NCBI GenBank assembly: GCA_001563305.1
Contig: CP013703.1
Location: forward strand, 682,001-746,000
Direction: 5' to 3'
Length of the DNA: 64,000 nucleotides
Origin: a methanogenic archaeon mixed culture ISO4-G1
GTDB lineage: Archaea > Thermoplasmatota > Thermoplasmata > Methanomassiliicoccales > Methanomethylophilaceae
Shown: positions 1 to 64,000 of the stretch, one piece after another
Position numbering within the stretch: position 1 is the first letter of the stretch
How the letters are laid out: every line of letters starts with the position of its first letter
Program-made: the position numbers and the translations under genes
The notes under the pieces: model-generated
Database searches by the model: none
Seen by the model: only the letters and a program-made list of their open reading frames with translations
Told to the model about the DNA's origin: nothing

Positions 1-349
1 CAAGGAGGGCGAACGATGCGATGAGCATCGTGAACAGCTCCAGCCTCATGCTCTTGTACACTGCCGCCATGGGTCCGACGATGGCCGCGAGACCGATGGC
101 GAGACCAACATTGGCGATGTTGCTGCCGACCACGTTCCCCATGATCAGCTCGGGGTGGCTGACGCTGACGATGGATGTGATCGCCTCAGGCGCAGAAGAC
201 CCGAACGCGACGACAGTGAGTCCGATGATGAACGGGGCGATCCCGAGGCGCAACGCGAGACCCTTCGCACCGCGAACAAGCCAATCGGAGCCGAAATAGA
301 GCATCAGGCTACCGGCGGCTAGCATTATCACGATCCAAAGGACGTCCAT
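1..349 (-). CDS. Sodium/calcium exchanger family protein (partial)
   Basis: This is an integral membrane antiporter of the CaCA (YrbG-like) family, truncated by the left window edge, so only about the first 116 residues are visible. The reading frame starts at the ATG formed by 349-347. The N-terminus is hydrophobic, and the conserved alpha-1 repeat is clear: GLTVVAFGSSAPEAITS followed by GNVVGSNIANVGLAIG, the acidic ion-binding signature of this family. Family members exchange Na+ or H+ for Ca2+ across the cytoplasmic membrane. The substrate here cannot be fixed from the fragment. It runs leftward, away from the purA cluster, and the hairpin at 401-416 separates the two. The assignment rests on the alpha-repeat signature and is secure at family level. 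Confidence 0.85.
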   Translation of the reverse strand, partial: MDVLWIVIMLAAGSLMLYFGSDWLVRGAKGLALRLGIAPFIIGLTVVAFGSSAPEAITSIVSVSHPELIMGNVVGSNIANVGLAIGLAAIVGPMAAVYKSMRLELFTMLIASFALL

Positions 350-400
350 GCCCCGCCATTGTCGGAGCTGTATAAGATTCTTACAATTAATGGAAAGGAA

Positions 401-416
401 GCGGGGAAGACCCCGC
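401..416 (-). terminator. Hairpin terminator after the purA cluster
   Basis: A perfect 6-bp stem GCGGGG/CCCCGC closes a 4-nt loop, 10 bases beyond the stop of the small Cys-rich gene. On the minus strand it is followed by a pyrimidine-rich stretch (TTCCTTTCC). It probably ends the purA transcript, although archaeal termination depends mainly on the U-rich stretch. Confidence 0.5.
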
Positions 417-425
417 ATTGTTCAC

Positions 426-743
426 TCACTCGAACTCGATGGATACGGGTTTCTTGAGTGCGAGTCCGGCCTCCGCCTCGATGCACTTGATGATCGCGCA
501 TGGCACGGGGCACGCGGTGTGCTTCAGGCATTCGGATGCCTTGGCGTACACACCGGACACGTTGAACGGCTCTCCCATGGCGCTGTAGGGGTTGATGCCC
601 TCCAGCGGGCTCATGCTCCTCACCATGGGGCAGTCGCTCTCGATCTCGACCTTGACGGACATCATGTCGTCGCCAAGGGTGGCTGTTATCTTGCTGTTCA
701 TGGCGCAGATACCTGCGCAAACCTTGCATGTTGTCGCACACAT
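426..743 (-). CDS. Small cysteine-rich conserved protein
   Basis: A 105-residue protein of unknown function. The N-terminus carries the cysteine cluster MCATTCKVCAGIC. The C-terminal half has further cysteines in the stretch CLKHTACPVPCAIIKC, suggesting metal or Fe-S binding. It resembles small methanogen Cys-rich proteins (possibly the DUF6951 group), but I could not verify this. The ATG at 743 is preferred over longer in-frame starts because a purine-rich GAGGCGAGAG lies just upstream and because it starts 10 bases after the purA stop. The gene follows purA on the same strand and is probably co-transcribed. Nothing in the sequence links it to purine synthesis mechanistically. The stop is TGA. 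Confidence 0.75.
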   Translation of the reverse strand: MCATTCKVCAGICAMNSKITATLGDDMMSVKVEIESDCPMVRSMSPLEGINPYSAMGEPFNVSGVYAKASECLKHTACPVPCAIIKCIEAEAGLALKKPVSIEFE

Positions 744-753
744 CTCTCTCGCC

Positions 754-2058
754 TCAGTTCCACCAGTCGGCCTTGCGGTCAATGGTCTCGTCCCTGTCCG
801 GTCCGAGGCTGATCAGGTCAGCTGGCACTTTGAGATACTTCTCGATGAACTCTATGTATTCCCTCATCTCGCCGGGCAGGTTGTCGTAGCCTCCCCTGAC
901 GACCTCCATGGTGTCCTTCCAGCCCTTCCATCCCTTGAAGTTCTCGTAGACGGGCTTGGCCCTGTTGAGCTTGGCGATGGATGCGGGGAAGTGCTTGACC
1001 TCCTCCCCGTCGATCTCGTACGCCACGCAAACCGGGAGCTCCGGGATGTCGTTGAGGACGTCGATCTTGGTTATTCCGAGGGATGTGAAACCGCAGAGCC
1101 TGGAAGCGTGCTCGACCACGACGAGGTCGAGCCATCCGCACCTCCTTCCCCTGCCTGTGGTGACTCCGAACTCCCCTCCCTTCTTTTGGAGCTCGTCGCC
1201 CATCGGACCCTTGATCTCGGATACGAACGGTCCCTCTCCTACACGGGTGGTGTACGCCTTGACGATACCTACGACCTTGTCGATCCTGTTGGGTGCCACT
1301 CCGGATCCGGTGCAGATTCCGCCGCCGCATGTCGCTGACGATGTCACATAGGGATATGTTCCGTGGTCGATGTCCAGCATCGCTCCCTGGGCGCCTTCGA
1401 AAACCACGTTCTTGCCCTGGTCCAGGGCATCGTTGATGAGCACGGAGGTGTCGCAGATGCAGTCGCCGATGAGGTCCTTCCAGCCAAGCATCTTGTCCAG
1501 GAGGGACTCGTTGGTGCACGAGCACTGCTCGGCATCCATCATCTTCATGAGGTCCTTCTTGTACGGGAGGATGAATGCGATCTTCTCCTTGAGGAGGTCC
1601 TCCTCCAGCAGGTCGCCGGCCCTGAATCCGATCCTAGCGATCTTGTCCTGGTAAGTGGGGCCGATACCCTTCTTGGTGGTACCGACGCTGTTCTTCCCGC
1701 GGTACTTCTCCTCGGCTCCGTCCAGCTTCTTGTGGTATCCCATGATCAGATGGGCCCTGTCGGAGATCCTGAGACCGTCGATGCTGCCGCCGTTGGCCTT
1801 GACCTGCTCGATCTCGTCCGCCAGCTCCTCCAGGTTCACGACGACCCCGTTTCCGATGACCGCCAGCTTGCCGGGTCTCACGACACCCGAGGGGAGTCCG
1901 TGAAGCTTGTACACCTTGTCGTCCACGACGATGGTGTGTCCGGCGTTGTTACCGCCCTGAAAACGAACGATGAGATCGGAATTCTCATCGAGATAGTCTG
2001 TCAGTTTTCCTTTTCCTTCGTCCCCCCACTGGGACCCGATGATTGCTAGGCTCGGCAT
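754..2058 (-). CDS. purA: Adenylosuccinate synthetase
   Basis: PurA condenses IMP with aspartate using GTP to form adenylosuccinate, the first committed step from IMP to AMP, in the cytoplasm. The 434-residue length is typical. The N-terminal GTP-binding loop GSQWGDEGKGK is at residues 8-18, followed by NNAGHT with the catalytic His, and GTTKKGIGPTYQDKIAR, which is characteristic of the IMP site. The C-terminal region GVTTGRGRRCGWLD is also standard. The ATG start gives an N-terminus that begins directly at the first beta strand. An AT-rich stretch upstream (about 2090-2110) holds TATA-like sequence, so purA probably has its own promoter, separate from trm1. Stop TGA. Confidence 0.97.
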   Translation of the reverse strand: MPSLAIIGSQWGDEGKGKLTDYLDENSDLIVRFQGGNNAGHTIVVDDKVYKLHGLPSGVVRPGKLAVIGNGVVVNLEELADEIEQVKANGGSIDGLRISDRAHLIMGYHKKLDGAEEKYRGKNSVGTTKKGIGPTYQDKIARIGFRAGDLLEEDLLKEKIAFILPYKKDLMKMMDAEQCSCTNESLLDKMLGWKDLIGDCICDTSVLINDALDQGKNVVFEGAQGAMLDIDHGTYPYVTSSATCGGGICTGSGVAPNRIDKVVGIVKAYTTRVGEGPFVSEIKGPMGDELQKKGGEFGVTTGRGRRCGWLDLVVVEHASRLCGFTSLGITKIDVLNDIPELPVCVAYEIDGEEVKHFPASIAKLNRAKPVYENFKGWKGWKDTMEVVRGGYDNLPGEMREYIEFIEKYLKVPADLISLGPDRDETIDRKADWWN

Positions 2059-2124
2059 TGATTGGCACCTGTCATTCAGAAGGCGTAGCCGCCATATAAT
2101 TATAGTCTTAGGATGCGCGCTAAG

Positions 2125-3228
2125 TCACTCGCGGTCGGGGCTGGACTCGATGAATAGCTCCTTCACGGATTCCAGCGGGAGGTCCGTCTTGAAGGATGTG
2201 GGGGACATATGGGTCATGGATGCCTTCCCGTGGGAGTTGAGGGCCTCGAGGAGATCGGCCATCCTCGGCGGGGACATCTTCAGATGCGATGAGAGCTCGC
2301 TCACATCATACACGAAGACCTCTGAATCGAGTTCGTTGGTCCACAGGTCCAGATACTTCCTGCACCTCTTCTCCATGGCCATCCCGGTGGGGTCGACGTT
2401 CCTCAGGAACTCCTGGTCGTGCAGCGGTCCGAGCCAGAACGGACCGTATTTGTGGACTTCATCGTACTTGTAGGAAACGGAACGCTCCATAGAGTCCATG
2501 TCGTACTGCATGTAACCGAGCTGGGAGAGCATCCTGTCGGCCTTCTCCGCGCCCTCCTCGATCTGAACGTACGTGCGGAGGTAGTGGTCCGCGTAGAATG
2601 ACAGCAGGGGCTTCATACCCCTGTCGAACTTGGCCAGTTCCCTGGCCAGGGTGCACATGAGGATCCTCAGTCCGCCCTCGTGGCACATGTATCCTCTCAC
2701 GGGCTCCGACTGGTATCTGCGCCTGCATTTGGGCGCATGCGCTCCGGCAAGGGGAGCGGTATCCGTGGCGGTGATCGCAAGGATCCCCTTCTTCCTGCAG
2801 CCCCTGATGGCCGACTGGATGTAAGGGACCGGGGATCCGAAGGGGTCCAGGTCCACATAGTCGAAGGCCTGGTCCGTGAACAGGTTGTGCAGGTTCATGT
2901 TAGATGCCCTGCAGTTCTCCAGATGATTCATCTCGATGTTCGCTTCGATATAAGGGATCGCATTCGCGCTGTAGTCGTTGGCGACGACCTCAGTGCCCTT
3001 GACCTCGTTGGCTATCCTTACGGCCCTGGAACCGGTCGCGGTCATGGCATCGGCGACGGTGAGGTCCCTGCCAACTGAACGCAATAACATGACGCTGATG
3101 TCGCGGTTGAACGCCATCTGCTCGTTAAAGAAAACTCCGCCCTGGATCTTTCCGGGGCCGCCGGAGGAATGTTCCTTCGGCACTAGGATATCTGTGGACC
3201 CCTCGTGGATCACGACGCCGTCAGGCAT
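2125..3228 (-). CDS. trm1: tRNA (guanine(26)-N2)-dimethyltransferase Trm1
   Basis: Trm1 methylates the N2 of G26 at the junction of the D and anticodon stems of tRNA, using S-adenosylmethionine. The 367-residue protein has the SAM-binding segment DAMTATGSRAVRIANE and the class-specific catalytic motif DLDPFGSPVPYI. A C-terminal domain contains a winged-helix-like segment near LSSHLKMSPPRMADLLEAL. A TTG one codon upstream is also in frame, but the ATG at 3228 shares a base with the stop codon of the THEP1 gene (TGATG). That arrangement suggests translational coupling and decides the start. Trm1 and THEP1 form a two-gene operon. Stop TGA. Confidence 0.95.
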   Translation of the reverse strand: MPDGVVIHEGSTDILVPKEHSSGGPGKIQGGVFFNEQMAFNRDISVMLLRSVGRDLTVADAMTATGSRAVRIANEVKGTEVVANDYSANAIPYIEANIEMNHLENCRASNMNLHNLFTDQAFDYVDLDPFGSPVPYIQSAIRGCRKKGILAITATDTAPLAGAHAPKCRRRYQSEPVRGYMCHEGGLRILMCTLARELAKFDRGMKPLLSFYADHYLRTYVQIEEGAEKADRMLSQLGYMQYDMDSMERSVSYKYDEVHKYGPFWLGPLHDQEFLRNVDPTGMAMEKRCRKYLDLWTNELDSEVFVYDVSELSSHLKMSPPRMADLLEALNSHGKASMTHMSPTSFKTDLPLESVKELFIESSPDRE

Positions 3229-3773
3229 CAAACATTCTCCCCATGCATCAGACGTACGATCTTGTATGGGAGTATGTTCCTGTTCGTCGGTGTGACCTCC
3301 AGGATCCTCACGTCGTCCCTCCTCCTGATATCCTGCAGGAGGGGGTTCCTGGATTTCTTGTGGAGCGTGATGATCATGGGTTTGTCCGCCTCAAGGGATT
3401 CCTTGACGGCCTCCACGAACGCCTCGCTCTCCACCTCCATCTTACCGACCTCGTCAATGACGATGATGTCGCATTTTTCCACAGCATCTTTGATCGCTTT
3501 GACTCCGACCTCTTCGAGTTTATTGAGGTCGACTCCGATCTTACCCACGACGACCTTGCTCTCTATGTCCACGCTGGCGAATGTCTGTTGCTCGCCTGTC
3601 AGGACGTTCCTTACCGTGAAGCCCGTCTTCTTCCTGCCATCCTCTATAGGTTCGTCTATCATCCCTCCGATCGAGAGCTCTTCTTCGTTGAGCATCTCGA
3701 TCACGCGGAGGAGTGCTGAGGTCTTTCCCGATCCAGGAAGACCCGTTATGCCTATCTTAATGTCAGTGATCAT
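3228..3773 (-). CDS. Nucleoside-triphosphatase THEP1 family
   Basis: A 181-residue P-loop NTPase of the THEP1 type, a family with ATP/GTP hydrolysis in vitro and no settled cellular role. The Walker A motif GLPGSGKT lies near the N-terminus. The Walker B-like segment IIVIDEVGKME is the family signature. The C-terminal part contains IITLHKKSRNPLLQ, also typical. The ATG at 3773 is preferred over an in-frame TTG at 3794 because a GGAG sits about 6 bases before it and the protein then begins just before the first beta strand. The gene lies upstream of, and is translationally coupled to, trm1. An AT-rich stretch near 3800-3830 probably holds the operon promoter. Stop TGA. Confidence 0.9.
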   Translation of the reverse strand: MITDIKIGITGLPGSGKTSALLRVIEMLNEEELSIGGMIDEPIEDGRKKTGFTVRNVLTGEQQTFASVDIESKVVVGKIGVDLNKLEEVGVKAIKDAVEKCDIIVIDEVGKMEVESEAFVEAVKESLEADKPMIITLHKKSRNPLLQDIRRRDDVRILEVTPTNRNILPYKIVRLMHGENV

Positions 3774-4014
3774 GGGGGGCTCCGTCGTCGACAATCTGGG
3801 TAATAATAATATCGCGTACGAACTATTTAACGATGATTTCGGAAATCCCGTTTTCTAACGTGGTTAATGGTAGGCTGGATTGGTCCTGTCATTTCACCCC
3901 ATCCTGATCATCTGGCACAGTGATCTCCTGCGACCATGGAAAACGCGTAAGGAGTGTCCTTTGACGCATCCAACCTGGATAGGTAATAAACGGAGGTTTT
4001 GCGATTCCAGAATC

Positions 4015-4680
4015 GTGCAGTATTCGGACTTCGCGAAGGCCCTCCTGAACCACCCGGGCATCATACGCATCGAGCTCATAACCGGTGACGTCCGGAAGGA
4101 GATCGAGGACATTGAATACTCGCCGATGAACGTAGGTTTCGCCCCGAACGACCCAATGGGCCTCCAGGACATCTTAGGCAAGGACCTGAGGCTCATACTG
4201 TTCTGCAGCCACGAGTTCAGGATGTTCACGGAACCGTTCATCGACATTGTCGACAGCAGGGGGAGCCTGATAGGGCACGACGTGATGGATTGTGAGAAGG
4301 ACAAGTACGACGACCCCGATCTGGTATGGCTCACCAGCAACATATTCATGAATCCGAATCTGGTGACGGAGCATCACATCAAGAGCGTCATCCGCTCCCT
4401 GGCTCTGGATGTGGAGGGTCTGCCGGAGGACATCCTCCCGAGGGTGTACTATCCCTGCACCGCGACCGCGGAGCATCTCAACGACAGATACGGTGTGGCA
4501 GGGAAGATATCGGCGACGGTGTTGGTCGGGGTCGACGGCGTGAAGTTCCGATCGCTGTATGTCCGAGATGAACATCAGCGGGTACATCAGCTCCTCGTCG
4601 TAGCGCATCTCGGCAGTCACAGAGGTGTTCCCGAGACGTATCTTCACTACTGCGTCGATCATGTTCCCTGTGAGGGATAG
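4015..4680 (+). CDS. Hypothetical protein, 3' end uncertain
   Basis: No family recognised. From about 4015 to 4560 the plus strand has the codon pattern of a real gene (G/C-rich third positions, AGG arginine codons), encoding a soluble-looking protein with segments such as IIRIELITGDVRKEIEDIEY and PRVYYPCTATAEHLND. The start is uncertain: I chose GTG at 4015, with a GGAGG about 18 bases upstream; the frame opens earlier but that part looks non-coding. Beyond about 4560 the frame runs antisense to mptD and ends in TAG at 4678-4680, which is suspicious in a genome that avoids TAG stops. A one-base shift near 4545-4560 would instead reach TGA at 4569-4571. The true 3' end probably lies there. 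Confidence 0.5.
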   Translation: MQYSDFAKALLNHPGIIRIELITGDVRKEIEDIEYSPMNVGFAPNDPMGLQDILGKDLRLILFCSHEFRMFTEPFIDIVDSRGSLIGHDVMDCEKDKYDDPDLVWLTSNIFMNPNLVTEHHIKSVIRSLALDVEGLPEDILPRVYYPCTATAEHLNDRYGVAGKISATVLVGVDGVKFRSLYVRDEHQRVHQLLVVAHLGSHRGVPETYLHYCVDHVPCEG

Positions 4681-4929
4681 GTAGGAATAGGTGTCCCCGC
4701 CCTTTACGAAACCCGAGCGGTCTATTTTGACACAGGCCGATTCGACGAAGGGCTGGACCTCGATGGCCTGAGATATGGATTGCTCCAGACCTTCGACCGT
4801 AGAAAGGTTCACCGGCGTGCCCACGAACTGGTGGTATATCGTGGCCATCTTGATGCCTGCTTCGAATGCAGCGCGCTCGCGCTCGCTGCAGGAGAATCTG
4901 CTGGATGCCTTGTCTTCCCTCTCGGTCAT
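4174..4929 (-). CDS. mptD: Archaeal dihydroneopterin aldolase MptD
   Basis: MptD converts 7,8-dihydroneopterin to 6-hydroxymethyl-dihydropterin in methanopterin biosynthesis. The first 120 or so residues fit the archaeal family (usually about 120 aa): an acidic N-terminus, then AAFEAGIKMATIYHQFVGTP, and the ending segment EMRYDEELMYPLMFISDI. The frame stays open for another 130 codons to TAA at 4174, but that extension is antisense to a convincingly coding plus-strand gene and has no family resemblance. The natural protein probably ends near 4560. A frameshift (real or a sequencing error) around there could explain why both convergent genes overrun each other. The gene starts 4 bases after the citrate synthase stop and is probably in one operon with it. 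Confidence 0.75.
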   Translation of the reverse strand: MTEREDKASSRFSCSERERAAFEAGIKMATIYHQFVGTPVNLSTVEGLEQSISQAIEVQPFVESACVKIDRSGFVKGGDTYSYLSLTGNMIDAVVKIRLGNTSVTAEMRYDEELMYPLMFISDIQRSELHAVDPDQHRRRYLPCHTVSVVEMLRGRGAGIVHPREDVLRQTLHIQSQGADDALDVMLRHQIRIHEYVAGEPYQIGVVVLVLLTIHHVVPYQAPPAVDNVDERFREHPELVAAEQYEPQVLA

Positions 4930-4933
4930 GGAT

Positions 4934-6283
4934 TCATCTCTTCTCGAGCGGTACGTAGTCCAGGGGCTCGTGCACGTTGACGTATGCGGGCCTGACGATC
5001 TTGTTGGACGAGATCAGCTCCTCCACGCGGTGTGCGCTCCATCCCACTATCCTCGCGGTGGCGAACAGCGGGGTGTAGACCTCCTTGGGGATGTCCAGCA
5101 TCTCGTAGACGAAACCGCTGTAGAAATCCACGTTGGCGCAGACGCTCTTGTTGTTGTGCTTGTGCGCCATGATCAGTGCGGGAGCGATCCTCTCGATGTT
5201 GGTGTAGTACTTGAGGTCCTTCTCGCATCCCTTGTCCTTAGCCAGCTCGGCGACGAACGATTTGAACACCGATGCACGGGGGTCGGATTTGGTGTAGATC
5301 GCGTGGCCCATTCCGTAGATGAGGCCGGATCCGTCGAACGCCTTCTTGTCCAGGATCTTGTTCAGATAATCTGTGAGAGCATCGATGTCGTCCGGGTCCT
5401 TGACGTGCTTCTTGATATCGGTCATCATGTCCATGACCTTCAGGTTCGCACCGCCGTGCTTGGGGCCCTTGAGGGACGACATGGCCGCGGCGATGACCGA
5501 ATACGTGTCGGAACCGGTGGACGTGGTGACCCTGGTGGTGAAAGTGGAGTTGTTCCCTCCTCCGTGCTCCATGTGGAGCACAAGTGCCAGATCTAGGACG
5601 GTGGCCTCGAGCTCAGTGTACTTCTTGTCGGGCCTGAGCATGCGCAGGAAGTTCTCCGCGGTGGAGAGGTGCGGGTCCGGGTTGTGGATGTACATGCTCT
5701 GTCCGTTGATGTAGTGGTTGTAAGCGTGATAGCTGTACACGGTGAGCATCGGGAACACCGTGATCAGGTAGAGGCACTGCCTCAGGACGTTGTCGATGGA
5801 GTTGTCCAGCGCATCGTCGTCGTACGATGCCAGGAATAGCACCTCCCTGGATATGGCGTTCATGACATCCTTGTTGGCGGCCTTCATGATGACGTCCCTG
5901 GTGAACGTCTTGGGCAGCTTTCTGTTCTGGTTGAGGATGCCCATGTACTCCTCGAGCTCCTTCTTGTTGGGGAGCTTCCCGAACATGATGAGGTAGGAGA
6001 TCTCCTCGAAACCGAATCTCTTGTTGAGGAATCCCTGTGTCAGCTCCTCGATGCTGTATCCGCGGTAGCGAAGGATGCCTTCGCACTCGGTCTTCACACC
6101 GTCGACGACGATGGTTCCGTCCACCTGGGACACTTCCGTAAGACCTACAATCACACCGTTACCCTGAACGTCGCGAAGACCCTTCTTCACATCGTATTTG
6201 GAATAATCAGCGGGCTCGAATGCATCGTTCTCCTCACACATGTGGCGTTTGGACTCGATGAACTTCTCGTACTCTTTCTTCAT
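4934..6283 (-). CDS. Citrate synthase
   Basis: Condenses acetyl-CoA and oxaloacetate to citrate, in an archaeal methanogen presumably for 2-oxoglutarate and glutamate supply. The 449-residue protein shows the family motifs in order: the catalytic-His region GPKHGGANLKVMDMM, the second His region YGMGHAIYTKSDPRA (a variant of the usual GFGHRVY), and NVDFYSGFVYEMLDIP with the catalytic Asp. The ATG at 6283 is chosen over a longer in-frame start at 6343 because GAGGTCG lies 6 bases upstream and the extension looks non-coding. A methylcitrate synthase role cannot be excluded by sequence alone. It is the first gene of an operon with mptD. The 250-base AT-rich interval upstream (6284-6533) separates it from a divergent gene. 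Stop TGA. Confidence 0.92.
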   Translation of the reverse strand: MKKEYEKFIESKRHMCEENDAFEPADYSKYDVKKGLRDVQGNGVIVGLTEVSQVDGTIVVDGVKTECEGILRYRGYSIEELTQGFLNKRFGFEEISYLIMFGKLPNKKELEEYMGILNQNRKLPKTFTRDVIMKAANKDVMNAISREVLFLASYDDDALDNSIDNVLRQCLYLITVFPMLTVYSYHAYNHYINGQSMYIHNPDPHLSTAENFLRMLRPDKKYTELEATVLDLALVLHMEHGGGNNSTFTTRVTTSTGSDTYSVIAAAMSSLKGPKHGGANLKVMDMMTDIKKHVKDPDDIDALTDYLNKILDKKAFDGSGLIYGMGHAIYTKSDPRASVFKSFVAELAKDKGCEKDLKYYTNIERIAPALIMAHKHNNKSVCANVDFYSGFVYEMLDIPKEVYTPLFATARIVGWSAHRVEELISSNKIVRPAYVNVHEPLDYVPLEKR

Positions 6284-6533
6284 TGTTCGACCTCGCTGGT
6301 CATTTCTGACGCACCGTTTAATCAAGGATTCATAATAAAGCATTTTCCCAGTGAGGATTCGTTTTTCCGTTCGATAGAATCTAGAATGTCTTGTTCAGAA
6401 CATTTTTGTCTGAAATCCGATAATTGTGAATTTTAATATAGTTACGTTATCAACTAAATTAAATACGCAGTAGCAAAAGGATGTTGAAAAAACGGTGAAA
6501 ACGTGATAAATACTCAGGAACGGATGCTCCAGC

Positions 6534-6725
6534 ATGGGAAAGATCACCGTTTCCGGCAAGGAGTACGACGCAGAATCAGGATCCACCATAAGCGATTCGA
6601 TGTCCGCCAACGGCTTCCACCCAGACTCCTACCTGTATCTTATCGACGGGAAACCCGTTCCGATGGATACCGTGGTCTCGGACGAGACCGTCGTCAAAGC
6701 GATGCGTGTGGCGTCCGGCGGATGA
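6534..6725 (+). CDS. ThiS/MoaD-like ubiquitin-fold protein ending in Gly-Gly
   Basis: A 63-residue beta-grasp protein. The sequence starts MGKITVSGKEYD, has a hydrophobic core segment SYLYLIDGKPVPMD, and ends in ASGG. The free C-terminal diglycine is the hallmark of sulfur carriers (ThiS, MoaD) and archaeal ubiquitin-like modifiers (SAMPs), which are adenylated and thiocarboxylated at that end by an E1-like enzyme. Which of these roles applies cannot be told: no thiamine, molybdopterin or E1 gene is adjacent. It is transcribed alone from the AT-rich region shared with citrate synthase and is convergent with the cobyric acid synthase genes, whose stop codon begins one base after its TGA. Confidence 0.85.
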   Translation: MGKITVSGKEYDAESGSTISDSMSANGFHPDSYLYLIDGKPVPMDTVVSDETVVKAMRVASGG

Positions 6726-7559
6726 TCAGAGTCCCGCCATCTTCTTCATAGATCCGAAATCGAAACCGTCCTCTTCTGCGTGGGCTATCATCTCGTCCAG
6801 ATTGGACAGGAATGCTGCATGCAGGTCGTTTCCTTCCAGCTTCCCCTCGGAATACGAGAGCGAATCCTCCTCCGGGAACCTGAGGTACTCGTATCTGAGC
6901 ACACCCAGGCATTTCATGCCCGTGAGCTCCTCGATCCTCTCGATTGCGGATCCCAGTATGGATGCGTCGCCCCTGAACCTGTTAATGATGAATCCCTTGA
7001 GCAGAGGTCTCACGTCATCGGGGATGAGCCTCCACGTACCGTAGAGCGCTGCGAACACGCCGCCCTTCTCGATGTCGCCGACGAGCACCGCAGGCACCTG
7101 CGCCGCCCTCATCAGTCCGACGTTGGCGATGTCCGTCTTGATCAGGTTCAGTTCCACAGGGGAACCGGATCCCTCGCAGAGGACCAGTTGATGCTTCTCT
7201 TCAAGACGCCGCAGCGCCTTCACGGCCTCGTCCATGACTATCTCGCGGTCCATGGGCTTGTCCTTTGTGATATCGGAATGCGGTTTCCCGTTGAGCACCA
7301 GCTGCATCACGCCCTTCCCGGAGGGTTTCAGCAGCACGGGGTTCATATCGGTCTCCGGTTCCACGCCGGCGGCCCAGGCCTGGAAGGCCTGCCCCATACC
7401 GATCTCGCCGCCGTCCTTTGTGGCTATCGAATTGAGTGAGAGGTTGGATCCCTTGAACGGGACCACATCGACCCCGTTCCTGCTCAGATACCTGCACATC
7501 ATGGCGCAGACTGTCGTCTTGCCGGCACCGGAGGATGTTCCTAGGAAGAGTATGCTCAT
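6726..7559 (-). CDS. CobQ-like amidotransferase, synthetase domain only
   Basis: A 277-residue paralogue of the N-terminal (ATP-dependent synthetase) domain of cobyric acid synthase. It carries the P-loop variant GTSSGAGKTT, the substrate-region motif FKGSNLSLNS, the metal/nucleotide segment ALVLCEGSGSPVELNL-like (LVLCEGSGSPVELNL) and the conserved DIEKGGVFAALYGT. It stops where the linker to the glutaminase domain would begin, so it lacks the Cys-His glutamine amidotransferase half. It overlaps the upstream cobQ by four bases (ATGA) and is translationally coupled to it. It may work with the glutaminase of its partner, use free ammonia, or act on a different corrinoid or tetrapyrrole carboxylate. 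Stop TGA. Confidence 0.85.
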   Translation of the reverse strand: MSILFLGTSSGAGKTTVCAMMCRYLSRNGVDVVPFKGSNLSLNSIATKDGGEIGMGQAFQAWAAGVEPETDMNPVLLKPSGKGVMQLVLNGKPHSDITKDKPMDREIVMDEAVKALRRLEEKHQLVLCEGSGSPVELNLIKTDIANVGLMRAAQVPAVLVGDIEKGGVFAALYGTWRLIPDDVRPLLKGFIINRFRGDASILGSAIERIEELTGMKCLGVLRYEYLRFPEEDSLSYSEGKLEGNDLHAAFLSNLDEMIAHAEEDGFDFGSMKKMAGL

Positions 7560-9376
7560 CCCTTCACCCCCGCGATTTCCAGCAGTTTGTCCACATCCAT
7601 GTTCTCCTCGAACGTCCTGGCCAGCTTGACCAGGTTCTCCTCGATTATGACGTCGTAATCCCTCGTATCCGACGTGTCCACGGGGACGCCGTTGTGCTTC
7701 ACGAACGAGAGGAAGTACTTCCTGAATGCGGGCTTGTCGAAGATGCCGTGCTGATATGTTCCGAACGTCAATTCATCCTCGCGGACGGAGCCCTCCGGGA
7801 GCGGATCCGATTTGAACCTGTCCAGATAGACCAGGGGCTTCTCGTTCACCTCGGAGATCCCCATATGGAGCTCGTATCCCGTGATGTAACCTCCGTCGCC
7901 CACGGCGAGCTTCCCTTCGTTCTGCACGATCTGCTTGGAGTATTCGCCGAATCTGGTGACGTTGTCGAAGAATCCCAGTCCGTCGTAGACCTTCTGTTTC
8001 CCCCCTTCGATGCCGCTGCTGTCGTCCAGGACCCTCCCCATCATCTGGTACCCTCCGCAGATCCCCACGATGGGGATCCTCTTCCACAGCTTCCTGATGC
8101 CGTCGGCGATGCCGTTCTCCTGCATCCAGATGTAGTCGGAAACGGTGTTCTTGGTACCGGGCATGACTATGGCGTCCACGCCTTCCAGGTCGGACGCCTT
8201 CTCAATGTAGACGATGGAGACGTTCTCCAGAACCAAAGGATCCAGGTCCGTGAAGTTCGCCATGCGCGGGAACTTCACCACGCCGATCAGCGTCTTGCCG
8301 TCCCCTTTCCTGTGCACTCCCCTGAGTGCCTCGGAATCCTCGCTGGGGAGGTCCACGTCGGCGTGGGGGATTATCCCTATGACGGGAACGCCGCAGATCC
8401 TCTCCAGCTCTTCGGCGCCGGGCCTCATCCTCTCCGGATCCCCTCTAACGTTGTTCAGTATGATGCCCTTGATCCTCTTCCTGTCCTTCTCGGGAATGAG
8501 TTCCACGGTCCCCAGCGCATAGGCGAAGGAACCTCCCCATTCCACGTTGACCACGAGTATGACATTGGCATCGGCGATGTCTGCCGCACGCATGTTGGCG
8601 ATGTCCTTGTCGTAGATGTTGATCTCCGCCGGGGAACCCGCTCCCTCCATGACCACGCAGTCGTACCTGTCCTTCAGGAACTCCACGTGCTCCTTGACTA
8701 TCTGAATCCCGGGGCCGGGCACGAACTCGTTGTAGTAGCCGTTGACGTCGTAATCCGCGAATGGCTGCCCGCAGACCATGACCTGCGATACCGTATCGCC
8801 TTTTGGCTTCAGCAGTATCGGGTTCATGTGCGCATCGGGATTGGTGATGCCTGCGGCCTTGGCCTGCAGGACCTGTATCATGGCGATCTCCGCGCCGTGC
8901 CTGGTGACCTTGGAGTTGAGGCTCATGTTCTGCGATTTGAACGGTGCCACAAGGAACCCTTTGTCGGCGAGGATCCTGCAGATGGCAGCCACCGTTACGG
9001 ATTTCCCGGCATCGGATGTGGCACCGACGACCATCAGGGCCTTGCCCTTCTTCCACAGTTTTGCTTTAGCATCCCTGAAGATGTCGTCGAAGCGGGGGTC
9101 CTTGGCGTCGGTTATGCCCAATCTCTTGATCTCGGAATAGATGAAGCTGACGACCTCCGGCCTGTGTATGAAAAGGCAGTCGGAGCAGTTCCAGACGGGG
9201 CCATGCCTGCCTTGGAGCTCCCAGCCGAAGGTGGTATCGTTGCACGGATAGAACGGACAGTAGCAGAAGGAACAATCCTGGCCTCTGAAATGGGCGGGGT
9301 GGTAGGGACATTCGTGGTTGGAGCCGATCTGGCCCCTCGCCATCTCCTCGTTGACCTTCTTGACGATCTTGTCCAT
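7556..9376 (-). CDS. cobQ: Cobyric acid synthase with N-terminal Cys-rich domain
   Basis: CobQ amidates four carboxylates of adenosylcobyrinic acid a,c-diamide with glutamine nitrogen to give adenosylcobyric acid, needed for the corrinoids of methyl-transfer methanogenesis. Domains in order: about residues 15-95, a Cys-rich segment (CPYHPAHFRGQDCSFCYC, then WNCSDCLFIHRP) resembling the small Cys-rich domain PF04071; the synthetase domain with P-loop GATSDAGKSVT and FKSQNMSLNS; and the glutaminase with nucleophile IVGICGGYQMMG and catalytic His in GTYQHGIFD. The ATG at 9376 is used; a TTG eight codons upstream is in frame and neither has a clear Shine-Dalgarno, so the mRNA may be nearly leaderless. 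The next gene overlaps by four bases. Stop TGA. Confidence 0.93.
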   Translation of the reverse strand: MDKIVKKVNEEMARGQIGSNHECPYHPAHFRGQDCSFCYCPFYPCNDTTFGWELQGRHGPVWNCSDCLFIHRPEVVSFIYSEIKRLGITDAKDPRFDDIFRDAKAKLWKKGKALMVVGATSDAGKSVTVAAICRILADKGFLVAPFKSQNMSLNSKVTRHGAEIAMIQVLQAKAAGITNPDAHMNPILLKPKGDTVSQVMVCGQPFADYDVNGYYNEFVPGPGIQIVKEHVEFLKDRYDCVVMEGAGSPAEINIYDKDIANMRAADIADANVILVVNVEWGGSFAYALGTVELIPEKDRKRIKGIILNNVRGDPERMRPGAEELERICGVPVIGIIPHADVDLPSEDSEALRGVHRKGDGKTLIGVVKFPRMANFTDLDPLVLENVSIVYIEKASDLEGVDAIVMPGTKNTVSDYIWMQENGIADGIRKLWKRIPIVGICGGYQMMGRVLDDSSGIEGGKQKVYDGLGFFDNVTRFGEYSKQIVQNEGKLAVGDGGYITGYELHMGISEVNEKPLVYLDRFKSDPLPEGSVREDELTFGTYQHGIFDKPAFRKYFLSFVKHNGVPVDTSDTRDYDVIIEENLVKLARTFEENMDVDKLLEIAGVKG

Positions 9377-9456
9377 GCTATCGTTGGAGGATATCGTCAA
9401 TCAGGGTTAAATGACTACGGTCAAGCATTTTATTGGAATCATTAAAAAAGTGGTAT

Positions 9457-9480
9457 GAAAAAAGACGAAACTGTCTTCGT
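9457..9480 (-). terminator. Hairpin plus U-tract after the UvrD-like gene
   Basis: Directly after the TAA of the helicase gene, the minus strand reads ACGAA, a 6-nt loop and TTCGT, followed within three bases by a run of six to seven T. The short stem and U-tract fit a transcription terminator closing the four-gene helicase operon. Confidence 0.5.
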
Positions 9481-11847
9481 TTAGATAACGTATCCGGATC
9501 TGCCCTCGTACAACCAAGCCTTTCTGTTGTTAGTTGCTTTAATCGGGATAGTGGGCTTGAATTTGAATCCCATCTTTTTAAGTTCGTCAATATCAGAGGA
9601 GATTTCCATACCCCCTATAATGAACAGCTTTCCATGGTTATCTCTGTTATCGACTAACCGATCCCCTAGTCCAACCTGTTTAATTGCAGCGACTACATCA
9701 AGATTATGATAATCATTTGGAATTACTCTATTATCTGGATTATACCGTTGCTGTATGGATGAGCGTTCTAAAGCTTTTTTCACTCTGGCATCATCATCAG
9801 ATTCCATTGGCGATTTGACTATTCTGGAATCTTCGATATAATCATTTGATGAGTTTAGGAGTTCATAGTGTTCTCTTTCAAATTCTGCTATGAAGGGGGA
9901 AGGGTTTGTATACGTTATTATCAGATTCATCTTAGCACGGGTTATGGCCACATAGGCTAGTTTTCTGTAGTCTGATATTTCCTCGCGCAGTGCATCTTCA
10001 ATACTATCTACTGCAAGGGAATCTGCGCTTTTTCTTTTTTTGATGTTATTGATGATACTTTCTTCAGATTTAGGATACGTTCCTTTGTTGAATGAGGGTA
10101 TGATGACATTCGTGAATCCAAGACCCTTTGCTTTGTGTATCGTAGAAATTTTAACCCCAGGCTTCATGATTGTCGCTCCAGGCTCACCTATTATACAAAC
10201 AGATTCCTTCGTTTGGCTTGATATGAGAGAAAAGTATGATTTAACCATCGTGTTAGTGGGCAGGATGATGGCTGTAGTCATATTTTTGCCAGAAAAAGCA
10301 TTGATTATGGACAGTATGTAGTCGTTTTCGTCTATTCTATCACGGCAGCTGACAACACGGGGGACTGTACCCTCAATATCCGACATGATGTTGTCATATC
10401 TGTCTTCTTCATCCAGTGCCTGATCATCTATACGTTTCAGATCATTAGCAAATTCATCAATCTGTCTGGTACTGCGGAAGGTCATATCCAGTTTCTTTAC
10501 AGAAGTGTTAATTCCAGCATCTTTTTTGAATGACCATTGGTAACCATACAGTGATTGGTTTCTATCCATTGCAATGTACATTTTGGGTGCTATATTCAAA
10601 CAAGCGAATATCCTTATATCTGCAAGAGATATGTCCTGACATTCGTCGATTAATATGTACCGATGAAGATAATCACCAAGTTTGTTTGATGACAATATCT
10701 TGCGTTTTTTATCCTGTTCTTTTTCACCAATATTAGTCAATCCGGGAATGAGGATCAAAGCGGACTGCATAAACTCTATTTTCTTTTTTATTTCCTGGAC
10801 GTCATGTTTGCTCCTAAAAATACTGATTTCACCAGACCACAGCCCATTGATGCTGGGAGGTAATAGGGGATTATTTTTCGAACACATGCTGAAATCATAG
10901 GCGTCTTTATAAGAGCTGTTGCCGAGTTCATGTCTTAAGCGTATTGCCAGATCATTGACTAGTGCTATTTCTTCGTCTGTTATTGTTGCCCATTTTTTAG
11001 TGTTCCCCAGGTCTAGTTTACTGCATATTTGTTGAATTTTTCCAATTAAAATCTTGGTTTCATCATCTATATCATTGGAAGATGGTATTGAAATATCCGC
11101 ATCTACCACTGTAGGTGGACCGAGGAGTTTTTCGAGTTTTTTGAGTGCAACAGCATGAATACGATCCCACTCGTAGAGTTTGTTTTCGAATAGGTATTTG
11201 TTATAAGTGATCATGAGGTCGAAAGCGGCTCTTCTGCCAGAATTGCTCATACGTGTTTTATATTTCTTGCATCTGCCTTTTCTATCCATCAAAAGATATT
11301 TTTCACGATCTTCCTCATCAGCTATTCCGTTAGTAAACATCCATTTTAGCTCATCCACCCAGAATTCAGCATCTAAATCGTATGAATGGTGATGATATGG
11401 ATATTTTCTGTAAGTGTCCAGTATTTCATTTATAACCAAAATGCGCCCTTTGTCTAGAATTTGTTGAAATCCTTTAGGAACGCATTCGAGAGAATAACAG
11501 ATTTCTGAGATGTATTTTTTGATACTATATACCCCAATCTCGCCTTCTTCTCCGGGGGATCCAGCAACAGAGATGCCATTCGCTTCAAGTAGTTCTATCA
11601 TGGCATCATGGAGGCTCCTAGTGTACACAAAGATGCAGATTTGAGGCTTTTTGTCGCTTGGAGGATAATCGATCAGCAGATTTTTTGCTATTTTAGCAAG
11701 GATGAGTGTTTTACCGGATCCAGCCGTTCCTTTGATCAAAAGCGAACTTGCACCAGAATAATTGACGCACTCTACTTGTCTGCCTTTGAGTTCAATTTGC
11801 TCTCCGAACTCGTTGTTCATCTCGACAGTTTTATCCCCAGTAGCCAT
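9481..11847 (-). CDS. UvrD/Rep-like superfamily 1 helicase
   Basis: A 788-residue SF1A DNA helicase. Visible motifs: Walker A GTAGSGKT at about 40-47, motif II LIDECQDISLADI near 400, motif III-like AMDRNQSLYGYQWSFKKDAG, motif IV FRSTRQI, motif V STIHKAKGLGFTNVIIPSF and motif VI LAYVAITRAKMNL. The N-terminus and the roughly 130 residues after motif VI have no nuclease signature I can see. It is the last gene of a four-gene operon with AddA-like, AddB-like and 61-aa proteins, all AT-rich compared with the core genes to the left, suggesting acquisition by transfer. A DNA-end processing or defence role is inferred from the operon. Stop TAA. Confidence 0.9.
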   Translation of the reverse strand: MATGDKTVEMNNEFGEQIELKGRQVECVNYSGASSLLIKGTAGSGKTLILAKIAKNLLIDYPPSDKKPQICIFVYTRSLHDAMIELLEANGISVAGSPGEEGEIGVYSIKKYISEICYSLECVPKGFQQILDKGRILVINEILDTYRKYPYHHHSYDLDAEFWVDELKWMFTNGIADEEDREKYLLMDRKGRCKKYKTRMSNSGRRAAFDLMITYNKYLFENKLYEWDRIHAVALKKLEKLLGPPTVVDADISIPSSNDIDDETKILIGKIQQICSKLDLGNTKKWATITDEEIALVNDLAIRLRHELGNSSYKDAYDFSMCSKNNPLLPPSINGLWSGEISIFRSKHDVQEIKKKIEFMQSALILIPGLTNIGEKEQDKKRKILSSNKLGDYLHRYILIDECQDISLADIRIFACLNIAPKMYIAMDRNQSLYGYQWSFKKDAGINTSVKKLDMTFRSTRQIDEFANDLKRIDDQALDEEDRYDNIMSDIEGTVPRVVSCRDRIDENDYILSIINAFSGKNMTTAIILPTNTMVKSYFSLISSQTKESVCIIGEPGATIMKPGVKISTIHKAKGLGFTNVIIPSFNKGTYPKSEESIINNIKKRKSADSLAVDSIEDALREEISDYRKLAYVAITRAKMNLIITYTNPSPFIAEFEREHYELLNSSNDYIEDSRIVKSPMESDDDARVKKALERSSIQQRYNPDNRVIPNDYHNLDVVAAIKQVGLGDRLVDNRDNHGKLFIIGGMEISSDIDELKKMGFKFKPTIPIKATNNRKAWLYEGRSGYVI

Positions 11848-11903
11848 GGTGCTTCTCCAAGTGAATGTTGGATGTTTTTAGAGATATATCGATTTATTTG
11901 GTT

Positions 11904-12089
11904 TTAGAGTTTGAAATCATGTAACTTGTTATACGCCTCACTGTCCTCACTAACAAATCCTTCTGTAATGGACTTCTTGGGCGCTATGTCCTTCCTGATC
12001 TTAACTACCATGCTAAAGGTATCCCCAGCAGTGCCTTTGACTCCAAACCATCTGGAAACAATTTCGTCCCAATACTCAACGTCAATCAT
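11904..12089 (-). CDS. Small operon protein, 61 aa
   Basis: No family recognised. The 61-residue acidic/basic mixed protein starts MIDVEYWDEIVSRWFGVKG and ends in HDFKL. It has no membrane segment or cysteine. Its start codon overlaps the stop of the AddB-like gene (ATGA), and it lies 56 bases upstream of the UvrD-like gene on the same strand. The overlap is good evidence that it is translated. It may be a small partner of the neighbouring helicases. Stop TAA. Confidence 0.65.
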   Translation of the reverse strand: MIDVEYWDEIVSRWFGVKGTAGDTFSMVVKIRKDIAPKKSITEGFVSEDSEAYNKLHDFKL

Positions 12090-14599
12090 GCGATGCCTCC
12101 TTTAGACTCTCTCCCGCGGTCTATAGGCTGGTGTGCATGAATGCAATGATCTGAATGGGCACAATACATACAAACAAAAGATAAGCTGTCGGCAAGTTTT
12201 TTGTTCGGGTCGATATTATCTGCATTGATGCCAGATTCCTGTTTTAAGAATGATTTCATAGCAGGGGGGTACTTAATGGTAAGACGCTTATCGGAATAGT
12301 CAGAATCGTTGAATCTGGTGGTTGAATTGTTCTTGTCAGAATCTGAGAAATCGCGGATCTGACGTTTCTCAATTGTGAGAAGATTGGGAAACAGGGAAAG
12401 AACGTTGTTTTCTGCCTCATGTTGATTGCCCGTAAGCCCAGATATGACCTTAATAAGCCCTCCGATAGCGAAGCTGAGTTGGAAATCAGAATTGAATGTT
12501 GGATATCTGGCCAAAATATACCCGTAGATGTATTTCGATGGACATATGGACAGATCTGCTCTAATTTCTGGGAACAGAACGCTTCTATCTATTTTGAATG
12601 GTTTCACACGGCAAGTTTGTGGTGGAATTGATTTTATGGTGTTGGATGTGATTTTATGTTTTGTTCTTTTCTCTATGGTTATCCTCGTCATTTCTGAGAT
12701 GAGGCCGATGTAGGGTGAAGCAACGGCAAGTTTTCCATTGTTGTCTGAAATCCACGATATGGTTATGGATTCATTGAAAAAACCGGAATAGAATATGAAT
12801 CTATTGTTGGATTTGCCAGACAGAGTGACATGAATAAGATACTCAATGAGTGTTTCGTCAGCGTGTGAATTTTTGATGTTTGTAATACAATCTTTTGTCA
12901 AAGGCCATACGAAATCCTTAGTCGATCCCGGAAGTCTTTCTACATCCGATAGGCAAATGTGTATCTTTTTGTTCGAGAGTTCACTCCCATACAATTCGTA
13001 GAGCGGATGCACCATACCAAAATCCTCATCGCCATCGGAATCCATCTCATTAGACAGATAATATTGGAACGCGTTGGAAATGTCACTGGGAAAGAATGAC
13101 GATTCGTAAGGTGAATCAGACAATCTATCTAGAAGATCCATGATTGCCCTCCTCTCTTTCATTTGCGATTCTGTTACTGATTCTCCACGTTTCTCGATTA
13201 TATCCATCAGTTTTTTAACATGATCTTGGATTCTAGCCGGCCCTCCATCTTCAAACAGTATTCTGGACATGTCGATGACGCTCCCTATCATGGACATAAC
13301 ATCATCGATGCGCTCTTCTTCAACCGAGAACATACTAAACGGTGTGAATGGGTCTCCGAGTACATTTTCCCACCTACGTACGTAATCATTATCAGAGTTA
13401 CTTCTGAATTTAGAAATAATATCGGAGCGAATCACTCTTAGATCTGACAAGCGAATTTCCCAATCCTCGAGGGTAATACAGCCACTGAAAAACGGTGCTA
13501 TATAATCCAGTTCACGAAGATAACTGTTAGAGTCTCTGTCTTCGCAGGGGACCCAACCTGAGGCGAAACAACGTCTTAGCAATTCAATATCTAATTTGAT
13601 GCTTTGTGAATTTTGATCCCACATTTCATAAAGAGTGTGTATGAACTTTCCTATAGGATATGATAAGATAGTTCTCTTATTATAGAACTCAGGGTAGAAG
13701 TTCTTGAGTATATCATTGGACGAGTCGGGGTCGGCGGAGAAGAAAATTGTTGTTTCTAAATCATCCTCGATGTCTTCAACGAAATCAATCAATGTTGGAT
13801 ACTCGACCAGATTGATGGAGTCGGCAGTGGTATTCCTACCTTCGAACACTTCACCGAAGGTGTTAAAGGCCACATCTTCAGACTGAATCCATTGATCTTG
13901 AGGAGGGTAGCCCATGTATTCAGAATAGGTTGTTGATAACACACTTTCTGTGTTGCGGTATTTTTCAGTGAACGGGATAAGCATAATAAGCTCAATTCCG
14001 GCGTATTCTATCATACGGAAGAGTCTTTCCTGGATTGGTGTGATATACGTAAAAGTGTGTATAACTATTCTATTAATATTTTGGCAACAGAAAACTTTCC
14101 GGAGCAAAGAGCACATTACTTCCTCTTCAAGGAACTCGGACATAGTCGATCTGAAATTTAGGATTGTGGAAGGTTCCACAAGCAGCCGATTCCATATATC
14201 GACCATTAATTGAATGTTTCTATCTTTTGAAATGACCATTTCGGGAGTAACCATCGACTCCTCAAGTAATTCGATTGCTGATAGAATTCTAAAACCTTCT
14301 TTTCTACATCCTTCCAGCCAAGTGCGGTCGTCCTTGGATTCAGTGCGCTCTATGAGTGAGTTGATAAACTCTGATACTCTGGCTAAATCATGAACCCAGG
14401 TCTGTGTCGAGTACCAGGCAGGGCAGATTTTCTTAAGAATATCGTTTGGTGTCAGTATATGTTCGAAATAGCCTGCAGACAACAGGCTCCGTTTTAGACT
14501 GCTGGTGATTGCAATCTGGGGTAATGATTTAATATCGTTATAGAACGGGAGTTTGGGAATATTCTCAACACAGGAGTACGTATAGACTTTTCTCGACAT
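12086..14599 (-). CDS. AddB-like helicase-nuclease subunit, nuclease residues not visible
   Basis: An 837-residue protein that I read as AddB-like on context and C-terminal architecture. No Walker A motif is visible in the N-terminal part, as in the inactive-helicase AddB/RexB subunits. Near the C-terminus a Cys in ADLSICPSKYIYGY is followed about 120 residues later by FVCMYCAHSDHC, a C-x2-C-x5-C cluster. One upstream Cys plus this triad is the arrangement that holds the 4Fe-4S staple of AddB and Cas4 nucleases. The usual PD-(D/E)XK pattern between them (H, D, then E/D-x-K) is not apparent, so the nuclease may be inactive with the Fe-S fold kept. A Shine-Dalgarno-like GGGGGTACGAGG precedes the ATG. 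It overlaps the AddA-like gene by about 105 bases. Stop TGA. Confidence 0.65.
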   Translation of the reverse strand: MSRKVYTYSCVENIPKLPFYNDIKSLPQIAITSSLKRSLLSAGYFEHILTPNDILKKICPAWYSTQTWVHDLARVSEFINSLIERTESKDDRTWLEGCRKEGFRILSAIELLEESMVTPEMVISKDRNIQLMVDIWNRLLVEPSTILNFRSTMSEFLEEEVMCSLLRKVFCCQNINRIVIHTFTYITPIQERLFRMIEYAGIELIMLIPFTEKYRNTESVLSTTYSEYMGYPPQDQWIQSEDVAFNTFGEVFEGRNTTADSINLVEYPTLIDFVEDIEDDLETTIFFSADPDSSNDILKNFYPEFYNKRTILSYPIGKFIHTLYEMWDQNSQSIKLDIELLRRCFASGWVPCEDRDSNSYLRELDYIAPFFSGCITLEDWEIRLSDLRVIRSDIISKFRSNSDNDYVRRWENVLGDPFTPFSMFSVEEERIDDVMSMIGSVIDMSRILFEDGGPARIQDHVKKLMDIIEKRGESVTESQMKERRAIMDLLDRLSDSPYESSFFPSDISNAFQYYLSNEMDSDGDEDFGMVHPLYELYGSELSNKKIHICLSDVERLPGSTKDFVWPLTKDCITNIKNSHADETLIEYLIHVTLSGKSNNRFIFYSGFFNESITISWISDNNGKLAVASPYIGLISEMTRITIEKRTKHKITSNTIKSIPPQTCRVKPFKIDRSVLFPEIRADLSICPSKYIYGYILARYPTFNSDFQLSFAIGGLIKVISGLTGNQHEAENNVLSLFPNLLTIEKRQIRDFSDSDKNNSTTRFNDSDYSDKRLTIKYPPAMKSFLKQESGINADNIDPNKKLADSLSFVCMYCAHSDHCIHAHQPIDRGRESKGGIA

Positions 14600-17055
14600 C
14601 CTCGTACCCCCTTGGGCCCAGTAGTTTTGAACTCGTCCAATATCCTATACCATGAATATCTTTCCTCATCTGCCCAAGTTAGGAAGCAAATGAGTTTTTC
14701 TTTCGCTCTAGTCATAGCAACATATAGGAGCCTAGATTCTTCTTCATAGCTGCGTTGAATGTCCTCGTTGTATATTTGATCCACATAGTTATTTCTTAAA
14801 TGCTCAGTAATTTCAATATCTCCTTTTCCACTGCCCTTTGTTTTAACGAATTCCCAGCCTACCCTTTTGTAGTCTTTACTGATGAGCAGATGAGTGGAGG
14901 GTTGAAGATTTACGAATGTATCGTAGGGGATAACCACTGTATCAAATTCAAGTCCTTTTGCTTTATGGATGGTCATGCAGTATATGCAATCTCCGTCGAA
15001 ATCTTCTATCTCGGCTTCTTTTTCATCCCTGTTGGAAACTATTGCGTATTTTAAGTACTCAAAGATTTCGTAAAGACTTGTGTAATCTCCAGACAATTGA
15101 TTCTGGAGAATTTCCATGATGCGGCTGACATTGGCCATGTATTGGTTAGATTCAATCAATAGAGTGGATTCCGAGATCTCCCCTTCGCCTTTTTTCAACT
15201 TTATGTAGTTACCAACAACGTCTTCATCAACAAGCATTTTTTTAATTACAGATATTGCCGGCTGGTATCTGAACATTTTCATATATCTGTCCCAGTTCGT
15301 CTTTGAAACGTATTTCTCGTCCATGGTTGCATTAAGTAATGTCCTATCACCGTTCAATGATGATAGTTCGGTTAAATCGATGATTTCATTTAGCGATGAA
15401 TATGGGCCTATCAGATAATTGTACATGGTCAGCGGATCCCTGCCGAACACGAATGATGATATCATATGGTAGAAGTCTTTGGCAGCTTGTGTAGAATATA
15501 GTCCCAAATTGCGTTTGACCATAATGGGCAATGGAGTTTTTCCTGGTGGACAGCATGCTTTATAAACGCGATCGAGTTGCGAGTTAAATCTGACAAGAAC
15601 CGCAATCTTCTTGTTAGTCCCTTTTGATAGGTGTAATTCTTTATCTAGAATATCATAGAGTTTCGCATCGGATTGCTTCGATTTGACTTCCAAGGCTAAA
15701 AAAGATCCTTTAATTGGATGGCAGGCTGTGGGTTTTTCTGTATATTCGAGAAGTTGTCCAGAGGACATTTTCTTGAATATTGGGTCTATTGCATTTATTA
15801 CAGCAGGTGAGGTACGATAGTTGTTGATAAGTGTATATTCAGTTGGTTGTCCAATACCTAATTTGTCTAGTTTTTGCTTTAAAACTTCAAATGAACTCTC
15901 ATTTGCTCCTCTGAAGCGATAGATGCTTTGCTTTGAATCTCCGACGACAAAAAGGGAGAGGCCCGTGAGGAGAACTAGTTTGGCAGCCATGTTAATTTGA
16001 GCATTATTCGAATCCTGGAATTCGTCAATGAAGAGATATTTCAGACCCAGGTCTGAGACATTAGAATGGATATTGTCCAAAAGTTCATTTAATTCTCTAA
16101 CCGACTCGGACATCATGATCGAGTCCGTGTGTTGTTTATACGATTCATAATCATCCTCTAGTTTTTTGATAGATGATCTCATTTTCTCTTGTAAAGTGGT
16201 CGAATTGGGGTCATTTGTAATTCCCCAATCAAGGGATGCAATTTCCTTTGGAGATAATCCCAATTGTACGAGTTTGTTCCAGAAACTTACTATGGTTTCA
16301 TTGGCTTCATATAAGTGAAGTCCCAATTGTTGTTTTACTTTCTTTTCTGGGTTAGATTCTGTATCTAAAATCTTTTTTCCCATCTCCTTTTGGATATAGG
16401 AGTGGGATTGTACAGAAATATCATGTCCGAATCCTCTTGAAACGCCGATACGTTTCATTAAGGTCAGAGAAAAACTGTCGATGGTCGAAATTTTTATGTC
16501 TGCCTGTTCTTCAAGCAGGTTAAGATAAAAAATCTTAGCAGTCGTATCTACGGCAATATTATATCTATCCATTATTGCTTTTTGAAGTCTGGCATTCATT
16601 TGATTGGTAGCTTCGTTGGTGAAGGTTATCATCGATATGCAAGATAAACCTAGATCGCGGTGTTTGTGTACGAGATACATTATACGATCTATCATTACCG
16701 ATGTTTTCCCTGTTCCAGCACTAGCACGAACTATGAGATTAGTTTCCGGCGCATGTTCTATTACATATTGTTCATAATTGAAATCAGGAACAGATTCTGC
16801 CAGTTTGGAAAAAGCGTTAAATTGTTCTCCAATTGCCCCATCTATAATTTTGAGTTTGGATCCAGTGGGATTTGGATACAACTGAAGGAGTCTACAGGAC
16901 ATATGTTGTTTGTATTTACCCTTAAAATATTGGGGTACGCTGTTACAAAACAAGAATACTTTTATCCCGCTGGCCAGGTATTGCTCAATCTCTGACTGAA
17001 TATCTGTTATTCCATTGCAAGAGATCAGAATTGAATAGTCGGGGCCCTTCATCAT
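14494..17055 (-). CDS. AddA/UvrD-like superfamily 1 helicase
   Basis: An 853-residue SF1A helicase from the ATG at 17055; an in-frame GTG at 17097 would add 14 residues. After about 110 residues of unrecognised N-terminal sequence come RASAGTGKTS (Walker A), SMITFTNEATNQM (motif Ia), FIDEFQDSNNAQINM (motif II), VVGDSKQSIYRFRGA (motif III), NNYRTSP (motif IV), TIHKAKGLEFDTVVIPYD (motif V) and LLYVAMTRAKEKL (motif VI). The sequence ends about 60 residues after motif VI, so the C-terminal nuclease domain of true AddA is absent. It heads the operon, followed by the AddB-like, small and UvrD-like genes. AT-rich codon use differs from the core flanks. A TATA-like ATTTAATG lies near 17100. Stop TAA. 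Confidence 0.85.
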   Translation of the reverse strand: MMKGPDYSILISCNGITDIQSEIEQYLASGIKVFLFCNSVPQYFKGKYKQHMSCRLLQLYPNPTGSKLKIIDGAIGEQFNAFSKLAESVPDFNYEQYVIEHAPETNLIVRASAGTGKTSVMIDRIMYLVHKHRDLGLSCISMITFTNEATNQMNARLQKAIMDRYNIAVDTTAKIFYLNLLEEQADIKISTIDSFSLTLMKRIGVSRGFGHDISVQSHSYIQKEMGKKILDTESNPEKKVKQQLGLHLYEANETIVSFWNKLVQLGLSPKEIASLDWGITNDPNSTTLQEKMRSSIKKLEDDYESYKQHTDSIMMSESVRELNELLDNIHSNVSDLGLKYLFIDEFQDSNNAQINMAAKLVLLTGLSLFVVGDSKQSIYRFRGANESSFEVLKQKLDKLGIGQPTEYTLINNYRTSPAVINAIDPIFKKMSSGQLLEYTEKPTACHPIKGSFLALEVKSKQSDAKLYDILDKELHLSKGTNKKIAVLVRFNSQLDRVYKACCPPGKTPLPIMVKRNLGLYSTQAAKDFYHMISSFVFGRDPLTMYNYLIGPYSSLNEIIDLTELSSLNGDRTLLNATMDEKYVSKTNWDRYMKMFRYQPAISVIKKMLVDEDVVGNYIKLKKGEGEISESTLLIESNQYMANVSRIMEILQNQLSGDYTSLYEIFEYLKYAIVSNRDEKEAEIEDFDGDCIYCMTIHKAKGLEFDTVVIPYDTFVNLQPSTHLLISKDYKRVGWEFVKTKGSGKGDIEITEHLRNNYVDQIYNEDIQRSYEEESRLLYVAMTRAKEKLICFLTWADEERYSWYRILDEFKTTGPKGVRGCREKSIRTPVLRIFPNSRSITILNHYPRLQSPAV

Positions 17056-17205
17056 ATAGAAGATGGTGCAGCACTTATTTGTATTATTCAGAGGCACATT
17101 AAATGTGATTGTCTAGTTATTGTATGTCAAGGAGACTGACAGATATCCTTTCTACGCACAGATTATGTAGAACACAATAAAAATTGTAATAAGAATAATG
17201 ATGTG

Positions 17206-17508
17206 ATGTCCGAATTCTACATCGTTCCCAATGAGAAGTTGGCCAGAATGGAGTTGGAGCTCAATTGCAAAAGCTGTATTATGAATCCTTCGGAATTAAC
17301 CTCAGGGAAGAAAGAGCGTGTTCTCATATCATGTCTCACGTTCGGAGTTCCGGTCGTGACATTCTATACCGACGACGGCAGGAAGATCAAATGCGACAGG
17401 TACAGGTGCAGTCAGTGCGGAAAGGTCCTTAGGGTTAATTCCTGGACGCACACCTGCTGGAAGTGTGGTGGGTACATGGACACCCTTCCAACGATATGCT
17501 GGGATTAA
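17206..17508 (+). CDS. Small double zinc-ribbon protein
   Basis: A 100-residue protein of unknown role. A first Cys pair lies in LNCKSCIMNP. The C-terminal third reads YRCSQCGKVLRVN then HTCWKCGGYM, two C-x2-C knuckles about 14 residues apart that form a plausible zinc ribbon. The ATG at 17206 is used; a GTG one codon earlier is also in frame. It is monocistronic and divergent from the helicase operon, with about 150 bases between them that presumably hold both promoters. A nucleic-acid-binding or regulatory function is a guess. Stop TAA. Confidence 0.7.
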   Translation: MSEFYIVPNEKLARMELELNCKSCIMNPSELTSGKKERVLISCLTFGVPVVTFYTDDGRKIKCDRYRCSQCGKVLRVNSWTHTCWKCGGYMDTLPTICWD

Positions 17509-17625
17509 GATGTCCGTTGCAGTGGCTTCAAGACAGATGAGCATGAGCTTATCGATGTAGAGGTCGCATCCAAAATACTTGTCTTAATTGAATATGGTTG
17601 TTCATGTCAGTTTGCATTAATTAGG

Positions 17626-19371
17626 TTAGAATTGAGATTTTCTCGTAGTTTTTATAGGTTCTAATTTAGGTATTTTGAATGAGTTTAAACCACCAGTTTG
17701 CTTCATGAATGAATTGTATTGCCGAATGATTTCTGCCGCAGGTTTGTTTCCGGTATTTGCCAAAGTCTGAAGACATCTGTTTCCAAAAGGATTGGTTTCA
17801 TCGGATTCACGGAGTATTTTATCAATTACTGTGGGATTTTGATAATTTCTAATCAAGAATTCCGATCCATATTCGGTGTTCGGATTACATCTTTCGATAA
17901 TAGGTTCAATTTCTAAAAATGAATGATTTGTGCAGTAGTCTAGACATTCCATCCCATATGGATTATCTAAGAGGGCTTCACGTTCAATTTTATTTAGAAT
18001 CGTAGTTTTTGTAGATTCGTTGAGATACTCGATTAGAAGGTCTGATCCGATCTTGTCATTAGGGTCAGATATTTGTATAATGTCCTCAACCAACGATGGC
18101 ATTTTATTGACCAGTATACCGATCATCTCACGCCCATATTGTTTCTTTTCACAATTTTTGATTAAACAAATAAGTGATTTCTTATCGACAGTTTTGTCAA
18201 TTGTTTCGGACAAAGTTCTGATATCCTCTAAACTGTTGGGAGAGAATGTCTCTATCAACCTGTTTTTCGCTGTTGTTTTGTATTCTTCTGTATGCTCGAT
18301 AAGGTGGTTCAGGTAGATTATGCCGTATCTATTGTCGGCAGTCGATCTATTGATGCTCTCTGTTATTTCTTTTGAATCCATGACAGCTAGACATTGTAGT
18401 AAGAACCAGCATCCAGCTTCTGTATTGGGGTCGCTCTCAGCAATATATGTAGAAGGTTTGTTTTTGAATTTCAGAGCTATTATGCAAGCACATCCAGATT
18501 TACAATTAATGTTAGCTTTGGAACAAATCGCATTCTTCACTTTTGGAATTGAAATATTTTTTTTGAAGAAATGAACGTTGTATTCTGAATTGGGGTCCAA
18601 TCTGTCAGCCAGAAAAGAAATTATTTCCTGATCATCGCTTTCTTTCATAGTGTACATGAATATATCGTGGTCTTTGACTAAATCATAGTAATTCATCAGT
18701 ATGGTTTTGGAATGCTTTGGATGGTCCGATATAGCAGACAATATGTCAAGACAACCCGTCTTTTTCCAGAGTTCAAGTAATTTGTCCGGCGAGGAGTTTT
18801 TCATCAATAGAGAAAATGAGGATTTTCCCAGGGCGTCATTCTAATCAATTTTATTGATCAAGGTTGCATCTACATAATCTGTGATTGCGTCATTTTTTAG
18901 AACATTGTTTCCCAGCACAGAATTTGGATTAAGATCTTTCATAGTCAAGCAGGGGTATCCTCTTTTTATGATCTCGACAACTAGTGAAGTGCTGTTTTTA
19001 CAATTCCATTTTATTTTCGGAACAGAGTATTTGAGTACTATCTGTTCATATCTTTCATCACTTAGATAATGAACGAGTATTTCGCAATCTTTGAACTTAT
19101 TGGGATTGAGCTGCCGTATCAACTGTTCAACAGTCATGGCAGGTTGCAAATTAGTTTTTCTATTCTCCTTTGGTGACTTTTTCTTGTTTTTGCTATCTGC
19201 ATAATTGAATTGTTTTTTGGGCTTTAACTTCATTTTTTTAATGATTTGGATGAGGTCTGAGCAATTACATCCCTTCTTTGTTGCATCAGCACAGTTTTTC
19301 TCAGCTTCTTCAAGATGGGAGTTCCTGATATTGTATTCAGCCATTTTTCTGTACTGTTCGCCGGTAATCAT
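17626..19371 (-). CDS. Solenoid repeat protein with an in-frame TAG codon
   Basis: Two open stretches, 19371-18844 and 18840-17626, are in the same frame and separated only by one TAG (18843-18841, codon 177). Read through, they give a 581-residue protein. The N-terminus is TPR-like (EEAEKNCADATKKGC). The rest is made of roughly a dozen degenerate 30-40 residue repeats with the pattern [D/N]-P-N-x3-G-x3-L, for example SDPNTEAGCWFLL, SDPNDKIGSDLLIEYL and CNPNTEYGSEFLIRNY. The TAG falls inside one such repeat (INKID-X-NDALGKSSFSLL), where X takes the place of the usual Pro. No start codon with a ribosome site suggests a separate downstream gene. It is likely pyrrolysine read-through; recent pseudogenisation is the alternative. 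Function unknown, probably a protein-binding alpha-solenoid. Final stop TAA. Confidence 0.65.
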
Positions 19372-19582
19372 TTGTTTTCCTCTTCATGTAAATGTTATAC
19401 AATTTGACTATTAAGAGAAAGTTGCTTGGATTTCCGTCCTGTATCAGTTTATTTCATACGGCGGATAATCACTGTAATGCAGAATGCAATAATGTCATGG
19501 GAGGAGGGAGAAAATAGCGGCATGAAATGCATATTGCACGCAGTACGATTGATTAAATATCGGCTGAAAAAATCCATGGAAC

Positions 19583-19900
19583 ATGGCTAAAAGGAGGTAT
19601 AAGAAATTCCCCCATTATGATGATGGGAAGAAATACAAATTGACCAGTTTGGATGATTTCTTTACCCCCGAAGAGCTGTCGAAAGATGTCTTCGGATTCC
19701 TGACTGCCATCACCGATACCGACGTGGAGGGATTCTTCGCGGTGTTCGACCTCGGGGGCAGCGTCAGAGCGACCCAGATCTATTCTCAAGATATTCTGGA
19801 GAAACTTGTCATCCCGGATGTATTGAAAGACCACCCTGGAGCCTTTTACAGGATATTCCCCGAATCGGAATTCGACAGGGTGGTCAAAGGTTCTGCTTAA
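19583..19900 (+). CDS. Hypothetical protein, 105 aa
   Basis: No family recognised. The protein has a basic N-terminus (MAKRRYKKFPHYDDGKKYK) followed by an acidic, hydrophobic globular part (DVFGFLTAITDTDVEGFFAV). No signal peptide, membrane segment or Cys motif is present. It converges on the GIY-YIG helicase gene: its TAA ends on the base before that gene's TGA begins. It is transcribed alone. Codon use and tight packing support a real gene. Confidence 0.65.
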   Translation: MAKRRYKKFPHYDDGKKYKLTSLDDFFTPEELSKDVFGFLTAITDTDVEGFFAVFDLGGSVRATQIYSQDILEKLVIPDVLKDHPGAFYRIFPESEFDRVVKGSA

Positions 19901-22396
19901 TCAGTTTCCTCTCAATTCTTCAACAGAGATCACAGTGTCGAAGAGACCGACCTGCTGACCAGCATGCCTGTCGATACCGGTGTATGAAAGGCTGGAATCC
20001 TCGTACCTCTTGAACTTGTAGACAGCATCATTCATCAGAGGGCCGTTGAAGACACCGAGACTGACCAAAAGCTCGAAATCCTTGACTTCGAGGCCGGTAA
20101 CTTTCTTGAAGAGGCCCGGTTCCAATTGTGTGATGACATCTTTGAGACAACATTCCCTGAAATCAGTAAGATACATGAAGATGGGGATGCGGGTGGCGAA
20201 CTTGATCAGTTTCTCTTGGATCTGCTTACGTTTGCTCTTGTATTCCTTTTCTTCCTCTGTAAGTTTTTTCTTCTCTGATTGGGACATTTCACCGTCACCG
20301 AGATTCCTCTTCTTCTCCTTGACAGCCTCGGATTTGTTGATGATGGTCTCGATATCATTGTTGAGAGATCTGAAACCTTCAATACTCATCAGCGCTTTCA
20401 TGGCTTGTTCATTGGCCATCAGACGTGCAAGGGTGTTGTTATCGACATTGACCAGCAATGCACTCTCCCAACGCCTAGCTAAAAGTGTAGCAGTGGTTCC
20501 GCTCATAGCGAATTCCAGCACACCGGCTGCGGTGATCGCTCTCATAGAACTACCATCGTAAGCCAAAACGGGAAGGAACCCGATGAATTCCTGGACCTTC
20601 TTCTCAGGATCGGTCTCATTGACATTGAGCCTGCAGCTGTAATCAGCGATCTGCTTAAGAGCACGATTGGGAGCGAAATCGAAGATATAGCACTCCTTCT
20701 TCATCACATCATGTTTAGTCGGCGAAAGCTCATTGTCGACCACCCACGGAGACTGAACACGGAATGCTGCCTGGAAATAGGTCTCCGGACTGGTAAGATT
20801 ACGCAGCATGAAGATGGCTGTCCAAGGCTTGATAGTAACACCTGTAGTAAGTTTACCGCATGATAGTGTGATAGATTTGCTATGAAGCGGATCCGTCATT
20901 GCCTTGCGTACAGGGCCGATGGCATCGACACCGATTCCTGCTGAAGTTCCCGCAGCCACCACGATATTGTAATCATGATAGAACTGGTTCTGCTTTTGCA
21001 TCAGAAGATTGCGCATGGCATAACATGACGATACTCTGGGAAGCAACCAGAATGTGTGGTTGAGCACACCGAGCAATCTCACATCTGAGAAAGGCATAGG
21101 CGGTCTGGACGCCCCTAGTTTGAGATCCGTGATATTGGTTGCAGAATCGGATCCGCGGATGATGTTCAACCATTTCTGAACCTCATCCTCGTGCTTGAAT
21201 CTTGCATTGTCCCCTTCGCCCTCTGCCGCAAAGAACTCATTGAGATCGAACTGATCGAACTCACCTCCGGAAGCAATCTCGACAACGGAATCGGGCAATT
21301 TGTAAGTCATCAAGACCATACGAGGAAGCATCTCATAGGGGTTATCATCGCCGACCCAATTCTCTTTGGCACGCTGTTCATCGGAATAAGTCCAATTATA
21401 GATCTGTTCCTCGATGAATTCTCCAGAAGCGATAGCTCTGAAAGGTGTGCCTGAAAGATAAAGGTAGTATGATGTAGAGATAGGAAGCAATTCCTCATCG
21501 AAACCGTCTTTGAACAGTTCCATTCCTTCACCTTCCAGGAATTTCTGTTCTTTGGAATCTTCGGATTCGAAAAGATCCTTGGCTTTATCACGCCAGGCAC
21601 CGTAGTGGTATTCGTCAAAGATGACCAGATCCCAATGGATCTCATGGGCCCATTTGTTCTTCAACTTGATGCCGCCTGCTTCGTTCTTTCCCAGATAATC
21701 CTGGAATGAAGCGAAACATACGAATGGTTTGGATTTGTCAATCTCGTCATAAGTCTTGCCGTCACGAGATATGAACTGCCAGCCTTCAAAATCTACATGT
21801 GATTCCAGATCCTCCTGCCAAGCACTCTGAACAGCAGGCTTGAAAGTAAGGATCAAGACCTTTTTGAAACCCATACGTTTCGCCAATTGATACGATGCGA
21901 AGGTCTTACCGAAACGCATCTTAGCATTCCAGAGGAAATGTGGAATCTTATTAGGATTTTCAGCATGATAACTGCGGTAGTAATTCATGGTCTTAGTAAC
22001 AGCCTCTTCCTGTTCAGGACGTAACTTGAAGGATTGAGTACGGTGCTCCTCATTCTCGATACCGTTTCTTATGGCAACGATAGCGGCGATTACTTCTTTT
22101 TTCGAGCATTGAAACCATTCTCCTTCAGGATTAGGGACGCCATGCCGACGAAGATAAGCGTGGACAGCATAATCTTTGAATGTTGATCCATCATCCCTCA
22201 TCGCAGACTCATCAACAATAATCGTGTATGGGGGATTTCCGGGACGAGCAGTAGGATATTGTTGAGCTACACGTTTCTCAACATCGATCGCAGTATAACC
22301 TACCTTTAACAGACCATTATAGATTGGATTAGAATCAGAATATGCATAAATCCTAGGATTGGAGGAAGGCCGCTGTGGAAAGAAGTCATTGTTCAT
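19901..22396 (-). CDS. GIY-YIG/DEAD-box helicase restriction protein
   Basis: An 831-residue protein, the probable restriction subunit of a methyltransferase-linked system. Residues about 15-60 look like a GIY-YIG (T5orf172-type) nuclease: RIYAYSDSNPIYNGLLKVGY, then VEKRVAQQYPT. An SF2 helicase follows, with motif I region NAKMRFGKTFASYQLA, motif Ia LILTFKPAVQSAW, motif II IFDEYHYGAW, motif III YLSGTPFRA and a motif VI-like region ETYFQAAFRVQSPW. The C-terminal 200 residues are charged and unassigned. It overlaps the upstream methyltransferase gene by 11 bases and is last in a three-gene operon. The likely role is ATP-dependent cleavage of unmethylated foreign DNA. Stop TGA. Confidence 0.85.
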   Translation of the reverse strand: MNNDFFPQRPSSNPRIYAYSDSNPIYNGLLKVGYTAIDVEKRVAQQYPTARPGNPPYTIIVDESAMRDDGSTFKDYAVHAYLRRHGVPNPEGEWFQCSKKEVIAAIVAIRNGIENEEHRTQSFKLRPEQEEAVTKTMNYYRSYHAENPNKIPHFLWNAKMRFGKTFASYQLAKRMGFKKVLILTFKPAVQSAWQEDLESHVDFEGWQFISRDGKTYDEIDKSKPFVCFASFQDYLGKNEAGGIKLKNKWAHEIHWDLVIFDEYHYGAWRDKAKDLFESEDSKEQKFLEGEGMELFKDGFDEELLPISTSYYLYLSGTPFRAIASGEFIEEQIYNWTYSDEQRAKENWVGDDNPYEMLPRMVLMTYKLPDSVVEIASGGEFDQFDLNEFFAAEGEGDNARFKHEDEVQKWLNIIRGSDSATNITDLKLGASRPPMPFSDVRLLGVLNHTFWLLPRVSSCYAMRNLLMQKQNQFYHDYNIVVAAGTSAGIGVDAIGPVRKAMTDPLHSKSITLSCGKLTTGVTIKPWTAIFMLRNLTSPETYFQAAFRVQSPWVVDNELSPTKHDVMKKECYIFDFAPNRALKQIADYSCRLNVNETDPEKKVQEFIGFLPVLAYDGSSMRAITAAGVLEFAMSGTTATLLARRWESALLVNVDNNTLARLMANEQAMKALMSIEGFRSLNNDIETIINKSEAVKEKKRNLGDGEMSQSEKKKLTEEEKEYKSKRKQIQEKLIKFATRIPIFMYLTDFRECCLKDVITQLEPGLFKKVTGLEVKDFELLVSLGVFNGPLMNDAVYKFKRYEDSSLSYTGIDRHAGQQVGLFDTVISVEELRGN

Positions 22397-23918
22397 TGGT
22401 ATCGCGACCTTTACCTATATCTGTGATTCTGGATTGAATGAACTCCCATTCATCAGGAGTTATACCCCAAAGATCAATCAGCATTTCGTCGGTATACGTG
22501 CCAGAATAATGATGTAAATCAGGAACGAAGCAAAAATTCTTCTTGGTAACATCCTGAGACACTACTGTTTGAAGTAACAAAAATCTTACGACCTTTGTCA
22601 GGATATACGACTTGAAAGACAATGTTTCCTTTTCAGAATCAAAATTTCCAAGAATAATAAACGATTCTGTACAGCATTCTCCAGGCTTTATTATTTTAGT
22701 ATTGCCATCATAATAGAATCCCACAGGTTTTGTAAAATCAGTCTGTCCTGCTATAGGGGCTTTAGGAGCAATATATTTCCATTTATTCAAGTATCCTTTA
22801 GAATCATCAACATCAGACGGATCAGCATACATTAATCCAATTTTCTGTATAAACCAGCAAGGAATCCCGGTTTTACGAGGTTCATAATTGGTAGGCAACC
22901 CAAATGGCTTTCTCGAAGATACAAAGTCATCCAAATACCCATTATTGCCATGAACGGAAAGAACCTTTTTCACAATTTGAACAGCCTTACCATGACGAAT
23001 AAAGGTATCAAATTCATTCAGAGCACGCTCTTTAGTGTCTAGTTGGTCGCCGAAATGACTAGTAACTGAACATAAGCCTCTATTGTCACGATCCCAAAGG
23101 AAATAGCAGATACCTCCGGCAATATCGACGCCCTGGAAGACGTCTTGACTGTTCTCAAAGTCGACGAGAACTCTGATACGATCATCATTGAGCATTTCCT
23201 GACGGAAAGAATCTAGACCCTTTCCACCTGCATACCAACGTGCCGGGATAATCATCGTCAGATAACGGGGGTTGAGTTTCATTGCCTGCTCGACAAACAA
23301 ATGATAGATAGGTTTAGCGCTCATACCGTTGCCCCCATCGCTCAGTTGATATGGGGGATTACCTACAATGACATCAAATTTCATTTTGAAAATCTCCTCG
23401 GGTTTAAGAACATGAATAAATAGATAGGCATGAGCTTCGAGATCATCGGGACGATCATAGTTATCTCTATTAGCTCCGCAGAATTGACAATTATTACCTG
23501 ACCAAGTATGATGCGTGGGCTCGAATAAAATGCGACCTTCTTCTGTGAAATCACCAGTACAAATCGAATAATCTCCGTTCGCATGTTTGGAACAATACAG
23601 ACTGCGCCTCGATAAGAGGGCAGTAAGTTCGGTGATCGCGATGCCATACAATTGTTCCTTGCAGATGTGATTGATGCGTTCCTGAAGGTCTGGGTAGACA
23701 TCCATCAGGCCTTCGATGAGCCGCTTTGCAATCTCTCTGAGGAACACACCTGATTTACAACAGGGATCGAGGAATTTGATCTTCGGATCCGACCATATTT
23801 CTTTCGGGAGAAGATCAAGCATCTCGTTTGCAATGTTCGGAGGTGTGAACACCTCATCATTACTCAGACTGGCCAGACATGAAAGTACATCAGGGTTATG
23901 GTTTTCGTACTCATTCAT
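22386..23918 (-). CDS. Eco57I-type adenine-N6 DNA methyltransferase
   Basis: A 510-residue DNA adenine methyltransferase-like protein. A degenerate SAM-binding motif (KFLDPCCKSGVFLREIA) occurs near residue 50, and the catalytic motif IV FDVIVGNPPYQLSDGG near residue 190. A four-Cys segment (CSKHANGDYSIC ... CQFCG) sits between them. The downstream half resembles Eco57I-like target-recognition regions. It overlaps the upstream small methyltransferase-like gene by 8 bases and the downstream GIY-YIG helicase gene by 11, so the three are translationally coupled. It most probably methylates the recognition site to protect host DNA. The AT-rich sequence is unlike the core genes. Stop TGA. Confidence 0.85.
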   Translation of the reverse strand: MNEYENHNPDVLSCLASLSNDEVFTPPNIANEMLDLLPKEIWSDPKIKFLDPCCKSGVFLREIAKRLIEGLMDVYPDLQERINHICKEQLYGIAITELTALLSRRSLYCSKHANGDYSICTGDFTEEGRILFEPTHHTWSGNNCQFCGANRDNYDRPDDLEAHAYLFIHVLKPEEIFKMKFDVIVGNPPYQLSDGGNGMSAKPIYHLFVEQAMKLNPRYLTMIIPARWYAGGKGLDSFRQEMLNDDRIRVLVDFENSQDVFQGVDIAGGICYFLWDRDNRGLCSVTSHFGDQLDTKERALNEFDTFIRHGKAVQIVKKVLSVHGNNGYLDDFVSSRKPFGLPTNYEPRKTGIPCWFIQKIGLMYADPSDVDDSKGYLNKWKYIAPKAPIAGQTDFTKPVGFYYDGNTKIIKPGECCTESFIILGNFDSEKETLSFKSYILTKVVRFLLLQTVVSQDVTKKNFCFVPDLHHYSGTYTDEMLIDLWGITPDEWEFIQSRITDIGKGRDTNEQ

Positions 23919-24564
23919 TGACGATCAGCTCCTTATAGTGGACCGCTTTGAATTCTTTAACTGGATTTGGAACGAACTCTGCCTTCTTCTCCTGGGAGGT
24001 CCAGCCTGCATCGAAAATGGAAGTCTGCTTGCTACGGGCGCGAAGAAGCTCGCTGAAAGAGAAATCTCTTCTTTTGATGAGATTCCCTGTAACATTGGAC
24101 CATTCTGAGAACACGATGGGTTCACCATCGAGATCCAGCATGGTCAAGGCATCGCCACAGACGATGTTATGCGACAGGATGAAACGGATGACATTCTCGA
24201 ACTCTTTATTCGCATAAGGCTTGCAAGATGTATGGTACCTCTTGCTGAATGCCTGGAAGAGACGTTCGCGGCATTCCTGGACGTTGTCCTCAAGGAGATC
24301 TATTCCATAGAGGCTGCCGACGCCAATGACCAGATACTTCTCGCATTCAGTCTGGGATTTGCGATACTGATCGAAGATGACGTCCATCTTTCTCCTGAGT
24401 ATCTCGATAAGGAAATTACCGGTACCGCAGGCAGGCTCGAGGAAACGGGAATCGATGCGTTCGGTCTCATGTCTGACCAAATCCAGCATGGCATTGACCT
24501 CCCTTTCGGAAGTGAAGACCTCCCCATGATCTTCCACCCTCTGCTTAGACTTGATCTGTTCCAT
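23911..24564 (-). CDS. SAM-binding methyltransferase-like protein, no NPPY motif
   Basis: A 217-residue partner of the adjacent methyltransferase. It opens with VEDHGEVFTSEREVNAMLDL and has a textbook motif I, FLEPACGTGNFLIEIL, plus YGIDLLEDNVQECRERL, as in N6-adenine methyltransferases. After GDALTMLDLDG, where an NPPY motif would be expected, none is found. The protein therefore binds SAM by inference but is probably not catalytic alone. The following gene has the reverse: an NPPY with a poor motif I. The two may form one functional enzyme. A TATA-like TTAAAATAT about 40 bases upstream and an adjacent CGAGGGAA mark the operon start. Stop TGA. Confidence 0.8.
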   Translation of the reverse strand: MEQIKSKQRVEDHGEVFTSEREVNAMLDLVRHETERIDSRFLEPACGTGNFLIEILRRKMDVIFDQYRKSQTECEKYLVIGVGSLYGIDLLEDNVQECRERLFQAFSKRYHTSCKPYANKEFENVIRFILSHNIVCGDALTMLDLDGEPIVFSEWSNVTGNLIKRRDFSFSELLRARSKQTSIFDAGWTSQEKKAEFVPNPVKEFKAVHYKELIVNE

Positions 24565-24739
24565 GCGTTCCCTCGGGCTGTATATCCGTTATAGATATTT
24601 TAAGGAAAGGAAAACCTGATTGAACTGGTAATTCTATGCGTACTATGAAGTATTCATTCATATCAAGAATCATATGGTGGGATGAGAGGTGCAATATATT
24701 TTCACTAGCTCTAATGTTGAAGATTATTCGAGTGGCCGT

Positions 24740-25786
24740 TTAATCTTCATGAGAGGCGATTATTTCTTGCATAAGAATGCCCATATTGGTACCAGGCTCT
24801 GTCATCAAATCTGAAATTTCTGTTTTGAATAAAGGGTGCTGTGAATTAATTATCGCATTTTCGATCCCTGGCAATAATTTGGAATCAAATAATGATGAGA
24901 TGTGCTTGGTTTCAGGAATTTTGAGGTATTTTTGAAACAATTCAGAGACATATTGTGAGGGGCCTGTCCTAGCTTTATCCTTTACGGGACACGAATTCGG
25001 CCCCGAATATAACTTAAGGTAATCTAGATTGAGAGTCTGGATTTCAGAATATTTCATCACATGCAAAACCAACCATAATTCGAATTTTGGATAGGTGATT
25101 ATTAACCTGTATTTTTCTTCGTTCTTGTCACATAGTTCATTTATTTTTCCGATTGCCCTCATGTATTTGATATCGTTGAAATACCGCTCTGAATAGTCCC
25201 TATCGTGGATGATACAAACATTATCCTGAGAAAAAACATTCTTATTGCTGATATCTAACTTAATGATCTTTCCTAAAATATCGAATTTGTACTTCCGCCG
25301 GATTTCAGAACGACAGTACTGAACTGCATTGTCTAGATCCTTAATGAACCCTGAAGAGGAGATATATCCCTTATTATTCATAGATGTCAATAGTTTGGAT
25401 CTAAACGGTTGGATATCACGAGTCAGATAATCGTTATATTCCGAGTAGCGGTCTTTTTTGATGAATTCCATTCTCTTTGTATGACACAGTGGCTCAAAAA
25501 CGATATTAAAGAAATAAATGTAGTGAAATTTTTTGTTTTTTAGAGTTTTGATAAAAGAGTTTGACATTTCGATGAGTTTTATAATGTCTGTTTCAAACCA
25601 ATCTGCTTCACTCCTTTCTATTTCCTTGGGAGTGATAATAAGATCTAATTTAGAATCGTCAGCAGCTGTGCTGATTCCGTCAAAGTATTCCTTTTCGGTA
25701 CATTCGCCCTCATAAATCAAGAAATACTGTTTGTTAGAGGCCTTTTTCAATTGGGAGCGGGACAATCCAGGGAATGCAGAACTCAT
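24740..25786 (-). CDS. RloB/AbiLii-like protein
   Basis: A 348-residue member of the RloB/AbiL-ii group, Toprim-related proteins found with AAA ATPases in abortive-infection systems. Diagnostic segments are FLIYEGECTEKEYFDGI at the N-terminus, the acidic CIIHDRDYSERYFNDI in the middle, and YPKFELWLVLHVMKYSE further on. Its start overlaps the stop of the upstream AAA gene by four bases (ATGA). It is the last gene of a three-gene module after two AAA-15-type ATPases. The expected role is a nuclease or toxin effector controlled by the ATPases. Stop TAA. Confidence 0.85.
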   Translation of the reverse strand: MSSAFPGLSRSQLKKASNKQYFLIYEGECTEKEYFDGISTAADDSKLDLIITPKEIERSEADWFETDIIKLIEMSNSFIKTLKNKKFHYIYFFNIVFEPLCHTKRMEFIKKDRYSEYNDYLTRDIQPFRSKLLTSMNNKGYISSSGFIKDLDNAVQYCRSEIRRKYKFDILGKIIKLDISNKNVFSQDNVCIIHDRDYSERYFNDIKYMRAIGKINELCDKNEEKYRLIITYPKFELWLVLHVMKYSEIQTLNLDYLKLYSGPNSCPVKDKARTGPSQYVSELFQKYLKIPETKHISSLFDSKLLPGIENAIINSQHPLFKTEISDLMTEPGTNMGILMQEIIASHED

Positions 25787-27138
25787 TTATCCTCGTCCCC
25801 TTTGAATAATTGATCATATTTGCCATTGAGATAATCCTTCTCATTGATCGCATAAATGTATTCATTATGACCGATTACAGAATGGATTTTTGAGATGTTT
25901 TCATCTGACTTGCTAATAAAACGAACTTCATCATCACGGAGATAATCTGAGCTGATAAGAGAAGATTCATGAGTGGTAAAAATCAATTGCTGTCTCTTTT
26001 CCGGCTTTTGATTAAAGAGTTTCAATAGCTCCTGCGTAGCAATTGGATGCAGTTTTCTATCGAATTCGTCCACTATGAATAATGAATCCGGTTTCGTATT
26101 ATTCAGTAGGTCACAAAACTCTAATAGTCTCAGAGTACCATCAGATTCCTGATTCCAATCTAAGGGACTGTCAACACCTTCATGGTAGAATATCAGTTTG
26201 AGAGCCTTGATCCCTTCACGAGAGGTTATCAAAAATGAGCGGTTACCATCAGTCTTACTATCGAGGATACCAACCTGAGATCCCTCTTCTATGCAATCTT
26301 CTAAGATACGATCGATATCAGTTCTATCGGGTGAAGAATAAATATCTTTCTTAACATCATTAATAATGCTTAGATTTTGGTCCGTAATATCTACAGCTTC
26401 AACTTTGGTGATCCCGGTATCAAAATGATACAGTATTTCGCTGATAGCTTTCATATCTTGTTTTATAAACTCAGGCCTGTCAGGATGAACTATACAAATC
26501 TTGATAAACCAATCAATAGCATCACACAGTAAACTATTCCATATCGATCTCATTTTTTCATATTGTTCTGTATAGAAATCGGGCTTGGTTGATACGAATC
26601 TGTAGACTTGCGAGAGTTTGGCATCTTTATCATTCATGAAGAAACAAAGATCTGAGTCAGATGTTTCTAATACAGTTACGTAAGAATAATCGTCAATTGG
26701 ATCCTTTAACAATTTGATACCGTTTCTGTCGTTGGAAAAGACAAGAATGTCCTCATCACCTTCTCTTACATACAGATATTCGATTATTTCCGGTCCTGTC
26801 GTTATAGTAAGGGAATAGGTAAAAAGATGATTGTTATTTGAGAATTGGATTTCAAATCTCGATGACGATGAATTTAAAAACGATATGTTGCGAATTAGAT
26901 CTACAATAGCTCTCTCTTTTGGGGAACCCACAATTAGTTCACGCAATAAGTCAAACGTTTGTATAAATCTGGTTTTGCCAACGTCGTTTAAACCGAATAT
27001 TGCGATATTACGGACAATCTCTTTATCGAAATTTTTGACTACATGATCAGGATGATTGATATCCTGGAAGGCGGCAGCACTAACTTCAAAACCGTATTCG
27101 TAGGGCGGATAATAACTAACTTTAAAACTGTGGAGCAT
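25783..27138 (-). CDS. AAA-15/OLD-like ATPase (second copy)
   Basis: A 451-residue ABC/SMC-type ATPase. The Walker A region is atypical, IFGLNDVGKTRFIQTF. The signature-like region DWNQESDGTLRLLEF precedes Walker B SLFIVDEFDRKLHP, and the His-switch-like segment IFTTHESSLIS follows, all typical of the AAA-15/AAA-21 group found with RloB. It differs strongly from the ATPase encoded just upstream, so the pair could form a heteromeric ATPase. The start codon overlaps the upstream gene's stop (27138) and its own stop overlaps the RloB-like start. Likely role: sensor or regulator of the RloB effector. Stop TGA. Confidence 0.8.
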   Translation of the reverse strand: MLHSFKVSYYPPYEYGFEVSAAAFQDINHPDHVVKNFDKEIVRNIAIFGLNDVGKTRFIQTFDLLRELIVGSPKERAIVDLIRNISFLNSSSSRFEIQFSNNNHLFTYSLTITTGPEIIEYLYVREGDEDILVFSNDRNGIKLLKDPIDDYSYVTVLETSDSDLCFFMNDKDAKLSQVYRFVSTKPDFYTEQYEKMRSIWNSLLCDAIDWFIKICIVHPDRPEFIKQDMKAISEILYHFDTGITKVEAVDITDQNLSIINDVKKDIYSSPDRTDIDRILEDCIEEGSQVGILDSKTDGNRSFLITSREGIKALKLIFYHEGVDSPLDWNQESDGTLRLLEFCDLLNNTKPDSLFIVDEFDRKLHPIATQELLKLFNQKPEKRQQLIFTTHESSLISSDYLRDDEVRFISKSDENISKIHSVIGHNEYIYAINEKDYLNGKYDQLFKGDEDK

Positions 27139-28475
27139 CAGTGCACCACCTTTCTGAATCTAGGAATACCTTCAAATCTATTGTTAAGATAATCACTTTT
27201 TAAATCGCCTGAAGGCAACTCATACGAGTCCAACGATTCCAAGAATGTTGTATTTTTTTTCTTGTTAACTAGCCAGAATTCATCCGGGCGTAAGACTTCC
27301 TTAGACATTATTTCGGTTTCGTGAAGGGTTATGACAAACTGAGCGGTTCTATCAATTTCAAATAAGTTTTTCAGAAGTTTATTAACGATACTAGGGTGGA
27401 GTGCATAGCAAATCTCATCATATATGTAGATCATGGAAACTGGTCTAAGATATGATGCAAAATGGATTCCAGACTGTTTTTCACTGGTTATTTCTGATAT
27501 ACGATTAATAGCTTTTTCTAGTAAACTATTGGGGGTTGTAGATAGAATCCTCATAACGATATCGATAATTCTTAAGACACCACTGGATAGTTGATTTAAT
27601 TCAAGAAAAGTTTGGGTGTCCCCAATACAGAAACATACTTCACTAACTTCTGTACTGCCATCGGTATTCATTTTGATCACAATCATGTGGCTTCTACTAT
27701 ACTTTATGAACGAATCGCATTCAAATGCGATTGGATCACCATCAGGCAAATTCGGCTTTTTAACAAGTTGATATCCTGTTACATCAGTAGTATCGGCTAG
27801 ACATTTGAGTAAAGTATCCAATGCCTGATGTGCTTTTTCAATTATTAAATCAAAACTATCATAATCAGAACTAGACAGTATATTGAATGATTCTATCTCC
27901 CTATATGTAGAAAGGAAATAGAATAATGGGCGTTCATTTTCATTTTTCAAAGAAATAAGAGGTTTTGATTCATCGTTAAACGATTTGATAGCATTGAAGA
28001 TATTGTCTACATCTTCCAAATGGCTGTCGAGTGTGATATGCGTCTTTTCTCTTGTAAATAAAGGAACATCTTTTCCATCAGGCTGTACTCTAGATAGTTT
28101 TTCAAAGATAACCTTATTATTAAACGAATCGAAATCTAATGTATAATGGTAATTAAAATTCCCAGTATGGTACAGTTCAAAGTGTGTATTAGTATTGGAA
28201 GAAGCAAAACAACTAACGTCCCCGTTAAGTCTTCCTTTGAGTTTGTAAGGGATTAATTCAGAATGTTCACCAGTGACCAGATATTTCAGATAATCGAATG
28301 ATAAGGTGATATTAGTTTTTCCTGAAGCATTGGCTCCGAACAATGCTGCTGTTTTCAAAAAACCATCATTAGTCAATTGCTCTGGGTGAGATTGATCATC
28401 AGAAGGGATGAACATGATATCTATCGGTTCGTTTATGGAGAGAAAGTTTCCTACACGAAAAGAAACCAGAGTCAT
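27138..28475 (-). CDS. AAA-15/OLD-like ATPase (first copy)
   Basis: A 445-residue ATPase of the AAA-15 group. It starts MTLVSFRVGNFLSINEP, the usual N-terminal strand, followed by Walker A LFGANASGKTNITLSFDYL. Near the C-terminus are the signature-like ELNQLSSGVLRIIDIV, Walker B SMIYIYDEICYALHP and the FVITLHETEIMS segment. It is the first gene of the module, with a TATA-like AT-rich region at 28480-28530. The coupled order is ATPase, ATPase, RloB-like. AbiL and RloAB systems are usually described with a single ATPase. Stop TGA. Confidence 0.85.
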   Translation of the reverse strand: MTLVSFRVGNFLSINEPIDIMFIPSDDQSHPEQLTNDGFLKTAALFGANASGKTNITLSFDYLKYLVTGEHSELIPYKLKGRLNGDVSCFASSNTNTHFELYHTGNFNYHYTLDFDSFNNKVIFEKLSRVQPDGKDVPLFTREKTHITLDSHLEDVDNIFNAIKSFNDESKPLISLKNENERPLFYFLSTYREIESFNILSSSDYDSFDLIIEKAHQALDTLLKCLADTTDVTGYQLVKKPNLPDGDPIAFECDSFIKYSRSHMIVIKMNTDGSTEVSEVCFCIGDTQTFLELNQLSSGVLRIIDIVMRILSTTPNSLLEKAINRISEITSEKQSGIHFASYLRPVSMIYIYDEICYALHPSIVNKLLKNLFEIDRTAQFVITLHETEIMSKEVLRPDEFWLVNKKKNTTFLESLDSYELPSGDLKSDYLNNRFEGIPRFRKVVH

Positions 28476-28563
28476 CAGATTGTTATCTTAACCAAACTAT
28501 AAAACGAAATTGAACAACTATTAATTCAAACAGGGAAGACCAGGTTGTTAGTCATAGAACTAA

Positions 28564-28803
28564 TTATTTCTGATACCCTTCATGGTGCTTCAGAGGAACA
28601 TCATCTCTTACGTTCATATGTTTCCTTCTTCGCACAATGTTTTTTGTGTAGTTCGAAATCTTATCGTATCCGATTATGAAGACGAATCGTCCCGATTCCA
28701 TGTCCCATTCCCCATACTCCAACGTCTTATCTCTCCTTTTCACTAGTTTGATACGGGGACGGACGGTCCCGATTCCGGGATCCCGCCATCTTCTTGCTGT
28801 CAC
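28564..28803 (-). CDS. Hypothetical basic protein, 79 aa
   Basis: No family recognised. A GTG-initiated frame lies 10 bases downstream of the stop of the Sel1-repeat gene on the same strand. The protein is basic, with DMESGRFVFIIGYDKISNY in the middle and a KNIVRRRKHM segment after it. Its position at the end of the operon and the absence of a better frame support it, but the start codon and reality are uncertain. Stop TAA. Confidence 0.4.
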   Translation of the reverse strand: MTARRWRDPGIGTVRPRIKLVKRRDKTLEYGEWDMESGRFVFIIGYDKISNYTKNIVRRRKHMNVRDDVPLKHHEGYQK

Positions 28804-28813
28804 ACCCCGGGTC

Positions 28814-30561
28814 TCAGATCTCCGCCTCTTCGTCTTCAGATCCGAACAGAGCGCTCAGCCCCTCGTTTGAATCCTCCTCTGTAGGCTCCATCTCCTCCAG
28901 TTTCCTTGCTGCGTCCTCGCTGCCGAGGAAGGCTGCGCGATCAAACCATCTCCTGGCCATCTTCAGGTCCTTCCTGACGGCCTTTCCACGACGGTAGTAT
29001 ATGCCCATGAGGTACTGTGCCTGCGGATGGCGGTCAAAGGCAGCGTCTTCGATGTATCTCAGTGCCCCTTTCTCATCGGCATCCCTGCCGATACCGCAGT
29101 ACATGATGATGCCGAGTTTTTCCTTGCAGGAGGTGCAGCCCATCTTCGCGCCTCTCGTATACCATCTGGTAGCTATGTTCACGTCGAAGTCCTCGTTATC
29201 CCGGTCCATGTAGTGGTCGCCGACGGGTGAGAAAGATTCTATGTCGTCATCCTCTATGGCCATCTTCTTTAGCATGTCCACGTCCTCGTAGTCGGGTTCC
29301 TCGAACGGATCCAGCATAGCAATCATCTCCTCCAGCTTGTCCTGCACGAGTGGGTCCTTCTCGTATGCTTTGCTGTACCATTTTACTGCCATGCTGTTGG
29401 ACACGTGGACGATGCCCCCTGTGGCGTATTCCTCTGCCAGATCGGTCATTGCGGAGAGTTCTCCGCCCATTGCGGATCTGCGGAGCCAGTAGGCGGCTTC
29501 ATCGGGATCGGACGAGCGGTAGAGCCTGTACAATCCGTACTGTGCTCCGGCGTGTCCTCCCTCTGCCGCTCCTCTCTCGAGCTCCTCGGCCCTTTCGGCA
29601 TCGTGGTCAGGACCATTCTCCCACAGGTGCTCTGCGAACCGGTGCATGCACTCATGGTTGCCGTAAATGGCACCCAGTTCTAACGTGCTGAGGTATTTTT
29701 CCTCATCGTATTCGAAGACCACACCTTCATAGTACAGGTCGGCGACCACATCCATGGCGGACCCGTAGCCTTCGCTTACGATCCTGAATGCCCAGGACCT
29801 GACCTTGGTGTGGTTCCAATATCCCGGTTCGTTCATGTATATGTCGACGATTTCGCGTGCCGCCCTGGTGTGCCAGTGCTCGACAGCATCCTCCAAGAAT
29901 TCTAGGGCCTTGTCCACGTTCTTCTCGGTGCCGATGCCATGCCTGAGCATCCTCCCGACCATGATTACCGCTTCATCCACATCTCCTTCAGCGGCTTCCC
30001 TGAACAGTCCGAAGGCCCGCTCCAGGTCCTTCTGGACCAGATCGCCCTGGAATACAGGTTGGCAAGTTCGAATTTTGCTTCTTCGTTTCCTTTTGATGCG
30101 GCTCTTTTGAGGTATTTCTCCGCGCGTTTTCCGTTCCTGTCCCGGATACAGATCTCTCCGACCTCGAGCATGGCGGGAACGCAGCCTCTTTTGGCTGCGG
30201 ATATCATCAGGGAGAATCCGAGTTCGTAGTCGCTCTCGATCCCTCTGCCCTCCATCAGGCACTCTCCGAGTTTCCAGATTCCTTCAGGACATCCCTGCTC
30301 GGCTGCCTTTCTGAAGTATTCGACGGCCTTCTCTGAATTCTTCTCGTCGGCTGCGCCTGAGAGTATGAGCTCTCCCGCTGCGACCTGCGCTCTGGCAAAT
30401 CCGAGGGCGGCGGATGTGAAGATGTATCCCTTCCCCAGTTCGGTGTCCATGGGTGCGGAAAATCCGTTCATGAGTTTGTTCCCCATGATGTAGGTGGCCT
30501 CGGGATCCAAGGCATTCACCTGCTCTCTGAGATCCTCCATCGTGATCCTGTTCAGAAGCAT
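28814..30561 (-). pseudogene. Sel1-repeat protein disrupted by a frameshift
   Basis: A Sel1-like (TPR-related) repeat protein of about 583 residues split by one frameshift. The 5' part (30561 to about 30053) ends NEEAKFELANLY; the 3' part continues at about 30052 as FQGDLVQKDLERAFGLFREA in another frame. Adding one T to TATTCC at 30054-30049 restores a continuous repeat, so one base is missing (mutation or sequencing error). Repeats such as KAVEYFRKAAEQGCPEGIWKL and RAEKYLKRAASKGNEEAKFEL are diagnostic. An intact 594-aa paralogue is at 43467-45251. The ATG directly abuts the stop of the upstream frameshifted gene. Sel1 proteins scaffold protein complexes; no partner is evident. Stop TGA. Confidence 0.75.
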
Positions 30562-31180
30562 TCAGATACCTCCTGTGCATGACGTGTCTGCGACCGTGTA
30601 CGTCCGTATCATCAGCTGGATGAACAGGTGGACCCAGGATTCGATCTCCTCCTTAGAGGGTCTCTCGACTTCAATCTGAGTCAGCACCTTGCTCCTGTAT
30701 CCCATCATCCCTTTGAGGATGTCCTTCTCCGATTCCTGTACCAGTGCAGGCTCACCCTTCTTCGACAGCAGCGGCATATCGCTGTATTCCCTGATCGTGG
30801 CGGCCATCTCTAAGATGCCTTTGGACATCTTGATGACCGCGATGTCCGGGTGCTCCTTCGCTACTTTCCTGATGGTCTGGGGCTTGAGGATGCTTGGTTT
30901 GCCGTACTCGGTGGCCCTGTCCCAGATCGTTATGAGCTGGTTGGGGGTCGGCTCGGTTCCCGTGTAGTGCTTCATGGCCCCGTGGAGCAGAAAATCTCCC
31001 TTCCTTGTCCAGTTTGGACATGTCGAAGGTGTTCTTCGTGATTCCGAGTTCTGACAGTGTGGCCTCAGGGTCTCTGGTTGCTTTCCAGATGATGTTCATC
31101 GTGGATTCTTTGGCGGTGGTCGGTGGTTCTTCTACGATTTTGAATTCTTCCGTGTCTCTTGATGAGCTATCCAATTTCAT
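30562..31180 (-). pseudogene. Hypothetical protein disrupted by a frameshift
   Basis: No family recognised. A strong start (ATG at 31180 with GGAGG about 10 bases upstream) opens a frame reading DPEATLSELGITKNTFDMSK. It loses sense at a TTTT run (30994-30991 on the minus strand), where the next frame continues HYTGTEPTPNQLITIWDRAT to TGA at 30562. Removing one T joins the two parts into about 206 residues. The gene is upstream of, and abuts, the Sel1-repeat gene, which is also frameshifted. Two indels within 1 kb suggest either decay or local sequence errors. Confidence 0.6.
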
Positions 31181-31327
31181 CGATCTTTTACCTCCTGTGG
31201 TTTTTCCGATATTCCCATTTATTTTATTTAAAATTTATGCACTAAATACCTAATCAAACGATATAATTACAAATTCAAAACTCTTATAAACCTGTACGAC
31301 ATATCGTTGTGCTAGAGAGGAAAGGCT
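31181..31327. promoter_or_regulatory. Divergent promoter region
   Basis: This AT-rich interval separates the leftward 31180 gene from the rightward AddB-like gene. For the rightward gene a TATA-like CTTATAAA lies at 31283-31290, with a ribosome site GAGAGGAAAGG just before the ATG at 31328. For the leftward gene the stretch TTTATTTTATTT near 31220 supplies a TATA-like element and GGAGG lies before its ATG. Confidence 0.55.
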
Positions 31328-34114
31328 ATGAGAGAAACATCGATTGAGGTCAACGACCGGGGTGAGAAAGGAAGGGAGTCGTCCACTTCTGCGAGGGATT
31401 TTAAGATGAAGAAGACCAAGACCATCAGAGAGATTTACGAGGAAGCCAAAGCTCTGAACGTCGACCTTATCCTAACCAATGATGCCGCTCTCGCTACGGC
31501 CATCAACGCCATGGTAGACGAGCCCATGGTAGGTTCGTTCGCCATGACACCTATCCAGATGGCATCGAAACATGCCATCGACATCCTCGGTGAGCCAATC
31601 TGGAGCGAAGTCAGGGTCATACAGACGATCTCTGAGTATACCGGACTAGATTTCAGGTATGTGCATGGTGAAGTCGACAAGATCAAGGATATCGCAAGAT
31701 ACAGGGAGGACATAGAGCAGTTCCTAACATCGTCTTCCAAGAGGGTATACAGAAACTGGGCATCGCTTCCAACATTAGAAACGGCGATGAGGAAGTTCGA
31801 TGCTGACAATGCGCAGATCTACGAGGGTAAGAGGATCGGCACAATCGGAGCACAGTACTTCAATCGTATGGACAGGATGATGGTTCCGACCGATTCTCAG
31901 AATTTGGATATCTCAATCTTCAAGGATGGTGACTACAGGATCCCGAAGATCTTCGGGATAGGCAATGACAGGCAGATTGCCGACAACGCTGTGAAACTCA
32001 TCAACCCCCTCAACCCGTTGGATTATGCAATCGTGATGAACAGAGATTCCGGGCTAGCGGACGCAGTCAGGTCGGCACTGTACAGGGAGGGGCTTCCTTT
32101 TGTAAATGCTCTGGGTGTACGCGACCTGAATGGTATCAGGGACTTCATGCAGATGGCCGACAGATGCATGTCATATTGGACTCTCAGGGTTAGGGATGTA
32201 AGGAGCCTGTTCGCATCATTTGGAATAACGATATCGTCGAAGTCCGACGAACACCTTTTGCACAAGGAGAGATTCTGGGACGAGAAGGCCGAGGCATTAA
32301 GGCTGCTGATGGAAGAGACCAGCCTGTACGAGGATCAGGGCCACGGCACAACATTCCTGGACCTGGCTGAGAAGATTTACGACATCTCGGGAATGGATCA
32401 CAGGAGAGGACTGCCCTCGATCAAAATAGTCATCGACGATATGAAGCTCACCGACGAGCTCATTACACCTCAGAATGTTTCCAAGATGGAGTACGCGGTT
32501 GACAATGTCATGGACCTGCACCACAACGAGCAGATTCCCGAGGACGAGAAGAGAGGGGTTCTGCTTTCGGATTGCAAGAGCTCCGTGTTCATCGACAGAC
32601 CTGTGGTCATATACCTGGGTATGGAACAGGATTGGAACGTCGATCTGGTCAAGAAACCGTACATTCCCTGTATCGAGGATGAGGTTGATAACGTGGCGGA
32701 CACTATGTCTGCGATGTTACAGCAGGGATCCGTCAGATTCTATCTGGTCAATAGGACCAAGGAGGGGAAGACGGCAGTGCCCACCACAATGTTCAATGAG
32801 ATGATCAAGGTTAAGCCGAAGCCGATTGAGAGGTTCAGTGATATCACCGACGACTACAGGGAGGAGAGATGGTACGAGCCGCAGAAGTCGGGATACAATG
32901 TCAAAATCTCGGACTCTGAGGAGAAGTATGTTGCACCGTTTTCCCAATCCAACTTTTCCGAGTACGTCAAGTGTCCTAGGGGTTTCATGTTCAAAACGAT
33001 GTTATCGGATCCGGATAAGGCTGTGATGGAATTTGGTACTATGATCCACGAATTTGCTGAGACATATGCCAGTTATAAGAGGGAGGTCATGGAGAAAGGA
33101 CTTGATTCATTCATCAAGCAATCTTGTGACAGGTTCTCAGGTTTAAGCACACCGTTACTCGATGAATTCGACAAGGAAAGGATAAGATGTGCTGTGGTAA
33201 ACATCACGAGATTCATGGACCAAATGGGTCTTGGAGATCCGGGGGACGATGAATGGAAAGATGCAGATACCAAATATGGAGGTAACTGGTATTATGTCAA
33301 CAGTTTCGATGAGCCAAAGACCAAGACTTATTCTGAATGTGAGGATGATAAGGATTCGAACGAGCACAGGATACATGGCAAGATGGATTTAAAGCACGGA
33401 AATACCGTCATCGATTATAAGACTGGAGGGGCCAAATCAGGTAGCGAAATAGTGAAGAACTTCCAGTTGGACAAATTGGTACGGCACCCCGATTATCAAT
33501 GTTTGTTCTATCTTGCAGTTGCCTATGAACTGTACCACTCAGATACATTCCAGTTTTTCTTTGTCATGGATAATGATTTAGAATACATGGATCCAGATTA
33601 CGATATTAGACGCAATTTACGCACAGTAAAACTGATCGATAGGGACGTGGAGAGTTTAAAGAGAGATCCGTTAGTTTTGGACGCATTTGAGTCTGGTACT
33701 GCCTATAATGCTAAGTTCAAGGGGATGTCCGATCAGTTTATCGACATTTTGCTTGAGAATTCTAGTGGTGACATGTCTACTTGGGCAGATCCCAACATAA
33801 ACATCAGAGCATACAATGCTTTGAGCGACAAGTTCTGTAGCGAGGATGGCATGGATCCCGACACCTTCACCAACAACGTCAACAGGTATGTGGGGCTGAT
33901 AACAGCTCCGGTAATAGCATCATCAACAACCGTGTATGTGCAGAAGAAATATCTGGATGAGTTTCTCAATAAGGTGGATAAAATGCATGCCGAGATGTCC
34001 GAGGATTCTAAGAGAGTAGGCGGTTTGATGCCTTTTCCGAAGACCAACTGTCGCTACTGCAAGTACTTCTCCGTATGCATGATCGATAGGAATGATGAGG
34101 GGGCGGTAGAATGA
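31328..34114 (+). CDS. AddB-like PD-(D/E)XK nuclease with Fe-S staple
   Basis: A 928-residue AddB-type protein. The N-terminal 500 residues have no Walker A motif and would be the inactive helicase-like scaffold. From about residue 545 a Cas4/AddB-type nuclease follows: FSEYVKCPRGFMF (first Fe-S Cys), FGTMIHEFAETY (the His/acid motif), then HGKMDL and VIDYKTGG (the D...D-x-K catalytic core). CRYCKYFSVC near residue 909 supplies the C-x2-C-x5-C triad of the 4Fe-4S staple. All catalytic positions look intact, unlike the other AddB-like gene in this window. The final ATGA overlaps the start of the AddA-like helicase. It is expected to process DNA ends in repair or degrade foreign DNA. An in-frame ATG at 31406 is an alternative start. 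Confidence 0.85.
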   Translation: MRETSIEVNDRGEKGRESSTSARDFKMKKTKTIREIYEEAKALNVDLILTNDAALATAINAMVDEPMVGSFAMTPIQMASKHAIDILGEPIWSEVRVIQTISEYTGLDFRYVHGEVDKIKDIARYREDIEQFLTSSSKRVYRNWASLPTLETAMRKFDADNAQIYEGKRIGTIGAQYFNRMDRMMVPTDSQNLDISIFKDGDYRIPKIFGIGNDRQIADNAVKLINPLNPLDYAIVMNRDSGLADAVRSALYREGLPFVNALGVRDLNGIRDFMQMADRCMSYWTLRVRDVRSLFASFGITISSKSDEHLLHKERFWDEKAEALRLLMEETSLYEDQGHGTTFLDLAEKIYDISGMDHRRGLPSIKIVIDDMKLTDELITPQNVSKMEYAVDNVMDLHHNEQIPEDEKRGVLLSDCKSSVFIDRPVVIYLGMEQDWNVDLVKKPYIPCIEDEVDNVADTMSAMLQQGSVRFYLVNRTKEGKTAVPTTMFNEMIKVKPKPIERFSDITDDYREERWYEPQKSGYNVKISDSEEKYVAPFSQSNFSEYVKCPRGFMFKTMLSDPDKAVMEFGTMIHEFAETYASYKREVMEKGLDSFIKQSCDRFSGLSTPLLDEFDKERIRCAVVNITRFMDQMGLGDPGDDEWKDADTKYGGNWYYVNSFDEPKTKTYSECEDDKDSNEHRIHGKMDLKHGNTVIDYKTGGAKSGSEIVKNFQLDKLVRHPDYQCLFYLAVAYELYHSDTFQFFFVMDNDLEYMDPDYDIRRNLRTVKLIDRDVESLKRDPLVLDAFESGTAYNAKFKGMSDQFIDILLENSSGDMSTWADPNINIRAYNALSDKFCSEDGMDPDTFTNNVNRYVGLITAPVIASSTTVYVQKKYLDEFLNKVDKMHAEMSEDSKRVGGLMPFPKTNCRYCKYFSVCMIDRNDEGAVE

Positions 34115-37068
34115 CAGAGAAGAAAGGGCCAAACAAAAAACAGCAGGAATTGATCGACCAACATAACGGCATGGTCAAGGTGGATGCCGGACCTGGCACT
34201 GGGAAGACAGACACAATTGTCCACAGGTATGTAGATATCCTGAAAAATGAGCAGGTTCCCCCAGGAGAGGTCCTGATGTTAACATTCACCGAGAACGCAG
34301 CGGAGGAGATGTCCGAGAGGATAAAGTTCGAGATGGAGAAGAAAGGCCTCACCCAAGAGAAGAAAAAAGTCTTGGCCATGACATTTGACTCATTCTTTCA
34401 CTCCATAGTGATGGACAATGTCGAGTTTGTAGGGGACTTCTTCGGTATAAAGAAGAAGATGACTCGCTCTGCCACCCTCAGCTCCAACGAGACCATGAAC
34501 AAGCTGTACTTCAGGAGATACTATGAGGATTTTATGGACAGGCATGGTAGTAGGTATGGTGATATCGCGGTGATACTTGCGAGCGAGTGGGCCATTATGT
34601 ACGATCTCATTCAGAGGTTGATGTCCAAAGGGGTGGTTCCAATCAAGGACGGCTGGTTCGGATACAACTGGAAGGAGGCTCTGTACGGCAAGAAGGAACT
34701 TTCCGATAGGATGAAGGGCCTTATGGGCAAGAAGTTTACAAAAGCTCTGAAAAACAATAAAGAGTATTCCCAAGACTTCTCTGGGAAACTGGTTACGCAG
34801 GAAACCATAGATGATGCCATCAGAGGAAATCGCGAAATGTTGTCAGAGTTGATCCATGATGTGTTTTTAGGATACATCGAGAAAAGTATCTCAGACAACA
34901 GGCTAACCTTCGCGTTGAATTCGACGTTCGCTTTCACACTGCTCTACGGCAGTAAAATTGTAAGAGATGCCCATAAGTTCACTTACGTGGTAATAGATGA
35001 GTTCCAGGACACAGATGCTAAGCAGCTAATGGTGGCTCTGATGCTGCTGAAAAAGGACTGTCCAAATCTGTGCGTGGTTGGAGACTGGAAGCAAGGTATC
35101 TATGGGTTCAGATACGTATCTATAGAGAACATCAAGAACTTCAAGGGAAGGGTGGAGGAGCTTCATGCTTTCCTGAATTTGGACTGTCCAGACGGTAGGA
35201 GAGCAGATTTCAGATACGATTCGTCTGAGGTTAAGGAGGTTGTATTCAGGGAGAATTATCGCTCTACTCAGGAGATCGTGAACAAAGCGTACGACGTCAT
35301 GCTCGCCGAGGCTGTGAAAGGCGATGTGCAACCACCGAGCATGGAGGAGGATATTAAACGCATCACGGCTAAAAACGATTATTACAAGGCGTTCGAAGGA
35401 GGATTGAGATTCGTCCAAGCCAAGTCTCAGGATGATGAGCCTCTTATGGTAGTGAAGGCTGTGAGAGATTACGCGGACGGTAAGCATGTATTCTTCGAAA
35501 AGGACGGTACTAAGAGGATGTTAGACCTGAAGGACATCTGTGTATTGTGTCGCACGACTTACAAATGCAGAGAGGTGACCAATGCGTTGAAGGATGCTGG
35601 TATACCGGCATACTTACAGGGGGACGTAGAGATCATGTCTACTAGGGAGGGGAAGCTTGCATTGGCCTGGCTGAGATATGTGATGAACGAGCACGACCCC
35701 TATGGAATATATCCTATCCTTCTGGACCTTGGATATCCGATGGCGACGGTCCTCGTGGAGAAGAAAAGATGGGACGATTATCTAAGAACCAAGGATCAGC
35801 AGTACCTGAAAGACAAGATTCCGATGGAACTCAAGGACCAGAGGAAGGAGCTAATCAGGAGCAGTAGGAGGATACCCAGCATGCTGACCCAGTTGTTCGA
35901 GTTCTACGACGACCTGGATCAGGATATTGTGCAGGCCATAGTTTCTACAGTATCATCGTCACACAGGAACTCCCTGCTGACCATTGCAGATATAGTGTCG
36001 ATGATTGAGCAGGATATTGCCAATAGGACCAAGTACGAGGTTGAGGACAATATTGATAGGGATGCAGTGAGGGTCATGACGATGCATAAGTCTAAGGGAA
36101 TGGAGTTTGGGGCAGTCATCATCCCATACTTCGATTCCAGGAGTATGCCGAGCTCCGGATCCGGGGACATCTCCTAGAAGTCTATGTACTACAGTGAACT
36201 GGTTGGCGTCAGGTGCTTGTGTGATATGGTGGAAAACGGCGGCTATAAGAAGAAGGTTTACTCCTGGAGCTCTGACATGGTACGCTCGGTAGAGAAGCCC
36301 AGCTATGACGAGGATCATAGGCTGCTGTTCGTATCTTTATCCAGGGCGAAGATGTATGAGACATTGATATGCGGTCCGGACGAGTGCAGGTTCATGTAGT
36401 GCCTAAGGAAGGGGCGTGATTTCGAGGATATACCAGAACATCCGCTCAATGAGTTTGGATCAGTTCCGAAGCTTTCAGACATTCCGAAGGTCCCGCCCTA
36501 CGAGAAGAGGATCATCAAGATGTCCGTCCACGACATCATGAGGCTGAGGTACTCGTACAACGGGGATGAGATGTCTGACGAGATGGGCGGCAAGGGCATG
36601 GCCTACGGAACAGAGGTCCACAAGGACGCGGAGATGTTGAAGCGCGGAAGGGAGCCTGAGACGCCCAAACCGGAGCACGAGGTGATCCGTAGGATCCTGA
36701 AGGAAGTGGAATCCAGAGGACACATGTATGTATACGAAACGGAGATGGATTGCCAGCTGCCTATAAGGGATCAGAACGTGATGCTCAGGGGAACCATAGA
36801 CCTCATAGCAGGATACGACGACCATGTGGAGATTCACGATTGGAAGACTGACTCGGAGATGGATCCAGATGTGTTGGAGGAGTACAAACTGCAGCTTTCT
36901 GTATATGCTCAGGCGACGAAAGGATACTATGGGAAGGATGACGTAAGATGTTACATACACTATGTTAGCCTTGGAGAGACAGTTGCTTTTAAGCCTATGG
37001 ATACGGAGATGATTGAGGAGAGAGTCAGGGAGACGTTAATCACAAGAGGTGAGATAGAGATAGGGTGA
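34111..37068 (+). CDS. AddA-like helicase-nuclease with two in-frame TAG codons
   Basis: A single 985-codon frame interrupted only by TAG at 36175-36177 (codon 689) and 36397-36399 (codon 763). Before the first TAG: Walker A DAGPGTGKTDT (27-33), motif II VVIDEFQDTDAKQ (about 296), motif III VGDWKQGIYGFRYV, motif IV NYRSTQE and motif V TMHKSKGMEFGAVIIPY (about 655). Between the TAGs: motif VI RLLFVSLSRAKMYE (about 737). After the second: a PD-(D/E)XK nuclease with GTIDLIAGY and EIHDWKTDSEMD (895-913). Essential motif VI and the nuclease thus lie beyond TAGs, so the protein works only if UAG is decoded, most plausibly as pyrrolysine. No ribosome site suggests internal restarts. It overlaps the AddB-like gene (ATGA) and forms a helicase-nuclease pair with it. 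Final stop TGA. Confidence 0.8.
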
Positions 37069-37152
37069 TGATACTTTGGCTAGGACTGGAAATGAAAAAA
37101 TCAGGTCAATTACTGTGTAAGCTTACTCAGCTTGCACAGGTGCCCGTTTTAT

Positions 37153-38037
37153 TCAGTTTTTGGGTCCGAAATAGATCTCTCTTTCTTCCAACATCTCTTC
37201 TGTGGTCCAATTTAAGTACTCGTGTTTCCCACATACTTCGCTGGAGTTGAAAGTACAGTCCAGGTGTCTGTATTTGCCGTCTATGCGAGCAAAGTTCCAA
37301 GCATGCGTCTCATGATATCTTTTATGCGTCTCATGATATCTTATCGGTTCTTTTGTGAGGTTATACTTGTTATATGGACGGCTATCATTAGTATCGAACT
37401 TCTTAAGGGGGGCCATCCGCTCAAAGTATTCTTTCTCGCTGTACTTCAAGATGGAATTCTTGGCATTATGGTTCTTCAGATCTCCATGGATTACGTAGCA
37501 TTTGACTCCGAAGCAGTTGAGAAGTAGCGTTGCGGCTTGCGAATATGATATGCAGACTCCCTAATTCTCAAGCAGAATCCCCCTTACGTCATGCCTTATA
37601 CGGAAGTCCCCATCCTTGCAGTACGTACATTTCTGTACAAGCCATTCGTTGACCCTAATCTCTTTTTCCAAGTCAGTTTCGCAGTCTGCTATTCCAAGGT
37701 AGTTGTAGAGGCCGTTGACCCTGCACGTGACGGCTCTCTGAAGTTCGTTCTTTTCCTTATTTGGCATATATTTGAACTTAACCTCTGTTTTCCCGTTTAT
37801 ATGTTCGAAATCGAAGGATTCTAAATGATACAGCAGCGGGTTGCAGTAATTAGCAATGATGATGAACTCCCGAATCGTCTCTTCGTCAAAGATGCAAGGA
37901 AGCGTAACAGTCTTTTTTGATGTTTGGCTGGTCAGAGCTTTCAGTATCTTTTCGAATGCTTGGCGTTCTCCATCACTTGGATATTTGTCAGAAAGCCAAT
38001 CTGGTTTTGGAAACGTTATCAAAAAAGGGTCAATCAT
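37153..38037 (-). CDS. Transglutaminase-like protein with an in-frame TAG beside the catalytic Cys
   Basis: One 294-codon frame with TAG at 37563-37561 (codon 159). Downstream, the transglutaminase/protease core is complete: G-V-Cys162 in GVCISYSQAATLLLNCFGV, His245 in THAWNFARIDG and Asp260 in YRHLDCTF, the Cys-His-Asp triad. Upstream is about 155 residues with RVNEWLVQKCTYCKD and RHDVRGILLEN, the helix and turn that usually lead into K-G-x-C. The TAG occupies that position just before Gly-Val-Cys, so a lysine derivative there is natural. A short tandem repeat (RYHETH twice, 37305-37345) precedes the catalytic His. Starts with ATG at 38037, final stop TGA; no signal peptide. The substrate is unknown. 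Confidence 0.7.
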
Positions 38038-38343
38038 AAATGTGTATCATATTCTGCAAAATTTGAATTTTATGCGAATTTGTCTGTTATCAGTCCATGT
38101 TAATTCATAAAGTCAAAGATCTCGCAATAACTGAATAGCAACATTTGTTGGATGATGGATTTGATTTGACATTGAGAGGACAAAAACTCTTGGAATTTGA
38201 TTCAAAGTTTGAATTGTATCAGTTCAGGACGAACTGTTTATGAACTTTCAGATTCGACATAGACACCATATTCACTTTAGAAGAAATGAACAATAGTGGC
38301 ATATTGAGCTGATACATTCTATAGTTAGTACTGATCACACTAA
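38038..38343. other. Intergenic stretch without a recognised gene
   Basis: About 306 AT-rich bases upstream of the transglutaminase-like gene. I see no coding frame, tRNA or strong hairpin; it probably contains the promoter of the leftward gene at 38037. Confidence 0.5.
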
Positions 38344-38766
38344 TCATCCATCGATAATTAGCATAGAACTAACTTTGGAAGCTTTCTTTGTTATGTTCTC
38401 CAGTCTGTAGAAGTTTCCCCCATCATCCGTTAACATGCTCAAGTTGTTCCTTATCACGTTTATTTCGAATTCCGACAATCCGCTTGGGCCGTCTTTGGTA
38501 TTTTTCAGGATAATCACATCGCCTTTGATACAGAGGTCTGAATCCAAAGATATGATCGTTTGTCTGGAATTATCGGTAACTTTGACAGCGTACGCTATGA
38601 CAAGAGGTATCAAGCCAAGATACACGTAAGTAAATGCGAACCTACCTATCCCCAAGTACTCTTCGAAGCCCGAAGGATCTAAAGTGATGCGCCTCGGTCC
38701 GTACACATTGCATTCGGTCCCGACTATGAATGCTACTACGCTCTCGCATGCTTGTTTGATAAACAT
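38344..38766 (-). CDS. Hypothetical protein with one membrane-like segment
   Basis: A 140-residue protein of no recognised family. One hydrophobic stretch, IGRFAFTYVYLGLIPLVIAY, around residues 40-60 could be a transmembrane helix. The rest is soluble-looking (IISLDSDLCIKGDVIIL). The ATG at 38766 follows a purine-rich GAGATGATGAA. It lies downstream of the methyltransferase gene on the same strand, 160 bases away across a strong hairpin, so co-transcription is uncertain. Stop TGA. Confidence 0.6.
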   Translation of the reverse strand: MFIKQACESVVAFIVGTECNVYGPRRITLDPSGFEEYLGIGRFAFTYVYLGLIPLVIAYAVKVTDNSRQTIISLDSDLCIKGDVIILKNTKDGPSGLSEFEINVIRNNLSMLTDDGGNFYRLENITKKASKVSSMLIIDG

Positions 38767-38893
38767 TTCATCATCTCGTTTTCATCATCAGTTCTATCTT
38801 TATCAAGGTCCAGTTCAGCAGATCCATGGCGATACTCAGCAAATCTGCCGCAAATCCGAGGAAAGGGCTTCTGTGCATGTTATCCATTGGAAC

Positions 38894-38920
38894 GGTGCTG
38901 GGCCGATAGGCCCAGGCACC
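38894..38920. terminator. Strong hairpin after the methyltransferase gene
   Basis: A stem of GGTG plus CTGGGCC pairs with GGCCCAG and CACC around a GATA tetraloop, with one bulged G. It starts 7 bases after the stop codon at 38927. There is no U-tract, so it could be a terminator, an mRNA 3' stabiliser or a processing site. Confidence 0.45.
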
Positions 38921-38926
38921 AGTTGT

Positions 38927-40066
38927 TCAGGCTCTGACCATCTCGATGTTGGCGGCACCGCTCTTGCCTATGTCGAGAATGCTCTTTTCCATGTCGGACC
39001 TGCATTTTTCTAAATCGCATGAATGGCAGTACACCGTGGTGGCCGATTGGCCGTTGAAGCAATAGACCACTATGCATGACTTGTCACCGGAATACGTTCT
39101 GATCTCGAAGCGGTAAATCCTTCCGTCAACGAATCTAGCTATGAATCCGTCTATCAGTTCATCTGCAGTGAACGAGAACATCGCACGAGCTTCGAACCCG
39201 CTATAGATGGCCTTATCCACCGGCGTGTATTTCATGAAGCAATCTGCATAGAACTCGCAGACGTCTAGCTCTGATCCAGGTTCCATCCTGGATACCATGC
39301 ACTGGAAGTGCTCTTCATACATTCCAAGTTCCAAGCATTTCAGATCCTCATAGGTTTCAATCACAGGCCTCAGCCCATGGGCACCTATAGCATCGATGAA
39401 TCCGCACAGAACACAGTCACGATCCATCCTTTCGATGCTGATGAGATTACCATCCTCTTTGATGAGATTCGATACCGTGGACGAGAACGCATCAAATCCA
39501 GAGGAATACGCATCGGTCCAATCGTCGAATATGCTTGCAGGATCCGGTTCTTCGATATCGCAGTTCTCGTGGAAGACACGCATTGTGAATACTGTATCGA
39601 ACTTCTCGCCATGGAGATCCTTGGCATCGCAGTTCCTGAACTCGATGTTGGTTACACCCATCTTCTCGCAGTTCCTGCGAGCGATTTCAACGCCTTTGGC
39701 ATTGCGATCGATCGACACGATCTTCTTCTCTGGGAACAGGCTGCCCAGGAATGTGGTCATGGCGCCGATATCGCACCCGATCTCCAGTATGGTTTCGCCG
39801 AAGCATTCTTTGTTCTTGTATATCCAGTTGCATGCTTTGTGAACGGTATCCACATCAAACGCACCAGTCAGAAACATTGCGAGATCGTAGTTGTCATTCT
39901 TCCTGTCGTAGAATGCCAGCCCATCCCCTCCTTTGGTCTTGTTGACCTGGCATACATCATCGATACCGATCTTGAATCTGGATCTCAGTTCTTTGTTCAG
40001 TCTGACCTCTCCATTGACCTTTTTGTATCCGAGTTTCTTTACATGCTCCTTTCCAACATCTATCAT
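38927..40066 (-). CDS. SAM-dependent class I methyltransferase
   Basis: A 379-residue protein with a Rossmann methyltransferase fold. Motif I is ETILEIGCDIGAMTTFLGSL (about 90-110), followed by the acidic motif II KIVSIDRNAKGVEIARRNCE, post-motif DKFDTVFTMRVFHE-like sequence (EKFDTVFTMRVFHE), and a Cys pair near the C-terminus (VYCHSCDLEKC). The substrate cannot be inferred. An excellent AAAGGAGGTCG ribosome site precedes the ATG. It lies downstream of the reverse transcriptase on the same strand, separated by about 560 bases rich in inverted repeats, and could be an accessory of that locus. Stop TGA. Confidence 0.75.
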   Translation of the reverse strand: MIDVGKEHVKKLGYKKVNGEVRLNKELRSRFKIGIDDVCQVNKTKGGDGLAFYDRKNDNYDLAMFLTGAFDVDTVHKACNWIYKNKECFGETILEIGCDIGAMTTFLGSLFPEKKIVSIDRNAKGVEIARRNCEKMGVTNIEFRNCDAKDLHGEKFDTVFTMRVFHENCDIEEPDPASIFDDWTDAYSSGFDAFSSTVSNLIKEDGNLISIERMDRDCVLCGFIDAIGAHGLRPVIETYEDLKCLELGMYEEHFQCMVSRMEPGSELDVCEFYADCFMKYTPVDKAIYSGFEARAMFSFTADELIDGFIARFVDGRIYRFEIRTYSGDKSCIVVYCFNGQSATTVYCHSCDLEKCRSDMEKSILDIGKSGAANIEMVRA

Positions 40067-40147
40067 TTTTCGACCTCCTTTCGGCTAATCAGGTATCAAC
40101 TGAGAATTAACGTTAAAGCTCCGGCTGATTACAATCAATCAATCTAA

Positions 40148-40276
40148 AGCAACGCTAGGAATCAACGATCCGGATGGCAGTTTACTGTCATCTTATGTTG
40201 CGTCATCCTTTCTTCGTTGATTCCGTGGACTATTTTTCCTCTTTTTGTCTCCTCTTCAAAGTAGTCAAGCGTTGCT
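40148..40276. repeat. Nested inverted repeats between methyltransferase and RT genes
   Basis: Two perfect inverted repeats are nested: AGCAACGCT at 40148-40156 with AGCGTTGCT at 40268-40276, and inside them GGAATCAACGA at 40158-40168 with TCGTTGATTCC at 40214-40224. A further GGATG/CATCC pairing continues inward, giving a long, mostly continuous hairpin. No coding frame explains the pairing. It may be a structured RNA or a 5' leader element of the methyltransferase gene that follows. The AT-rich interval 40285-40440 beside it holds A/G-rich AAAGA repeats and nothing else recognised. Confidence 0.5.
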
Positions 40277-40478
40277 GTCCCATATGCAAGAGCGTACAGG
40301 CAGAATCATTCTTTGTCCTCTTCTAGCGAAAAACTGGTAAATAAAGATTGCGATTTTTTAGTATTTAAAGAAAAGAAAAGAAAAGTTTAGCCAGCAATCA
40401 AATTGATTCTACAAAATTTTCTTTTCTTTTTTCTGAGATTATCTTTCATGAAGTCGGTGATTCTTCGGAGAAAAAGAT

Positions 40479-40637
40479 GTGCAGGACCGAAATCCTCCTG
40501 GTACCCGAAGGACGATCGATCGAAGACGGGAACCGTCTTCAAAAGGCCACCACACGGCACGACCATCTGCGAGGTCTGATATGTGCCGTGCCTGGACCAC
40601 CGGCAGATTAGCCGCGTCCGGCAATCAGGTCCTGCAC
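40479..40637 (-). ncRNA. Candidate structured RNA adjoining the reverse transcriptase
   Basis: A 159-base element closed by a perfect 10-bp terminal helix, GTGCAGGACC at 40479-40488 with GGTCCTGCAC at 40628-40637. Inside are two perfect 8-bp hairpins: CACGGCAC 40553-40560 with GTGCCGTG 40583-40590 (extended inward by GACC/GGTC), and GAAGACGG 40522-40529 with CCGTCTTC 40533-40540. On the minus strand it is followed by a T-rich run (ATCTTTTTCTCC). It overlaps only the last 13 bases of the RT gene. The architecture recalls the terminal a1/a2 pairing of retron RNAs or the ncRNAs of defence RT systems, but it is 3' of the RT gene rather than 5'. The strand is inferred from the U-tract and RT orientation. 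Confidence 0.5.
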
Positions 40638-41878
40638 GGCACTCCATCTTCGGATTCGGATTTATATCTACGGTTATAGAATCTGTTGACAAGGGTTTGG
40701 TAGCCCATTCCCTTCAGATATTGGTATGATACGCAATACAGGTTGCCCTTAACATGCTTTCCCGTGACGATGAATCTGCACCATTCCTGTATCTGATTAT
40801 CGATGATCTTTAGCGATTTATCAGTATTGATAAGAGGGAAGTACCAGTGCGTCCAGCAGGCCTTCGAGTTCTTCTCCCAACCGAAGAACCTCTGGTCCAT
40901 TCTGGTCAGGAAGCAATGGACGGATTCCTCTGTAGTCTTTTCGCCTATCTCAACCAGTTTTCTATAGTGCCTACCTTCCATTCTGATCTTCTTCATGGTC
41001 CTGTCCAAGGATTTTCTGTTCAGGTCGAATGAACCATCTTGGATGAACAGGCCCAGGAATTCGATTCTGTCATGAGGCCTGTAGAAGATCTCCTTGTCGG
41101 GGTTGATAACCAGATTTCTTTTTTTGATGAGCATCCTGACATACCCGACATGTTTATTCAGTTCCTCTTTGGAGTTTGAAAGGATAAGGATATCGTCAGC
41201 GAATCTGTAGTATTGGATCCTCATCTGTTTGAAATGGATGTCTATGTCGTTCAGATACAGATTGGAAAGGAACGTGGAGAATGGCAGGCCCGGCATGATG
41301 CCCCTTTTCTCATCTATGATGATCTCTCCTTCAAATTCGACCTCGGGATTACCGATTATACTGCCGATCAGTTCGATCACTCCTTTATCGATTCTCGCTT
41401 TCTTCATGATGCTAATCATCTTTTTCTGATCGACTGAGTTGAAGTATTTGGTGATGTCCGCTTTGTAGGCGTACATGGAACCTATATCATCTATGGCGCG
41501 AAGCCTGGCTACCGCTTTCTGGACGCCACCTTCGTTACGGAATGAATATAGATTATCCTGGAAGATAGCGTCATAATCCTGCAGCAGATCGGCCAGCACC
41601 CTCAGGACCATATGTTCGGTCATGTCCTTGCGTTTACATGAGTAGACAACACGTTTCTCTTCCGAATCAGGTTTGGGGATCTCGATCCTGCGAACAGGTT
41701 TGAATGTATACGTGCCATTACGTATGCTTTCAACAATTCCTCTGTATCTTCTGTTTACGATGAAATCCTCCATGATCTCTGCTTTCTCTTTGCTAGCAGA
41801 TGTCGATTTGCGCTTTAGGAAATCATCCCATACGGAATCGTCGCATAATCTGTCTATAATGGATCTGGATTCGGCCAT
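40625..41878 (-). CDS. Reverse transcriptase
   Basis: A 417-residue RNA-directed DNA polymerase. Core motifs: MYAYKADITKYFNSVDQ (motif A Asp), GIMPGLPFSTFLSNLYLNDI (motif B), QYYRFADDILILSNS (motif C, catalytic ADD), then KRNLVINPDKEIFY and RIEFLGLFIQDG. The roughly 150 C-terminal residues (FFGWEKNSKACWTHWYFPL, WCRFIVTGKH) have no maturase HNH. The motif B sequence is not the group II intron QGxxxSP form nor the SQ form typical of diversity-generating elements. It therefore looks like a stand-alone, possibly defence-related RT. A ribosome site AGGTGAAAG precedes the ATG. The structured element at 40479-40637 begins at its stop codon. Stop TGA. Confidence 0.85.
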   Translation of the reverse strand: MAESRSIIDRLCDDSVWDDFLKRKSTSASKEKAEIMEDFIVNRRYRGIVESIRNGTYTFKPVRRIEIPKPDSEEKRVVYSCKRKDMTEHMVLRVLADLLQDYDAIFQDNLYSFRNEGGVQKAVARLRAIDDIGSMYAYKADITKYFNSVDQKKMISIMKKARIDKGVIELIGSIIGNPEVEFEGEIIIDEKRGIMPGLPFSTFLSNLYLNDIDIHFKQMRIQYYRFADDILILSNSKEELNKHVGYVRMLIKKRNLVINPDKEIFYRPHDRIEFLGLFIQDGSFDLNRKSLDRTMKKIRMEGRHYRKLVEIGEKTTEESVHCFLTRMDQRFFGWEKNSKACWTHWYFPLINTDKSLKIIDNQIQEWCRFIVTGKHVKGNLYCVSYQYLKGMGYQTLVNRFYNRRYKSESEDGVPCRT

Positions 41879-41951
41879 CTTTCACCTGGAAACAGTAGGG
41901 TATTTTGTGATTAACAACTAAATAATATTTTTGTCAAAATATAACGAAAAC

Positions 41952-41959
41952 ATATTAAA
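41952..41959 (+). promoter_or_regulatory. TATA box of a probable leaderless transcript
   Basis: ATATTAAA is centred about 25 bases before the ATG at 41980. That spacing puts the transcription start at or next to the start codon and supports 41980 over the in-frame ATG at 41959. Confidence 0.55.
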
Positions 41960-41979
41960 TGGGTTATCGTAGTTCAATC

Positions 41980-42843
41980 ATGGAAAAATCGGATAGGGAA
42001 ATCAGGATCTTCCTGGTGTTTCATAACCGGAAAAGGGATACAAAAAAGTTGGAAAACAGGCTGAACGGTTCGCTAGCCGGAGGATGTGTTCTTGTCGTAA
42101 CCACAGATCCAGATGATCTGCCCCAAAGTGTTCCCAACCCTATAACAGTAGAACAGTGGCCTCGTTTGAAGGTGTCCGAATTATTTGCCATGACCTCAAT
42201 GTACGCCGGTCAAATAGGATCCTCCAATGAGCTGTTCATAAAGATACGTGAGAATGTGAAGAGGATCGAAAGGGAATTGAAAGGAAAGGCATTTTTGGAT
42301 ATAGATCTCGAATGTGCCGATCAGATTCAATCGTATACCTCAGCCAGACTCTCTGCGCTCTATCCATCTCACGTTCATTTAGGTAAAGATGAGAGGAGGC
42401 TGCAGTCCCTTCCCGGGAATGTTGAATTGAGTGACAGGGAGAAAGATTTGCTCATCTTCTTTTACGATCATAATCTTCTTTTCTCCAAGACCGAAGTCCT
42501 GGGAAAATTCAAGGAATACAACAGCAACAAGTATCAGCTCAGCAAGGATAAACTGGAACGTAACGGACTGATCATGAAGACGCTTCCTCCTGCCGATCGC
42601 GAGGTTCATGCTGGCAAAAATCCAGATTATTTCAAGGTCACGATCAATGGATTGTACAGTGCCCTTTTGGATAAGAAGTATGATTCAATGGATGAGATTA
42701 TGGATGACGGGCGTTACTATTATTACACCAAGATAGACAACAGCGGATACGAGAAGGGTGAGTTGAATATCGAATCCGAGAAACCACCAGTATCCAGGAT
42801 GAAGATTGATCTGAGTTACGATCCATACGGCAATTACGATTGA
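41980..42843 (+). CDS. Hypothetical protein with a winged-helix-like region
   Basis: A 287-residue protein without a recognised family. The N-terminal part alternates strands and helices (IRIFLVFHNRKRD, GGCVLVVTTDPDDLPQ), as in a Rossmann-like sensor domain. The middle segment LSDREKDLLIFFYDHNLLFS followed by LSKDKLERNGLIMK reads like a winged helix-turn-helix. It may be a DNA-binding regulator of the divergent RT gene, with which it shares a 100-base promoter region. It converges on and overlaps the GINS-like gene by 10 bases. Stop TGA. Confidence 0.65.
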   Translation: MEKSDREIRIFLVFHNRKRDTKKLENRLNGSLAGGCVLVVTTDPDDLPQSVPNPITVEQWPRLKVSELFAMTSMYAGQIGSSNELFIKIRENVKRIERELKGKAFLDIDLECADQIQSYTSARLSALYPSHVHLGKDERRLQSLPGNVELSDREKDLLIFFYDHNLLFSKTEVLGKFKEYNSNKYQLSKDKLERNGLIMKTLPPADREVHAGKNPDYFKVTINGLYSALLDKKYDSMDEIMDDGRYYYYTKIDNSGYEKGELNIESEKPPVSRMKIDLSYDPYGNYD

Positions 42844-43442
42844 GATCGTGAACCCGGAACTATCTCTAGGGCCTTTCCGTCGGAGATCAATGATCTAGCC
42901 AGGTCCGATGGAAGTGTGACAATGTCTTCGCGCATCAGGGGGCAGTCTATTCCGAAACTGTCAGCAGACGGAAGATCCTCAAGGATGCGGATCAGCATGC
43001 ATCCCCCTTCGCTATTGCATACTGGATCATCTCCCGCGCAGCCTCCAGAGTAATCTTCCATCTGGTAATCGTATGTTATTGAGAGCTGTTTGCGGACGGA
43101 GGATTGGGATTCATGGAAGAACTTGATCTCTTCATCGGTCATGGAATCTAATTTGGCATCAAATCCTTCGGCGGAACGAAGGGCTCTGAGGAATACCTTC
43201 TGTGTCCTGATGGCCGTGATGGATTTCACCATGACCTCTGCTTTTGTTTTCTTCTCTAGAGCTTCTTCGAAGAACGGAGAGTCAGGATCCTTGGCAAGCA
43301 TGATGCATTCGCGTTTCAGTGAATACAGCAAAACAGCCATTGATCTGTAGAGATCTGGTCTGACTGTCGACAGGGGGTTGGAACGCAGTTCGGTACGGTA
43401 TATGGAAGATAGTTCCTCGTATGTCAGATTATCAGTAGTCAT
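42834..43442 (-). CDS. GINS complex subunit, Gins51-like
   Basis: A 202-residue protein resembling archaeal Gins51 (Sld5/Psf1 type), part of the CMG replicative helicase. The N-terminal A domain reads TYEELSSIYRTELRSNPLST, then DLYRSMAVLLYSLKRE and SITAIRTQKVFLRALRS. The short C-terminal B domain is IRILEDLPSADSFGIDC and EDIVTLPSDLARSLISDGKA. A domain first and B domain last is the Gins51 order. A Cys-containing insert (GGCAGDDPVCNSEGGC) between them is unusual. It is the gene downstream of the Sel1-repeat gene on the same strand. Its position inside an accessory region raises the question of whether this is the sole chromosomal copy. Stop TAA. Confidence 0.75.
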   Translation of the reverse strand: MTTDNLTYEELSSIYRTELRSNPLSTVRPDLYRSMAVLLYSLKRECIMLAKDPDSPFFEEALEKKTKAEVMVKSITAIRTQKVFLRALRSAEGFDAKLDSMTDEEIKFFHESQSSVRKQLSITYDYQMEDYSGGCAGDDPVCNSEGGCMLIRILEDLPSADSFGIDCPLMREDIVTLPSDLARSLISDGKALEIVPGSRSQS

Positions 43443-43466
43443 GATATTATCCGCATAGGAATCTTA

Positions 43467-45251
43467 TCAGTCCGCAGATTGCACCGATTCTGGCACCGTG
43501 GTGGATTCGGTGGACTCATCCGCTGTCGTTTCCTGTCTCAGGGCATCATCCAGAGCCTTCAGTTCTTCCTTGGCATTTTCCAGACCCTGTTCCGCTGCAC
43601 GGCTGAGCCATTTATGCGCTTCCTTGTCGTCCTTGGTAAAGTACTCTCCGTCCCTGTACATGCATCCTAGGAATCTTTGCGAGTATGGGCTCCCCATCTC
43701 TGCTGCCCTCTTGAACAGTTCTGCAGCCTTTCCGAGATCCTTTTCCACACCTTTTCCGAAGTAGTAGATGTAACCCATGTTGTCGATGCATCCTGAGTCG
43801 CCCAGCCTTGCACCGATATCAAACCAGAGCCTCGATCTGTCGTAATCGACGGCGTGTCCGTCCTCGCCCGTTTCGTACATGTAACCCAGCTTATAACACG
43901 ATGAAGCGTCGTCATTCTCTATGGCGCGTCTCTCGAGCTTTTCATCACCAGTCTCTTTCGGGTATCCCGTGAATGGGTCATTAGCGTCCATCATCATGTC
44001 CGTCTTAGCCTTCGCCAGTTCGTCTCCGTTCATGTATGCCCTGTTGTACCAGTACAGTGCGCGCATCATGTCCTGAGTGACGAAGATGCCCTGTTCGTAC
44101 AGCCTTCCAAGCTCATTCATGGCAGCCGTGTTGCCATTCCTTGCTGCCCACCTGTACCATATAAGGGCTTTCTGGCCATCGTTGCCTTCTTCATACATGT
44201 AGTAGTCACCGAGGCGGCACTGTGCCCTGGGCTCATACTCCCATCCGGCACGGTGGTACAGTTCCAGAGCCTTATCCATGTCTTTAGGGATCAGTTCTCC
44301 CTTCTCGAAGATGGATGCAAGTTCGAACATGCTCTTGGCATCATCAAGTTCTGCGGCCTTCTCGTAGCATTTGATGGTCAGATCGGGCCTGTGCGGCATA
44401 TCGCTCCCTGTCCTGTACAGCTCTGCTGCCATCCTTAGGCATTTGACGTTGTTGGCCTCTATCCCTCTGTAGAGCCAGTATCTGGCCTCTGTCGGATCCT
44501 TAATTGTCTTGTCCTCGTGGAAGATTCTGGCTAGTTCGTAGCAGGCGGAAGAGCATCCGTCATTGGCTGCTCTCCTTATGGAGTACAGGCCTTCGTTCTT
44601 CATGTCGTGTCCAAGATAGAACTGAATCATCCCAAGGCTTAGGGCTGCATAGGCGTCTCCTTTGAGCATGGCTTCCGAATACCATTCCACCGCCTTGTCG
44701 AGATCTTTCGGCACTCCTTTGCCCGTTTCATACATGTATCCGAGACAGTACTGCGCGTCAGCATATCCCTGTTTGGCCGCTTTCTCGTACCATTCGACAG
44801 CCAGATGGTAATCCTTTATCTTACCCAGGCCGTCATAGTAGGATTCTGCCAGTTCAAACTGTGCTGCAGCATGTCCCTTGCGAGCCGCTTTGCGGATGAG
44901 GCTGAGGTACACATCCCTGTTCATCTCAACGCCGTCACCGTCCTTGTACATCAGCGCCATGTTGCCCATGGCCTTCGGAAGCCCCTGATCGGCGGCTTTT
45001 GCGAACCACTCGGCTGCCCTCGTATCATCTCTCTCAAAATAATCCCCCTTGTTGTAGAGGTATCCGATGTAGTTCTGTGCGGGAGCGTATCCCAGTTCTG
45101 CGGACCTGAGCATGTATGCAATGCCTCTCTTGCGGTCCTTCTTTACTCCTCTTCCTTCGTCGAGTTTCCTTCCCAGGATGTACAGGGCATGCGCATTTCC
45201 GGATTCTGCATCCTCTACCAGCCTCTCGTAGTTCATATCAAAATATCCCAT
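43467..45251 (-). CDS. Sel1-repeat protein
   Basis: A 594-residue protein built almost entirely of about 15 Sel1-like repeats of about 36 residues, for example NDTRAAEWFAKAADQGLPKA-like units (DTRAAEWFAKAADQGLPKAM) and HLAVEWYEKAAKQGYADAQ. No signal peptide is seen, so it is probably cytoplasmic. Sel1 solenoids mediate protein-protein interactions. It is a full-length relative of the frameshifted gene at 28814-30561. A ribosome site GAGAGGGGAA lies before the ATG. Beyond the last repeat the tail is Thr/Ser/Glu-rich (DESTESTTVPESV). The GINS-like gene follows on the same strand. Stop TGA. Confidence 0.9.
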   Translation of the reverse strand: MGYFDMNYERLVEDAESGNAHALYILGRKLDEGRGVKKDRKRGIAYMLRSAELGYAPAQNYIGYLYNKGDYFERDDTRAAEWFAKAADQGLPKAMGNMALMYKDGDGVEMNRDVYLSLIRKAARKGHAAAQFELAESYYDGLGKIKDYHLAVEWYEKAAKQGYADAQYCLGYMYETGKGVPKDLDKAVEWYSEAMLKGDAYAALSLGMIQFYLGHDMKNEGLYSIRRAANDGCSSACYELARIFHEDKTIKDPTEARYWLYRGIEANNVKCLRMAAELYRTGSDMPHRPDLTIKCYEKAAELDDAKSMFELASIFEKGELIPKDMDKALELYHRAGWEYEPRAQCRLGDYYMYEEGNDGQKALIWYRWAARNGNTAAMNELGRLYEQGIFVTQDMMRALYWYNRAYMNGDELAKAKTDMMMDANDPFTGYPKETGDEKLERRAIENDDASSCYKLGYMYETGEDGHAVDYDRSRLWFDIGARLGDSGCIDNMGYIYYFGKGVEKDLGKAAELFKRAAEMGSPYSQRFLGCMYRDGEYFTKDDKEAHKWLSRAAEQGLENAKEELKALDDALRQETTADESTESTTVPESVQSAD

Positions 45252-45353
45252 GTTCCCCTCTCTGTTCGTAAGATTGGGTTTATACTTGATAATATATAAA
45301 TGCTATTATCTAAGAAATAAAATTAAGCATTTAACTAAAATTTTACACTAAAA

Positions 45354-45374
45354 TGGTCCACCCTCGTCGGACCA
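45354..45374. promoter_or_regulatory. Palindrome in the divergent promoter region
   Basis: TGGTCC and GGACCA are separated by nine bases, in the 253-base interval between the Sel1-repeat gene (left) and the DUF2130-type gene (right). The form suits a dimeric repressor operator or a small hairpin. The surrounding sequence is AT-rich with TATA-like stretches. Confidence 0.3.
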
Positions 45375-45504
45375 AAATGATTGGGTAGAAAGGTCTTATC
45401 AATGGTAGCTAGATCCCCTTCTATATACTCCTTAATAATACCTTTCCCCACCCCCGTTCTAAGGCGTTAGAGGGTTCTTATTCTACTAAATTCATACACT
45501 GATT

Positions 45505-46971
45505 ATGTCGGAAATCAAGTGTCCTCACTGTGGAAAAGTCTTCCAAATCGACGAAGATGACTACGCCAAAATTGCCAATCAGGTCCGTGATGCGGAATTC
45601 ACCAAGGAGATGGAGTATCGTGTGCAGCATTACGAGAAGGAGAAGGAGGATGCCATCTCGATTACCAAGGCGGAGGTGGAGAGAGAGCACACCGAACTCC
45701 TAAACAAAACCAAGGAGCAATTGACCAATGAGATCACCTCCAAAGATAAGGAGATCGCCGAATTGAGGGCAAGGATCGAGAAGTTCGAGATGGAGAAATC
45801 CATTGCGGTTAAAACTGCGGAGGAGAGCAAGGACAATACTATTTCTGAAAAAGAGTCGGAGATCACAGCACTCAAGGCCAAGATCGACAAATTCGAGATC
45901 GAGAAGCAACTGGCCGTAAAGTCAGCCGAAGAGGCCAAGGACAATACCATCAGCCAAAAGGATGCAGAGATCGCGGATCTCAGGGCCAAGCAGTCGAATT
46001 GGGACACAGAGAAGCAGCTGGCACTCTCAAATGCGGAGAAGCAAAAGATCGAGGAGATCAACTCCAAGGACAAGGAGATTGCAGATCTCAAAGCCGAGAT
46101 GAAGCAGGCCGAGATTACCAGCAAATCAGAGCAGGAGAGCATCATCAAGCAGTATGAGGCTCAGCTCAAGATGAAAGACGAGCAGGTGGAGCAATACAGA
46201 GATTTCAAGGCGAAACTTAGCACCAAGATGATCGGGGAATCGCTCGAGGTCTTCTGCATGAACGAGTTCAACAAACTCCGTCCAACCGGTTTCCAGAGCG
46301 CATATTTCGAGAAGGACAACGAGATCTCAGGGTCCGGATCCAAAGGCGATTTCATCTTCAGGGACTACGAGGACGGAGTAGAGTATGTCAGCATAATGTT
46401 CGAGATGAAGAACGAGGCAGATCAAACCGCGTCCAAGCATAAGAACGAGGATTTCTTCAAAGAACTGGATAAGGACCGTAACGAGAAGAACTGCGAGTAT
46501 GCAGTGTTGGTATCCATGCTGGAGCCTGAAAACGAATATTATAACACTGGCATCATCGATCTGTCATACAAGTATCCGAAGATGTATATCATCAGGCCGC
46601 AGTTCTTCATACCTATCATCACTCTCATCAGGAATGCGTCCAGGAACTCTTTGGATTACAAGAAGGAGCTCATGGATATTAGGAATCAGAACATCGACAT
46701 TACTCATTTCGAGGAGAACATGACCGCCTTCAAGGACGGATTCGAGAGGAACTTCCGTCTGGCCAGCGATAAGTTCAACACGGCGATAGAAGAGATCGAT
46801 AAGACCATCAACCATCTGCAGAAGGTTAGGGATAACCTGGTGGGATCCCAGAATAATCTCAGGCTCGCTAACGAGAAAGCTCAGGATCTCACAATCAAGA
46901 AGCTTACTAAAAACAATCCCACGATGGCCAAGAAGTTCGAGGAGCTGAAAAAGGATCAGGATGAATCCTGA
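45505..46971 (+). CDS. DUF2130-type coiled-coil protein
   Basis: A 488-residue protein with three parts. A zinc-knuckle N-terminus ([13 protein letters not shown]) precedes about 200 residues of heptad-rich coiled coil with near-repeats such as [20 protein letters not shown] and [14 protein letters not shown]. From about 225 the C-terminal globular domain matches the DUF2130 type: [38 protein letters not shown] and [10 protein letters not shown]. The G-D-F ... E-M-K spacing resembles a PD-(D/E)XK nuclease core, which I infer rather than know. The function is unknown. It is expressed from the divergent promoter region shared with the Sel1 gene. Stop TGA. Confidence 0.85.
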
Positions 46972-47027
46972 CGACAGTGGTAACACAAATTCGAACGATA
47001 ATGGCGTAAATAATTGATATCTGGTAC

Positions 47028-47849
47028 ATGAGTAGTATCCGGATAATGCATGTGTCGGAAAGTTGTAGTTTCGACCAGTCTTTGGAGAGAACAATCATGG
47101 TAGAATCGTCATCTAAAGAATATGATGCCCCTTGCAATCTTTCAAAATATATTGTTCCATTCGCATTCATAAAGATGGATGCGTTTATCGGCGTAGGCGA
47201 GAACGATCAAGGACAACGTTGTTTTGTCATCTCCGACAGATTCATACATAAACCGGATCTGATATGGGACCTTATCACCGAGGCCATGACCACGAAGAGG
47301 GTTCCCCTATCCGTTCACTATTGGCTCTATGAATCTGGATATTACCAATGCCATATCGATGAGTACCTGCGGGTATGCGGGATTTATTCGTGCTCAACAA
47401 AGTATCGCAATCGTGACATCATGGCATCGGTCAGAAGGCTCATGGATTTGGATCTCATTACAGAATCGGATATTGAATCTCTAACATTCACATGGAGCTT
47501 GTACCCGATACAGGATTATTGGGGCTTCTATAGACCTGATTTGAGCCTGATTGTCATCAATCCGATTCTTTCAACCAGCGAACTTTCGTTACGGTGTTTT
47601 GATGAAATCGTATATCATGAAATTCTCCACCATATTCAACATAGTTCTAGTACAAGTTCTCTCGAACATGATCAATAGTTCATGGATTGCGAAAAAAGAT
47701 ATCCAGCATTCCAGAAGGCTCTTGATGAGCAATGTTTCTGGTGGATGAAACATGGGAAAGCGTTCAAGAACCCCATTGACGACAACGATCTTACGTACAG
47801 TAAGCTCCCGATGTTAGACTACGTTTACAATTACAATGGCGCACTGTGA
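47028..47849 (+). CDS. SprT-like zinc metallopeptidase with an in-frame TAG
   Basis: One 273-codon frame with TAG at 47676-47678 (codon 217). Upstream lies the zinc motif HEILH (His197-His201) in DEIVYHEILHHIQ, then EHDQ. Immediately after the TAG comes FMDCEKRYPAFQKALDEQ. SprT/YgjP-like archaeal peptidases have H-x3-F ... E-x2-[FY]-P about 13-20 residues after HExxH, supplying the third zinc ligand. Here His214, X217 and Phe218 reproduce it across the TAG. The C-terminal part (CFWWMKHGKAF) ends at TGA. Without decoding of the TAG this motif is lost. The N-terminal 130 residues are unassigned. It converges on the coiled-coil gene two bases beyond its stop. Confidence 0.7.
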
Positions 47850-47851
47850 AT

Positions 47852-48703
47852 TCAGAAGAATATTATGAGCGTCTTTCCGTTGAGCTGTGCCTCGAAAGTA
47901 CGACTTTCGTAGTTTAGATAATCGCCGATAGCGGGAAGATCGATAACGTTGTCGATACATACTGCCTTCCCCTCAATATCAGGGGTGAATGTGATGTACT
48001 CGCCGCTTCTGGCCAGCTTGACAGCGTATCTCTTCTCCGTGAATAGGTCGCTCTTGAATGATGTGGGGGAATCCCAAACGATAGTGCCTGCTGTTTCAGG
48101 CTCGCCCTTGACATGCGATTCTAATTCCTTCTCGAGGTCGGATATTTTTCCTTTGAGTTCCTCGATTTCTGAATCCTTATCTTCAATCTGTTCGTGTAGT
48201 TTTCCGTTCTCACTCTTTTCCGTTTCAAGCGATGCAGTTACTGATTCGAGTTTCTTGTTAAGTTTCTTGATCTCACTGTCATCCTTCTCAACGACTTTTT
48301 CGACGGGCCTCTTCTTCAGATTATCCTTGAGAGTTTTGATCTCCGTCTGGGACCGCTCAAGTTCCTTTTTCTTTTCCTCAATCGTCTTATTCTGCTGATT
48401 GATTTGTTTTTTCAGGGCATCTTCGCTCTTTTGGAGTTTGCTGTTCTCCTTACGGAGTTCAGCATTTTCGTTCTTGAACTTGTCCTTATCTTTTACGGCC
48501 TTGTCCAGCTTCTTTTTGTAGTCCTTCTCCATGTTGTCGTATTTCAGTTTGGACACGGTCTCGTTGTCCTTGGACGTGAAAACCGCGTGAGCCTGTTGCT
48601 CTTGTCTGGCTTTTTCATACATTTCGTATGCTTCGGGGACAACATTAAAGCTAGGAGGCTTCTGTGAATCTTCAGACTTTTTGGACTTCTTCGGCTTGGC
48701 CAT
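47852..48703 (-). CDS. Long coiled-coil protein with a C-terminal globular domain
   Basis: A 283-residue protein from the ATG at 48703; a longer frame opens at 48754 but looks non-coding. After a Lys/Ser-rich start (MAKPKKSKKSEDSQKPP), residues about 50-205 form a charged coiled coil (ENAELRKENSKLQKSEDALK). The last 70 residues are globular: KRYAVKLARSGEYITFTP, EGKAVCIDNVIDLPAIGDYL and a hydrophobic end GKTLIIFF. That domain resembles the C-terminus of the protein at 49329-50339. The gene is divergent from the NYN-domain operon, 66 bases apart. Possibly a structural or scaffold partner of those genes. Stop TGA. Confidence 0.7.
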   Translation of the reverse strand: MAKPKKSKKSEDSQKPPSFNVVPEAYEMYEKARQEQQAHAVFTSKDNETVSKLKYDNMEKDYKKKLDKAVKDKDKFKNENAELRKENSKLQKSEDALKKQINQQNKTIEEKKKELERSQTEIKTLKDNLKKRPVEKVVEKDDSEIKKLNKKLESVTASLETEKSENGKLHEQIEDKDSEIEELKGKISDLEKELESHVKGEPETAGTIVWDSPTSFKSDLFTEKRYAVKLARSGEYITFTPDIEGKAVCIDNVIDLPAIGDYLNYESRTFEAQLNGKTLIIFF

Positions 48704-48769
48704 GAGAACGGAGAATGAATCGACACACAAAGTAATAATTCTATTGAAACGCATCTAGGAGTCGTTAAT

Positions 48770-49336
48770 ATGTCCCTTTACTCCGACCACACATATAGCC
48801 GCGTCATGGTCTTCATCGATTACAGGAACATCGCCGAGGCCAACAAAGAGATGCAGGAATATGCAGAGATAGACTTTCTCAGACTGACCAAGATCCTTGT
48901 GGGAAAGAGGGATCTTATGGGCGCCTACATCTTCGACGCTCTGAGGAAGGTGGATCCAGACAAGGATCCCACCGCCCGTATCCACGATAAGCTGAGATAC
49001 GACGGGTTCAGGGTCATAGCCAGGCAGTCAGTCAAGGTCAATCCGATGGGGCAGGAGGAGCAGAAGGAGGTCGATGTCTCGCTGGCATGCGAGATGCTGG
49101 AGCACGCTTTGCTAAACCATTTCGACGTCGCCATCGTCGTTTCCGGGGACAGGGATTTCGTGCCTGCGATGAAGAAGGTGCAGGCAGCCGGTAAGAGGGT
49201 GGAGGTCGCATCCTTCGAAGGTTCCCTCGACGACGAGAGCAAGAAGATTGCAGATATCTATCACAGGCTGGAGGATATCCCATTCATGTCAATGGCCCCT
49301 CTGACCATCGATACGGATGTGAGCGAGTATGAGTGA
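48770..49336 (+). CDS. NYN (LabA-like PIN) domain ribonuclease
   Basis: A 188-residue protein of the NYN/LabA family, PIN-fold metal-dependent ribonucleases. The first Asp is in RVMVFIDYRNIAEA, the middle acidic pair in KEVDVSLACEMLEHAL, and the third in VAIVVSGDRDFVPAMKKV, all at expected places. Residues after 165 are a short tail. Its stop overlaps the start of the next gene by eight bases, so the two are translationally coupled. RNA cleavage is expected, in defence or RNA turnover. Stop TGA. Confidence 0.88.
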   Translation: MSLYSDHTYSRVMVFIDYRNIAEANKEMQEYAEIDFLRLTKILVGKRDLMGAYIFDALRKVDPDKDPTARIHDKLRYDGFRVIARQSVKVNPMGQEEQKEVDVSLACEMLEHALLNHFDVAIVVSGDRDFVPAMKKVQAAGKRVEVASFEGSLDDESKKIADIYHRLEDIPFMSMAPLTIDTDVSEYE

Positions 49337-50339
49337 GGAACGCTTCAATCTGACAGAGGACTACGATCAGCTGTCCGAAAGGTTCGGGATAGACAAGGAG
49401 GCGTATCCGGAGTCCGCGTTCGAGAACGACATGAAACGCTACGTCATACTTCAGTTCAAACCCAATCCGAAGAAAGAGGGTCTCATCGCCTACTACCAGA
49501 GGAAGATCACTTTCCTCGATTGGAACTACAGTGGAGAACCGATAGAGTCAGGCGACCATGTCCTCTGTACAATAAAAGAGGATTTAGATTACAATGTCGC
49601 CACCCCGGTGATGAAGATCACTCCATCCATATTGCTGGGTATAAGCAACGAGATGCGCGAAGCCATCATTAACGCCCTATGGGATAAGAACAAGAAGGAT
49701 TACGTCGGGCAGTTCGAGCAGCGCTACAAGAATGAGACTTATGAACAGGCCAAGGCGGATGCTGAGGCAGAAAATAAGGCCAAGTTGGACGAGCTCAACG
49801 ATCAGATAGAGTCCCTGAAACGCAAGTTGGCAGCGGCGAATTTCGCCATGGATCAGGCATCATTCGATGCAGATTCCCAGAAAAATGAATCTGAAGACAT
49901 CGAGTTGTCGTCCGAACCGGTCAAGGATAGGCCTGAGAAGGTTGCTCCCGAAAGCGCTGTCATATCGTTGAGCAGCAGGAAATCCGAAACAGAAAGGCCT
50001 ATTCGTTATGAAACAGGCAACCGCGTATACGAATCATATTCCCCAAGGGTACAGGAGATGTTTTTCAGCTATCCGCATTTCAAGAATCCGATAGTGAAGC
50101 GCGTGGGGCCCAGGGCTATTTATAGCGAATCATTCGAGGATGGGAGATATTTCGTCCATGTCAGTCCGAACAAGAAGCTTATGCTGATAAGGAAACATGA
50201 TGAGGGAGAGGTGTTCTGTGTCAACCATCAGGTGATGATACAGGATTTGGAGAGGCTCTACCCGTTCTTGGAAGAGAAGGACCTCAAGGCCGAGAGATCA
50301 GGGAAGTACGATGGAATCTTAGTCCATCTGGACCTTTGA
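49329..50339 (+). CDS. Hypothetical partner of the NYN protein
   Basis: A 336-residue protein with no recognised family. The first 125 residues are globular (MKRYVILQFKPNPKK, IAYYQRKITFLDWNYSG). A short coiled coil (LDELNDQIESLKRKLAAANF) and a low-complexity Ser/Glu linker follow. The last 75 residues (GRYFVHVSPNKKLMLIRK, EGEVFCVNHQVMIQDLERL) resemble the C-terminal domain of the divergent coiled-coil protein at 47852-48703. It overlaps the NYN gene by eight bases. It may tether or regulate the NYN nuclease. It ends the accessory region; GC-rich core genes resume about 80 bases later. Stop TGA. Confidence 0.7.
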   Translation: MSEERFNLTEDYDQLSERFGIDKEAYPESAFENDMKRYVILQFKPNPKKEGLIAYYQRKITFLDWNYSGEPIESGDHVLCTIKEDLDYNVATPVMKITPSILLGISNEMREAIINALWDKNKKDYVGQFEQRYKNETYEQAKADAEAENKAKLDELNDQIESLKRKLAAANFAMDQASFDADSQKNESEDIELSSEPVKDRPEKVAPESAVISLSSRKSETERPIRYETGNRVYESYSPRVQEMFFSYPHFKNPIVKRVGPRAIYSESFEDGRYFVHVSPNKKLMLIRKHDEGEVFCVNHQVMIQDLERLYPFLEEKDLKAERSGKYDGILVHLDL

Positions 50340-50420
50340 TGTGGCACATTCGGAATACTGGCGAGTTCCACTTTCGGTCTACCCCCTGTTTCATTCATAT
50401 ACTTCACGTTAGATTGAACG

Positions 50421-51605
50421 ATGATGAGAGGGGCATTCAGATTCATCCACTGTGCGGATCTGCACTTGGGAGCACGTTTCAAAGGTTTAGACATCAAGGA
50501 CCGGAATCTTGCCGAGAGGCTGAGGGACTCGGTCATGGAGTCCTTCGAGCGTATCGTGGACAGGGCGATCGGGGAGAAGGTCGAAGCCCTGGTGATCTCC
50601 GGGGACCTGTACGACGACGGCAACGAACTTCCCTCGACAAGGCTGTGGTTCTCAGAACAGTTGTCAAGATTGGATATCCCCGTTTTCATCTGCAGGGGCA
50701 ACCACGATTCGTCCACATCGTGGGATGACTGCATAAACTATCCTCCGAACGTACATGAGTTCGGCACCGAACCGGAGCGCATCGGCATCACCGAGGACGT
50801 CGAGATCCTAGGCTGCAGCTATTCGACGCAGCACGAGACCAGGAATCTGGCGAAGCTGATGGACGGCGACCCCTCCAAGTTCACGATCGCGTGCATCCAC
50901 TGCGACATCGACACCGTCTCGGAAGGCTATCCGTACGCACCGTGCAGCCTCTCCGACACGGTCGGGAGGTCGGTGGACTACTGGGCCCTGGGGCACATAC
51001 ACAAGAGGAATATGGTATCGACATCGCCCCACGTCGTCTACCCGGGCAACATCCAGGGGCGCAGCTTCAAGGAGACCGGTGAGAAAGGCGCGTATCTCGT
51101 CACCGTGGAATCGGGAAGGGTAGCGTCATGCGAGTTCTTCGCCACGCAGAGGTACGTATGGAATGATCTAACCGTAGATATCACCGGGAAGGACCTCTCG
51201 GCTGTCACGCAGGGCATGAGGCAGGACATCGGGCCGAAGAGCATCTGCAGGCTGACGTTCGTCGGCCAGGGGCCGCTGGATACGATGCTGAGAAAGGATC
51301 ACGACAACGTGTCCAAGGCGATATCGTCGTCCACCGGGTGCATCGTATCGGACATCGTTGTGCATACGATCCCTGAGATCGACATCGAGGCCCGCTCCAA
51401 GGCCAACGACATGGGTTCCGCGATCATAATGAGCGGAAGGCACCTCTCCGAGAAATCCAAGGAAGAGATCCTGAAGATCCTCTTCGAGAATAAACAGATG
51501 CTGCCGTTCCGTGATGAGATCATGAGGATGTCCGAAGAGGACGTCAGGGCGTTGGTGGACGATGCGGTGAAATGCACCCTGGCCAGGATGGAGGCGATGA
51601 GATGA
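50421..51605 (+). CDS. SbcD/YhaO-like DNA exonuclease, metallophosphoesterase
   Basis: A 394-residue calcineurin-like phosphoesterase of the SbcD/Mre11/YhaO group. Metal-binding motifs run in order: HCADLHLGARF (10-20), LVISGDLYDDGN, CRGNHDSSTSW, ACIHCDID and WALGHIHKRN. The C-terminal third is the capping/dimer region. ATG-ATG at 50421 leaves a choice of one residue. It overlaps the following SMC-like ATPase gene (ATGA), as in sbcDC and yhaON operons. The pair is expected to process DNA ends or hairpins in repair. YhaO/YhaN is the closer match because the ATPase is short. Confidence 0.92.
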   Translation: MMRGAFRFIHCADLHLGARFKGLDIKDRNLAERLRDSVMESFERIVDRAIGEKVEALVISGDLYDDGNELPSTRLWFSEQLSRLDIPVFICRGNHDSSTSWDDCINYPPNVHEFGTEPERIGITEDVEILGCSYSTQHETRNLAKLMDGDPSKFTIACIHCDIDTVSEGYPYAPCSLSDTVGRSVDYWALGHIHKRNMVSTSPHVVYPGNIQGRSFKETGEKGAYLVTVESGRVASCEFFATQRYVWNDLTVDITGKDLSAVTQGMRQDIGPKSICRLTFVGQGPLDTMLRKDHDNVSKAISSSTGCIVSDIVVHTIPEIDIEARSKANDMGSAIIMSGRHLSEKSKEEILKILFENKQMLPFRDEIMRMSEEDVRALVDDAVKCTLARMEAMR

Positions 51606-53674
51606 GGATAAAGTCCGTACGCATCGACTCCTTCGGGAGGCTCAGGGACAGGGAGATCGCATTGGGCCCGAAACTCAACGTGTTCTACGGTCTCAACGAG
51701 TCCGGGAAGACCAGCACCATGGAGTTCATCCGTAAGACGTTCGTAGCGCCCAAGGGCAACAAGCAGTATCCGGAGCCGGCCAAGACGGATTCCGGGAGGA
51801 TCGTCTACGAAGAGGACGGCGAGACCAAGGAGATCAGGCTGGAGTACAAGGACAGGAAGGGGGACATCCCGAGATGCCTGGAAGGCATGGACCAGGGACT
51901 GTACCGTTCGGTCTTCGCCATGAACCAGTCGGATCTGGACGACGAGGCCGCCGTCTCAGGGGATGAGATCAGGTCCAAGTTCCTCACGATCCCGGGCGGC
52001 GAGAATATGCCGGAAGTTATCCAGCAGATCGAGGATGATTCGGATTCCCTCATCGGGAAGAGGTCCAATTCCCCGTCGAGGCTCAACGATCTCAACAGAT
52101 CCATCAAGTCCACCGAAGAGGGGATCGCATTGCTCAGAAGGGATGCGGAGCAGTACACAGAGGTCACCGGCCGGATATCCGAACTGGAATCGAGGCTGGC
52201 CGAACTCAGGAACGGCAATTCGGGTGTGGACGAGAACAACGCACTCTGCAGAAGGGTGGAGACCATCAGGACCACCTACGAGAAGTGCATTCAGGCCAGG
52301 AAGGACCTGGAGCAGCTGAAGGGAAGGAGGGTCCCCTCCGATTCCGATTCTCAAAGATATTCGGAATTGAAGGCCGAAGCGAAGAGCCGTTCCGAGACGT
52401 TCAGCCATCTGGAATCCCAGGCCGATACCCTGAGGTCCGGACTACTCGAGTGTGGAGAGGATGCGGTGCGTTACAACAAAGGATCGATCTCCGCTCTGGT
52501 GGCCCAGAGGGAGGAGTACGAGCGCAGGAGGTCGGCACCCGTCCAGGCTGTCAAAAAGAGATCGAGCGCCCCCATGTTGGCTATCGTTCCTCTCATAGCG
52601 ATCGTTCCCGTAATCCTGATCGAGATGGACATCATGGTGAAGGCCGCTATATGCGCTGCCCTGGCCGTCGCATCGGTCGCCATCTTCATGTTCACCAGGA
52701 ACAGGCAGGTGCCCAACGATAATACTGATCCGGAATGGGTGGCAAGATACGAGCACAGCGTCTCTTCCATGGCGGCACAGCTTCACCTTTCCAGTACATC
52801 TGTCATAGGAAATCTGGCAAGGATGTCCGATATGCTCGAGACCCTGTCGCAGTTGGATGCGGTAAGACCAGGATTGGATGCAGCCAGATCCGAGATGCTC
52901 GCTTCGAAGAACGCCCTCCTAAATTTCCTCATGCCGTATGGCGGGGAGGAAGGCTACGCCGAAGCGAAGAGGGTTTCCACTTTGATCGGTAATCTGAATG
53001 GCAAGATGCACACACTTGAAGATGCGGTGAGGGCATCCGGTTTCGACCCCGAACAGCCCCTTCCGGAAGTCCAGTTGATCCCTGTGGACAACAGGGAACA
53101 GATGGAGCTCAGCAAACAGATCGGTACCCTGAACGAGAGGAAGACCGCAATCCTCGACACCTCCAAACTGGATGCCGAGATCGATAAGTTGTATTCTCTG
53201 AGGGCCGAGAGGGACAGGGTGCTGAGGAAGGGCGCCGTCGCGATGCTGGAATCATATATCGTGGAGGAGGCCTGCACCGAACTCTACGGGAACGTGCATC
53301 CCGCAGTCCTTTCAACAGCGGACAGGTATCTGGACATGATGACGTCGGGCACATGCAGGTTCGATGCGGACCCCAGGAACAAGGACCTCACCGTGATATC
53401 CAACGGCGAGGTTAAGAACGCAAAAAAGTGGAGTTCCGGACTTCGCGCGCAGATTCTTCTCTCGCTGAAGCTGGCGGTGGCGAAGGAGATGGGCTCGGGA
53501 GAGATTCCGGTCATACTGGATGATGTGCTCCTGCCCTTCGATTCTGTCCGTAAGGAAGGTGCGTTCAGGGCGCTGTCGCAGCTGTCCGAGGACATGCAGG
53601 TGCTGCTGTTCACCTGCGACGACGACATCCTAGAACTGGCCGAGAAGGAGGACTGTAACCTCATCCAAATGTGA
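51602..53674 (+). CDS. YhaN/SbcC-like SMC-type ATPase
   Basis: A 690-residue ATPase partner of the preceding nuclease. Walker A FYGLNESGKTS is at 28-38. A coiled-coil arm follows, then a hydrophobic hairpin around 320-360 (LAIVPLIAIVPVILIE, AAICAALAVASVAIFMF) that looks like two membrane helices, as in YhaN proteins. A second coiled coil leads to the signature-like KKWSSGLRAQILLSLKLAVA and Walker B IPVILDDVLLPFDS. The length is well below SbcC (about 1,000), supporting the YhaN type. The ATG at 51602 is chosen for its four-base overlap with the nuclease stop. A membrane-associated end-processing complex is inferred. Stop TGA. Confidence 0.9.
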   Translation: MRIKSVRIDSFGRLRDREIALGPKLNVFYGLNESGKTSTMEFIRKTFVAPKGNKQYPEPAKTDSGRIVYEEDGETKEIRLEYKDRKGDIPRCLEGMDQGLYRSVFAMNQSDLDDEAAVSGDEIRSKFLTIPGGENMPEVIQQIEDDSDSLIGKRSNSPSRLNDLNRSIKSTEEGIALLRRDAEQYTEVTGRISELESRLAELRNGNSGVDENNALCRRVETIRTTYEKCIQARKDLEQLKGRRVPSDSDSQRYSELKAEAKSRSETFSHLESQADTLRSGLLECGEDAVRYNKGSISALVAQREEYERRRSAPVQAVKKRSSAPMLAIVPLIAIVPVILIEMDIMVKAAICAALAVASVAIFMFTRNRQVPNDNTDPEWVARYEHSVSSMAAQLHLSSTSVIGNLARMSDMLETLSQLDAVRPGLDAARSEMLASKNALLNFLMPYGGEEGYAEAKRVSTLIGNLNGKMHTLEDAVRASGFDPEQPLPEVQLIPVDNREQMELSKQIGTLNERKTAILDTSKLDAEIDKLYSLRAERDRVLRKGAVAMLESYIVEEACTELYGNVHPAVLSTADRYLDMMTSGTCRFDADPRNKDLTVISNGEVKNAKKWSSGLRAQILLSLKLAVAKEMGSGEIPVILDDVLLPFDSVRKEGAFRALSQLSEDMQVLLFTCDDDILELAEKEDCNLIQM

Positions 53675-53689
53675 TCCAATAACATCTTC

Positions 53690-53697
53690 TTTATATA
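53690..53697 (+). promoter_or_regulatory. TATA box upstream of dnaG
   Basis: TTTATATA with flanking purines lies about 240 bases before the dnaG ATG. Transcription would start near 53720, leaving an untranslated leader of about 210 bases. The leader contains a 54-codon in-frame extension that I judge non-coding. Confidence 0.5.
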
Positions 53698-53934
53698 GAG
53701 GATTTAAAATGTAGTCACAGGGAGAATACTTTCCCTGTTCACAATCAAATCACAATCACGATCACTCGTCCTATGACGAAATCAGATGGGAAAAATCCGG
53801 GCAACGGAGCGACCGACCTGGAAATTGGATATCACGACCTCACCGGTCTCACCGAGGCTATAGCGAGTAGGTACCGAAGGTATATGCGGAACAGGGATCG
53901 AAGGATTCTCCCCTCAACCCCATGGAGGGTACCA

Positions 53935-55602
53935 ATGAACATTGATCCCAATGCAACGAAGTATATGGTAAAGGCGAAGATCAGCGCAGACGGCATCATC
54001 GACAGGCCGGACGTTGTCGGAGCCATTTTTGGACAGACCGAGGGACTCCTCGGAGACGAACTGGACCTCAGGGACCTGCAGAAATCCGGAAGGATCGGAA
54101 GGATCGAGGTCGAGACCGTCACCAAGGGAGGGAAATCCGAGGGAATCATCTACATGTCATCGAGCCTCGACCAGGTCGAGACCGTCATCCTCGCATCCGC
54201 GCTGGAGACCGTCGACCGCGTCGGACCCTGCAAGGCATCTGTGCACGTCCTCGGAATCGAGGATGTCCGTGTGACCAAGAGGGAGAAGGTCGTGGAGCGT
54301 GCGAAGGAGCTGCTGAACGAACTGATGAAGCAGTCCGAGGGCTCCAGCACCAACCTCATGAACAGTGTCAAGCAGAGCGTCCAGGTCGAGGAGATCACCA
54401 CCTACGGACCCGACAGGTGCCCCGCAGGACCCAACGTCAAGGACTCAGAGGCGATCATCATCGTCGAGGGAAGGTCCGATGTCCTCAACCTGCTCAAGGC
54501 AGGAATCAAGAACGCCATCGCGGTCGAGGGAACGAACATCCCCAAGACCGTCCAGGACCTCTCCAGGGAGAGGGTCGTTACCGCCTTCACCGACGGTGAC
54601 AGGGGCGGAGAGCTCATCCTCAGGGAGCTGTTCCAGGTCGCAGAGGTCGACTTCGTCGCCCGCGCACCCCGCGCACACGAGGTCGAGGAGCTGTCCTCCA
54701 AGCAGATCGTCAAGTGCCTCCGCAACAAGGTGCCCGGCGACCAGTACATGGAGATGAACAACCTTAGCTTCGAGGAGAAGTCGTTCGACGAGCTGGACAA
54801 GTTCGAGCCCGAGGGAGACTACAGGCGCGACAGGAAGGACCGCGACAGGCATGACAGGAAGGATCACGACGAGCGCCGCAAGGACCGTGACAACCGCGAG
54901 AACCGCGGCGACAGGAAGGATCACGACGAGCGCCGCAAGGAGCGCTTCAACAACGAGGCCCTCGACAAGTACAGGAAGAAGCGCGAGGAGCGCCAGGAGA
55001 GGGAGGAGAAGGACATGGACGTCGTCTCCGAGCCCGAGCCCGCAGAGGAGCCCGTCGCCGAGCAGCCTGCGATCGAGGAGCCCGCAGAGGTCGAGGACAA
55101 GCCCAAGAAGTCCACCAAGAGGAAGGCCAAGGACGAGGAGGACAAGCCCAAGAAGTCCACCAAGAGGAAGGCCAAGGACGAGGAGCCCGCCAAGGAACCC
55201 GCAGAGGAGAAGGCAGAGGAATCCGTCGAGGATGCACCCAAGGAGGAGAAGCCCGCCAAGGCCAGGTCCCTCCGCGGAAAGAAGCTCATCACCGACAAGG
55301 TGCTCACCCCCGAGCAGGAGTCTTACCGCGACATGCTGCTCGAGCTGTCCACCACCCACAACGCCAAGGTCCTGGATGCGGAGAACAACGTCATCAGGCA
55401 GGTCGCGGTCAAGAGCCTCGTTAACTCCCTGAAGGAGGACAACGACGCAGTCTCCGCGATCGTCTTCGACGGTGTCATCTCCCAGAGGATCATCGACGTA
55501 TCGTCCGAGAAGGGCATCAAGATCGTCGTCGGAACCCGCAAGGGCAACATCTCCAAGATGCCTGCCGACGTTACCATCTGGACCAAGGAAGACCTCGTCT
55601 GA
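53935..55602 (+). CDS. dnaG: Archaeal DnaG primase-like protein
   Basis: A 555-residue archaeal DnaG, a Toprim protein associated with the exosome and with primer synthesis in vitro. The N-terminal domain starts DPNATKYMVKAKISADGIID. The Toprim motifs AIIIVEGRSDVLNLL (about 173) and AFTDGDRGGELI (about 218) carry the conserved acidic residues. From about 300 to 455 a long Lys/Glu/Arg/Asp-rich linker with tandem repeats interrupts the protein. A conserved C-terminal domain follows (YRDMLLELSTTHNAKVLD, PADVTIWTKEDLV). Most archaeal DnaG proteins are 400-450 aa, the excess being the linker. A GGAGGG ribosome site 5 bases before the ATG decides the start. It is followed 5 bases later by a Lon-like ATPase. 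Stop TGA. Confidence 0.93.
   Translation: MNIDPNATKYMVKAKISADGIIDRPDVVGAIFGQTEGLLGDELDLRDLQKSGRIGRIEVETVTKGGKSEGIIYMSSSLDQVETVILASALETVDRVGPCKASVHVLGIEDVRVTKREKVVERAKELLNELMKQSEGSSTNLMNSVKQSVQVEEITTYGPDRCPAGPNVKDSEAIIIVEGRSDVLNLLKAGIKNAIAVEGTNIPKTVQDLSRERVVTAFTDGDRGGELILRELFQVAEVDFVARAPRAHEVEELSSKQIVKCLRNKVPGDQYMEMNNLSFEEKSFDELDKFEPEGDYRRDRKDRDRHDRKDHDERRKDRDNRENRGDRKDHDERRKERFNNEALDKYRKKREERQEREEKDMDVVSEPEPAEEPVAEQPAIEEPAEVEDKPKKSTKRKAKDEEDKPKKSTKRKAKDEEPAKEPAEEKAEESVEDAPKEEKPAKARSLRGKKLITDKVLTPEQESYRDMLLELSTTHNAKVLDAENNVIRQVAVKSLVNSLKEDNDAVSAIVFDGVISQRIIDVSSEKGIKIVVGTRKGNISKMPADVTIWTKEDLV
54853..54941. repeat. Direct repeat in the dnaG linker (32 bp, two copies)
   Basis: A 32-base unit beginning GACAGGAAGGATCACGACG occurs at 54853-54884 and again, unchanged, at 54910-54941. 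It encodes DRKDHDERRK twice. Near-repeats of the DRK type fill the gap. Confidence 0.8.
55096..55185. repeat. Tandem 45-bp repeat in the dnaG linker
   Basis: Two identical, directly adjacent 45-base units (55096-55140 and 55141-55185) encode DKPKKSTKRKAKDEE twice. Exact identity including third positions points to recent tandem duplication. Confidence 0.9.
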
Positions 55603-55607
55603 TTACC

Positions 55608-57125
55608 ATGGCCAAACAGAAGCATGTCGACACATGGGATGACGTGAAGGCGCTGAAATCCACCGCCGACATCCTCATCCCCAAGGATCCTCTCGACAGG
55701 GTCCTCGGACAGGAGGAGGCCATCGAGCTGGCCAAGATCGCCGCGAAGCAGAGGAGGCATCTCCTGCTGGTCGGACCTCCCGGAACCGGAAAGTCCATGA
55801 TAGCCCGTGCGCTGTCCATGAACCTCCCGGCACCCAAGCAGGAGATCCGCGTGGCGAAGAACCCGGAGAACCCGGAGAGGCCGCTGCTGATGGTCATGGA
55901 CGCCGAAGAGGTGCTGAAGGAGGAGGACATCAAGGCCGCCTCCATCGGCATACTCCTGAAGCCCGAGGAGGCCCCGCCCAACGTCGCGGAGCACCTCGGA
56001 TACAAGTGCAAGAACTGCGGAGGATACTCCCTCCCCACGGACATCACCTGCCCGCACTGCAGCCACACCAAGCTGGATTCCACCGCTAACAAGAGCAACC
56101 CGTTCCAGGACATCATAAGCAACCTGGGAGGGATGCTGGATGTGGCACTGCCGGAGGTCACCGCCGGTAAGGAGAAGGTCACAACCCGCGACAGGAACGA
56201 CGAGCAGGTCATCTTCGAGCGTGCCGGGGACAAGATCCGCAAGCTCGACCAGGCCGCCATCGACAAGCGCGCCGAGCTCCAGAGCACCAGCAATGAGAAG
56301 GTCCTCGTCAAGCTGAGGAGGAACCCGTTCGTGCTCGCCACAGGGGCTTCCGAGACGGAGCTGCTGGGTGACGTGCGCCACGACCCCTACGGAGGTCACG
56401 AGAAGCTCGGATCCCCCGCATACGAGAGAATAGTCGCCGGAGCGATCCACGAGGCCCACGAGGGTGTTCTCTTCATAGACGAGATCTCCCACCTCAAGGA
56501 GCTCCAGAGGTACATCCTCACCGCGATGCAGGACAAGGTCTTCCCCATCACGGGAAGGAACCCCCAGTCGGCCGGCGCCAGCGTCAAGGTCGATTCGGTG
56601 CCCTGCGATTTCATACTCGTGGCAGCGTGCAACATCCAGGACCTGGAGAACATCCTGTCCCCGCTGAGGTCCAGGATAATCGGTAACGGTTACGAGGTCC
56701 TCGTGGACATCGCGATGCCGGACACCCCGCACAACCGCGCCAGATACGCGCAGTTCGTCGCCCAGGAGGTCCAGATCGACGGCCACATCCCGCATGCGAC
56801 CATCGATGCAGTGGAGAAGATCATAGCCGAAGGCAAGAGGCGTGCGAAGCTGGACAACCAGAACAACTCGCTGACCCTCAGGCTGAGGGAGCTGGGAGGA
56901 CTCATAAGGTCCGCCGGGGACATAGCCGTCCTCGAGGGTGCCAAGTTCATCACCGGCGAGCACATCGACAGGGCCCTCAGGAGGTCCCGCAGCGTCGAGG
57001 AGCAGATCAAGGAGCGCTACGGTTCTTACAACAAGGGTCTGTCCAAGGACGTGTCCTCCGCGCAGAAGGAGCGTTCCAGCTACTACTTCGAGACAGAGCA
57101 CGTCGACGACTCGATGTTCTCGTGA
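55608..57125 (+). CDS. Lon-like AAA+ ATPase without a protease domain
   Basis: A 505-residue AAA+ ATPase related to archaeal LonB/magnesium chelatase-like proteins. Walker A LLLVGPPGTGKSMIARALS is at about 50-70, and Walker B GVLFIDEISHLKELQRY near 290. An insertion between them carries a zinc ribbon (YKCKNCGGYSLPTDITCPHC). The sensor region (FILVAACNIQDLENIL) and the C-terminal lid (LRLRELGGLIRSAGDIAVLE) are present. The sequence ends about 60 residues later. There is no Ser-Lys protease domain and no membrane helix pair, both standard in archaeal LonB. It is probably a chaperone-like unfoldase or remodeller. It is five bases after dnaG in the same operon and ends at the 57136 terminator. 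Stop TGA. Confidence 0.85.
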   Translation: MAKQKHVDTWDDVKALKSTADILIPKDPLDRVLGQEEAIELAKIAAKQRRHLLLVGPPGTGKSMIARALSMNLPAPKQEIRVAKNPENPERPLLMVMDAEEVLKEEDIKAASIGILLKPEEAPPNVAEHLGYKCKNCGGYSLPTDITCPHCSHTKLDSTANKSNPFQDIISNLGGMLDVALPEVTAGKEKVTTRDRNDEQVIFERAGDKIRKLDQAAIDKRAELQSTSNEKVLVKLRRNPFVLATGASETELLGDVRHDPYGGHEKLGSPAYERIVAGAIHEAHEGVLFIDEISHLKELQRYILTAMQDKVFPITGRNPQSAGASVKVDSVPCDFILVAACNIQDLENILSPLRSRIIGNGYEVLVDIAMPDTPHNRARYAQFVAQEVQIDGHIPHATIDAVEKIIAEGKRRAKLDNQNNSLTLRLRELGGLIRSAGDIAVLEGAKFITGEHIDRALRRSRSVEEQIKERYGSYNKGLSKDVSSAQKERSSYYFETEHVDDSMFS

Positions 57126-57135
57126 AACCATATTA

Positions 57136-57160
57136 AGAAGGGCTCTGCCCTTCTTCTTTT
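57136..57160 (+). terminator. Terminator of the dnaG operon
   Basis: A perfect 8-bp stem AGAAGGGC/GCCCTTCT with a TCT loop is followed by TCTTTT, 10 bases after the ATPase stop. It is the clearest terminator in the window. Confidence 0.8.
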
Positions 57161-57211
57161 ACCGAACCATCGCCGAAAACCGTCATATACGGCACCGTTG
57201 TTTTTCTATCG

Positions 57212-59155
57212 ATGAGGTACGTCGCGGTGTTCATTCTGGCGATTTCCGCCTTTTTCCTGCTCGTATGCATGAGCGGAGGGGAGGATTCCGACGCCGCATC
57301 TCCGGTGACGCATCCCGAGGACCTGTATCCGGATGCGGACGTCATCATAACCAAGGACAAGCAGAACCGCACCGTCGTGACGTTCAAGGCCTACGGCAAA
57401 TACAAGCCGACCCCCTCGCATCCGTCCGAGTGGTTCACCGAGGTCTTAGGGTCTTCCAACGAGGTCAGGGTCAGAGGGCTCTCGGACGTCAAGGATTCCA
57501 TTAACATCGTCTACGACGGGGCGACGGTCAACAGGCTGTTCCTGCTGGACATCGATTCCAAGGCATCAATGAACTCCGCCGTGGACCTCAATTTCACGAT
57601 GGTCAGCGGATCCATAGGGACGCTGTCCATGGTCTCTGTGCTGAGCACCGTCAGGCAGTACATTGGCAACTCGTATGACACCATGCCCATACCCATACGC
57701 AATGCGCAGCTGAATCTGGAGGGAGGGGACATCGATCTTCTGAATCCCACCTTCCTGATGGTATCCGTAGGCCACCTGGATCTCACGATGGGCAAGGGGA
57801 TGACCATAAACCGCGTCTTCACCACCGGCGAGAATGGGAGGTATTCCTCAGTGGACGTCTGCGTCAAGGGTGCGACGATCGGCTACATGTCCAACATCGC
57901 CTCCAAGATCGGGACGATAAACTACTCGTTCGAATCGGGCAGCGTGGATTACCTCTGTTTCGGGGCTAACACCGAGAACGTCTCGTCCAGGGTGCTCTCC
58001 AACATGGCCACATCCTACATCTCCGGCGACGTCAAGGCATTCGTCTCCGAGGAGGTGCAGATCAAGAAATGCATCCTCGGAGGAGGGATCTTCGAGATCC
58101 CGATCCGCCTGTGCAACGGGGAGAACGTCCGCGAGCCTGTCGTGCATTCGGTGGTCATAGAGGCCCCCGGGAAGACGGTCAGCAACGACATCATGTTCAT
58201 GACCGACAGCAGGAACAGGGCGTACCATTTCAATTACTACAAGATCGGGCACACCCCGTACGCCCAGACCACGATGGACGTCTTCATCCTGGGCGACAGG
58301 ACCTACGATGTCTACTCGGAAAATGGGATATGGTCGTCCTCCGTCGTAAGCACCATACCGACAGGTTCTCTCCTCTCCGTCAACACGGGATACGTCATAC
58401 CGTCAGGGAGCACGTTCAACATCTCGAAGGGGGCCACACTAGTCAATTCCGATCAGCTCATCGTCAGCGGGACCGTGGAGATCGACGGGAACGTCGTGAA
58501 CAACGGGATCATCCAGTGCAGGAAGGACTGCGTGATAAACGGCACCCCGGGAGGCATAGGCGTCTGTGCGGACCACAGGACGTATTTCGAATACTCTCCG
58601 GAACTGAACGTCCTTTCCGACAGGAGCGCCGTCATAATCGAACAGATCCCCGACAACGAGGTCGAATCCGTGACCGCCACATTCCTGGTCAGCGAGACGG
58701 ACATGTACAAGCCGTCCGTCTCGATCACCGCACCGGAGGATGAACCGTTCACCGGAAGCATGTTCATGCTCTCCCTGAAGGAGGGGCCGGGCGGATCCGA
58801 TTTCACGGCCTCATATGAACTGGATGTCTGGGGCATCGACATCCGCGTCCTGGAGAGGAGCGACATCAGCGTCACCATCCCCGTATCGAATTCCTCGTGC
58901 ACCGCGGTCTACGCCTTCGATAAGGATGACAACAGGTACGTCATGGTTGGGACATCCGAGTTCGAGCCCAATCTGACGTTCAAGGCAGGCGTGTACGACA
59001 AGTTCTACACGTCCACATACATCTCCGACAGGCCTGCGCCCCCCAACCCCCAGGGCGATACCGAGGTGGGAGGTCTGGATTACATCCTCATCGCCGCTAT
59101 CATCGCGGTGCTCGCGGCCACAATGTATCTGCTGGTCACGATGAAGCGCGATTGA
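57212..59155 (+). CDS. Secreted, C-terminally anchored surface protein
   Basis: A 647-residue surface protein of unknown function. An N-terminal signal peptide (MRYVAVFILAISAFFLLVCM) precedes an extracellular region rich in beta-type repeats, with segments such as TGYVIPSGSTFNISKGATLV and IVSGTVEIDGNVVNNGIIQC resembling parallel beta-helix or adhesin-like folds. A Pro-rich spacer (RPAPPNPQGD) leads to a C-terminal membrane helix (YILIAAIIAVLAATMYLLV) and a short basic tail. This is a common design of Methanomassiliicoccales cell-surface proteins. The last 20 bases overlap the convergent acetyltransferase gene. Stop TGA. Confidence 0.8.
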   Translation: MRYVAVFILAISAFFLLVCMSGGEDSDAASPVTHPEDLYPDADVIITKDKQNRTVVTFKAYGKYKPTPSHPSEWFTEVLGSSNEVRVRGLSDVKDSINIVYDGATVNRLFLLDIDSKASMNSAVDLNFTMVSGSIGTLSMVSVLSTVRQYIGNSYDTMPIPIRNAQLNLEGGDIDLLNPTFLMVSVGHLDLTMGKGMTINRVFTTGENGRYSSVDVCVKGATIGYMSNIASKIGTINYSFESGSVDYLCFGANTENVSSRVLSNMATSYISGDVKAFVSEEVQIKKCILGGGIFEIPIRLCNGENVREPVVHSVVIEAPGKTVSNDIMFMTDSRNRAYHFNYYKIGHTPYAQTTMDVFILGDRTYDVYSENGIWSSSVVSTIPTGSLLSVNTGYVIPSGSTFNISKGATLVNSDQLIVSGTVEIDGNVVNNGIIQCRKDCVINGTPGGIGVCADHRTYFEYSPELNVLSDRSAVIIEQIPDNEVESVTATFLVSETDMYKPSVSITAPEDEPFTGSMFMLSLKEGPGGSDFTASYELDVWGIDIRVLERSDISVTIPVSNSSCTAVYAFDKDDNRYVMVGTSEFEPNLTFKAGVYDKFYTSTYISDRPAPPNPQGDTEVGGLDYILIAAIIAVLAATMYLLVTMKRD

Positions 59156-59603
59156 TCTCAGATACCATCGCTATCATGCGGAACCCGTCTTCGCCGGGCC
59201 CGTATAGGTCAGGCACCTTCTCCGTGAGCCTGAAGCCGTGCCTCTGGTAGAAGGCGTAGGCCTTTGTGTTGGTCACGCGGAGCTCTAGCTGGACCGAGCT
59301 GTATCCCTGCATCCAGCATTCGGTCTTGAACCTGTCCAGAAGACCGGTCCCGATCCCCTGTCCTCTGCATTTGGCATCCACGGCATAGAGGGATATGGTG
59401 GCCATTCCGCCGACCGAACGTGTGCCGCATATCGCCCCAACGATGTTGCCGAAGAGGTCCTCGGCCACGAACTGGCCCTCGGGCCACATGGACAGGAAGT
59501 ACTCTATCATCTCGATGGGCGTGGGACGATCCAGATTGCTGTTCATCAGGGCGTAGACGCCGATGGTGTCTGATGCCCTCATGCTCCTGTAGACCGCCAT
59601 CAT
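59136..59603 (-). CDS. GNAT family N-acetyltransferase
   Basis: A 155-residue acetyltransferase of the RimI/GNAT type. The acetyl-CoA loop CRGQGIGTGLLDRF, the preceding strand TISLYAVDAKC, and the C-terminal TNTKAYAFYQRHGF (motif B) are all standard. The substrate could be a protein N-terminus or a small molecule. Two ATGs (59603 and 59600) are possible starts, and the stop of the phospholipase-like gene overlaps them, so the two genes are translationally coupled. It overlaps the convergent surface protein gene by 20 bases. Stop TGA. Confidence 0.9.
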   Translation of the reverse strand: MMAVYRSMRASDTIGVYALMNSNLDRPTPIEMIEYFLSMWPEGQFVAEDLFGNIVGAICGTRSVGGMATISLYAVDAKCRGQGIGTGLLDRFKTECWMQGYSSVQLELRVTNTKAYAFYQRHGFRLTEKVPDLYGPGEDGFRMIAMVSEINRASS

Positions 59604-61585
59604 CCTCGGCGGCCCCCTCTAATCCTGACCATCACCGCTGCGATACCGATGAGGACCACAAGCACGGGCGCGATGTAAACCAACAATCCCTCCATGGAAT
59701 CCGGTATGGCCGATGATTCCGAGACGCGGAAGCTGCCTGATATGGTGGCTTCCCTGTCCGAGGAGTCCTTTACAGTTACGGATACGGTATGTTCGCCGAC
59801 GGATGCCTCTATGATCACGCGCTTGATGGTGCTGTGCATCTCTTCGCCGTCCAGCTTCCATGTGTAGGTGAAGCTTCCGGATTGTATCGTGTCCACGGTG
59901 ACAGTGATCTTCTCGCCCTCCCTGCAGTCCGCAGGCGGCTCGGAGAAGTATACGCTGAGGTCCGAACCCGTGGATCTATCGTAATCCGACAGGAAGGAGG
60001 ATGCGAAGAAATCGGCCACATCCTTGGAGTGGATCGCCACCATGGTCTCCCTGTTGTTGTTGATGGAGTTCCAGGTCCAATTGACCGAACCCACAAGCGT
60101 CGTATCGTCGCAGACGATCCCCTTGTTGTGGAGGTATGGCTGCGGGAGGATGCCCGTCTCGATCCCCATGGATTCGACGTCCTTGATGTTACCGACATTG
60201 GCATTGGTGCTCACGAGCAGTCTGACATCCGCGCCTGTCTTCTTTGCTTGGCACATTCCGGTCACGGGGGATATGTACTCCGCATCCGCGATGTTGGAGC
60301 CGATGCTCTGCTGCTCCGAGAAGACCCTCTTCTCGGCGTTGGAGATGTAGTGCATAATACCTTCATAGGAACTGTCGGGGGACATCACCGGGGTTACCTT
60401 TGCCGAATATGATTCCAGCTCCACGGTGTCCTTGGGGGCGACATAGGTGAGTGTCTTGGACGGTTTTCCGGCGGTTTCGTCCTCATATCTCAGGACATCG
60501 CCGTAGGCCGTGTCGAAATCCTTCTGGAACAGGCCAGTCAGGTACTCCGCGTAATCCGTGCTCCTCACGATCGCGCCCCATCCCCTGTTGCCCTCGCCTT
60601 TCGAGGGGTCGTCTACTTTCTTCCCGTTCAGGTTGTCCTTGGTCCAGTTCTCCGACATGACTATGACGGTCTCACCGTCTATGATGCAGCATTTGGAATG
60701 TACCAGCGCGTATCTTCCATCGCCGGTGATGAGCCTGATGTCCGCTCCGGATTCGGACAGGTACTTCAGTTTCCCGCCGTCGTTCAGAGGATCGAAGTCC
60801 GGGAGGTTCTTCGGCATCAGGACCTGTATGTCGACCCCTCTCTTCGCGAGGTCCGCCAGCAGGGCGATGGCGTTGTCGGAGGAAAGGATATACATGCTCA
60901 GGATGACGGAAGAGGCGGCATTCGAAAGCTCGTCATAGATCGGGATCCCGCCCGTTTCCGGCATCAGGAAGGGGGACACCGTCGCATCGAACTGCCTGTC
61001 GGGATCGAACGGTTCGTGGATCATTCCCTCTTTCATGTTGCTCCAGGCCATTGCGGATGCCTGGTCGGGATTGTTCCTGACGGCGACGAAGCCGTCCTTG
61101 ACCGTGAAGGTCTGCCCGTTCCAGTCGTATACGCTGGGTTTCGTCACGTTCCCGTACAGGAAGCAGTCCACGACGGTCCCGCCTTTGAAAAGATAGATGT
61201 CGTCTCCGGTGTTCTTCAGTGCGAAGTCGCTCGAAACCGTGACACCGGATTCGCCGTTGCAGTACGATGTGTGGTTGCTTAGGAAATATGAGCCTTCCAC
61301 GCGTTCCTTCACGAATGTCAGGGTCTCCCCGGGACGTATTACGAGCGACTGGGAGAACGAGATCGAACCTTCGTTGGATGTCTTCGAAGGGTTGTCGGTG
61401 ACGGTGTATCCCTTAAGGTCCGCATCCGAAAGACCGTAGTTGTGCAGGGAGACGCCCTCGTCGGAACCGAAAGCATTGACCTCGCACAGACGGACGTCGG
61501 GGGACGATGCGTCGCAAAGAGGGACGGCGGCGAATGTTGCGCATATCGCCAGCATGATCATCGCTATGGCCGTCACGGACTTCAT
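59600..61585 (-). CDS. Secreted phospholipase D-like protein
   Basis: A 661-residue extracellular protein. Domains in order: signal peptide (MKSVTAIAMIMLAICATFAA); a lamin-tail-like domain (VRLCEVNAFGSDEGVSLHNY ... GYTVTDNPS); a first phospholipase D half with HSK motif RYALVHSKCCIIDGETVI; a second half with LHNKGIVCDDTTLVGSVNW; an Ig/PKD-like domain (GEHTVSVTVKDSSDREATIS); and a C-terminal membrane helix (VYIAPVLVVLIGIAAVMV) with basic tail. Both HxK motifs suggest an active phosphodiesterase at the cell surface acting on lipid or nucleic acid. It is co-transcribed with the acetyltransferase. Stop TGA. Confidence 0.85.
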   Translation of the reverse strand: MKSVTAIAMIMLAICATFAAVPLCDASSPDVRLCEVNAFGSDEGVSLHNYGLSDADLKGYTVTDNPSKTSNEGSISFSQSLVIRPGETLTFVKERVEGSYFLSNHTSYCNGESGVTVSSDFALKNTGDDIYLFKGGTVVDCFLYGNVTKPSVYDWNGQTFTVKDGFVAVRNNPDQASAMAWSNMKEGMIHEPFDPDRQFDATVSPFLMPETGGIPIYDELSNAASSVILSMYILSSDNAIALLADLAKRGVDIQVLMPKNLPDFDPLNDGGKLKYLSESGADIRLITGDGRYALVHSKCCIIDGETVIVMSENWTKDNLNGKKVDDPSKGEGNRGWGAIVRSTDYAEYLTGLFQKDFDTAYGDVLRYEDETAGKPSKTLTYVAPKDTVELESYSAKVTPVMSPDSSYEGIMHYISNAEKRVFSEQQSIGSNIADAEYISPVTGMCQAKKTGADVRLLVSTNANVGNIKDVESMGIETGILPQPYLHNKGIVCDDTTLVGSVNWTWNSINNNRETMVAIHSKDVADFFASSFLSDYDRSTGSDLSVYFSEPPADCREGEKITVTVDTIQSGSFTYTWKLDGEEMHSTIKRVIIEASVGEHTVSVTVKDSSDREATISGSFRVSESSAIPDSMEGLLVYIAPVLVVLIGIAAVMVRIRGGRRG

Positions 61586-61622
61586 GCTGTTACTATCCCG
61601 AGGATGGATAAAATTGTGATGC

Positions 61623-62291
61623 TCAGATGAAACCGACCAGGTCCCTGATCACTGCCTCTGGGTCCTTGGCCTTGACCACGCCGGATGCGAGCAGCACCCC
61701 GTGTGCTCCGAGGGCCACCGCGGCCTGCACGTCCTTGCCGTTCTTCACGCCTGCACCGCAGAGCACCTTGACCTTGCGGTTCACGGATCCGACGGCATCG
61801 ACGGTGCCTGATACTATGTCGGGGTTCGCGGTGGTAACCGATACGTCCCCTCCGATCAGCTCCGGAGGTTCCACGGCTATGTATTCGGGCGAGAATCCGG
61901 CCAGTTCGGCTGCGATTTCCTTGGTGTCGGCGCAGGCGCACACCGTGAGTCCCAGTTCCTTGCACATGGACACACACTTTCCGACGTCCGCGGCAGGCTT
62001 CTTGTGCTCCGAATGGTTCACCAGGGTGCCCACGGCGCCCGTTGCCTTGATCAGCGAGGGGGATGTGAAGCCGGTCCCGGACCCAGGGACGAACGGGTCG
62101 ACATCCTGGGAGAAAACCGGGACCTTTGATTGTTCGGCCACCCTGGCCAGTTCGACCATGGGCGGGCATATGATGAGGTTTGCGCCCGTCTCCTCCCTGA
62201 CGCTGGCACATATGGATGCCAGCGAGGATGCTCCCCTGCCCTCCACCTGCTGGTAGATCTTGCAGTTGATTATGACGACGGGCTGTGACAT
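61623..62291 (-). CDS. tpiA: Triosephosphate isomerase, archaeal type
   Basis: A 222-residue TIM-barrel enzyme interconverting dihydroxyacetone phosphate and glyceraldehyde 3-phosphate. Archaeal TPIs are shorter (about 220-230 aa) than bacterial ones, as here. Catalytic elements: Lys in IINCKIYQQ, His in GTLVNHSEHKK, Glu in YIAVEPPELIG, and the phosphate loop LCGAGVKNGKD. The ATG at 62291 is preferred; a GTG at 62300 overlaps the FBP aldolase stop as GTGA and is a credible alternative. It works directly with the upstream enzyme in gluconeogenesis. Stop TGA. Confidence 0.95.
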   Translation of the reverse strand: MSQPVVIINCKIYQQVEGRGASSLASICASVREETGANLIICPPMVELARVAEQSKVPVFSQDVDPFVPGSGTGFTSPSLIKATGAVGTLVNHSEHKKPAADVGKCVSMCKELGLTVCACADTKEIAAELAGFSPEYIAVEPPELIGGDVSVTTANPDIVSGTVDAVGSVNRKVKVLCGAGVKNGKDVQAAVALGAHGVLLASGVVKAKDPEAVIRDLVGFI

Positions 62292-62296
62292 CGATA

Positions 62297-63502
62297 TCAC
62301 TCGACGTCGGCTGCCTTCTTCTTGGAGCTGCTCTTTTTCTTGGGCTTCTTCTCGCTCTCGTCGAGGGAGACGAACCTGTTGGTGAGCTCCTTGAGGACAT
62401 CGGGCCTTGAGGTGTACTCCATCTCCTCGGCTCCGAGGATGGAGGGCACGAAGGGTCCCTGGGACCTCATGAACTTGCTTGCCCTGATGGCGTTCCTGCG
62501 GGCCTCGTCGAAGGTGGAGGTCCCGAAGAAGTCGACCGGGATGTGCTCACCGTTCTTGGCTCCGTAGGGCTCGAGTCCCTGGAGGTGACCGTCGTTGAGC
62601 TGGAATCCCAGACAGCAGATTCTTGGGGGTCCGTCGTAGTAGGTGGGGTCGGAGTCCTCGGGCGAGCAGGGGTAGAACGCACCGATGTGCGATCCCCTCA
62701 TCCAGCCTGCGACGAGCATGGTGTTGTTGAGGAAGGGCTGCGTGTACTCTCCGACGGAGGGCAGTCCGCTCTGGCACCTGCATATGCAGACGGGATCGTC
62801 CTTTCCGACGTACCTGCCGGCGGTCATGTTGAGCTTGTCTGTGGAGACGACCGCCGCGGGTCCGATTCCGGACCTCGAGTTGATCCTCTTGATGGCGTAT
62901 CTGGATGTGTCTCCGAGAAGGGAGAGGATGCTCCAGGATTCCTCGGGGGCGGACATGACGACCTTCTTGTTGGCCATGACGTCCTGGATCTCGAAGTCGA
63001 ATCCCTGCTTGGCCCTCTTGTCGATCACCAGTCCGGTGGTCGTGAAGGGGTCCATGAAGATCCTCGTGAGGGGGAGTGTGTATGCCGACGGCTCCGTCTT
63101 GTCGGCCATGAAGAACAGGAGGGGCTCAGATCCCCTCTCCTCGAACGTCATCTCGGCGGAACCGGGCCCTGCTCCCTTGACGTTGCCTGAGAACGCATCG
63201 GTCAGGAGGTCCTGTCCTGCCGCGTAGAGCTTCATCTTCTTGGCGATCTTGGTCGCCTGCATGAAACACTCCCAAGCGGTGCCGTGGACGTCCCTGTTGT
63301 TCTCTCCCTTGTAGTGGGTCATGTACAGGTTGATGTCGTCCCCCACGCGGGTGACGTAGAAATCCTCGATGGTTCCGGCCTTCTGGGCGTCCTTGAGGAC
63401 TTTCCTGGCGGCATCAAGCATGGACGGGTGGGGTCTGGCGTGTCCTACGACCGAGCCGACATCCGCCTTGATGATAGAAACGGTGACTTTCTGTGCAGAC
63501 AT
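62297..63502 (-). CDS. fbp: Bifunctional fructose-1,6-bisphosphate aldolase/phosphatase
   Basis: A 401-residue archaeal type V FBP aldolase/phosphatase, which makes fructose 6-phosphate from triose phosphates in one irreversible gluconeogenic enzyme. The N-terminal metal-binding segment SIIKADVGSVVGHARPHP (Asp and His ligands) is diagnostic, with later family segments RVGDDINLYMTH, YAAGQDLLTDAFSGN and FMDPFTTTGLVID. A Lys-rich tail (KKPKKKSSSKKK) of about 30 residues extends beyond the usual end. The ATG is preceded by GAAAGAG. The promoter is at 63541-63549. tpiA follows immediately. Stop TGA. Confidence 0.96.
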   Translation of the reverse strand: MSAQKVTVSIIKADVGSVVGHARPHPSMLDAARKVLKDAQKAGTIEDFYVTRVGDDINLYMTHYKGENNRDVHGTAWECFMQATKIAKKMKLYAAGQDLLTDAFSGNVKGAGPGSAEMTFEERGSEPLLFFMADKTEPSAYTLPLTRIFMDPFTTTGLVIDKRAKQGFDFEIQDVMANKKVVMSAPEESWSILSLLGDTSRYAIKRINSRSGIGPAAVVSTDKLNMTAGRYVGKDDPVCICRCQSGLPSVGEYTQPFLNNTMLVAGWMRGSHIGAFYPCSPEDSDPTYYDGPPRICCLGFQLNDGHLQGLEPYGAKNGEHIPVDFFGTSTFDEARRNAIRASKFMRSQGPFVPSILGAEEMEYTSRPDVLKELTNRFVSLDESEKKPKKKSSSKKKAADVE

Positions 63503-63540
63503 GATAACACTCTTTCTGATGTATCTGGATTGTCCGACTC

Positions 63541-63549
63541 TTATAATAA
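63541..63549 (-). promoter_or_regulatory. TATA box of the fbp-tpiA operon
   Basis: TTATTATAA on the minus strand lies about 40 bases upstream of the fbp start codon, in the AT-rich gap between fbp and the hypothetical gene to its right. Confidence 0.5.
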
Positions 63550-63597
63550 TTGTTCTTAGGACGCCGCGGGCAACCCGAACATGCTGGGCAGGAAGGA

Positions 63598-64000
63598 TCA
63601 GGAGTTGCCCTCGTTGCCCTGACGGATGGTCTCAACGGTTACCTTGTACTTATCCCCCGTGAGGTTCAGCAGGCCGTTCTCTATGAATCCCTTGACGAAA
63701 TAGGACGGCCAGGACCTCCACAGCGTATGCGGGGAGAGCGTGACGTCGATCTTCAGGGGGATGTACGAGACGACGGTGGCCTGATCCGGATAGGACACCA
63801 TGGAGCATGAGATGTCGACGAAGTTCTGGGGAGTGATGTCCGGATGGAGGTCGATCACGGATTTCGCCGTGGTCCTGCCGGCCTTGCTGAACATCCTGTC
63901 GAACTCTACGCCCATGCACTTGGTGGCCTCCATCGCGTAGCCGATCACCGCCGAGTAGTAGTCGATCTCTCCGCGGATGAACCTCTCCCTGATCTCGGCC
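63598..64000 (-). CDS. Hypothetical protein (5' end outside window)
   Basis: The frame is open from the right window edge to TGA at 63598, giving at least 134 residues. Visible segments include REEFIRGEIDYYSAV-like sequence (RFIRGEIDYYSAVIGYAME), ECMGVEFDRMFSKAG-like (KCMGVEFDRMFSKAG) and IPLKIDVTLSPHTLWRSWPS. No family recognised. A GTG at 63948 is possible as an internal start, but the coding pattern continues upstream of it. It lies upstream of fbp on the same strand, separated by the fbp promoter. Confidence 0.65.
   Translation of the reverse strand, partial: AEIRERFIRGEIDYYSAVIGYAMEATKCMGVEFDRMFSKAGRTTAKSVIDLHPDITPQNFVDISCSMVSYPDQATVVSYIPLKIDVTLSPHTLWRSWPSYFVKGFIENGLLNLTGDKYKVTVETIRQGNEGNS

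Follow-up and report, generated by a model that had tools for sequence, protein, structure and literature searches.

The 64,000-nucleotide stretch of the ISO4-G1 genome analyzed here (the window) contains an AddA-like gene with two in-frame TAG codons. The question raised by this locus is whether the gene is decaying or whether UAG is read as pyrrolysine (Pyl), giving a full-length DNA-processing enzyme. The two UAGs of the window AddA are, on the sequence evidence set out below, very probably read as pyrrolysine.

The addA gene of the window and its operon

Translation of positions 34111–37065 gave 985 codons followed by a terminal TGA ending at 37068. The only internal stops were the TAGs at codons 689 and 763, with no TAA, TGA or frameshift, just as a sequence-only reading of this DNA had described. 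That reading had also placed helicase motif VI (RLLFVSLSRAK) between the two TAGs and a complete PD-(D/E)XK nuclease (GTIDLI/EIHDWKT) beyond the second, and both were found at these positions. Pfam matches were obtained for UvrD-helicase (PF00580, residues 8–347), UvrD_C (PF13361, residues 377–748, across codon 689) and PDDEXK_1 (PF12705, residues 849–954). An SF1 helicase core with motifs I–VI was found in the AddA product, and motif VI is present in the read-through product alone. By its predicted domains, the gene encodes an AddA-like protein of the DNA-repair type in which a UvrD helicase is joined to a RecB-family nuclease. Standard gene callers will cut such TAG genes short or label them pseudogenes, in this case at the cost of motif VI and the nuclease.

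Coding scores of the three addA segments split at the TAGs were 0.30, 0.17 and 0.31 in their own frame, as against −0.30 to −0.53 for the other forward frames of the region, indicating that all three segments are coding in their own frame. The middle segment scored weaker, and the segment after the second TAG was on par with that ahead of the first. The addA frame is not a chance ORF, since all its segments score as coding and its homologues run continuously through both TAG points.

The TGA stop of the upstream addB overlaps the addA start as ATGA. A second AddAB operon is present in the same genome at about 810–816 kb, with AddB 37% and AddA 44% identical to the window pair. The window gene is best explained as a second, divergent AddA, the helicase-nuclease subunit of an AddAB-type end-processing complex. 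The PADLOC best matches, to Gabija GajB, were rejected, being confined to the generic helicase core; the neighbor of addA is AddB-like with no match to GajA, and GajB itself lacks the nuclease present in the window AddA. A viral sequence scan with the window gene gave zero matches and thus no sign of viral origin, and in a scan of genome contigs, remote bacterial helicases alone were matched.

Table 1. Features of the window and of the wider ISO4-G1 genome (window positions unless a locus or the genome is named).
Feature	Position	Strand	Remarks
Low-G+C island	9481–50339		mostly 36–50% G+C vs ~55% for the genome; includes the window addAB pair
Repeat protein	17626–19371	−	TAG at 18841–18843, codon 177; no Pfam family; seen by eye
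AddB-like partner	31328–34114	+	PDDEXK_1 (PF12705, E = 1.3e-10); C-terminal Cys cluster NCRYCKYFSVC; intact
AddA-like gene	34111–37068	+	UvrD/SF1 helicase with C-terminal PD-(D/E)XK nuclease; 985 codons, TGA end
In-frame TAG, addA codon 689	36175–36177	+	loop separating helicase motifs V and VI
In-frame TAG, addA codon 763	36397–36399	+	~20 residues past motif VI
Transglutaminase-like gene	37153–38037	−	TAG at 37561–37563, codon 159; Pfam domain spans the TAG
Reverse transcriptase, UG26 group	40625–41878	−	PADLOC E = 2.5e-140
SprT-like metalloprotease candidate (HExxH)	47028–47849	+	TAG at 47676–47678, codon 217; no Pfam match; seen by eye
Second (vertically inherited) AddA	L045:13229–16117, with L010, L011, L016	+	own in-frame TAG
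Aconitase	L043:653–3286 = genome 560,653–563,286	−	in-frame TAG at codon 593
DNA ligase	L048:12542–14305 = genome 1,052,542–1,054,305	−	TAG at codon 46

Reading of UAG in the ISO4-G1 genome

The genome contains the complete set of pyrrolysine genes: pylT (anticodon CTA), pylS, pylB, pylC and pylD form one cluster at 657.6–661.5 kb, 20–24 kb before the window. PylD (193.9 bits) and PylC (327.3 bits) both scored over the curated cut-offs, pylB was read from the sequence between pylS and pylC, and PylS was 100% identical to the PylRS of structure 8IFJ. No CUA anticodon was found among the 42 other tRNAs detected with Rfam and typed by ARAGORN, in a list that is incomplete in that tRNA-Tyr was not seen; one intron-containing tRNA likewise was not CUA. 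The release factor aRF1 is encoded in the genome, and some termination by it at UAG is possible. Near the TAG sites of addA, no Rfam elements, PYLIS included, were detected.

The use of UAG was evaluated by six-frame coding potential in a sample of 464 kb (29% of the genome), made up of the window and 20 evenly spaced 20-kb stretches. The first coding model, trained on overlapping open frames, left coding and antisense frames unseparated and was replaced. The best coding frame preceded 365 TGA, 35 TAA and 16 TAG stops. Coding continued in the same frame after 23/365 TGA, 0/35 TAA and 13/16 TAG codons, leaving 342 TGA and 35 TAA as gene ends; the 13 continuing TAGs were 12 by threshold plus addA codon 689, whose middle segment fell just below it. 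At one inspected TGA, the continued coding proved to be that of the next gene, which happens to share the frame. The three remaining TAGs included one antisense within a gene and two weak cases, i.e., at most two possible gene ends. UAG terminates at most ~0.5% of the genes in this 464-kb sample, and its being in effect a sense codon in ISO4-G1 is the best explanation of these counts.

Four methylamine methyltransferases with an in-frame TAG, recognized from sequence, served as positive controls; the contexts in MtmB, MtbB and MttB were GMGI-Pyl-GPQTPL, TAGV-Pyl-CDAKVP and DGI-Pyl-VGVGDP. Besides these, in-frame TAGs were found in the genes for aconitase, a phosphomannomutase-type enzyme, an ATP-dependent DNA ligase, a PhoU-type phosphate transporter and a TadC-like membrane protein, as well as in the second AddA, the window AddA and the window transglutaminase-like gene, in the last just ahead of the GVC catalytic-cysteine motif. 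Two more window genes were recognized by eye: a repeat protein whose repeat pattern appears continuous across the TAG (D-Pyl-NDALG vs DPNDKIG), and an SprT-like candidate in which the zinc-site region runs through the TAG, located within an HDQ-Pyl-F...YP stretch. Methyltransferases aside, the sample (29% of the genome) thus holds ten genes with an in-frame TAG, of which two were recognized by eye alone, and the genome total of such genes may exceed 16.

The ligase makes the strongest individual case. The genome contains one PF01068 gene, and a search of the genome for an NAD-type ligase found none. Codon 46 is TAG here, where almost all relatives encode Gln (CAG/CAA), and purifying selection is strong over the following 542 codons, with 207 synonymous vs 46 nonsynonymous changes against L125. 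Judged by these sequences, UAG must be translated in ISO4-G1 because the sole DNA ligase found bears a TAG at a conserved Gln. UAG reading is thereby probably essential in a named, isolated organism.

AddA homologues, the island and the alternative explanations

Of 80 relatives, 47 have AddA homologues, almost always of full length and continuous as single proteins through both TAG points. Sense codons occupy both positions in the homologues, with variable residues: S/R/T/G/K/N/D/M/I at 689 and K/E/T/D/Q/V/R/I/S/N at 763, the two columns being among the most variable 12–14% of the alignment. Pyrrolysine at 689 and 763 looks tolerated rather than catalytic because the two codons fall at variable positions, and nothing in the sequences suggests that it is needed for AddA activity.

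In-frame TAGs also occur in AddA orthologues of G018 (one), G030 (one) and G008 (two), besides the one in the second copy of ISO4-G1. Four of these, one from each of the three genomes and that of the second copy, share a single hypervariable alignment column in proteins of 58–64% identity across three lineages (G018/G030, G008 and the ISO4-G1 copy). The tree requires two changes at this column, either one old gain and a loss or two gains. The shared column does not demonstrate selection for pyrrolysine, as 4/70 columns of like variability are codon-identical in the three lineages and the TAG column is probably among those. The AddA proteins of G018 and G030 are 97% identical, and after TAG407, their genes differ by 76 synonymous and 24 nonsynonymous codon changes with zero new stops, where neutrality predicts 75 nonsynonymous changes (minimum 61 in 2000 simulations); 86/107 changes after the TAG are at third positions. 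The parts of AddA downstream of the TAG are, by this measure, translated in this genus because selection after TAG407 is strongly purifying. Across genomes, TAG-bearing AddA and pylS were associated in the expected direction, in numbers too small for significance.

The window addAB pair lies in a low-G+C stretch that looks, from its gene content, like an acquired defence-type island: it carries UvrD helicases, an Eco57I-type restriction-modification set, RloB with AAA ATPases, and a UG26 reverse transcriptase. In the island, TAG ends 0/27 of the listed gene frames. Four island genes carry five in-frame TAGs in ~40 kb, apparently denser than elsewhere, a comparison biased by the fact that 2/4 were found by eye. 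The reverse transcriptase is itself a candidate anti-phage system in an archaeon.

This setting allows a reading in which the window addA is a recently acquired duplicate decaying in the island, the TAGs being its first lesions, while the host uses the AddAB at 810–816 kb. The existence of that operon fits such a history, as does the divergence of the window copy, which is confined to this genome among those searched: no close orthologue was found there, the nearest being of ~46% identity with a branch length of 1.59, and the long branch could reflect relaxed constraint. The sequence-only reading had argued against decay from the presence of two TAGs and no other stop; the observation is correct, and the argument is weak by itself since these codons mutate to TAG more readily than to either other stop, the probability that two nonsense mutations in addA are both TAG being ~0.34. 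Against decay stand the absence of any frameshift, TAA or TGA over 985 codons, the intact motifs beyond the TAGs, the undiminished coding score past the second TAG and the intact overlapping addB. Moreover, UAG is no gene end in this genome, so that a TAG is no lesion here, and the other AddA copy has a TAG too. The genome-wide pattern excludes decay as the reason for the addA TAGs, and we consider a decaying gene improbable overall.

Still less probable is a regulated switch, in which low pyrrolysine would yield a helicase-dead 1–688 fragment and methylamines the full enzyme, making DNA-end processing responsive to substrate. A stop at codon 689 would indeed delete motif VI and the nuclease, and the factor needed for stopping, aRF1, is present. 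However, the two AddA copies do not have their UAG sites in common, the window copy has its own at variable positions, the same codon occurs in DNA ligase and aconitase, where switching would be lethal or costly, and the Rfam elements, PYLIS among them, are absent near the sites. The sequence-only reading had suggested that a repair or defence function is tied to methylamine-type codon expansion; a special tie to methylamine metabolism finds no support, given the scatter of TAGs over unrelated genes and the hypervariability of both sites. Insertion of another amino acid by a near-cognate or other suppressor tRNA would find room in the unproven completeness of the tRNA list, and the TAGs could be sequencing errors, but the sole CUA tRNA found is tRNA-Pyl adjoining pylS, errors cannot account for all 13 in-frame TAGs of the sample and finishing of the genome drew on 454, MiSeq and Sanger data (PMC4824259), making both barely credible.

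It is, in our judgment, highly probable that the window gene is a second AddA, translated in full by tRNA-Pyl at UAG and acting as an ordinary end-processing enzyme. PylBCD would make pyrrolysine and PylS would charge tRNA-Pyl(CUA), which would decode UAG at codons 689 and 763 so that the addA mRNA is translated in full. The full-length AddA, with motif VI and nuclease, would work with AddB as an ordinary helicase-nuclease for double-stranded DNA ends. The UAGs probably arose through near-neutral mutation at tolerant, variable positions. Efficient UAG reading in the addA mRNA and pyrrolysine as the residue are inferred because of the genome-wide TAG pattern; the biochemical activity is likewise predicted from sequence. 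The principal claim of the sequence-only reading, a non-methyltransferase DNA-processing enzyme that is of full length only if UAG is read, gains support from the pyl genes and the genome-wide in-frame UAGs. The chances seem evenly balanced for a broader proposition, namely that reassignment of UAG to pyrrolysine is complete in ISO4-G1, leaving no gene that ends in UAG, and that the organism depends on Pyl synthesis for survival through its sole ligase and other housekeeping genes, with the acquired island adapted to this code and one UAG site of the vertically inherited AddA persisting across several species of the genus.

Comparison with known systems

The window AddA resembles AddAB (3U44)/RecBCD (1W36) and UvrD/PcrA in its SF1 helicase, fused as there to a PD-(D/E)XK nuclease; similar too are the overlapping genes and the partner, which brings a nuclease domain of its own and a Cys cluster. 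The similarity to 3U44 is remote (E = 3.9e-11), and the window AddB had no match among solved structures by sequence. Bacterial AddA has 1232 residues, whereas the window AddA has 985 and two UAG codons.

The closest parallels in decoding are the pyrrolysine proteins of Methanomassiliicoccales, an order to which ISO4-G1 itself belongs; the machinery is the same, TAGs are likewise spread over unrelated genes, and TAG stops are nearly absent. Candidatus M. alvus has 16 such proteins besides methylamine methyltransferases, including Cas1 and a prophage-type helicase, with TAG as 1.6% of stops (PMC4153887), and in ISO4-H5, 46 genes contain in-frame amber codons, among them cas3 and adenylate kinase (PMC5011839). 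For ISO4-G1 itself, a sheep rumen methanogen with a published chromosome of 1,593,503 bp, in-frame amber codons were described in 25 genes, 16 of them not methyltransferases (PMC4824259). AddA is not named in the published texts on M. alvus, ISO4-H5 and ISO4-G1, the last taken without its gene list, and the window AddA may be among the 25. An archaeal "Pyl code" in which all TAG codons specify pyrrolysine was reportedly confirmed by proteomics in 2025; there as here, UAG serves as a sense codon proteome-wide, a conclusion drawn here from sequence. The window AddA is a clear new case of an already known phenomenon. With it, the proteins that can exist only through UAG reading come to include a DNA end-processing enzyme, and it offers a test case for whether pyrrolysine in a natural proteome is passenger or functional, in which the free variability of both sites favors the passenger.

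Follow-up and report, generated by a model that had tools for sequence, protein, structure and literature searches.

The gene of a transglutaminase-like protein in the methanogen ISO4-G1 carries a single in-frame TAG three codons before the codon of the catalytic cysteine, and this TAG is probably a sense codon read by tRNA-Pyl, presenting a tolerated replacement of lysine by pyrrolysine (Pyl) at position 159 of a 294-residue protein. The gene occupies 37153..38037 on the minus strand of the window, the whole stretch of 64,000 nucleotides that was analysed.

Reading frame and homology across the TAG

With the TAG read through, the gene comprises 294 codons from an ATG start to a TGA stop. The TAG at codon 159 (37561..37563, minus strand), in position -3 from the catalytic Cys, is the sole interruption of the frame from 38037 to 37153; TAA, TGA or frameshifts were not detected across the 294 codons. 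Under translation table 11 the open reading frame ends at the TAG and encodes 158 amino acids. The codons of the catalytic triad lie downstream on the same strand: Cys162 (TGC, 37552..37554), His245 (37303..37305) and Asp260 (37258..37260), each of them present in 26 of 26 homologues. The initial annotation had reported an in-frame TAG at 37563-37561, three codons before Cys162, with the Cys162-His245-Asp260 triad behind it, and both statements were borne out by the reading of the frame and by the invariance of the triad.

The Transglut_core profile (PF01841) matched residues 117-260 in one stretch spanning the TAG, with an E-value of 2e-9 and 38.1 bits against a cut-off of 23. The piece behind the TAG alone was matched at profile positions 52-107 (E-value 0.0044), and a profile search with the piece before the TAG gave no meaningful family match. 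The continuous match together with the separate match of the downstream piece indicates that the TAG lies within a single domain rather than between two genes. A profile built from 21 relatives, including the ISO4-G1 protein itself, matched the locus with one TAG inside. Besides the Cys-His-Asp triad, the His-x-Trp-Asn and Asp-x-Thr motifs are kept. Judged by profile, triad and fold, the product of 37153..38037 is a member of the transglutaminase-like superfamily (PF01841) with a putative enzyme activity as a crosslinking enzyme, protease or deamidase.

Homologues without the upstream domain, or a separate translation start for the C-terminal part, had been named in the initial annotation as observations that would speak against a continuous protein. 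The homologues turned out to be single chains with the upstream region and the catalytic part together, several of them matching from query residue 15-25 onward. A scan of the frame revealed no start codon between the TAG and Cys162; the first candidates are a TTG at codon 197 and an ATG at codon 208, both past Cys162. A C-terminal protein restarted at either of them would lack the catalytic Cys, thus readthrough is the only route to the full triad and is not refuted by these starts. An insertion stem-loop as Pyl signal was also considered and rejected: the RNA after the TAG formed a stem-loop no stronger than those of shuffled sequences and folded worse than the shuffles (z +2.4).

TAG as a sense codon in the genome and the window

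ISO4-G1 is an isolate of the Methanomassiliicoccales from the sheep rumen (Kelly 2016, PMC4824259). Its genome, a single contig of 1,593,503 bp, contains a complete Pyl cassette (pylT, S, B, C, D): the gene of a tRNA-Pyl (anticodon CTA) immediately precedes pylS, and pylB, pylC and pylD follow. PylS, PylB, PylC and PylD are intact, all above the NCBIfam curated cut-offs. Genes of di- and trimethylamine methyltransferases with an internal TAG are present as well. Kelly 2016 described the pyl operon, the readthrough of UAG and 25 genes of Pyl proteins in ISO4-G1, of which nine are methyltransferases and the others are unlisted (PMC4824259); the transglutaminase-like gene may be among them. In the related M. 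alvus, TAG accounts for 1.6 % of the stops, and amber codons were proposed to be retained as stable mutations in settings with few TAG stops (Borrel 2014, PMC4153887).

The in-frame TAGs of ISO4-G1 were inspected in a few stretches of the genome. The convergent neighbour of the transglutaminase-like gene, a UvrD/AddA-like helicase that also has a nuclease domain (34111..37068, plus strand), contains two in-frame TAGs (codons 689 and 763). Among 31 genomes of the genus, its own included, 28 gave matches to this helicase-nuclease, mostly near full length and with 43-47 % identity. In the 11 genomes examined for these sites, homologues have N, S, R, D, V or a gap at codon 689 and K, E, D, Q or T at codon 763; the homologues read through at both sites, thus TAG is sense here. 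Three other species have TAGs in the same gene, elsewhere along it. By this comparison, TAG is an ordinary sense codon in the conserved helicase-nuclease gene of the genus, with freely varying positions. A second copy of the helicase-nuclease in the ISO4-G1 genome (C1:813250-816087) has one TAG.

The Pyl cassette, the Pyl methyltransferases, the sense TAGs of the neighbour, the homology across the TAG and the lack of a start before Cys162 together give good support to a reading of the TAG at 37561..37563 as Pyl, which we regard as very likely on these genomic grounds.

Further open frames with a TAG were observed in the window. A frame of 581 codons (17626-19371, minus strand), interrupted by a single TAG (codon 177), had no Pfam match and possibly encodes a Pyl protein. 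One internal TAG each was present at 3880-4980 (plus strand), 47028-47849 (plus strand) and 47852-48985 (minus strand), all without a clear family; these may be TAG-ended genes or Pyl proteins. A part of the window (9481-28475, minus strand) is rich in defence genes and low in GC3, with UvrD helicases, an Eco57I-type methylase, a T5orf172/ResIII protein and an AbiL-like pair, and the reverse transcriptase at 40625-41878 (minus strand) matches the UG26 class of defence-associated reverse transcriptases (PADLOC, E-value 2.5e-140). The transglutaminase-like protein is itself encoded in defence-rich surroundings, but no PADLOC profile of an anti-phage defence protein matched it, and a known defence role was rejected on this basis.

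Position -3 and the state of the gene

The initial annotation had described position -3 as commonly Lys or Arg, and the relatives agree: 17 K and 4 R were counted among 26 relatives (21 of 26), with one K depending on the placement of a gap, and in a broader collection of 44 motif matches, Lys or Arg was present in 29. In an alignment of 20 sequences, the column contained 85 % Lys/Arg. The other residues at this position are Y, W, V, L, M, Q and E, and neither homologue nor family-profile searches found a TAG at position 159 in another member of the family. As far as the relatives tell, position 159 prefers Lys, but Lys is not required. The TAG occupies one of only two columns of the alignment with at least 80 % Lys/Arg. 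Among the 36 aligned codons one step away from TAG, two are located in such columns, thus blind placement would hit one of them with a chance of about 5 %. This is a weak hint against blind placement; it may reflect that Lys sites tolerate Pyl best and is no evidence of a function. The +1 residue is Asp or Glu in 42 of 44 relatives, regardless of the residue at -3. A charge pair between both positions (Lys159-Glu163, both altered in ISO4-G1, where residue 163 is Ile) was ruled out as the 44 relatives showed no covariation.

An AlphaFold2 model built with 13 relatives reached a pTM of 0.73, with pLDDT values mostly of 67-96 for residues 1-190 and mostly poor values for residues 190-294. Residues 159-160 were modelled as a short strand immediately preceding the active-site helix, which begins at Cys162. 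Foldseek matched the model to 9CRN, 4XZ7 and 3ISR. The best fold match (E-value 2e-9, probability 1.0) was TglA of Streptococcus pyogenes (PDB 9CRN), also the best PDB sequence match to the family profile (E-value 2e-18); it shares 17 % identity with the ISO4-G1 protein in the fold match and has Leu, not Lys, as aligned -3 residue.

Close relatives were absent from the species-level genome collection, the viral contigs and the order, where only distant paralogues were found; the best match in any other genome had about 33 % identity over 125 residues. The ISO4-G1 protein agrees with 18 of the 31 strongly conserved columns, the lowest count among the 21 sequences. Ile-Ser replaces the Glu-Gly that almost all relatives have behind the Cys, and the C-terminus ends before the C-terminal region of the archaeal relatives. 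A perfect in-frame tandem duplication of 21 bp (RYHETHK RYHETHA; 37303..37342, minus strand) ends on the codon of the catalytic His; being perfect, it is probably recent. On the evidence of these comparisons the gene is a fast-diverging orphan.

In the reading that we prefer and consider fairly likely, tRNA-Pyl would decode the TAG and one 294-residue transglutaminase-like protein with Pyl at position 159 would be formed. The TAG most likely originated from a single-base change, probably from the Lys codon AAG, in a genome whose translation is not halted by such changes, and Pyl would be tolerated at a site that is usually Lys or Arg yet accepts bulky neutral residues. We infer for this locus the incorporation of Pyl, an ancestral AAG, tolerance over benefit, and an active protein.

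The main rival to a tolerated Pyl is a decaying gene, released from selection, in which the TAG would be one among several damaging changes even with readthrough by tRNA-Pyl. The low retention of conserved columns, the loss of the Glu-Gly, the perfect duplication at the catalytic His, the lack of an orthologue in close relatives and the early end of the protein would all fit decay. However, across its 294 codons the frame has acquired neither TAA nor TGA nor a frameshift, the duplication preserves the frame, and Cys, His, Asp and both motifs are intact, and we consider decay rather unlikely. Much less probable still is a termination at the TAG that would yield an N-terminal protein of 158 residues, or a switch governed by the availability of Pyl. 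The table-11 frame ending at the TAG and the RNA after it, in which no specific insertion signal is apparent, are compatible with a stop, but the N-terminal piece alone has no meaningful family match, the homologues are single chains, TAG stops are as rare in M. alvus as stated above, and the in-frame TAGs of the neighbour imply readthrough. Among the alternatives, we rate this one lowest.

The initial annotation had gone further and proposed that Pyl in this place could be functional and not merely tolerated. Such a residue might take part in substrate binding or in the regulation of the catalytic Cys, and the preference for Lys/Arg three residues from an invariant Cys as well as the modelled strand directly before the active-site helix are in line with this proposal. 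Against it stand the acceptance of Y, V, W, Q, L, M and E at position -3, the restriction of the TAG to a single member of the family, the unconstrained positions of the TAGs in the conserved helicase-nuclease gene and the missing covariation between the -3 and +1 residues. Pyl is an amide of the Lys side chain and has no charged amine; it is thus no obvious substitute where the role of Lys rests on charge. We consider a functional Pyl at -3 very unlikely. With a variable -3 residue, TAGs placed freely in a conserved gene of the genus and a fast-diverging gene without close relative, the functional claim of the annotation found no support, and a special role for Pyl at position 159, judged from these sequences, is highly improbable. 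The same holds for a direct part of Pyl in the chemistry or the substrate choice, three residues before the catalytic Cys, which would make it a functional Pyl outside the methylamine methyltransferases.

Relation to known pyrrolysine proteins

The transglutaminase-like gene is best read as a further case of the tolerated amber codons that Borrel 2014 (PMC4153887) proposed for Pyl-decoding gut methanogens. Should the protein be produced in active form, it would show that a largely conserved Lys immediately next to an active site can give way to Pyl, and the gene would be a useful case for asking how far UAG serves gut methanogens as an everyday sense codon. Were Pyl to prove important for the activity, it would have a function beyond the metabolism of methylamines. 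At present, the evidence points to one further tolerated amber codon in a genome for which 25 genes of Pyl proteins had been described.

In MtmB, MtbB and MttB, UAG is likewise read as Pyl, and a catalytic role has been reported for Pyl in these enzymes. Their UAG is conserved across species, whereas no other member of the transglutaminase-like family has the TAG. The Thg1 (tRNA-His guanylyltransferase) of Methanosarcinales is likewise a non-methyltransferase enzyme with Pyl, which, as far as the account of Heinemann 2009 given in PMC4153887 and PMC8211752 goes, is explained by neutral evolution; according to the same articles the Thg1 case was studied experimentally, whereas the ISO4-G1 case comes from sequence analysis. 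The list of M. alvus (Borrel 2014, PMC4153887) does not include a transglutaminase-like protein. The putative Pyl proteins of the Methanomassiliicoccales (PMC4153887, PMC4824259) have in common with the ISO4-G1 gene an in-frame TAG in an ordinary gene, homology on both sides and homologues without TAG; unlike them, the transglutaminase-like gene has its TAG next to a catalytic residue.

What the first reader, a model, noticed from the sequence alone, without database searches (positions are those of the whole stretch)
40387..41878. Stand-alone reverse transcriptase with an adjoining RNA-like element
Directly at the end of the RT gene lies a 159-base element closed by a perfect 10-bp terminal helix and holding two perfect 8-bp hairpins, then a U-rich run. 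RT plus structured RNA recalls retrons and defence RT systems, but the RNA is downstream of the RT and the RT motif B is unlike classic retron, group II or DGR forms. RTs with partner RNAs are scarcely described in methanogenic archaea.
Basis: partly seen in the sequence, partly recalled or inferred. Interest (0 to 1): 0.8.

Follow-up and report, generated by a model that had tools for sequence, protein, structure and literature searches.

The report
Archaeal UG26 reverse transcriptase with RNA
A gut methanogen carries an uncharacterised defence-type reverse transcriptase (group UG26) next to a small folded RNA, and the same RNA sits beside the same enzyme in dozens of gut bacteria, so the two almost certainly work as one complex, probably against viruses.

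Summary
The 159-nt element (40479-40637, minus strand) is a real RNA partner of the adjoining reverse transcriptase. The RT is a full-length UG26 member (PADLOC, E 2.5e-140), not a retron, group II intron or DGR enzyme. Of 84 sources with a UG26 RT, 77 carry the structured RNA; 94 loci with other RTs carry none. Bacterial copies are Rfam RT-5 RNA (RF03026). The window copy is a divergent archaeal member: 33 bits with RT-5 (below gathering), E about 1e-6 per genome with a model built from bacteria only. In 66 aligned RNAs, 38 of 40 pairs show two-sided changes, including a pseudoknot. The RNA is upstream of the RT in bacteria and two archaea; here and in three other archaeal loci it is downstream, overlapping the RT stop codon in the window, with a TATA-like box before it and a U-run after it. 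Best reading: a Class 2 DRT-like ribonucleoprotein whose RNA templates cDNA for antiviral defence. Partnership is shown by comparison; templating and defence are inferred. A DRT10-like template repeat was tested and not supported. Both families are known; their pairing and the archaeal arrangement appear undescribed in the literature I could search.

The parts
40625..41878 (-). UG26 reverse transcriptase, 417 aa (motif B GLPFSTFLSNLYL, active site YRFADD, C-terminal conserved Tyr385)
   Evidence: PADLOC RT_UG26 E 2.5e-140 over residues 6-404; Pfam RVT_1 only; AlphaFold2 model pLDDT 94
40479..40637 (-). Partner ncRNA, divergent archaeal RT-5 RNA (RF03026-like), 159 nt
   Evidence: R1 model 35.2 bits, E 9.6e-7 per genome; Rfam RT-5 33.1 bits, below gathering 45.7; fold z -4.15 for a 150-nt cut
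40628..40637 (-). P1 closing helix, 5' strand GTGCAGGACC; overlaps the last codons of the RT
   Evidence: sequence; P1 covaries in 66 homologues, 11 of 11 pairs
40479..40488 (-). P1 closing helix, 3' strand GGTCCTGCAC
   Evidence: as above
40611..40622 (-). Small hairpin GCCG-GACG-CGGC, counterpart of CGC-UUU-GCG in bacteria (assignment by position, not tested by counting)
40603..40608 (-). Pseudoknot 5' strand AUCUGC
   Evidence: descriptor scan; pseudoknot covaries in homologues, 6 of 7 pairs with two-sided change, 98.9% paired
40565..40570 (-). Pseudoknot 3' strand GCAGAU in the 8-nt P3b loop UCGCAGAU (40565-40572)
40595..40598 (-). P2 5' strand GGUC (pairs with GGCC 40545-40548)
40545..40548 (-). 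P2 3' strand GGCC
40583..40591 (-). P3 5' strand GCACGGCAC (pairs with GUGCCGUGU 40552-40560)
40552..40560 (-). P3 3' strand GUGCCGUGU
40573..40576 (-). P3b 5' strand GACC (pairs with GGUC 40561-40564)
40561..40564 (-). P3b 3' strand GGUC
40522..40540 (-). P4 hairpin GAAGACGG-UUC-CCGUCUUC
40489..40521 (-). Region between P4 and P1; by analogy with DRT10 the most likely template loop; holds GAUCGAUCG
   Evidence: position only; repeat test negative
40659..40666 (-). TATA-like box TATAAATC, 29 nt upstream of P1, inside the RT coding sequence
   Evidence: similar AT-rich boxes at about -28 to -30 in L043, L047, L052
40467..40478 (-). U-run ATCTTTTTCTCC directly after the RNA, likely terminator

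Best explanation
The locus is a two-part UG26 system: an RT and its own small pseudoknotted RNA, made from an internal promoter at the 3' end of the RT gene and ended at a U-run. The RNA folds into a closed domain (P1 with P2/P3/P3b, pseudoknot and P4), binds the RT and serves as fixed template and scaffold. Upon infection, or constitutively, the RT copies a short single-stranded part of it, most likely between P4 and P1, into a repetitive cDNA that acts in antiviral defence, as in Class 2 DRT systems (DRT2, DRT9, DRT10). Shown by comparison: RT identity, RNA homology, structure, tight linkage. Inferred: separate transcription, binding, templating, protein priming, defence.
For: RT is UG26, 2.5e-140, against 5.7e-44 for the next model; next named groups include UG17 (DRT10), UG4, UG27 and Drt9. 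RNA present in 77 of 84 UG26 sources and in 0 of 94 other-RT loci, and in 3 of 60 related genomes, all with UG26. 95.9% of cells paired against 71.9% shuffled; 38 of 40 pairs with two-sided change. Bacterial copies are Rfam RT-5. The model used was built without any archaeal sequence. RNA placement changes between upstream and downstream while structure is kept. Fold resembles RNA-bound DRT9 and DRT2 RTs, although group II intron RTs rank first. C-terminal Tyr385 is invariant in 38 UG26 RTs; DRT9 and DRT10 prime from C-terminal Tyr or Ser (PMC12483538, PMC12632851). The P4-then-loop layout resembles the DRT10 rule that the template follows a stable stem-loop.
Against: No template repeat like A-B-A' is detectable above chance in the loop after P4 (p 0.29), nor elsewhere. 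No expression, cDNA or defence data. The window lacks the COG2852-like partner protein found at 41 of the bacterial loci, so the archaeal system may work differently. No complete known defence system was recognised directly beside the RT. The window RNA scores below Rfam's gathering cut-off.
Confidence: 0.6

Rival explanations
1. The RNA is a bound cofactor or regulator (activity switch, oligomer scaffold or decoy sensor), not a template; the RT makes untemplated or protein-templated DNA.
For: No conserved template repeat found; Class 1 UG RTs and DRT3b synthesise without nucleic acid template (PMC13174585).
Against: Nearest named groups by profile include UG17/DRT10 and Drt9, which use ncRNA templates; RNA size and layout resemble DRT10 RNA as described.
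Confidence: 0.22
2. The RNA is a cis-regulatory element of the RT mRNA or its 3' end.
For: In bacteria it mostly lies shortly upstream of the RT start; here it overlaps the stop codon.
Against: It moves from upstream to downstream in archaea with structure intact; it has its own TATA-like box and U-run; a leader could not act from downstream.
Confidence: 0.05
3. Retron: the closing helix is a1/a2 and the RNA is an msr-msd.
For: Closed helix with internal hairpins next to an RT; C-terminal VTG tripeptide in the window protein.
Against: Profile best hit is UG26 by nearly 100 orders of magnitude, with no retron model among the best 25; the tripeptide is not conserved in UG26; the RNA belongs with RT-5, not a retron family.
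Confidence: 0.03
4. Group II intron or DGR remnant.
For: Foldseek and sequence place group II intron RTs first among solved structures.
Against: No Rfam group II intron in the window; only RVT_1 in Pfam, no maturase domain; no template/variable repeat pair nearby.
Confidence: 0.02

Closest known systems
Bacterial UG26 RT with RT-5 RNA (Rfam RF03026)
   Same: Full-length RT homology (about 30-40% identity), same RNA helices, same pseudoknot, tight linkage
   Different: Window: RNA downstream and overlapping the RT stop codon, archaeal TATA-like box, longer P4-P1 region, no COG2852-like partner protein, RNA below Rfam gathering score
DRT10 (UG17)
   Same: RT plus a small closed ncRNA with stem-loops and a loop after a stable stem-loop; next-best named UG profile
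   Different: UG26 RT is not UG17; no SLATT protein beside it; no A-B-A' repeat detected; telomerase-like repeat synthesis untested
DRT9 (UG28) and DRT2 (UG2)
   Same: Two-part RT plus ncRNA; similar RT fold; C-terminal conserved tyrosine as in DRT9
   Different: Different UG group; no conserved poly-U template tract found; no long DRT2-like template; usual RNA position differs
DRT3
   Same: ncRNA encoded downstream of the RT gene(s)
   Different: DRT3 has two RTs and an ACACAC template

Membership tests
UG26 reverse transcriptases | Best and full-length match to the UG26 profile | tested here: met
   E 2.5e-140, residues 6-404, profile 2-396 of 398
UG26 reverse transcriptases | Groups with UG26 rather than other RTs in a tree | tested here: met
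   UG26 rows incl. window separate from 5 other archaeal RTs with support 100; reference members of other UG groups were not included
RT-5 RNA (RF03026) | Covariance model score at or above gathering (45.7 bits) | tested here: not met
   33.1 bits, E 4e-4; bacterial and two archaeal relatives meet it
RT-5 RNA (RF03026) | Same consensus structure and pseudoknot, adjacent to the same RT group | tested here: met
   homologous though below the curated cut-off
Class 2 DRT system | RT with cis-encoded structured ncRNA | tested here: met
Class 2 DRT system | ncRNA templates repetitive cDNA; antiviral activity | not testable with these tools
   needs cDNA sequencing and phage assays
Class 2 DRT system | RT falls within the Class 2 clade of UG RTs | not tested
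   no reference set of UG classes at hand; profile neighbours UG17 and Drt9 are only suggestive
DRT10 (UG17) | A-B-A' repeat in the template loop | tested here: not met
   observed repeat length no greater than in chimeric controls, p 0.29
DRT10 (UG17) | Adjacent SLATT-domain protein | tested here: not met
   not among scanned neighbours of the window nor in the listed families of 123 bacterial neighbours
Retron | Retron-type RT profile and msr/msd RNA | tested here: not met
Group II intron | Intron RNA and maturase domain | tested here: not met
DGR | TR/VR repeat pair nearby | tested here: not met

The most novel reading that the evidence does not exclude
UG26 is a distinct defence mechanism whose pseudoknotted RT-5 RNA templates, or gates, DNA synthesis in a way unlike DRT2, DRT9 and DRT10, and it operates in archaea as a compact two-part form in which the RNA is transcribed from a promoter inside the RT gene.
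Probability: 0.3. Interest if true: 0.8.

Novelty: new variant of a known kind. Interest (0 to 1): 0.55.

Why it matters
It joins an Rfam RNA of unknown function (RT-5) to an uncharacterised RT group (UG26), gives a covariation-supported structure with a pseudoknot, and extends RT plus ncRNA systems to methanogenic archaea. That makes direct tests possible: which RNA is bound, what cDNA is made, and whether it protects. UG26 is widespread in gut Clostridia, so the result reaches well beyond one archaeon.

Tried and rejected
(1) A-B-A' template repeat after P4, as in DRT10: by eye many RNAs show it (L063, L079, L053), but chimeric controls give the same repeat lengths (p 0.29); a scan of all column pairs found nothing convincing. 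(2) Single-protein scan of genome contigs found nothing; the alignment query found 464 relatives, 80 kept. (3) Viral contigs gave only distant RTs, used as controls. (4) RNAalifold on the MAFFT alignment missed P1, P3b and P4 because of register shifts; a hand-named structure was used. (5) Group II, DGR and retron readings rejected. (6) The covariance model places P1 of the window copy wrongly (40503-40626) and misaligns its pseudoknot strand because of the longer 3' region; the likely P1 is 40628-40637 with 40479-40488. (7) Weinberg et al. 2017 (10.1093/nar/gkx699), from memory the source of the RT-n motifs, is not held in the library, and the Mestre UG classification paper did not appear in a search.

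Full report
Observation. The element is present as described. On the minus strand, 40637 to 40479, a 159-nt stretch is closed by GTGCAGGACC/GGTCCTGCAC, holds the hairpins CACGGCAC/GTGCCGTG and GAAGACGG/CCGTCTTC, and is followed by a U-rich run. A 150-nt cut folds 4.15 standard deviations better than shuffles. A 10-bp closing helix of this span is not rare in the window (12 per strand), so comparison had to decide.

The RT. The 417-aa ORF 40625-41878 matches PADLOC's RT_UG26 model over its whole length at E 2.5e-140; the next model is a generic RT at 5.7e-44, then UG17 (DRT10), UG4, UG27 and others including Drt9. Pfam sees only RVT_1 (a second, sub-threshold DUF6308 match is ignored). The AlphaFold2 model from 38 UG26 sequences has mean pLDDT 94. 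Its best PDB matches are group II intron RTs, G2L4 and DRT9; such ranking reflects a shared RT core and is not membership. UG26 is patchy in the genus: the window genome has one copy, and four of 30 other genomes of the genus (G005, G009, G011, G012) give strong matches. Contig C11 of G009 has the same length as a record titled Candidatus Methanomethylophilaceae archaeon, so the window genome, of the same genus, very likely belongs to that methanogen family.

The RNA. Flanks of archaeal relatives showed a similar element, upstream of the RT in G009 and G005, downstream in the window genome, G406 and G011. All share a stem with a 5' bulge, a 4-bp helix with an 8-nt loop, and complementarity of that loop to an upstream strand, changing in concert: AUCUGC/GCAGAU here, CACCUGC/GCAGGUG in G005, GUCUAC/GUAGAC in G011 (G406 seen by eye only). 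A descriptor scan found the same motif in dozens of UG26 loci from Clostridia and other bacteria. Rfam identifies these RNAs as RT-5, RF03026, in 14 of 15 loci tested. The window copy reaches 33.1 bits against a gathering score of 45.7.

Linkage and specificity. A covariance model built from 40 bacterial copies finds the RNA in 77 of 84 sources with a UG26 RT, including the window (35.2 bits) and four other archaeal loci, and in none of 94 loci with other RTs up to E 1. Of the seven without a match, G011 is cut by the contig end, G012 has a damaged RT, L048 has what looks like a transposase gene directly after the RT, L103 and L113 begin at the RT, and two (L057, L078) are unexplained. In 60 related genomes the RNA occurs in three, each with UG26.

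Structure. On 66 RNAs aligned to the model, 95.9% of cells pair against 71.9% in shuffles; 38 of 40 pairs have changes on both sides; sliding partners by one column drops pairing to about 43%. The pseudoknot was not part of the model used for aligning, yet 98.9% of its cells pair and six of seven pairs have two-sided changes, so it is independent support.

Arrangement here. The 5' strand of P1 lies on the last RT codons and the stop codon is inside the RNA. TATAAATC begins 29 nt before P1, where an archaeal TATA box belongs; comparable AT-rich boxes precede the RNA in L043, L047 and L052. The RNA ends at a U-run. This suggests a separate transcript, not shown experimentally. In the RT tree the window protein groups with that of G011 (support 96), and the archaeal members are not one clade, so exchange between archaea and bacteria is likely but its direction is open.

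Neighbours. In bacteria a small protein with a COG2852-like C-terminus lies just upstream of the RNA in most of 41 loci that carry it; PADLOC knows it as RTasCOG2852. It was not found at the window locus or the archaeal loci examined. Hence the bacterial module may be three-part and the archaeal one two-part.

Mechanism. Class 2 DRT systems studied so far copy a fixed part of a cis-encoded ncRNA into repetitive cDNA (PMC12632851, PMC13174585, PMC12483538). The UG26 RNA has the same general plan: a closed domain, stem-loops, and a loop directly after a stable stem-loop. Tyr385 near the C-terminus is invariant in 38 UG26 RTs, which fits protein priming. I tested the specific DRT10 prediction, a repeat flanking the template, and did not find it above chance. 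So the claim 'RNA partner' is strong, 'template' is likely, and 'telomerase-like repeats' is not supported.

Novelty. RNA family and RT group are both known by name. In the papers I could search, nothing links them: one paper mentions UG26 in passing and none mentions RT-5 RNA or RF03026. Most subscription papers are not in that library, so the link may be noted elsewhere; the Rfam name RT-5 already implies linkage to some RT. The archaeal form, with the RNA moved downstream, is a new variant.

Noticed in passing
window 31328-37068 (+): PD-(D/E)XK protein (928 aa), UvrD-family helicase (688 aa; PADLOC RTasHel/GajB-like) and a small Cas4-like PD-(D/E)XK protein in a row; looks like an AddAB/RecBCD-type or defence helicase-nuclease set.
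   Followed up: partly
window 38927-40066 (-): Methyltransferase-domain protein downstream of the RT with a PADLOC mad2 (MADS system) match, E 1.7e-18.
   Followed up: no
window 28814-30262 and 43467-45251 (-): Two long repeat-rich proteins; Pfam gives Sel1 repeats for 28814-30262, and 43467-45251 looks similar by eye, on either side of the RT locus.
   Followed up: no
bacterial UG26 loci among L051-L125, just upstream of the RNA: Small protein with an MG-(L/F)-(L/F)-x-K-L start and COG2852-like C-terminus recurs in 41 bacterial UG26 loci; L052 (archaeal) and L049/L050 have other small MGLFD-type proteins that may be analogues.
   Followed up: partly
L070:763-897 (-): An RT-5-like RNA lies about 3 kb from the UG26 RT and on the other strand, near a COG2852-like gene, away from the usual place.
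   Followed up: no
L048, after position 5300: What looks by eye like a transposase gene follows directly after the UG26 RT, so the expected downstream RNA is missing.
   Followed up: no
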